Positions 1 to 14,499 of a stretch of DNA of 14,499 bases are shown here, in pieces. Within the stretch, counting starts at the first letter, position 1. The number at the start of each line of letters is the position of its first letter. The position numbers and the translations under genes were made by a program. The notes below the pieces were generated by a model. The model saw only the letters and a list, made by a program, of their open reading frames with translations. It had not been told where the DNA came from and did no database searches. The stretch is taken from positions 1 to 14,499 of the forward strand of contig CALAQT010000408.1 of the NCBI GenBank assembly GCA_937888775.1. The letters run 5' to 3'. Origin of the DNA: an uncultured Actinomycetes bacterium (GTDB lineage Bacteria; Actinomycetota; Thermoleophilia; Solirubrobacterales; Solirubrobacteraceae).

Positions 1-55
1 AGATCAGCCCCGCGCCGAAAGCCACCGGAATCCCGACTCCCGAAGCTGGATCCAT
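1..55 (-). CDS. CcdA-like cytochrome c biogenesis membrane protein, N-terminal fragment
   Basis: On the minus strand an ATG at 55 opens a frame that runs off the left edge and reads MDPASGVGIPVAFGAGLI. The pattern G-I-P-x-A-F-x-A-G-L-(I/V) is how many CcdA/DsbD-type transmembrane thiol-reductant transporters begin, just before their S-F-L-S-P-C-V-L-P motif, which would lie outside the window. CcdA passes electrons across the membrane for cytochrome c maturation or thiol repair. The gene is divergent from the aldehyde dehydrogenase. A TACTCT hexamer (minus, 9 nt before the ATG) could be its -10 box. Only 18 residues are visible, so the family call rests on a short pattern and could be wrong; a membrane protein start is the safer reading. 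Confidence 0.5.
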   Translation of the reverse strand, partial: MDPASGVGIPVAFGAGLI

Positions 56-211
56 GTCTGGGGGAGAGTAGTGCACCGTTCTCTGAAATCTGCTTCACGC
101 CCGAGCGGCGTCTGAGCGCCGTGCCTGACCCCAGGGGGCCGGAGCGTCGCAGCGAGCGCCTTCAGATGCTCCCCGCCGTCCCTGTCTCAGAGTGGTAGGT
201 TGACGCGCAGG

Positions 212-1651
212 ATGACTGCGACCGCCACCACACTCCAGAACTACATCGACGGCGAGTTCGTCGATCCCGCCGACGGACACACCGAACCAATCCTCAATCC
301 CGCCACCGCCGAGGTGATCGCGCACGCGCCGCTCTCCGGTGCGGCGGACGTCGATCGCGCCGTGAGCGCGGCCAGGCGTGCGTTTGAGGGCTGGGGAACC
401 AGCACTCCTGGCGAGCGCGCGGCGGCGATGCTGAAACTCGCCGACGCCATCGAAGAGCACGCCGACGAGATCTCAGCGCTCGAGTCCGACAACGCCGGCA
501 AGCCGATCAACGCCTTCCGCGACGACGAGATCCCGTTCATGGTCGACAACCTGCGGTTCTTCGCCGGTGCGGCCCGCTGTCTGGAGGGTCGGGCCGCCGG
601 GGAGTACACCAGCGGTTACACGTCGGTGATCCGCCGTGAGCCGATCGGCGTGATCGGTCAGATCGCGCCCTGGAACTACCCGCTGATGATGGCGGTGTGG
701 AAGATCGGACCGGCGCTGGCCGCCGGCAACACAGTTGTGCTCAAGCCGGCCGAGACGACGCCGCTGAGCATCCTCAAGGTCGCCGAATATGCCGCGGAGA
801 TCTTCCCCAAGGGCGTGTTCAACGTCATTACCGGACACGGGGATCCGACCGGACAGGCGCTCGTCACCCACGCCGACGTCGACATGGTCTCGCTCACGGG
901 TTCGGTCGGGACGGGCAAATGGATCGCCAAGGCCGCCGCCGACACGCTCAAGCGCGTCCACCTGGAGCTGGGCGGCAAGGCGCCGGTCGTGGTGTTCGAT
1001 GACGTCGACCTTGAGACCGCGCTTGAGACGATCGCCGGAACGGGCTACTACAACGCGGGACAGGACTGCACCGCGGCGACCCGGGTCCTGGCCGGCCCCA
1101 AGGTCCACGACGACGTGGTCGCCGGACTGGTAGAGCAGGCCCGGGGCCTGGTGCTCGGCGACACGCGGTCGGCGGACACAACGCTCGGCCCGCTGAACTC
1201 CGCGCGCCAGCGCGGGCGTGTGGAGGGATTCCTGGAGCGCCGCCCAGCCCACGCGGAGATCGCGACCGGAGGCCGTGAGCTCGACGGGCCCGGTTTCTTC
1301 CTGGAGCCGACGGTGGTGGCGGGCTTGCGGCAGGACGACGAGATGATCCAGCAGGAGATCTTCGGGCCGGTGATCACCGTGCAGCAGTTCTCCGACGAGG
1401 CAGAGGCGATCGCCTGGGCAAACGGCACACCGTACGGGCTGGCCTCGTCGGTCTGGACGCGTGACATCGGCCGCGCGATGCGGGTCGCCAACGCGCTGCG
1501 CTTCGGCTGTGTGTGGATCAACGACCACATCCCGCTGGCGTCGGAGATGCCGCACGGTGGCTTCAAGCAGTCCGGCTACGGCAAGGATCTGAGCATGTAC
1601 GCCCTCGAGGACTACACCGAGGTCAAGCACGTGATGATCTCGCTGGCCTGA
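212..1651 (+). CDS. NAD(P)-dependent aldehyde dehydrogenase, gamma-aminobutyraldehyde/betaine-aldehyde type
   Basis: A full-length (479 aa) ALDH-superfamily enzyme that oxidises an aldehyde to the acid with NAD(P)+. Visible hallmarks are the cofactor-side motif IAPWNYPL (about residue 150), a Rossmann stretch with LTGSVGTGK, the general-base Glu in LELGGK (about E252), the catalytic Cys in [11 protein letters not shown] (about C286) and the C-terminal EIFGPV motif. [11 protein letters not shown] and the overall length are typical of the PatD/YdcW and related 4-aminobutyraldehyde or betaine-aldehyde group; the true substrate cannot be read from sequence alone. A TTG at 200 is in frame, but the ATG at 212 is preferred because it gives the usual short N-terminus before [10 protein letters not shown]. 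No strong Shine-Dalgarno is seen. It stands alone, divergent from the CcdA-like gene, with the ECF sigma gene 85 nt downstream. A polyamine/GABA role is inference. Confidence 0.93.
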
Positions 1652-1691
1652 GATTCAGTGGGCCGGGCGGACGGCCAGCGCGGACGGTTAC

Positions 1692-1717
1692 GCAACTTTC
1701 GCCCGAATGACTCGTTA
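1692..1717 (+). promoter_or_regulatory. candidate ECF-type promoter of the sigma factor gene
   Basis: GCAAC at 1692-1696 and CGTTA at 1713-1717 are 16 nt apart. This resembles the GGAAC-N16/17-GTT layout used by many ECF sigma factors. It sits about 20 nt before the sigma gene start, in the 85-nt gap after the aldehyde dehydrogenase. ECF genes often drive themselves, so autoregulation is a reasonable inference. It is a pattern match in one place only. Confidence 0.4.
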
Positions 1718-1736
1718 GAGTGGTGTAAGGGTTCAA

Positions 1737-3317
1737 GTGGAAGCCTCCGCACTCCCAGCCCCAGTTAGCCTGGCGCGAACTCGGATTTCGATCGGCGCCT
1801 CGCTGCTGCGGCTACGTAGCGACGACCAGCTCGTATTGCTGTTCCGAGCCGGCAGCGAGGATGCCTTCCGGGTGATCCATGATCGCTATCGCCAGCGTCT
1901 GTTCGCCTACACGCGTCAGATGCTCGGCGGCTCACCGCACGATGCCGAGGACGCCGTGCAGGAGATCTTCGTGCGAGCCTACGCGGGCCTGCGCTGCAGC
2001 GACCGTCAGTTGACGCTGCGCGCCTGGCTGTATCGCGTTGCTCACAATCGCTGCGTCGACCAGCTGCGCCGCCCGCTGGTGTCGACCGCCGACAGGCTCG
2101 AGGACCTGCCGGGGCTCGCCCAGGATCCGGCCGCCAAGGCCGAGCAGCGTGAGGCGCTCAGACGACTGATCGCTGATGTCCAGCGTCTCCCTGATCAGCA
2201 GCGCTCCGCGCTGCTGATGCGCGAGCTCGGTGGGATGGCCTACAGCGATCTGGCCGAAGCGCTGGGTGTCTCGGTACCCGCGGTCAAGTCGCTGCTGGTG
2301 CGCGCGCGTGTGAGTCTGGCCCAGGCCAGCGAGGCGCGGGAGACCGCCTGCTCGCAGATCCGCGAGGAGCTGATCCTCGCCCATGACCGGGGCGTCCGAG
2401 CCAGCGGCCTGGCCCGGCGCCATCTGCGTGACTGCCCGAGCTGTCGCGAGTTCCGCCTTGAGGTGCGCGGGGTCAGCCGCCAGCTGGCGGCGTTCGTGCC
2501 CGCGCTCGGGCCGTTTGGGGTGATCGCCAATCTGCTCGGTATCGGTGGGGGCGCCGGGGCGAGCGGCAGCGCGGCGGCAGGTGGCAGTGCCGCCGCCGGC
2601 GGCGGAGTAGCGGCTGTGGGCGGTGCAGCGGCCGGTGGAGTGGTCAGCACCGGCGGCGCGCTGGCCTCGGCGGGCATATTCGCTACCGGCGCCGGACATG
2701 TGGCCACACTTCTGGTTGCCGCCGTGGTGACCGCAGGCGGCGCGGCGGAAATCCAGCACACGATCGCCACACCGGCCGTTCGTCACGCTCACCATCACCA
2801 TGTCGTGTCCGCCGGTCAGGGATCCGCTCCCGCCGTGGCATATGTGGCACCCCAGGCTCCGGTAACGACGGCCTACCAGAGCACACCGGCGTCCCAGCCA
2901 TCGGTGCCGGCCCCCTCCCCCACCCGTCACCCGGTGCAACGGGCGCAGCTGATCGCGATCACCCAGCCATCGTCGAGCACCACCGATCTCGTCTCCACTA
3001 GCTCCACTCCCGTCAACGGCGAGCCCAGCGGCGCATCGGCCTCCACGGGCACTGGCGGCACGAGTACCAGTGGCGCCTCCGCGCCGGCGACCGACTCGCA
3101 GCTACCTGCGTCAACGACCACGGGCACGTCGTCGGATCCGAGCTCGACTGCGCCCACGAGCGGTAGTTCCACCGACACGTCGACTTCGACCCCGAGCGCT
3201 GGCGCGGATACGAGCGTAACCCCCGCGACCACCACCACCGCGACCGCGTCGACGGGCACCAGTTCTGGAGCCACGTCCTCCAGCACGAGCACCGGCACGT
3301 CGGTGACCGGTAGCTAA
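1737..3317 (+). CDS. ECF sigma factor fused to anti-sigma-type zinc finger, membrane segment and Ser/Thr-rich tail
   Basis: A 526-aa sigma-70 family protein about three times the usual ECF length. Region 2 spans roughly residues 36-112 (DAEDAVQEIFVRAYAGL, then LYRVAHNRCVDQLRR) and region 4 roughly 140-198 (LPDQQRSALLMRELGG and the helix-turn-helix AEALGVSVPAVKSLLVRAR). Next comes a zinc-binding anti-sigma pattern: C205, then H229-x3-C233-x2-C236. A Gly/Ala-rich linker (265-320) leads to one hydrophobic segment (about 320-338), a His cluster (HAHHHH, about 350) and a roughly 150-residue Thr/Ser/Pro/Gly tail. The likely topology is a cytoplasmic sigma part tethered to the membrane with an outer, possibly glycosylated or wall-contacting tail. 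GTG at 1737 is the start, with AAGGG at 1727-1731, 5 nt upstream. The dehydrogenase gene follows after 12 nt, in the same frame. The signal and regulon are unknown. Confidence 0.88.
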   Translation: MEASALPAPVSLARTRISIGASLLRLRSDDQLVLLFRAGSEDAFRVIHDRYRQRLFAYTRQMLGGSPHDAEDAVQEIFVRAYAGLRCSDRQLTLRAWLYRVAHNRCVDQLRRPLVSTADRLEDLPGLAQDPAAKAEQREALRRLIADVQRLPDQQRSALLMRELGGMAYSDLAEALGVSVPAVKSLLVRARVSLAQASEARETACSQIREELILAHDRGVRASGLARRHLRDCPSCREFRLEVRGVSRQLAAFVPALGPFGVIANLLGIGGGAGASGSAAAGGSAAAGGGVAAVGGAAAGGVVSTGGALASAGIFATGAGHVATLLVAAVVTAGGAAEIQHTIATPAVRHAHHHHVVSAGQGSAPAVAYVAPQAPVTTAYQSTPASQPSVPAPSPTRHPVQRAQLIAITQPSSSTTDLVSTSSTPVNGEPSGASASTGTGGTSTSGASAPATDSQLPASTTTGTSSDPSSTAPTSGSSTDTSTSTPSAGADTSVTPATTTTATASTGTSSGATSSSTSTGTSVTGS

Positions 3318-3319
3318 GC

Positions 3320-3324
3320 AAGGA
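3320..3324 (+). promoter_or_regulatory. Shine-Dalgarno site that places the dehydrogenase start at ACG 3330
   Basis: AAGGA lies just after the sigma factor stop codon (3315-3317) and 5 nt before ACG 3330-3332. No ATG, GTG or TTG occurs in frame between the sigma stop and TTG 3447, yet clear dehydrogenase homology begins well before 3447. The site therefore decides the start. Confidence 0.6.
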
Positions 3325-3329
3325 CCAGC

Positions 3330-4448
3330 ACGACCACCGAGCCCTACCTCGAGACGCTCCAACACGAAGAGCTGCTCGTTCGGCGCGGGCGGCGGTCAGG
3401 GCTGTACACGATCATCGCCGTCCATTGCACGACGCGAGGACCGTCGTTGGGCGGTTGTCGCATGTGGTCCTACGAGGACGCGCGCGCCGCCGTGCGGGAT
3501 GCTCTTCGGCTGTCGCGGGCGATGACATACAAGGCCGCGGTCGCCGACCTACCGCTGGGCGGCGGCAAGGGAGTGATCATGCTCCCGGCGCTGGTGAAGT
3601 TCACCGCCAGCCAGCGGACCGCGGCGCTGCTGGATTTCGCCGACGCGGTTCAGACGCTCGGCGGCAGGTACATCACCGCCGAGGACGTCGGCACGTCCTC
3701 GCGGGACATGAGCGTGATCGCCCGCCAGACACCCCATGTGGCAGGCCTCGCCCGGAACCTGGGCGGATCCGGAGATCCCAGTCCGTTCACCGCGCTGGGG
3801 GTGGAGGCGGCGATCCGGGCCTGCTGCGAGCGTGCCTTCGGCTCGGATTCCCTGCGCGGCCGGACGATCTGCGTGATCGGGCTCGGACACGTCGGCTCGC
3901 GGGTAGCCAAACGCTGCGCTCGGGCCGGCGCCCGCCTCGCTGTGGCCGACGTCGACCAGCGAAAGCGCGCCCTTTCCGCGCAGCTGGACGCGCGCTGGCT
4001 CGCCCCCGGCGACGCGCTGGAGGCAGACGTCGACGTGCTCGTACCGTGCGCTCTGGGCGGGATCCTCAATGATCAGACTGTGCCGGCACTGAACTGTCGC
4101 GTCATCGCCGGCGCCGCCAACAACCAGCTGGCCGCCGAGCGGATCGCCGAGCAGCTCGCCTTACGCTCGATACTGTGGGCGCCTGATTTCGTCGCCAACT
4201 CAGGCGGGCTGATCAACATCGCCGAAGAGCTCGACGGCTATGACCCAGCTACTGCACGCCGCCGCGTCCGGAGGATCGGCGACACGGTGCGTGAGATCTT
4301 CGATCGTGCCGCTGCCGCCAGCGAGACGCCGCTGGCGGCAGCGATGGCGCTGGCCGAGCTGCGCATCGCCGAGGACGCAACCGGGACCGGCGCCGAGACG
4401 ATCGCAACCGGGATCGGGACCGACACGAAGCGCGATCCGAGGGCGTGA
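3330..4448 (+). CDS. Leu/Phe/Val/Glu-family amino acid dehydrogenase (leucine dehydrogenase-like), apparent ACG start
   Basis: A 372-aa NAD-dependent amino acid dehydrogenase that would reversibly deaminate a branched-chain or related amino acid to its 2-oxo acid and ammonia. The N-terminal substrate domain has GPSLGGCRMW, MTYKAAVADLPLGGGKGVI and AEDVGTS. The NAD domain has VIGLGHVGSRVAKR (glycine loop, about 184-189), and GAANNQL and FVANSGGLIN follow. With ACG 3330 as codon 1, the two key lysines fall at 68 and 80, the positions known for Bacillus leucine dehydrogenase. The frame from 3330 to 3447 reads like family N-terminus (LETLQHEELLVRRG, SGLYTIIAVH), so a TTG start at 3447 would delete about 39 conserved residues. 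ACG is a very rare initiator. A T-to-C change in an ancestral ATG, or a sequencing error, is as likely as true ACG initiation. The gene is probably co-transcribed with the sigma gene. Exact amino acid preference is not determinable. Confidence 0.85.
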   Translation, partial: TTTEPYLETLQHEELLVRRGRRSGLYTIIAVHCTTRGPSLGGCRMWSYEDARAAVRDALRLSRAMTYKAAVADLPLGGGKGVIMLPALVKFTASQRTAALLDFADAVQTLGGRYITAEDVGTSSRDMSVIARQTPHVAGLARNLGGSGDPSPFTALGVEAAIRACCERAFGSDSLRGRTICVIGLGHVGSRVAKRCARAGARLAVADVDQRKRALSAQLDARWLAPGDALEADVDVLVPCALGGILNDQTVPALNCRVIAGAANNQLAAERIAEQLALRSILWAPDFVANSGGLINIAEELDGYDPATARRRVRRIGDTVREIFDRAAAASETPLAAAMALAELRIAEDATGTGAETIATGIGTDTKRDPRA

Positions 4449-4461
4449 ACTGGCTAGCGAC

Positions 4462-5238
4462 CTAGGTCCAGGCCGGTGGGCGCTCCACGCCACCGGGCAG
4501 CCGCCCCTCCGCATCGAGTTTGTCCAGGTGGGCCGCGAGCGTGATCGCAGCCGCCGGGCGCAGCTCGGAGGGCACATCGTCCCAGGCAGCGTCGAGCAGC
4601 TCATCGATGCTGCGCTTACCTCGATCGAGGGCCGCGATCAATTTGCCCTCACGATCCAGGCGATGCGCCACGTACTCCTCGAGCTTGGTGTCGACATCGT
4701 GGATCAGCGGCCCGTGTCCCGGAGCGAGAATCGTCAGTCCGCGCCGTCGCAGCCTCCTCAGCGCGTCGAGATAGCCGGCGAGCGCGCCGGGATCAGGGGA
4801 GATGAACACACTCCCCTCCCCCAGCACGGCGTCGCCGGTCAGCCCGATCTTGTGGCTGACAAACGCCAGGTGGTCGATCGAGTGGCCGGGAGTCCGGATG
4901 GCCTCCAGCGGCCCGAAGCGAGCATGGTCGACGAGTCGCACGTCGACGTCGCCGCGAGCCGCCGCCAGTGGCGCGCCGGGGAAGCGCTCCCTGATCGCCG
5001 CAACCGCCTCGGAGTGGTCGACATGGTCGTGGGTCAGCGCGATGCCACCAAGCCCGCCCAGCCGGCGCAGCTCTGCGACGACGGCGGCGACGTGCTCCGC
5101 CAGCGCGGGCCCCGGATCAACCAGCCAGGCAGGGTCACGATCGACGATCCATGAGTTGGTTCCGCTCAGCGTCAGTCGGCCTGGGTTGTCAGCGCGGATG
5201 CCCACCAGCGGGTATCCCGGAGACTCGATCCGCGTCAT
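4462..5238 (-). CDS. MBL-fold metallo-hydrolase, LACTB2-like
   Basis: A 258-aa metallo-beta-lactamase fold protein with the dinuclear metal site visible: THDHVDH (about residue 88), the His of TPGHSIDH, the Asp of TGDAVLG, and the final His of APGHGP. After the core, a C-terminal helical part (VAHRLDREGKLIAAL, then ITLAAHLDKLDAEGRL) matches the small winged-helix-like extension of the LACTB2 / glyoxalase-II-like subgroup. Members are hydrolases; some act on RNA, others on thioesters, so the substrate is open. The ATG at 5238 gives MTRIESPGYP. A TTG at 5253 is also in frame but would overlap the leader of the divergent gene. It converges on the dehydrogenase with only 13 nt between stops and diverges from the YbhN-like gene with 17 nt between starts. 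Confidence 0.85.
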   Translation of the reverse strand: MTRIESPGYPLVGIRADNPGRLTLSGTNSWIVDRDPAWLVDPGPALAEHVAAVVAELRRLGGLGGIALTHDHVDHSEAVAAIRERFPGAPLAAARGDVDVRLVDHARFGPLEAIRTPGHSIDHLAFVSHKIGLTGDAVLGEGSVFISPDPGALAGYLDALRRLRRRGLTILAPGHGPLIHDVDTKLEEYVAHRLDREGKLIAALDRGKRSIDELLDAAWDDVPSELRPAAAITLAAHLDKLDAEGRLPGGVERPPAWT

Positions 5239-5255
5239 TGCTTGAATAGTCAAAC

Positions 5256-6326
5256 ATGGCGATGATCGACGACGCCCGGCCGCCGCGGGACGAGCCTCCG
5301 GAGGTTGACGCCGCTGCAGCCAGCCGCAGCCTCCGGCGCGGGCTGATCTCTCTGGTTCTGCTGGTCGTCCTGGTGACCGCGACGCTACTGACGATCCCCG
5401 GCTTGCACGGAGTCGCCGATGACGTCAGTGATATGCGCCTGGGCTGGATCGCCGTTGCCGTGGCGCTGGAGGTCCTCTCCTGCCTGGGCTACGTACTCGC
5501 GTTCCTGCAGGTCTTCGACCGGGCTCCGCTCCGGTTCGGAGCTCGAGTAGCACTCAGCGAGCTTGCCTTCGGGTCGGCGGTCTCCTTGGGGGGAGCGGGC
5601 AGCATCGCCGTCGGTGCGTGGCTGCTGGTCGAGCGCGGGGGAGAGCCGACGCTCGTGGCGCAACGTTCAGCGGTGCTGTTCCTTCTGACCAGCGCGATCA
5701 ATGTGATCACGCTTTTCCTGGCCGGTCTTGGACTGTGGATCGGCGTGCTTCCCGGGCCTCGCAACCCCCTGCTTAGCGTCGTTCCGGCCGCGGTCGCCGC
5801 AGGCGCCTTCGTTCTGTTCCTGCTCCTCCCTCGCTTCACCGACCGGCTGACGCAGGGCCGATCGCAGGGGCGCCTTCGCGCGGTGCTGATCCAGCTGGCC
5901 ACGAGCATCCGCCTCACCGAGCGGGTCCTGTTTTCGGCCGACTGGCGCATCATCGGCGCGATCGCATTTCTGTGGTGCGACATCGCGGTGCTGGCCGCCT
6001 GTTTTGCGGCCGCCGGCCACGCGCCCCCGCTGGCGGTGATTGTGATGGCCTACCAGATCGGCTACCTCTCGAACGTGATCCCGATTCCCGGCGGGATCGG
6101 GGTCCTGGACGGCAGTCTGGTGGGCATGTTCGTGCTCTACGGAGTCCCGGCGGCGATCTCCACCGCCGCGACCGTCGTCTATCACGCGATCGCACTGTGG
6201 ATCCCGGCGATGTGGGGCACCGCCACGTTCATCATCCTTCATCGCACCCGCAACGAACCGCTCAGCCTCCGCGCGCCACGCGAGGTCCGGCGACGCATCC
6301 GTCGCGTCCGTCACTCGGAGGACTGA
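5256..6326 (+). CDS. YbhN/UPF0104-type integral membrane protein (lysylphosphatidylglycerol synthase TM-like)
   Basis: A 356-aa polytopic membrane protein. Hydrophobic stretches occur near residues 30-50, 68-90, 105-130, 145-168, 175-195, 232-255 and 262-330. The C-terminal motif IPIPGGIGVLDGSLVGMF is the signature P-x-P-G-G-x-G of the flippase-like LPG_synthase_TM / UPF0104 family. The N-terminal 25 residues and the C-terminal tail are Arg-rich and likely cytoplasmic. The family includes the membrane part of MprF and stand-alone YbhN proteins; there is no catalytic synthase domain here, so a lipid transport or modification role is inference. ATG 5256 is taken; ATG 5262 is an alternative. Starts of this gene and the divergent MBL gene are only 17 nt apart, leaving no room for separate leaders. 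Confidence 0.85.
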   Translation: MAMIDDARPPRDEPPEVDAAAASRSLRRGLISLVLLVVLVTATLLTIPGLHGVADDVSDMRLGWIAVAVALEVLSCLGYVLAFLQVFDRAPLRFGARVALSELAFGSAVSLGGAGSIAVGAWLLVERGGEPTLVAQRSAVLFLLTSAINVITLFLAGLGLWIGVLPGPRNPLLSVVPAAVAAGAFVLFLLLPRFTDRLTQGRSQGRLRAVLIQLATSIRLTERVLFSADWRIIGAIAFLWCDIAVLAACFAAAGHAPPLAVIVMAYQIGYLSNVIPIPGGIGVLDGSLVGMFVLYGVPAAISTAATVVYHAIALWIPAMWGTATFIILHRTRNEPLSLRAPREVRRRIRRVRHSED

Positions 6327-6588
6327 AGAGCTCCAGGCAAGCCAGGGATTGCGGCCTGAGTGCGCGGTGGGAGAATCGGTCGCCATCGGGCCGAGTTCGC
6401 TGAGCGATCTCCGCGATCCCCTGGACGAGAGCGCGCTGCGGCTGCTGGACCGGTGGGCGCTTGCTGCTCGTGCTTGCGTTGGCGCTGGAGCTGGCGCTTC
6501 GGGCATGCTCGGCGTAGCCGGGGTGATCGAGAGATAGCGGGAGGCGACCAGCGAGTTGCGCGAGGCCGCGCACGCCATCGATGGGCGT
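6327..6588. other. intergenic stretch between convergent genes, no gene seen
   Basis: These 262 nt lie between the ends of the YbhN-like gene and arsM. A plus frame from 6349 reads LRDPLDESALRLLDRWALAA and is interrupted by TAG at 6535, then continues as REATSELREAAHAIDG, which might be a decayed reading frame. No family is recognised, and in GC-rich DNA such open stretches occur by chance. No clear terminator hairpin was found. Confidence 0.4.
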
Positions 6589-7500
6589 TCAGGTGGACCG
6601 CGCCTCAGTCGGCTGACAGCCGCAGGAGCCGGCCGCACGATCACTGCTGCAGCACTCGGCCTTGGCGGCGCGCTCGCAGCAGGTGGCCTGGGTTTGGGTA
6701 CTGCAGCAGGCCGCCGGCTTTCGCGCTCGGATGATCGCCGCGGACGCATGCTCGTGCACGTGATGGGTCGGCTGAATCTCGATCTCCTCAAACCCCGCCG
6801 CGCTTAGCGCGTCACGGAACTCTGTCTCGGTGAGCGCGCCTGCGACGCAACCGGTCCAGGCGGCCATGTCGGCCTTGGTCGCCGTGTCCATGTCGGGATC
6901 GGCGATCACGTCGGATACCGCTAGACGCCCGCCGGGACGCAGCACTCGCGCCGCTTCGGTGATGACCTTGGGCTTGTCGCCGGAGAGGTTGATCACGCAG
7001 TTGGAGATCACCACATCGACAGATGCGTCGTTGAGTGGCATGTCCTCGAGATATCCCTTGACGAACTCGACGTTCTCCACGCCGGCCTGGGCGGCGTTGG
7101 CACGCGCGAGCTGGAGCATCTCGTCGGTCATGTCGAGCCCGATCGCCTTGCCGTTGGGGGCGACCCGGCGGGCGGAGATCAACACGTCAGCGCCGGCCCC
7201 CGAACCGAGGTCCAGCACCGTCTCGCCGTCGCGCAACTGCGCGACTGCGGTCGGCACGCCACAGCCCAGTGACGCGCTGACGGCCGCCTCAGGCACGTCC
7301 TCCCGGCTGACCTCGTCATACAGCGAGGCGCCGAAGACGCCGGCCTCATCCCTCGGGCTGCCAGCCGGCGACCCAGGGGTACAGCAGCCCGATGCGGATT
7401 CCAGCGCGCGCGCCTGGTCATAGGCACCGCTCGCGGCGGCTTTAGCGGCGTTGGCGTAGCGCTCGCGGACGGTCTCGCGGATGTCGGTCAGCTCAGCCAT
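6589..7500 (-). CDS. arsM: arsenite S-adenosylmethionine methyltransferase with Cys-rich tail
   Basis: A 303-aa class I SAM methyltransferase that adds methyl groups to As(III), giving methylated, partly volatile arsenicals. The SAM site is VLDLGSGAGADVLI (about 95-108) followed by the acidic GLDMTDEM. As(III)-binding cysteines typical of ArsM are present: the SGCC pair (39-40), C80 in LGCGVP, C168 in SNCVINL and C218 in TGCVAGAL. ISNCVINLSGDKPKVITE is a family hallmark. After residue 262 comes a Cys-rich tail with CC at 265-266, 274-275, 283-284 and CGC at 293-295, a 9-residue repeat. The ATG at 7500 lies inside the end of arsR (13-nt overlap) with AAGGAG 8 nt upstream, so translation is coupled to arsR. 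Repression by ArsR is expected. Confidence 0.95.
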   Translation of the reverse strand: MAELTDIRETVRERYANAAKAAASGAYDQARALESASGCCTPGSPAGSPRDEAGVFGASLYDEVSREDVPEAAVSASLGCGVPTAVAQLRDGETVLDLGSGAGADVLISARRVAPNGKAIGLDMTDEMLQLARANAAQAGVENVEFVKGYLEDMPLNDASVDVVISNCVINLSGDKPKVITEAARVLRPGGRLAVSDVIADPDMDTATKADMAAWTGCVAGALTETEFRDALSAAGFEEIEIQPTHHVHEHASAAIIRARKPAACCSTQTQATCCERAAKAECCSSDRAAGSCGCQPTEARST

Positions 7501-7841
7501 GCAGATAGCTCCTTAAACGCGTCGGGGATGACGTAGTAGTAGGCCCACAGGCCCTGGCGCTCTGAGCCCACGATCCCGGCTGCGCGGAGCACCTTGAGAT
7601 GGTGTGAAACGGTCGGTTGGGAAAGATCGAACAGCGGCACCAGCTCGCACACGCACACCTTTCCGGCGTGCTTTCGCAGCACATCGACGAGCTGCAGGCG
7701 CACCGGATCGCCCAGGGCCTTGGCCACCTCAGCCATGCGCCGGGCGTGATCGCGCTCCACGTCGGGATAGACCACCGGCTGACAGCACGGTTCGCCGGCC
7801 GGCCGCTTGGTCTTCGGCGAGAGCTCTAGATCGACGGCCAT
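7488..7841 (-). CDS. arsR: ArsR/SmtB-family arsenic-responsive repressor
   Basis: A 117-aa winged-helix metalloregulator. The wHTH core is VAKALGDPVRLQLVDVL, then FDLSQPTVSHHLKVLRAAGIV (recognition helix about 73-85) and the wing GSERQGLWAYYYV. Likely As(III) ligands are the CVCEL cysteines (C63, C65) and an N-terminal CC pair (C19-C20). An N-terminal CC plus one Cys in the helix is the arrangement known for actinobacterial CgArsR, while CVC-E/D-L is the classical E. coli type; this protein has both. The ATG at 7841 is preferred over an upstream in-frame start at 7877 because the latter would cover the promoter. It heads the arsR-arsM operon and diverges from arsC. Confidence 0.93.
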   Translation of the reverse strand: MAVDLELSPKTKRPAGEPCCQPVVYPDVERDHARRMAEVAKALGDPVRLQLVDVLRKHAGKVCVCELVPLFDLSQPTVSHHLKVLRAAGIVGSERQGLWAYYYVIPDAFKELSAWLS

Positions 7842-7848
7842 CAATCTA

Positions 7849-7877
7849 CAAATATCAATCGAACTGATGGATGTCAA
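7849..7877 (-). promoter_or_regulatory. arsR promoter and candidate ArsR operator
   Basis: On the minus strand a perfect TTGACA (7877-7872) is followed after 17 nt by TATTTG (7854-7849), and the arsR ATG starts 7 nt further on. Transcription would therefore begin at or next to the ATG, giving a leaderless mRNA. Between the two boxes lies an inverted repeat, ATCA (7854-7857), 7 nt, TGAT (7865-7868), and ATCAATC is repeated at 7840-7846 and 7854-7860. An AT-rich dyad overlapping the promoter is what an ArsR operator looks like. The region also serves the divergent arsC. Confidence 0.6.
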
Positions 7878-7889
7878 TGTAATACGAGT

Positions 7890-8302
7890 GTGCCCGTTGT
7901 GGCGACCGTCCTCTTTGTGTGCCTAAGAACGCCGGCCGCTCGCAAATGAGCGAAGCGCTCCTCGACCGCGCCAGCGCGGAGCGCACCGCGCGCTCTCTGC
8001 CGGCACCACACCAAGCCAACCGCGTTCATCCTGAGGTAATCGAGGCAATGGCCGGGCTCGGCTTCGACCTCTCCTGCTGCCAGCCGAAGCTACTCACGCG
8101 CGAGCTCGCCGAGCAAGCGGACGCCGTCGTCACCATGGGCTGCGGAGACCAATGCCCCTTCATCCCCCGCCGCCACTACATCGACTGGAACCTCGCTGAC
8201 CCGAGCGGTCAGCCCACCGACCAAGTTCGCGTAATCCGCGACGAGATCGACCGTCGCGTCCATGGCCTGCTCTCTGAACTCCAAGCCACGCCTGGAAGCT
8301 GA
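7890..8302 (+). pseudogene. arsC: thioredoxin-type arsenate reductase, frameshifted at the P-loop
   Basis: ArsC of the low-molecular-weight phosphatase fold reduces As(V) to As(III) with a catalytic Cys in a C-x5-R loop. GTG 7890 opens MPVVATVLFVC, ending at the expected catalytic Cys (TGC 7920-7922). The next conserved residues, KNAGRSQMSEALLDRA, continue from AAG 7925 in another frame: TGC-CTA-AGA should be TGC-CTN-AAG, so one base is missing at about 7924-7925. Downstream, one intact frame to TGA 8302 gives SCCQPKLLTRELAEQADAV, then TMGCGDQCP and HYIDWNLADPSG, all typical of ArsC including the shuttle cysteines. Restored, the protein would be about 137 aa, the normal length. A GTG at 7919 could start the second frame but would lack the catalytic Cys. 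No classical slippery heptamer is seen. It is either a recent mutation or a sequencing error. Confidence 0.85.
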
Positions 8303-8317
8303 AGCGCCCAACAACGG

Positions 8318-8346
8318 CGAAAGCCCCGCGAGCCGCGGGGCTTTCG
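8318..8346. terminator. strong bidirectional hairpin between arsC and the tRNA fragment
   Basis: A perfect 13-bp stem: CGAAAGCCCCGCG (8318-8330), loop AGC, CGCGGGGCTTTCG (8334-8346). Each arm ends in AAA/TTT, which gives a short T run at the 3' side on both strands. It lies 15 nt after the arsC stop and 5 nt past the 3' end of the tRNA fragment, so it could end transcription from both directions. It is most simply the original terminator of the tRNA gene. Confidence 0.75.
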
Positions 8347-8351
8347 ATAGA

Positions 8352-8393
8352 TCGGGGCGCCCGGATTTGAACCGGGGACCTCACCGACCCGAA
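8352..8393 (-). tRNA. 3' half of a tRNA, probably tRNA-Pro(CGG); candidate attachment site
   Basis: Read on the minus strand, 42 nt match tRNA positions 32-73 exactly: anticodon loop TTCGGGT (8393-8387), 3' anticodon strand CGGTG, variable loop AGGTC, T stem CCCGG, T loop TTCAAAT, T stem CCGGG, acceptor strand CGCCCCG and discriminator A (8352). CCA is not encoded. U33, anticodon CGG, G37 and a CGGGG-type acceptor point to proline. The 5' anticodon strand should be CACCG but reads CATAA, and no D-arm or acceptor 5' strand is found upstream. The fragment is not a functional tRNA. Homology begins at the anticodon loop, where many integrases recombine, so it is best read as the displaced end of an integration target. 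The next 152 nt (8394-8545) hold no recognisable gene or integrase. Confidence 0.75.
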
Positions 8394-8545
8394 TTATGGG
8401 CGAAATCCGGAGCACGAATCGAAGATCCCTGCAAATCGCGTTGTTAGAGTCCTCTTCACCTCCTCTCAGATCCTCGGATTGTGCGGTCGATTACCGGGGT
8501 TTAGGCAGCAAGGTCGAGTTGCTGCCCAAATGGCTGGCGCGCCGA

Positions 8546-8899
8546 TCACTGCTGCCAGTGAATGAAGCTCTCGTACGGCGGCCCGGAAGCGATCAGCCAG
8601 TCGAGCGAGATGACGAGAGGACCGATCGAGGCCGTGCCCTGAGGGAACCGATTCGGGTTGAGAATGACGATCCCGTGGTGAGGGCGATCCTGACTGCGGA
8701 ACCGGCGATCGAGCTCAAGAAAGTCGTGCCGGTTGTAGGTCACCAGCGACCGCTCGGTCGCCTGGGCGTACGCGAAAACGTCCTCGTCTGCAAGACCCCG
8801 AAGCTCGCGGCGCTCACCGATCGCTTCGACCTCGCGGTCGCGTGCCCGGAGCTGCTCGGCCACAACCGCCGAGATCATCTCGTCAAGCAGCAGCCTCAC
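8546..8899 (-). CDS. DUF5615 PIN-like toxin
   Basis: A 117-aa protein with the DUF5615 layout: it begins MRLLLDEMIS, has LRGLADEDVFAYAQ in the middle, then SLVTYNRHDFLEL. The spaced acidic residues (D6/E7, the DED around residue 58 and D79) match a PIN-like nuclease core that would bind Mg2+ and cut RNA. The GTG start at 8899 overlaps the antitoxin stop by 4 nt (GTGA), so the two are translationally coupled, antitoxin first. Family members are known mainly as putative toxins of type II systems paired with DUF433 proteins. RNA target is unknown. Confidence 0.82.
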   Translation of the reverse strand: MRLLLDEMISAVVAEQLRARDREVEAIGERRELRGLADEDVFAYAQATERSLVTYNRHDFLELDRRFRSQDRPHHGIVILNPNRFPQGTASIGPLVISLDWLIASGPPYESFIHWQQ

Positions 8900-9318
8900 C
8901 GCGTGCGGCTCTGCTCACGCCAGCGCCGCTCGGCCGCGTCCGCCTCCTCCTCGTTGATGCCGATCCGCTCGTCGATCTCAGCGGGGTACTCGCTGTAGTA
9001 GCCGACCGCGTCACGCACCTGCCGCACCGTAAGACCCGACCATTCGGCCGCCGCCTGCATCCCGTCGTCCCCCTCGAGACCGGTCGAGCGCACGGCGATG
9101 ATGACCTCCCAGACGTCCGGGCCGGCGGCAAGGCCCGCCCTCCGACCGGTTGGTCCATCACGGAACACGATCCCGGGGTGGTCGTCCATCCGCACCCCCT
9201 CGTCGATGTAACGCTCGGCAAGCCGCGATTTGTTCAGACCCGACCGAGCCCCGCGGCGCTCAAGCCGATCCACGACGCCGGCGTCCAACCGAGCGGAGAA
9301 CTGGCGCGCAGCAGTCAT
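8896..9318 (-). CDS. antitoxin with RHH N-terminus and DUF433-like C-terminus
   Basis: A 140-aa protein partnered with the DUF5615 toxin. Residues 1-45 (QFSARLDAGVVDRLERRGAR, then LNKSRLAERYIDEGVR) look like a ribbon-helix-helix DNA-binding domain. Residues about 47-118 (GIVFRDGPTGRRAGLAAGPD, VWEVIIAVR, GLTVRQVRDAVGYYSEYP) follow the DUF433 pattern of a small winged/helical domain that pairs with DUF5615. The C-terminal end is a charged helix. The start is ATG 9318; a longer frame to 9513 is open but shows only low-complexity translation and would cover the promoter. By analogy the RHH domain would repress its own promoter. The domain fusion is inferred from pattern only. Confidence 0.75.
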   Translation of the reverse strand: MTAARQFSARLDAGVVDRLERRGARSGLNKSRLAERYIDEGVRMDDHPGIVFRDGPTGRRAGLAAGPDVWEVIIAVRSTGLEGDDGMQAAAEWSGLTVRQVRDAVGYYSEYPAEIDERIGINEEEADAAERRWREQSRTR

Positions 9319-9325
9319 GTCCGAC

Positions 9326-9338
9326 AGTGTAACGCATC
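9326..9338 (-). promoter_or_regulatory. leaderless promoter / shared operator motif of the DUF5615 module
   Basis: On the minus strand GATGCGTTA (9338-9330) overlaps TACACT (9331-9326), a good -10 hexamer exactly 7 nt before the antitoxin ATG. The same GATGCGTTA occurs 10 nt before the vapB start at the other end of the island. It may be part of the promoter or an RHH operator. Confidence 0.5.
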
Positions 9339-9535
9339 GTGCGACAGAAACGAGCTGCGGAACCCGGGTCTGGCGTACTCGAAGTTCGTGAGAGCGGCTG
9401 CTCCAGCGCTCGACCGACGCGCCGTCGAGATCGTCTGCGGGAGAGGGTCTCGCGCGGTCGAGCCGCAGCCGTGACGGTCCCGTGTCGGGCGTTCGCCGGG
9501 CGATCGGGAGCATTCAGCACTCTCGTCTGAGCCCG

Positions 9536-9541
9536 TATCGT
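9536..9541 (+). promoter_or_regulatory. candidate -10 box of a leaderless promoter for the acidic protein gene
   Basis: TATCGT lies 7 nt before ATG 9549, the spacing expected when transcription starts at the start codon. A clear -35 is not seen. There is no Shine-Dalgarno before this ATG, which agrees with leaderless expression. Confidence 0.35.
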
Positions 9542-9548
9542 GGCGGAC

Positions 9549-10898
9549 ATGAGCCACCGCTCCGAGCTGCCGCCCGAGCATCTCGTCGCCGAGCTGGTCG
9601 GCTTGCTCGACGACGCGTTCGAGATTGACGACCCGGCCGACCTCGAGCTGCTCGCAGGCACGTTGCTGCTGCCGATCTCGATCGCCGAGGTCACGGAGCC
9701 TGCGCGGCGCGTAGTCATCGACGCTATCGAGGCACGCGCCGATCCGATCGCCTCCGCCGCGCTCGCCGCGCTCGCGGTGCTTGCACCCTCGCCGCTGGCT
9801 GCCTATGCGCACGGGGCCGCCGTCCGCCTTGCGGGCCGCGGGGTCACGCACCCGTCCGTCGCGCGGATCGGCACGCTGTCGGTGGACTCGGCCGCCGCGG
9901 GCGCAGACGAGGACACGGAGATGATCGTCGCCGTGCTCGCACGGCCCGGCAGCCGCGACCGGCAGGTGGTCGTGGTCGGCATCGATGTGGCGAACGATGC
10001 CCTGATCGAGTGCATGCTGACGCCACCGCTCCCGCGTCGTGAGGCCGAGCGGCTGCTGCGCAAGCCAACGAACCACCCGGACGCGCCGCCGCTGGCTCCG
10101 CTGGCGACCGAGGAGCTGGCCGCGCGCGTGATCGCCACCGCTGGTCGCGCTCGCGATCTCGGCATCGCACTCGGCTCGGACGCCGCGCCGGTCCTGCCGA
10201 TCATCGCCCGCGCTCTCACGGGCGCCGGCGACGCGGTCGCCTGGCCCGAGACGCTCGCTCCGCGGGAGGAGGACGACGACGAGCTGTCGATCTTCGACGA
10301 CGCGCTCGATCCCGACGAGCTGATCGAGCGGCTATGCGGCGAGTTCGAGGAGCACATCCGCGAGCGGTGCCCACCGGACCGCTCGGTCCGGCGCCATGCC
10401 GGTGCGGTCGGGGGCGAGATGCTGCGCTGGCGGGCCGCCACCGGCGACGGCCATCTCGGGCGCTGGGAGGTCGAGGATCTCGCGATGTTCCTGATCGAGC
10501 ACGTCTCGTCCAGCAGCGGGCTTGACGACGACGCGCGGACCGCAGCGCCGGACTGCGCTCTGGCCATGATCCGCTTTCTCGCCGACCGCGGCAGCCTCAG
10601 CGGCGACCCGCTGCCCGACCTCGAGCACGCCTGCGAGATGCTGCGCACTCACGCCGCCGCCCACCGCCCGCACGGCGACGCCACGAGCCGGCGCCGCGCC
10701 AAGCGCCAAGCGCAAGGCGCAACGCTCAGCGCGCAAGCAGAGCCGTCGTCGCTGAGAGTGTTCGTACAGTTGCACTACGCGGCGCGGGCCGCGCGGCGCC
10801 ATGAGCGCCGGGATCCGCGCCGAAGCGCCGGCATCAGCATCCTCGTGACCTCGAGCGCCGCCGACCGCATCGCGACCCCGAGGGCGTGGTCGCCGTAA
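9549..10898 (+). CDS. acidic protein of unknown function; C-terminal reading frame doubtful
   Basis: I do not recognise a family. As read, it has 449 aa. The N-terminal third is helical and Ala/Leu-rich (HLVAELVGLLDDAFEIDD, then VIDAIEARADPIASAALAAL). A beta-rich stretch IVAVLARPGSRDRQVVVVGI follows, then an acidic patch (EEDDDELSIFDDALDPDELI) and a helical domain with EVEDLAMFLIEH. The last 124 nt run antisense over the end of the SEC-C gene and translate to an unnatural-looking tail. If one base is removed from the run near 10707-10720 (AAGCGCCAAGCGCAAGG), the frame instead ends in a basic tail, KAQRSARKQSRRR, at TGA 10753-10755. That leaves 19 nt before the SEC-C stop. The true product is then probably about 401 aa. 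ATG 9549 is preferred to GTG 9540. It converges on SEC-C/DUF6398 and may belong to the same system. Confidence 0.65.
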   Translation: MSHRSELPPEHLVAELVGLLDDAFEIDDPADLELLAGTLLLPISIAEVTEPARRVVIDAIEARADPIASAALAALAVLAPSPLAAYAHGAAVRLAGRGVTHPSVARIGTLSVDSAAAGADEDTEMIVAVLARPGSRDRQVVVVGIDVANDALIECMLTPPLPRREAERLLRKPTNHPDAPPLAPLATEELAARVIATAGRARDLGIALGSDAAPVLPIIARALTGAGDAVAWPETLAPREEDDDELSIFDDALDPDELIERLCGEFEEHIRERCPPDRSVRRHAGAVGGEMLRWRAATGDGHLGRWEVEDLAMFLIEHVSSSSGLDDDARTAAPDCALAMIRFLADRGSLSGDPLPDLEHACEMLRTHAAAHRPHGDATSRRRAKRQAQGATLSAQAEPSSLRVFVQLHYAARAARRHERRDPRRSAGISILVTSSAADRIATPRAWSP

Positions 10899-11524
10899 GG
10901 GTCGAGGCCGAGCAGCGCGATGCGCTCGTCCAGCAGGTCGATCAGCTCACGTCCGGTACGCCGGTCCAGCATCGCCATCGGGCCCCACAGCGACATCGCC
11001 GGCGGCCCTGGCATCAGATGGCCGACGAACATGTCGTTGGTGTGAACATACGAGGAGACGTCGTGGCTGACCACGCGCGCTCGCGCGCAGTCGCGGGTTA
11101 CATCCTCGATCTCGATCGCGCGACTGGGCTCGGTGCTGCGCACCCGCAGCAGCGCCAGGTGCGCGGACGCGATCCGGCGAGCGACCGCCCGCTCGGGATC
11201 GGTGAGCCCGTCCAACTCGGCGTAGCGCTGCGCCGGCGTGCCGCCACCGGGAAGCTCACGGTCGTTGAGCTGCCACGACGCCAGAAGCTGCACGTCGGTG
11301 TCGCCGAAGACCAGCCGGCGCGGATCGCCGACCAGCTCGCGGAGCGCCGCGTCCATCTCGTCTGGATGGTGCGCATACGCCCATTGCTGGATCCGGTCGC
11401 CGACCGCCATGTCGCCGTGCGAGAGCGCACGCGGATCGATCTCCGTCCGCGCAGCGCCACAGCAGCGCTTGTACTTCCGTCCGCTCTCGCACGGACACGG
11501 CGCGTTGCGACCGATCTGGGTCAC
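10775..11524 (-). CDS. SEC-C zinc-motif protein
   Basis: A 249-aa protein that opens with a SEC-C motif, IGRNAPCPCESGRKYKRCCG (about residues 4-23). Its CPC-x8-CC cysteines bind zinc, as at the C-terminus of SecA. The SEC-C motif also occurs in many stand-alone proteins of unknown job. The rest (DRIQQWAYAHHPDEMDAALREL, LLASWQLNDRELPGG, SSYVHTNDMFVGHL) is not a known enzyme to me. The GTG start at 11524 overlaps the DUF6398 stop by 4 nt (GTGA), so the two are coupled; a longer frame to 11566 would only extend into DUF6398. The last 20 residues are Arg-rich. Its 3' end overlaps the plus-strand frame of the acidic gene as read. Confidence 0.85.
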   Translation of the reverse strand: MTQIGRNAPCPCESGRKYKRCCGAARTEIDPRALSHGDMAVGDRIQQWAYAHHPDEMDAALRELVGDPRRLVFGDTDVQLLASWQLNDRELPGGGTPAQRYAELDGLTDPERAVARRIASAHLALLRVRSTEPSRAIEIEDVTRDCARARVVSHDVSSYVHTNDMFVGHLMPGPPAMSLWGPMAMLDRRTGRELIDLLDERIALLGLDPYGDHALGVAMRSAALEVTRMLMPALRRGSRRSWRRAARAA

Positions 11525-12051
11525 GTGCCGGCCGCGAGGTCGGGAATCAGCCCGCGGCTCCGGCACTCCTCCTGCAGCGCGGCCGGCAGCATGCGCGCGT
11601 CGACGATCACGCCGTCAACCTGGACATGCCACGCCCACGGGTGGCGCTCGAGCAGATCGCGGCGGCAGAACTCCAGATCCAAGCGGCTCAAGCCGAGCAG
11701 GTCTCGGATCTGCTTGGCCTTGTTCGCCATCGTGCTCTTGGGCACACCGGTCAGATCGCTGAGCTCCTCGCCGCTGACGTGCAGCGGCTGAGATCGGTCG
11801 AACAGGAAGTTCACGCTCCCGACGGTGTAGATCGTCGCCGCCGCCCAGATCCGCAAATCGCCGCGCAGCAGGGGCGAGGGACGCTTGCGCGAGAGCTTGG
11901 CGACCAGTCGCGCGCACAGCCGGGCGTACTCCGCATCGAGATGCTCGGCGCAGAACCCATCCGTCAAGGCGACGATCTGCTCGACGTCGGACCGCAATGC
12001 TGGCGGAACCTTGAGACCATCGATGCCCGACCGGGCCGCGCGATCAGTCAC
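11521..12051 (-). CDS. DUF6398-like protein
   Basis: A 176-aa mostly helical protein. The stretch FCAEHLDAEYARLCARLVAK, then LSRKRPSPLLRGDLRIWAAA and VNFLFDRSQPLHVSGEELSDLTGVPKSTMANKAKQIRDLL matches what I know as DUF6398, a domain found next to or fused with SEC-C and pRiA4b ORF-3 domains. The middle segment SGEELSDLTGVPKSTMANKA resembles a helix-turn-helix, so nucleic-acid binding is possible. The GTG start at 12051 is the best candidate; no clear Shine-Dalgarno is visible. It is the first gene of a coupled pair with SEC-C and diverges from the pRiA4b ORF-3 gene across 147 nt. Confidence 0.75.
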   Translation of the reverse strand: MTDRAARSGIDGLKVPPALRSDVEQIVALTDGFCAEHLDAEYARLCARLVAKLSRKRPSPLLRGDLRIWAAATIYTVGSVNFLFDRSQPLHVSGEELSDLTGVPKSTMANKAKQIRDLLGLSRLDLEFCRRDLLERHPWAWHVQVDGVIVDARMLPAALQEECRSRGLIPDLAAGT

Positions 12052-12135
12052 GACTCGTCACCCGAGGCATCGTGACCGTCGCGCCGGACGGAACGCGAGC
12101 GGCAAGGGCTTCCCGGCGCGAACGGCATGCTCCCC

Positions 12136-12155
12136 GCCGGGGACGCTGCCCCGGC
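12136..12155. repeat. GC-rich inverted repeat in the DUF6398 / pRiA4b divergent region
   Basis: GCCGGGG (12136-12142) and CCCCGGC (12149-12155) form a perfect 7-bp dyad with a 6-nt spacer. It sits 43 nt before the pRiA4b ORF-3 start and 84 nt before the DUF6398 start, where an operator shared by both genes could lie. GC-rich dyads also arise by chance here. Confidence 0.3.
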
Positions 12156-12185
12156 GCCGGCGCGCATCCCGTCCGCCGAACCTGG

Positions 12186-12191
12186 CAGGCT
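12186..12191 (+). promoter_or_regulatory. candidate -10 box for the pRiA4b ORF-3 gene
   Basis: CAGGCT lies exactly 7 nt before ATG 12199. It differs by one base from TAGGCT, which stands 6 nt before vapB. There is no Shine-Dalgarno, so the mRNA may be leaderless. Confidence 0.3.
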
Positions 12192-12198
12192 TCGGCCC

Positions 12199-13533
12199 AT
12201 GAGCTTGGAGGTCGCGGAGCAGATGAGCTGCACGACGCGTGACGATCTCGCGGCGATCGCCGCCCGCGCGCCGACCGTCGTCCGGGTGCGTGCTTTCGTG
12301 GACTGGGTCGGCGCTGGTTGCGCGCTGACGCAAACCGGTCGGCTCCGCCGTGCGGACGCGCTCGCGCTGGTCGAGCTGTTGGACACCGGGGACGTTCTCG
12401 ATCTACGCTTCCCGATCCAGAGCAGCACCGAGCTCTACCACCTGACCCTGCTGGTCAAGTGGGCGAACGCGTGTGGCCTGGTTCGGGTTGCGCGCGGACG
12501 GATCGTCGCGGTGCGCAAGCACGCCAAGCTGCTCGAGCAGCCGGTCGAGCTCGTCGGCCACATGCTCGCCGCGATCCCACGGCTCACTCACGAGCTGGGG
12601 CATTCAGTCGTCGCCGTCGACGCGGTCCACACCGTCGAGGCGGTCTTCGGCGAGCTGATCGGACACGGCGGCAGTCTGTCGCTGGAGCACGCATGTGAGG
12701 TCGCCTGGAGCACCGCGATGTCCCGCTACGAGTTTCCCGACGCCACCGAGCTGCAGATCGACTTCCAGCGGCGACGCAGCAATGGCGACTTCCGCAGGAT
12801 CCTCGAGGCCGTCGCCGGCTTGGGCGTGCTGACGGTGGCCGACGGCCTGATCGAGCTCACGCCGCTCGGATCGCGGAGCGTCGCCGCGTGGCTGGGCCTC
12901 GGAACGCCGACGAGCGGCGTGCTGAGCGTCAAGGTCACGCTCCAGGGATCGGCCGATCCGGAGATCTGGCGGCGCCTGCGCGTGCCGGCCGACATCCGTC
13001 TGGACCGGTCCCATCAGGTGCTCGGAGCAGTACTGGGATGGCAGGACTCCCACCTCCACATGTTCGAGCACGGGTCGGACCGCTACGGATTCCCGGACTC
13101 GGACTTGAGCATCCGCGACGACCGCGAGGTAGCGCTCGGGGCGCTGCTGGTAGAGCCAGGGGATCAGCTGCGTTGCGAGTACGACTTCGGCGACAGCTGG
13201 GAGCACGAGATCGTGCTCGAAGCAGTCGAGCAAGCCGATCACGGCCCGTCCTGCACCGACGGCGCGGGCAGATGCCCGCCCGAGGACGTCGGCGGAATCC
13301 GCGGCTACGAGGATCTCCGGCGTGTGCTCGCCGCCCCTGGGGAGGACGGGCACACTGAGGCGCTCGAGTGGCTGGGCATCGAGCGTGCCTGCGACTTTGA
13401 TCCCCTCGACTTCTCCGTGGAGCGCGCGAACGCCGCTATCGCGAGCGTTCTGATCGCTGGGCTACCCAAACCGGGGGCCCGAGTCGGTGGGGTTGGGCAG
13501 GGATTGGGCAGTGACGCTGCCGCGGCCCGCTAA
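12199..13533 (+). CDS. plasmid pRiA4b ORF-3 family protein with N-terminal extension
   Basis: A 444-aa two-part protein. Residues about 242-375 carry the pRiA4b ORF-3-like domain: SVKVTLQGSADPEIWRRLRV, then LGAVLGWQDSHLHMFEHG, EPGDQLRCEYDFGDSWEHEI and CPPEDVGGIRGYEDL. This domain is named from an Agrobacterium plasmid protein; its biochemical role is not established. The N-terminal about 240 residues look helical (LVELLDTGDVLDLRFPIQSS, then LYHLTLLVKWANACGLVRV) and may hold winged-helix segments, so the protein may bind nucleic acid or another protein. ATG 12199 is preferred to an in-frame start at 12127, which would add Pro/Ala-rich residues and cover the hairpin. Divergent from DUF6398/SEC-C, it likely forms one functional unit with them. 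Confidence 0.85.
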   Translation: MSLEVAEQMSCTTRDDLAAIAARAPTVVRVRAFVDWVGAGCALTQTGRLRRADALALVELLDTGDVLDLRFPIQSSTELYHLTLLVKWANACGLVRVARGRIVAVRKHAKLLEQPVELVGHMLAAIPRLTHELGHSVVAVDAVHTVEAVFGELIGHGGSLSLEHACEVAWSTAMSRYEFPDATELQIDFQRRRSNGDFRRILEAVAGLGVLTVADGLIELTPLGSRSVAAWLGLGTPTSGVLSVKVTLQGSADPEIWRRLRVPADIRLDRSHQVLGAVLGWQDSHLHMFEHGSDRYGFPDSDLSIRDDREVALGALLVEPGDQLRCEYDFGDSWEHEIVLEAVEQADHGPSCTDGAGRCPPEDVGGIRGYEDLRRVLAAPGEDGHTEALEWLGIERACDFDPLDFSVERANAAIASVLIAGLPKPGARVGGVGQGLGSDAAAAR

Positions 13534-13680
13534 CCTCACACCGGCAGAACCGCAGAACTCACCATTTCCAGGGGTTTCCCGCCGTCTGTCCCTACGCTGC
13601 CCGGAGGTCTTCCCGAGTGGGAGCTATCGAGCAGGAGTGCGGCAGTCAGCCGCTGCCCGCGCAGATTGCGCCCCGGCTCC

Positions 13681-13697
13681 CGCAACGCAGGGTTGCG
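13681..13697 (-). terminator. weak hairpin downstream of the VapC gene
   Basis: CGCAAC (13681-13686) and GTTGCG (13692-13697) pair over a 5-nt loop, 26 nt after the vapC stop. There is no T run, so it is at best a weak terminator. The rest of the 190-nt gap 13534-13723 shows nothing recognisable. Confidence 0.25.
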
Positions 13698-13723
13698 CTC
13701 CGGACGTCGTGCCACGGGAAAGC

Positions 13724-14134
13724 TCAGGGCACCAGCGTGAACGCCTGCACGTGGCGCGGTCTGACGGCGCGGAAGTGGCGCTGATCGAGCGTTGCTATCA
13801 CCTCGAGTCCGCGCCGCTCGGCCAGCGCGATGACGGAGGCGTCGACCATCCCCAGCGGCAGGTCGAGGTACTGCTCCATCAGCTCGGCGATCCTTGCCCA
13901 GTCAGAGTCGAGCACGGGCTCGACCACGAGCTCGCCGCCGGCGAGCGAGCGGGCGAACGCAAGCTCAGCATGAGGACCGATCCTGTCGCTGAGCAGGTAA
14001 CTGACCTCGGTCAGCACGAGCGCTGGGACCAGCAGCGGCCGCTCAGCGCTCGAGAGCAGCTGCACCGACCGGGCGTGATGCTTGTCGCGGCTGGCCGCGG
14101 CCGCGTACAGCGGCCCGGCGTCGACGATCAACAC
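13724..14134 (-). CDS. PIN-domain ribonuclease toxin, VapC-like
   Basis: A 136-aa PIN-domain protein, the normal VapC length. The acidic metal-binding residues are in place: D5 in MLIVDAGPLY, E43 in LTEVSYLL, D98 in GMVDASVIALAE and D117 in IATLDQRHF. VapC toxins cut RNA, often tRNA or rRNA, when freed from their antitoxin. The start is GTG 14134, directly after the antitoxin TAG with no gap, so translation is coupled. Fold and active site look intact. The target cannot be predicted. Confidence 0.92.
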   Translation of the reverse strand: MLIVDAGPLYAAAASRDKHHARSVQLLSSAERPLLVPALVLTEVSYLLSDRIGPHAELAFARSLAGGELVVEPVLDSDWARIAELMEQYLDLPLGMVDASVIALAERRGLEVIATLDQRHFRAVRPRHVQAFTLVP

Positions 14135-14374
14135 CTACTCGCGCCCGCGGCGGCGCCGCACGCTGCCCGCGACGAGCTCATCGACGTGTTCTGAGGCATC
14201 ACGGGGCGAGCCGTCGCCGACGGCGAAGAAGCTCAAGCGGCCGTCACCGGGCGGCGGTAGCTCCCGCTCGATCGCCTCGCGGGCGACCTGCGCGATCGAC
14301 AGACCGCGCCGGCGCGCCTCGAGCCGCAACCGGGCATCGACATCGTCAGGCAGCATGATCGTCGTTCGCTTCAT
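14135..14374 (-). CDS. ribbon-helix-helix antitoxin, VapB-like
   Basis: A 79-aa antitoxin gene directly upstream of VapC. Residues 1-40 (MKRTTIMLPDDVDARLRLEA, then RRRGLSIAQVAREAIEREL) form a classic RHH (CopG/Arc-type) DNA-binding domain. The remaining 40 residues (LSFFAVGDGSPRDASEHVDELV) would wrap the toxin and end in an Arg cluster. ATG 14374 is the start. It would bind and neutralise VapC and repress its own promoter. Confidence 0.9.
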   Translation of the reverse strand: MKRTTIMLPDDVDARLRLEARRRGLSIAQVAREAIERELPPPGDGRLSFFAVGDGSPRDASEHVDELVAGSVRRRRGRE

Positions 14375-14380
14375 GCATAC

Positions 14381-14393
14381 AGCCTAACGCATC
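14381..14393 (-). promoter_or_regulatory. leaderless promoter / shared operator motif of vapBC
   Basis: On the minus strand GATGCGTTA (14393-14385) overlaps TAGGCT (14386-14381), 6 nt before the vapB ATG. The 9-mer is identical to the one in front of the DUF5615-module antitoxin and lies at nearly the same distance (10 versus 11 nt). Confidence 0.5.
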
Positions 14394-14424
14394 ACTAGCC
14401 GGAAGTTTTCGTGGTTGAGATGTT

Positions 14425-14450
14425 GAATCCCGCGTGGTGGTGCGGGATTC
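14425..14450. terminator. hairpin near the right edge, candidate terminator of a gene beyond the window
   Basis: GAATCCCGC (14425-14433), an 8-nt loop, and GCGGGATTC (14442-14450) form a perfect 9-bp stem. On the minus strand it lies 27 nt after a TAG (14480-14478) that would end a frame entering from the right edge with the residues DIKLHE (14481-14498). This looks like the tail and terminator of a minus-strand gene. Only six codons are visible, so the gene itself is not called. Confidence 0.45.
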
Positions 14451-14499
14451 GGTTGTTGCGGGCTGGTTTGGCTTTGGCTACTCGTGGAGCTTGATGTCG

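Follow-up and report, generated by a model that had tools for sequence, protein, structure and literature searches.

A 42-nt block on the minus strand at positions 8352–8393 of the window (the whole 14,499-nt stretch of DNA that was analyzed, from an uncultured member of the Solirubrobacteraceae) is identical to positions 32–73 of the tRNA-Pro(CGG) of Solirubrobacterales, a stretch that opens in the anticodon loop (TTCGGGT) and closes with the discriminator base. Sequence comparison makes it very probable that this block is the displaced native 3′-half of the gene, left as an attR-like end by a tyrosine-integrase island that runs to the right from about position 8394. This reading is drawn from three lines taken together: a native block on the left, a native 5′ flank missing on the right, and precedents in G003, L058, and L158. 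The feature is an ordinary end of a tRNA-borne genomic island at a hot spot, a known type of event, and general ideas on how islands work are left unchanged. What it adds is that tRNA-Pro(CGG) is pointed to as a repeatedly used integration site in the little-studied order Solirubrobacterales, and that the ends, described at the sequence level, can be used to find such islands in contigs. In a limited literature search, no paper on Solirubrobacter with a genomic island, an integrase, and a tRNA was found.

Islands borne by tRNA genes form when the element carries a copy of a tRNA 3′ part that a tyrosine integrase joins to the gene, and the rebuilt gene and the displaced fragment become the two ends (Islander, PMC4383910). 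Islander tabulates a 3′ fragment in 3760 of 3919 islands and an anticodon-centered site in 2083, and its criteria include a fragment identical to the 3′ part of a tRNA gene and displaced from it, a complete and similarly oriented tRNA of that kind at the opposite end, the 3′ fragment lying downstream of it, a tyrosine integrase aboard, and a length of 2–200 kb (PMC4383910). Sporadic occurrence of the interior genes is a further criterion, given in another source (PMC10936790). Compared with the islands in Islander (PMC4383910), the window is alike in its displaced 3′ fragment, its anticodon-centered site, and the non-native genes alongside, and it differs in ending inside the island, short of the complete tRNA, the integrase, and the island's full length.

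A tRNA-Pro 3′-half without its 5′-half

The exact match, its coordinates and strand, and the break at the anticodon loop had been claimed in an earlier note on this DNA, and all of them were confirmed. Because the second-best site for the fragment in the window has just 25 of 42 nt identical, the match with tRNA-Pro is, on sequence grounds, not a chance one. The block equals the 3′ part of the relatives' tRNA-Pro(CGG) and comes without the rest of the gene: ARAGORN called no tRNA in the window and gave no tRNA-Pro there when anticodon-loop introns of up to 1500 or 3000 nt were allowed, returning with introns only a mispaired "tRNA-Arg" and a "tRNA-Ala". An Rfam search of the window gave no match at E up to 1.

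The genome collection was scanned with a pattern comprising 41 of the 42 fragment nucleotides, one position being relaxed to R, and 106 loci were obtained. Among the matches listed by title (80 of the 106), 46 are named as Solirubrobacterales or their families and genera, 18 as other Actinomycetota, 13 bear Chloroflexota-type names, and 3 are others. The 5′-half stands in front, giving a complete tRNA-Pro gene, at 101 of the 106 loci, and examples of these complete copies were called tRNA-Pro(cgg) by ARAGORN. A contig end cuts the gene at three loci, and interior 3′ fragments like that of the window are found at two (L036 and L058). In the viral collection, the same pattern occurs in one contig, L107. 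The break at position 32 is shared by L036, L058, L107, and L158.

The anticodon loop is a usual position of tRNA introns, and the break at this loop might be read as that of a tRNA-Pro gene split by an intron, with its 5′-half further to the right. Such a reading is hardly credible: it is opposed by the intron-tolerant searches up to 3000 nt and the Rfam search of the window, and by the complete, unsplit state of tRNA-Pro at the 101 loci.

A 13-bp hairpin (8318–8346, minus strand), a possible terminator, begins 5 nt beyond the tRNA 3′ end; arsC, on the other side, stops shortly before it. The hairpin is stable (−25.3 kcal/mol, z = −4.2), and a similar hairpin sequence follows the complete tRNA-Pro in L020, L050, L059, and L071. 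The strong terminator that the earlier note had placed at this distance is thus borne out as a stable hairpin, while the word "strong" is a little generous because no U tail lies beyond the stem.

Native flank on the left, sporadic genes on the right

The left part of the window, positions 200–6326, encodes an aldehyde dehydrogenase (+), a sigma factor (+, 1818–2318), an ELFV dehydrogenase (+), an MBL-fold protein (−), and an LPG-synthase-like membrane protein (+), as assigned by Pfam and by gene order in relatives. L141 and L143 keep this order, and other relatives keep part of it; by genome, the block is whole in G007 and G077 and partial in others. No tRNA-Pro(CGG) lay within the 15 LPG-synthase stretches first fetched, and the linkage cases come from extending the stretches of G018 and G090, adding G076 and G093, and following G008 on another contig. 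In G076, G090, G093, and G018 (the last a complete genome), a complete tRNA-Pro(CGG) lies 10.2, 12.4, 8.6, and 28 kb, respectively, beyond the LPG gene, with its 3′ end toward the block. The fragment in the window is turned the same way and stands 2.0 kb from the LPG synthase. In G008, the LPG synthase is not at this place, and the tRNA lies 5.2 kb from the MBL gene, oriented as in the window; in G077, a contig end falls within the tRNA 3′ end, 2.0 kb from the LPG synthase. All five of G008, G076, G090, G093, and G018 have ligA 5′ to the tRNA; the S13 peptidase gene is there in G008, G076, and G090, and the patatin gene in G008. Judged by this gene order, the left block is the native chromosomal 3′ flank of tRNA-Pro.

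An element situated on the left of the fragment was also considered and was rejected because the left block is conserved native flank.

The linkage is not universal. The complete genome G017 has the LPG synthase and the tRNA about 1.7 Mb apart, and in G001 (L073 in the first comparison) the tRNA lies near the MBL gene in the opposite orientation, which is taken as an exception because five other genomes agree with the orientation of the window. The interval between the block and the tRNA is itself variable (5–28 kb in the five linked relatives) and contains no tRNA fragment in any of the five; because of this variability, the comparison with related genomes suggested by the earlier note gave no clean empty site among the relatives fetched. 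Beyond the LPG synthase, the DNA is mostly unshared among the 14 stretches compared, with a run of genes common to three genomes.

In the window, arsM (6589–7500, −), an arsR-like gene (7488–7877, −), and an arsC-like LMW phosphatase gene (7919–8302, +) sit between the LPG synthase and the fragment. By tblastn, they have no match near tRNA-Pro in those loci of relatives that were searched, except a weak ArsR match 5.6 kb away in L168, and they may have been inserted earlier into this variable interval. The lack of ars genes at this place in the relatives examined would suit a tandem array, in which the fragment is the boundary of two stacked elements and the ars genes at 6589–8302 belong to the older, left one; integrase-bearing DNA 3′ of the same kind of fragment in L058 and L107 would suit it as well. 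However, the gap between the LPG synthase and the fragment is only 2.0 kb and no integrase or second tRNA piece was found in it, and at the four loci named above, complete tRNA-Pro genes are followed by hairpins similar to that of the fragment. A tandem array is unlikely here.

The ligA, S13, patatin, and NIF3 proteins taken from L164 and L166 gave no meaningful match to the window (best E 0.08), and a second sigma-factor query of the 5′ flank matched only the sigma gene on the left (1818–2318). By these searches, the native 5′ flank (ligA, S13 peptidase, patatin, and NIF3) is absent from 8394–14499. The interior genes are sporadic among relatives: with the eight right-hand proteins of the window, tblastn gave no match of at least 35 bits at 19 loci at or beside the relatives' tRNA-Pro(CGG), and no match of at least 55 bits was obtained in L001–L106 except a pair in L068. 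This partial exception (L068 5102–6249) is a distant DUF433-like/DUF5615-like pair, 33–38% identical and in the window's order, upstream of a complete tRNA-Pro(CGG). The earlier note had named two findings that would speak against an island, a genome with no other tRNA-Pro(CGG) and synteny of the 8394–14400 genes with a full tRNA in relatives; neither turned up, the L068 pair being the nearest case. At least 6.1 kb of the island (8394 to the window end) lies within the window, and no integrase, phage, or transfer gene was recognized in these 6.1 kb.

The preferred reading, a displaced native 3′-half, can be pictured as follows. A tyrosine-integrase element whose attP carries a copy of the tRNA-Pro(CGG) 3′-half would recombine, within the anticodon loop, with the chromosomal gene. 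The copy brought by the element would rebuild the tRNA on one side, and the original 3′-half with its hairpin and native flank would be displaced to the other side, now 8352–8393. The island would extend from about 8394 past the end of the window, and its far end would consist of a complete minus-strand tRNA-Pro(CGG), probably with an integrase gene next to it, and then the native 5′ flank (NIF3/patatin/S13/ligA). The rightward course had already been proposed in the earlier note, and the native left flank, the missing 5′ flank, and the G003 precedent (see below) all support it. The far end with its rebuilt tRNA and its integrase, and the present mobility of the island, are what we infer.

Precedents at tRNA-Pro genes and the end of the element

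A 16.5-kb element in Solirubrobacteraceae YX3bin10 (G003; L180, L032, L036, and L029) displays nearly all of this layout and has the same target gene and the same break at position 32. On contig C5 of this genome, the 3′ fragment (L180 2171–2213) and the tRNA, appearing again at L180 18759–18813, are separated by 16.5 kb, and a tyrosine integrase gene ends 20 nt from the 3′ end of this tRNA, which is cut by the contig end. Another contig, C12, opens with the tRNA in complete form, and NIF3, patatin, S13, and ligA come after it. A further likeness to the window is a gene, situated just within the fragment end, that matches DUF433 weakly, whereas the end sequence beside the fragment (L036) does not align with that of the window beyond the tRNA part.

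In L071 (55%) and L039 (63% over 131 aa), a relative of the G003 integrase is encoded 3′ to tRNA-Pro; in L058 (67% over 109 aa), one adjoins the fragment. An integrase of another kind, closer to that of L107 (52%), lies beside tRNA-Pro in L019. Altogether, an integrase is present beside tRNA-Pro or its fragment at 5 of the 106 loci (L071, L039, L032, L058, and L019), where at least 1 kb on the integrase side is available at 79 of the 106; in L032, L039, and L071, it adjoins a complete or contig-cut tRNA, a position that here would fall beyond the window. One viral contig, L204, encodes a 65% relative of the G003 integrase, and no tRNA-Pro piece was found in that contig.

In G084, an interior tRNA-Pro 3′-half that is broken at position 32 and differs by one base lies on contig C265 (L158) at 3428–3469; the same genome carries a complete tRNA-Pro(CGG) on contig C278 (L160), where patatin, S13, and ligA are its neighbors in the 5′ direction. 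Other 3′ pieces on a contig carrying tRNA-Pro are present in G102 (CGG) and in G096, G097, and G047 (TGG). For example, within 4237–16801 of L155 (G096:C1), two further 3′ pieces lie downstream of a tRNA-Pro(TGG), at about 10.5 and 12.5 kb from it, and are likely to mark tandem islands at the sister tRNA-Pro gene. The IMG/VR phage contig L107 carries a 25-nt tRNA-Pro 3′ piece at 27–51 beside an integrase and a 42-nt piece at 10961–11003 at its other end. The two pieces have different break points in one tRNA, and L107 probably consists of elements stacked at it.

In the window, the putative element end beside the att core occupies 8394–8528; it is alignable with L058 and L158, and over its first 45 nt with L107. 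The 10 nt before the fragment, CGCCCATAAT, are identical in L058, giving the junction CGCCCATAAT/TCGGGT. Between 8317–8528 and L058 435–645, identity is 74% over 223 columns with the fragment and hairpin included, and the similarity ends near 8528, before the toxin gene. With the flank used without the fragment, only G002, the genome of L058, matched among 19 genomes or records (54 nt, 80%, E 7e-7). L158 matches 36 nt of the flank at 81%, 64 versus 65 nt from the fragment (E 4e-5 for that contig alone), and L107 matches 8351–8438 at 84% over 91 nt, including the fragment. Actinobacteria AC_13 (G002, L058) and G084 (L158) therefore share with the window both the break at position 32 and a flank alignable at a matching distance. 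L058 differs from the window in that an HpcH/HpaI aldolase gene takes the place of the toxin-antitoxin genes and a piece of an integrase lies on the opposite side of the fragment, and L158 differs in the single base of the fragment mentioned above.

These shared ends bear on another reading, that a deletion, a rearrangement, or an assembly chimera cut the tRNA gene without integration. The window may be a metagenome contig, which would leave room for such an artifact, but the same junction with a matching flank stands in a separate assembly (L058), the same break point recurs in L036, L107, and L158, and the native 5′ flank does not follow the fragment. We regard an accident of this sort as very improbable.

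The junction word, with up to two mismatches, occurs in 1 of 232 genomes of the order, namely G002, and the viral collection has 0 matches for the junction and 0 for a conserved arm word; no integrase can therefore be assigned to the family of the window's element. The rare word TTTGCAGGG at 8427–8435 (−) is a candidate arm-binding site for the integrase, chosen after the fact. It is also present at L107 11038, at nearly the same distance from the fragment, and at L143 36 and 141, in each case near tRNA-Pro pieces. Of 119 tRNA copies, 3 have it on their 3′ side, where 0.0014 per copy would be expected; for a word picked after looking, this count is no more than suggestive.

In another reading, improbable in our estimate, the DNA beyond 8394 would be a non-autonomous element. 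It would keep the att core and an integrase-binding arm in common with L058 and L158 (partly with L107), would carry only toxin-antitoxin and accessory genes, and would depend on a helper element residing there, whose integrase would move it and stack it at tRNA-Pro(CGG).

Cargo genes to the right of the fragment

The visible cargo opens with a gene for a protein that Pfam assigns to DUF5615 (PIN-like), a probable toxin (8546–8899, −), and that of its probable antitoxin partner, which has no Pfam match (8896–9513, −). They are followed by an ORF of 452 aa with no family match (9540–10898, +) and by genes for a SEC-C motif protein (10775–11566, −), a DUF6398 protein (11521–12051, −), a PRiA4_ORF3 domain protein (12127–13533, +), a PIN-domain protein that is a probable toxin (13724–14134, −), and an RHH protein, the probable antitoxin of the PIN protein (14135–14374, −). 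The earlier note had described everything to the right of 8394 as toxin-antitoxin and accessory genes. For most of them (DUF5615, SEC-C, DUF6398, PRiA4_ORF3, PIN, and RHH), this description stands; 8896–9513 and 9540–10898 match no Pfam family.

A DUF6398 homolog is found in 8 of 146 genomes of the family, a patchy distribution. Seven of these eight loci were fetched, the weakest (G092) being left out, and an integrase-like gene is present in three of the seven stretches. In one of the seven, L250, homologs of 8546–8899 (60%) and 8896–9513 (70% identity over 148 aa) are adjacent, the latter being the gene before DUF5615. PADLOC gave nothing strong on the cargo, with weak matches at the SEC-C end, and PHROGs likewise gave nothing strong, with one weak PIN match. 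The toxin-antitoxin and DUF6398 genes have the look of mobile cargo.

A variant of the preferred reading is an eroded or composite island, which would have lost its integrase or been overwritten and in which 8394–14499 would be a mosaic of later arrivals, with only the first 135 nt or so original. The halt of the L058 similarity near 8528, before the toxin gene, and the lack of a recognized mobility gene in the visible part would agree with this variant, as would G009, where just a 131-aa integrase match remains next to the tRNA and the 10 kb fetched yielded no second fragment. On the other hand, the resemblance of the toxin-antitoxin and DUF6398 genes to mobile cargo speaks against it, and in the precedent L180 the integrase lies at the far end, beyond the reach of a window-sized view. 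Erosion is possible, though on the whole doubtful.

Within the cargo, in the region 9540–12051, the 452-aa ORF overlaps the SEC-C gene convergently, and the SEC-C gene adjoins that of DUF6398.
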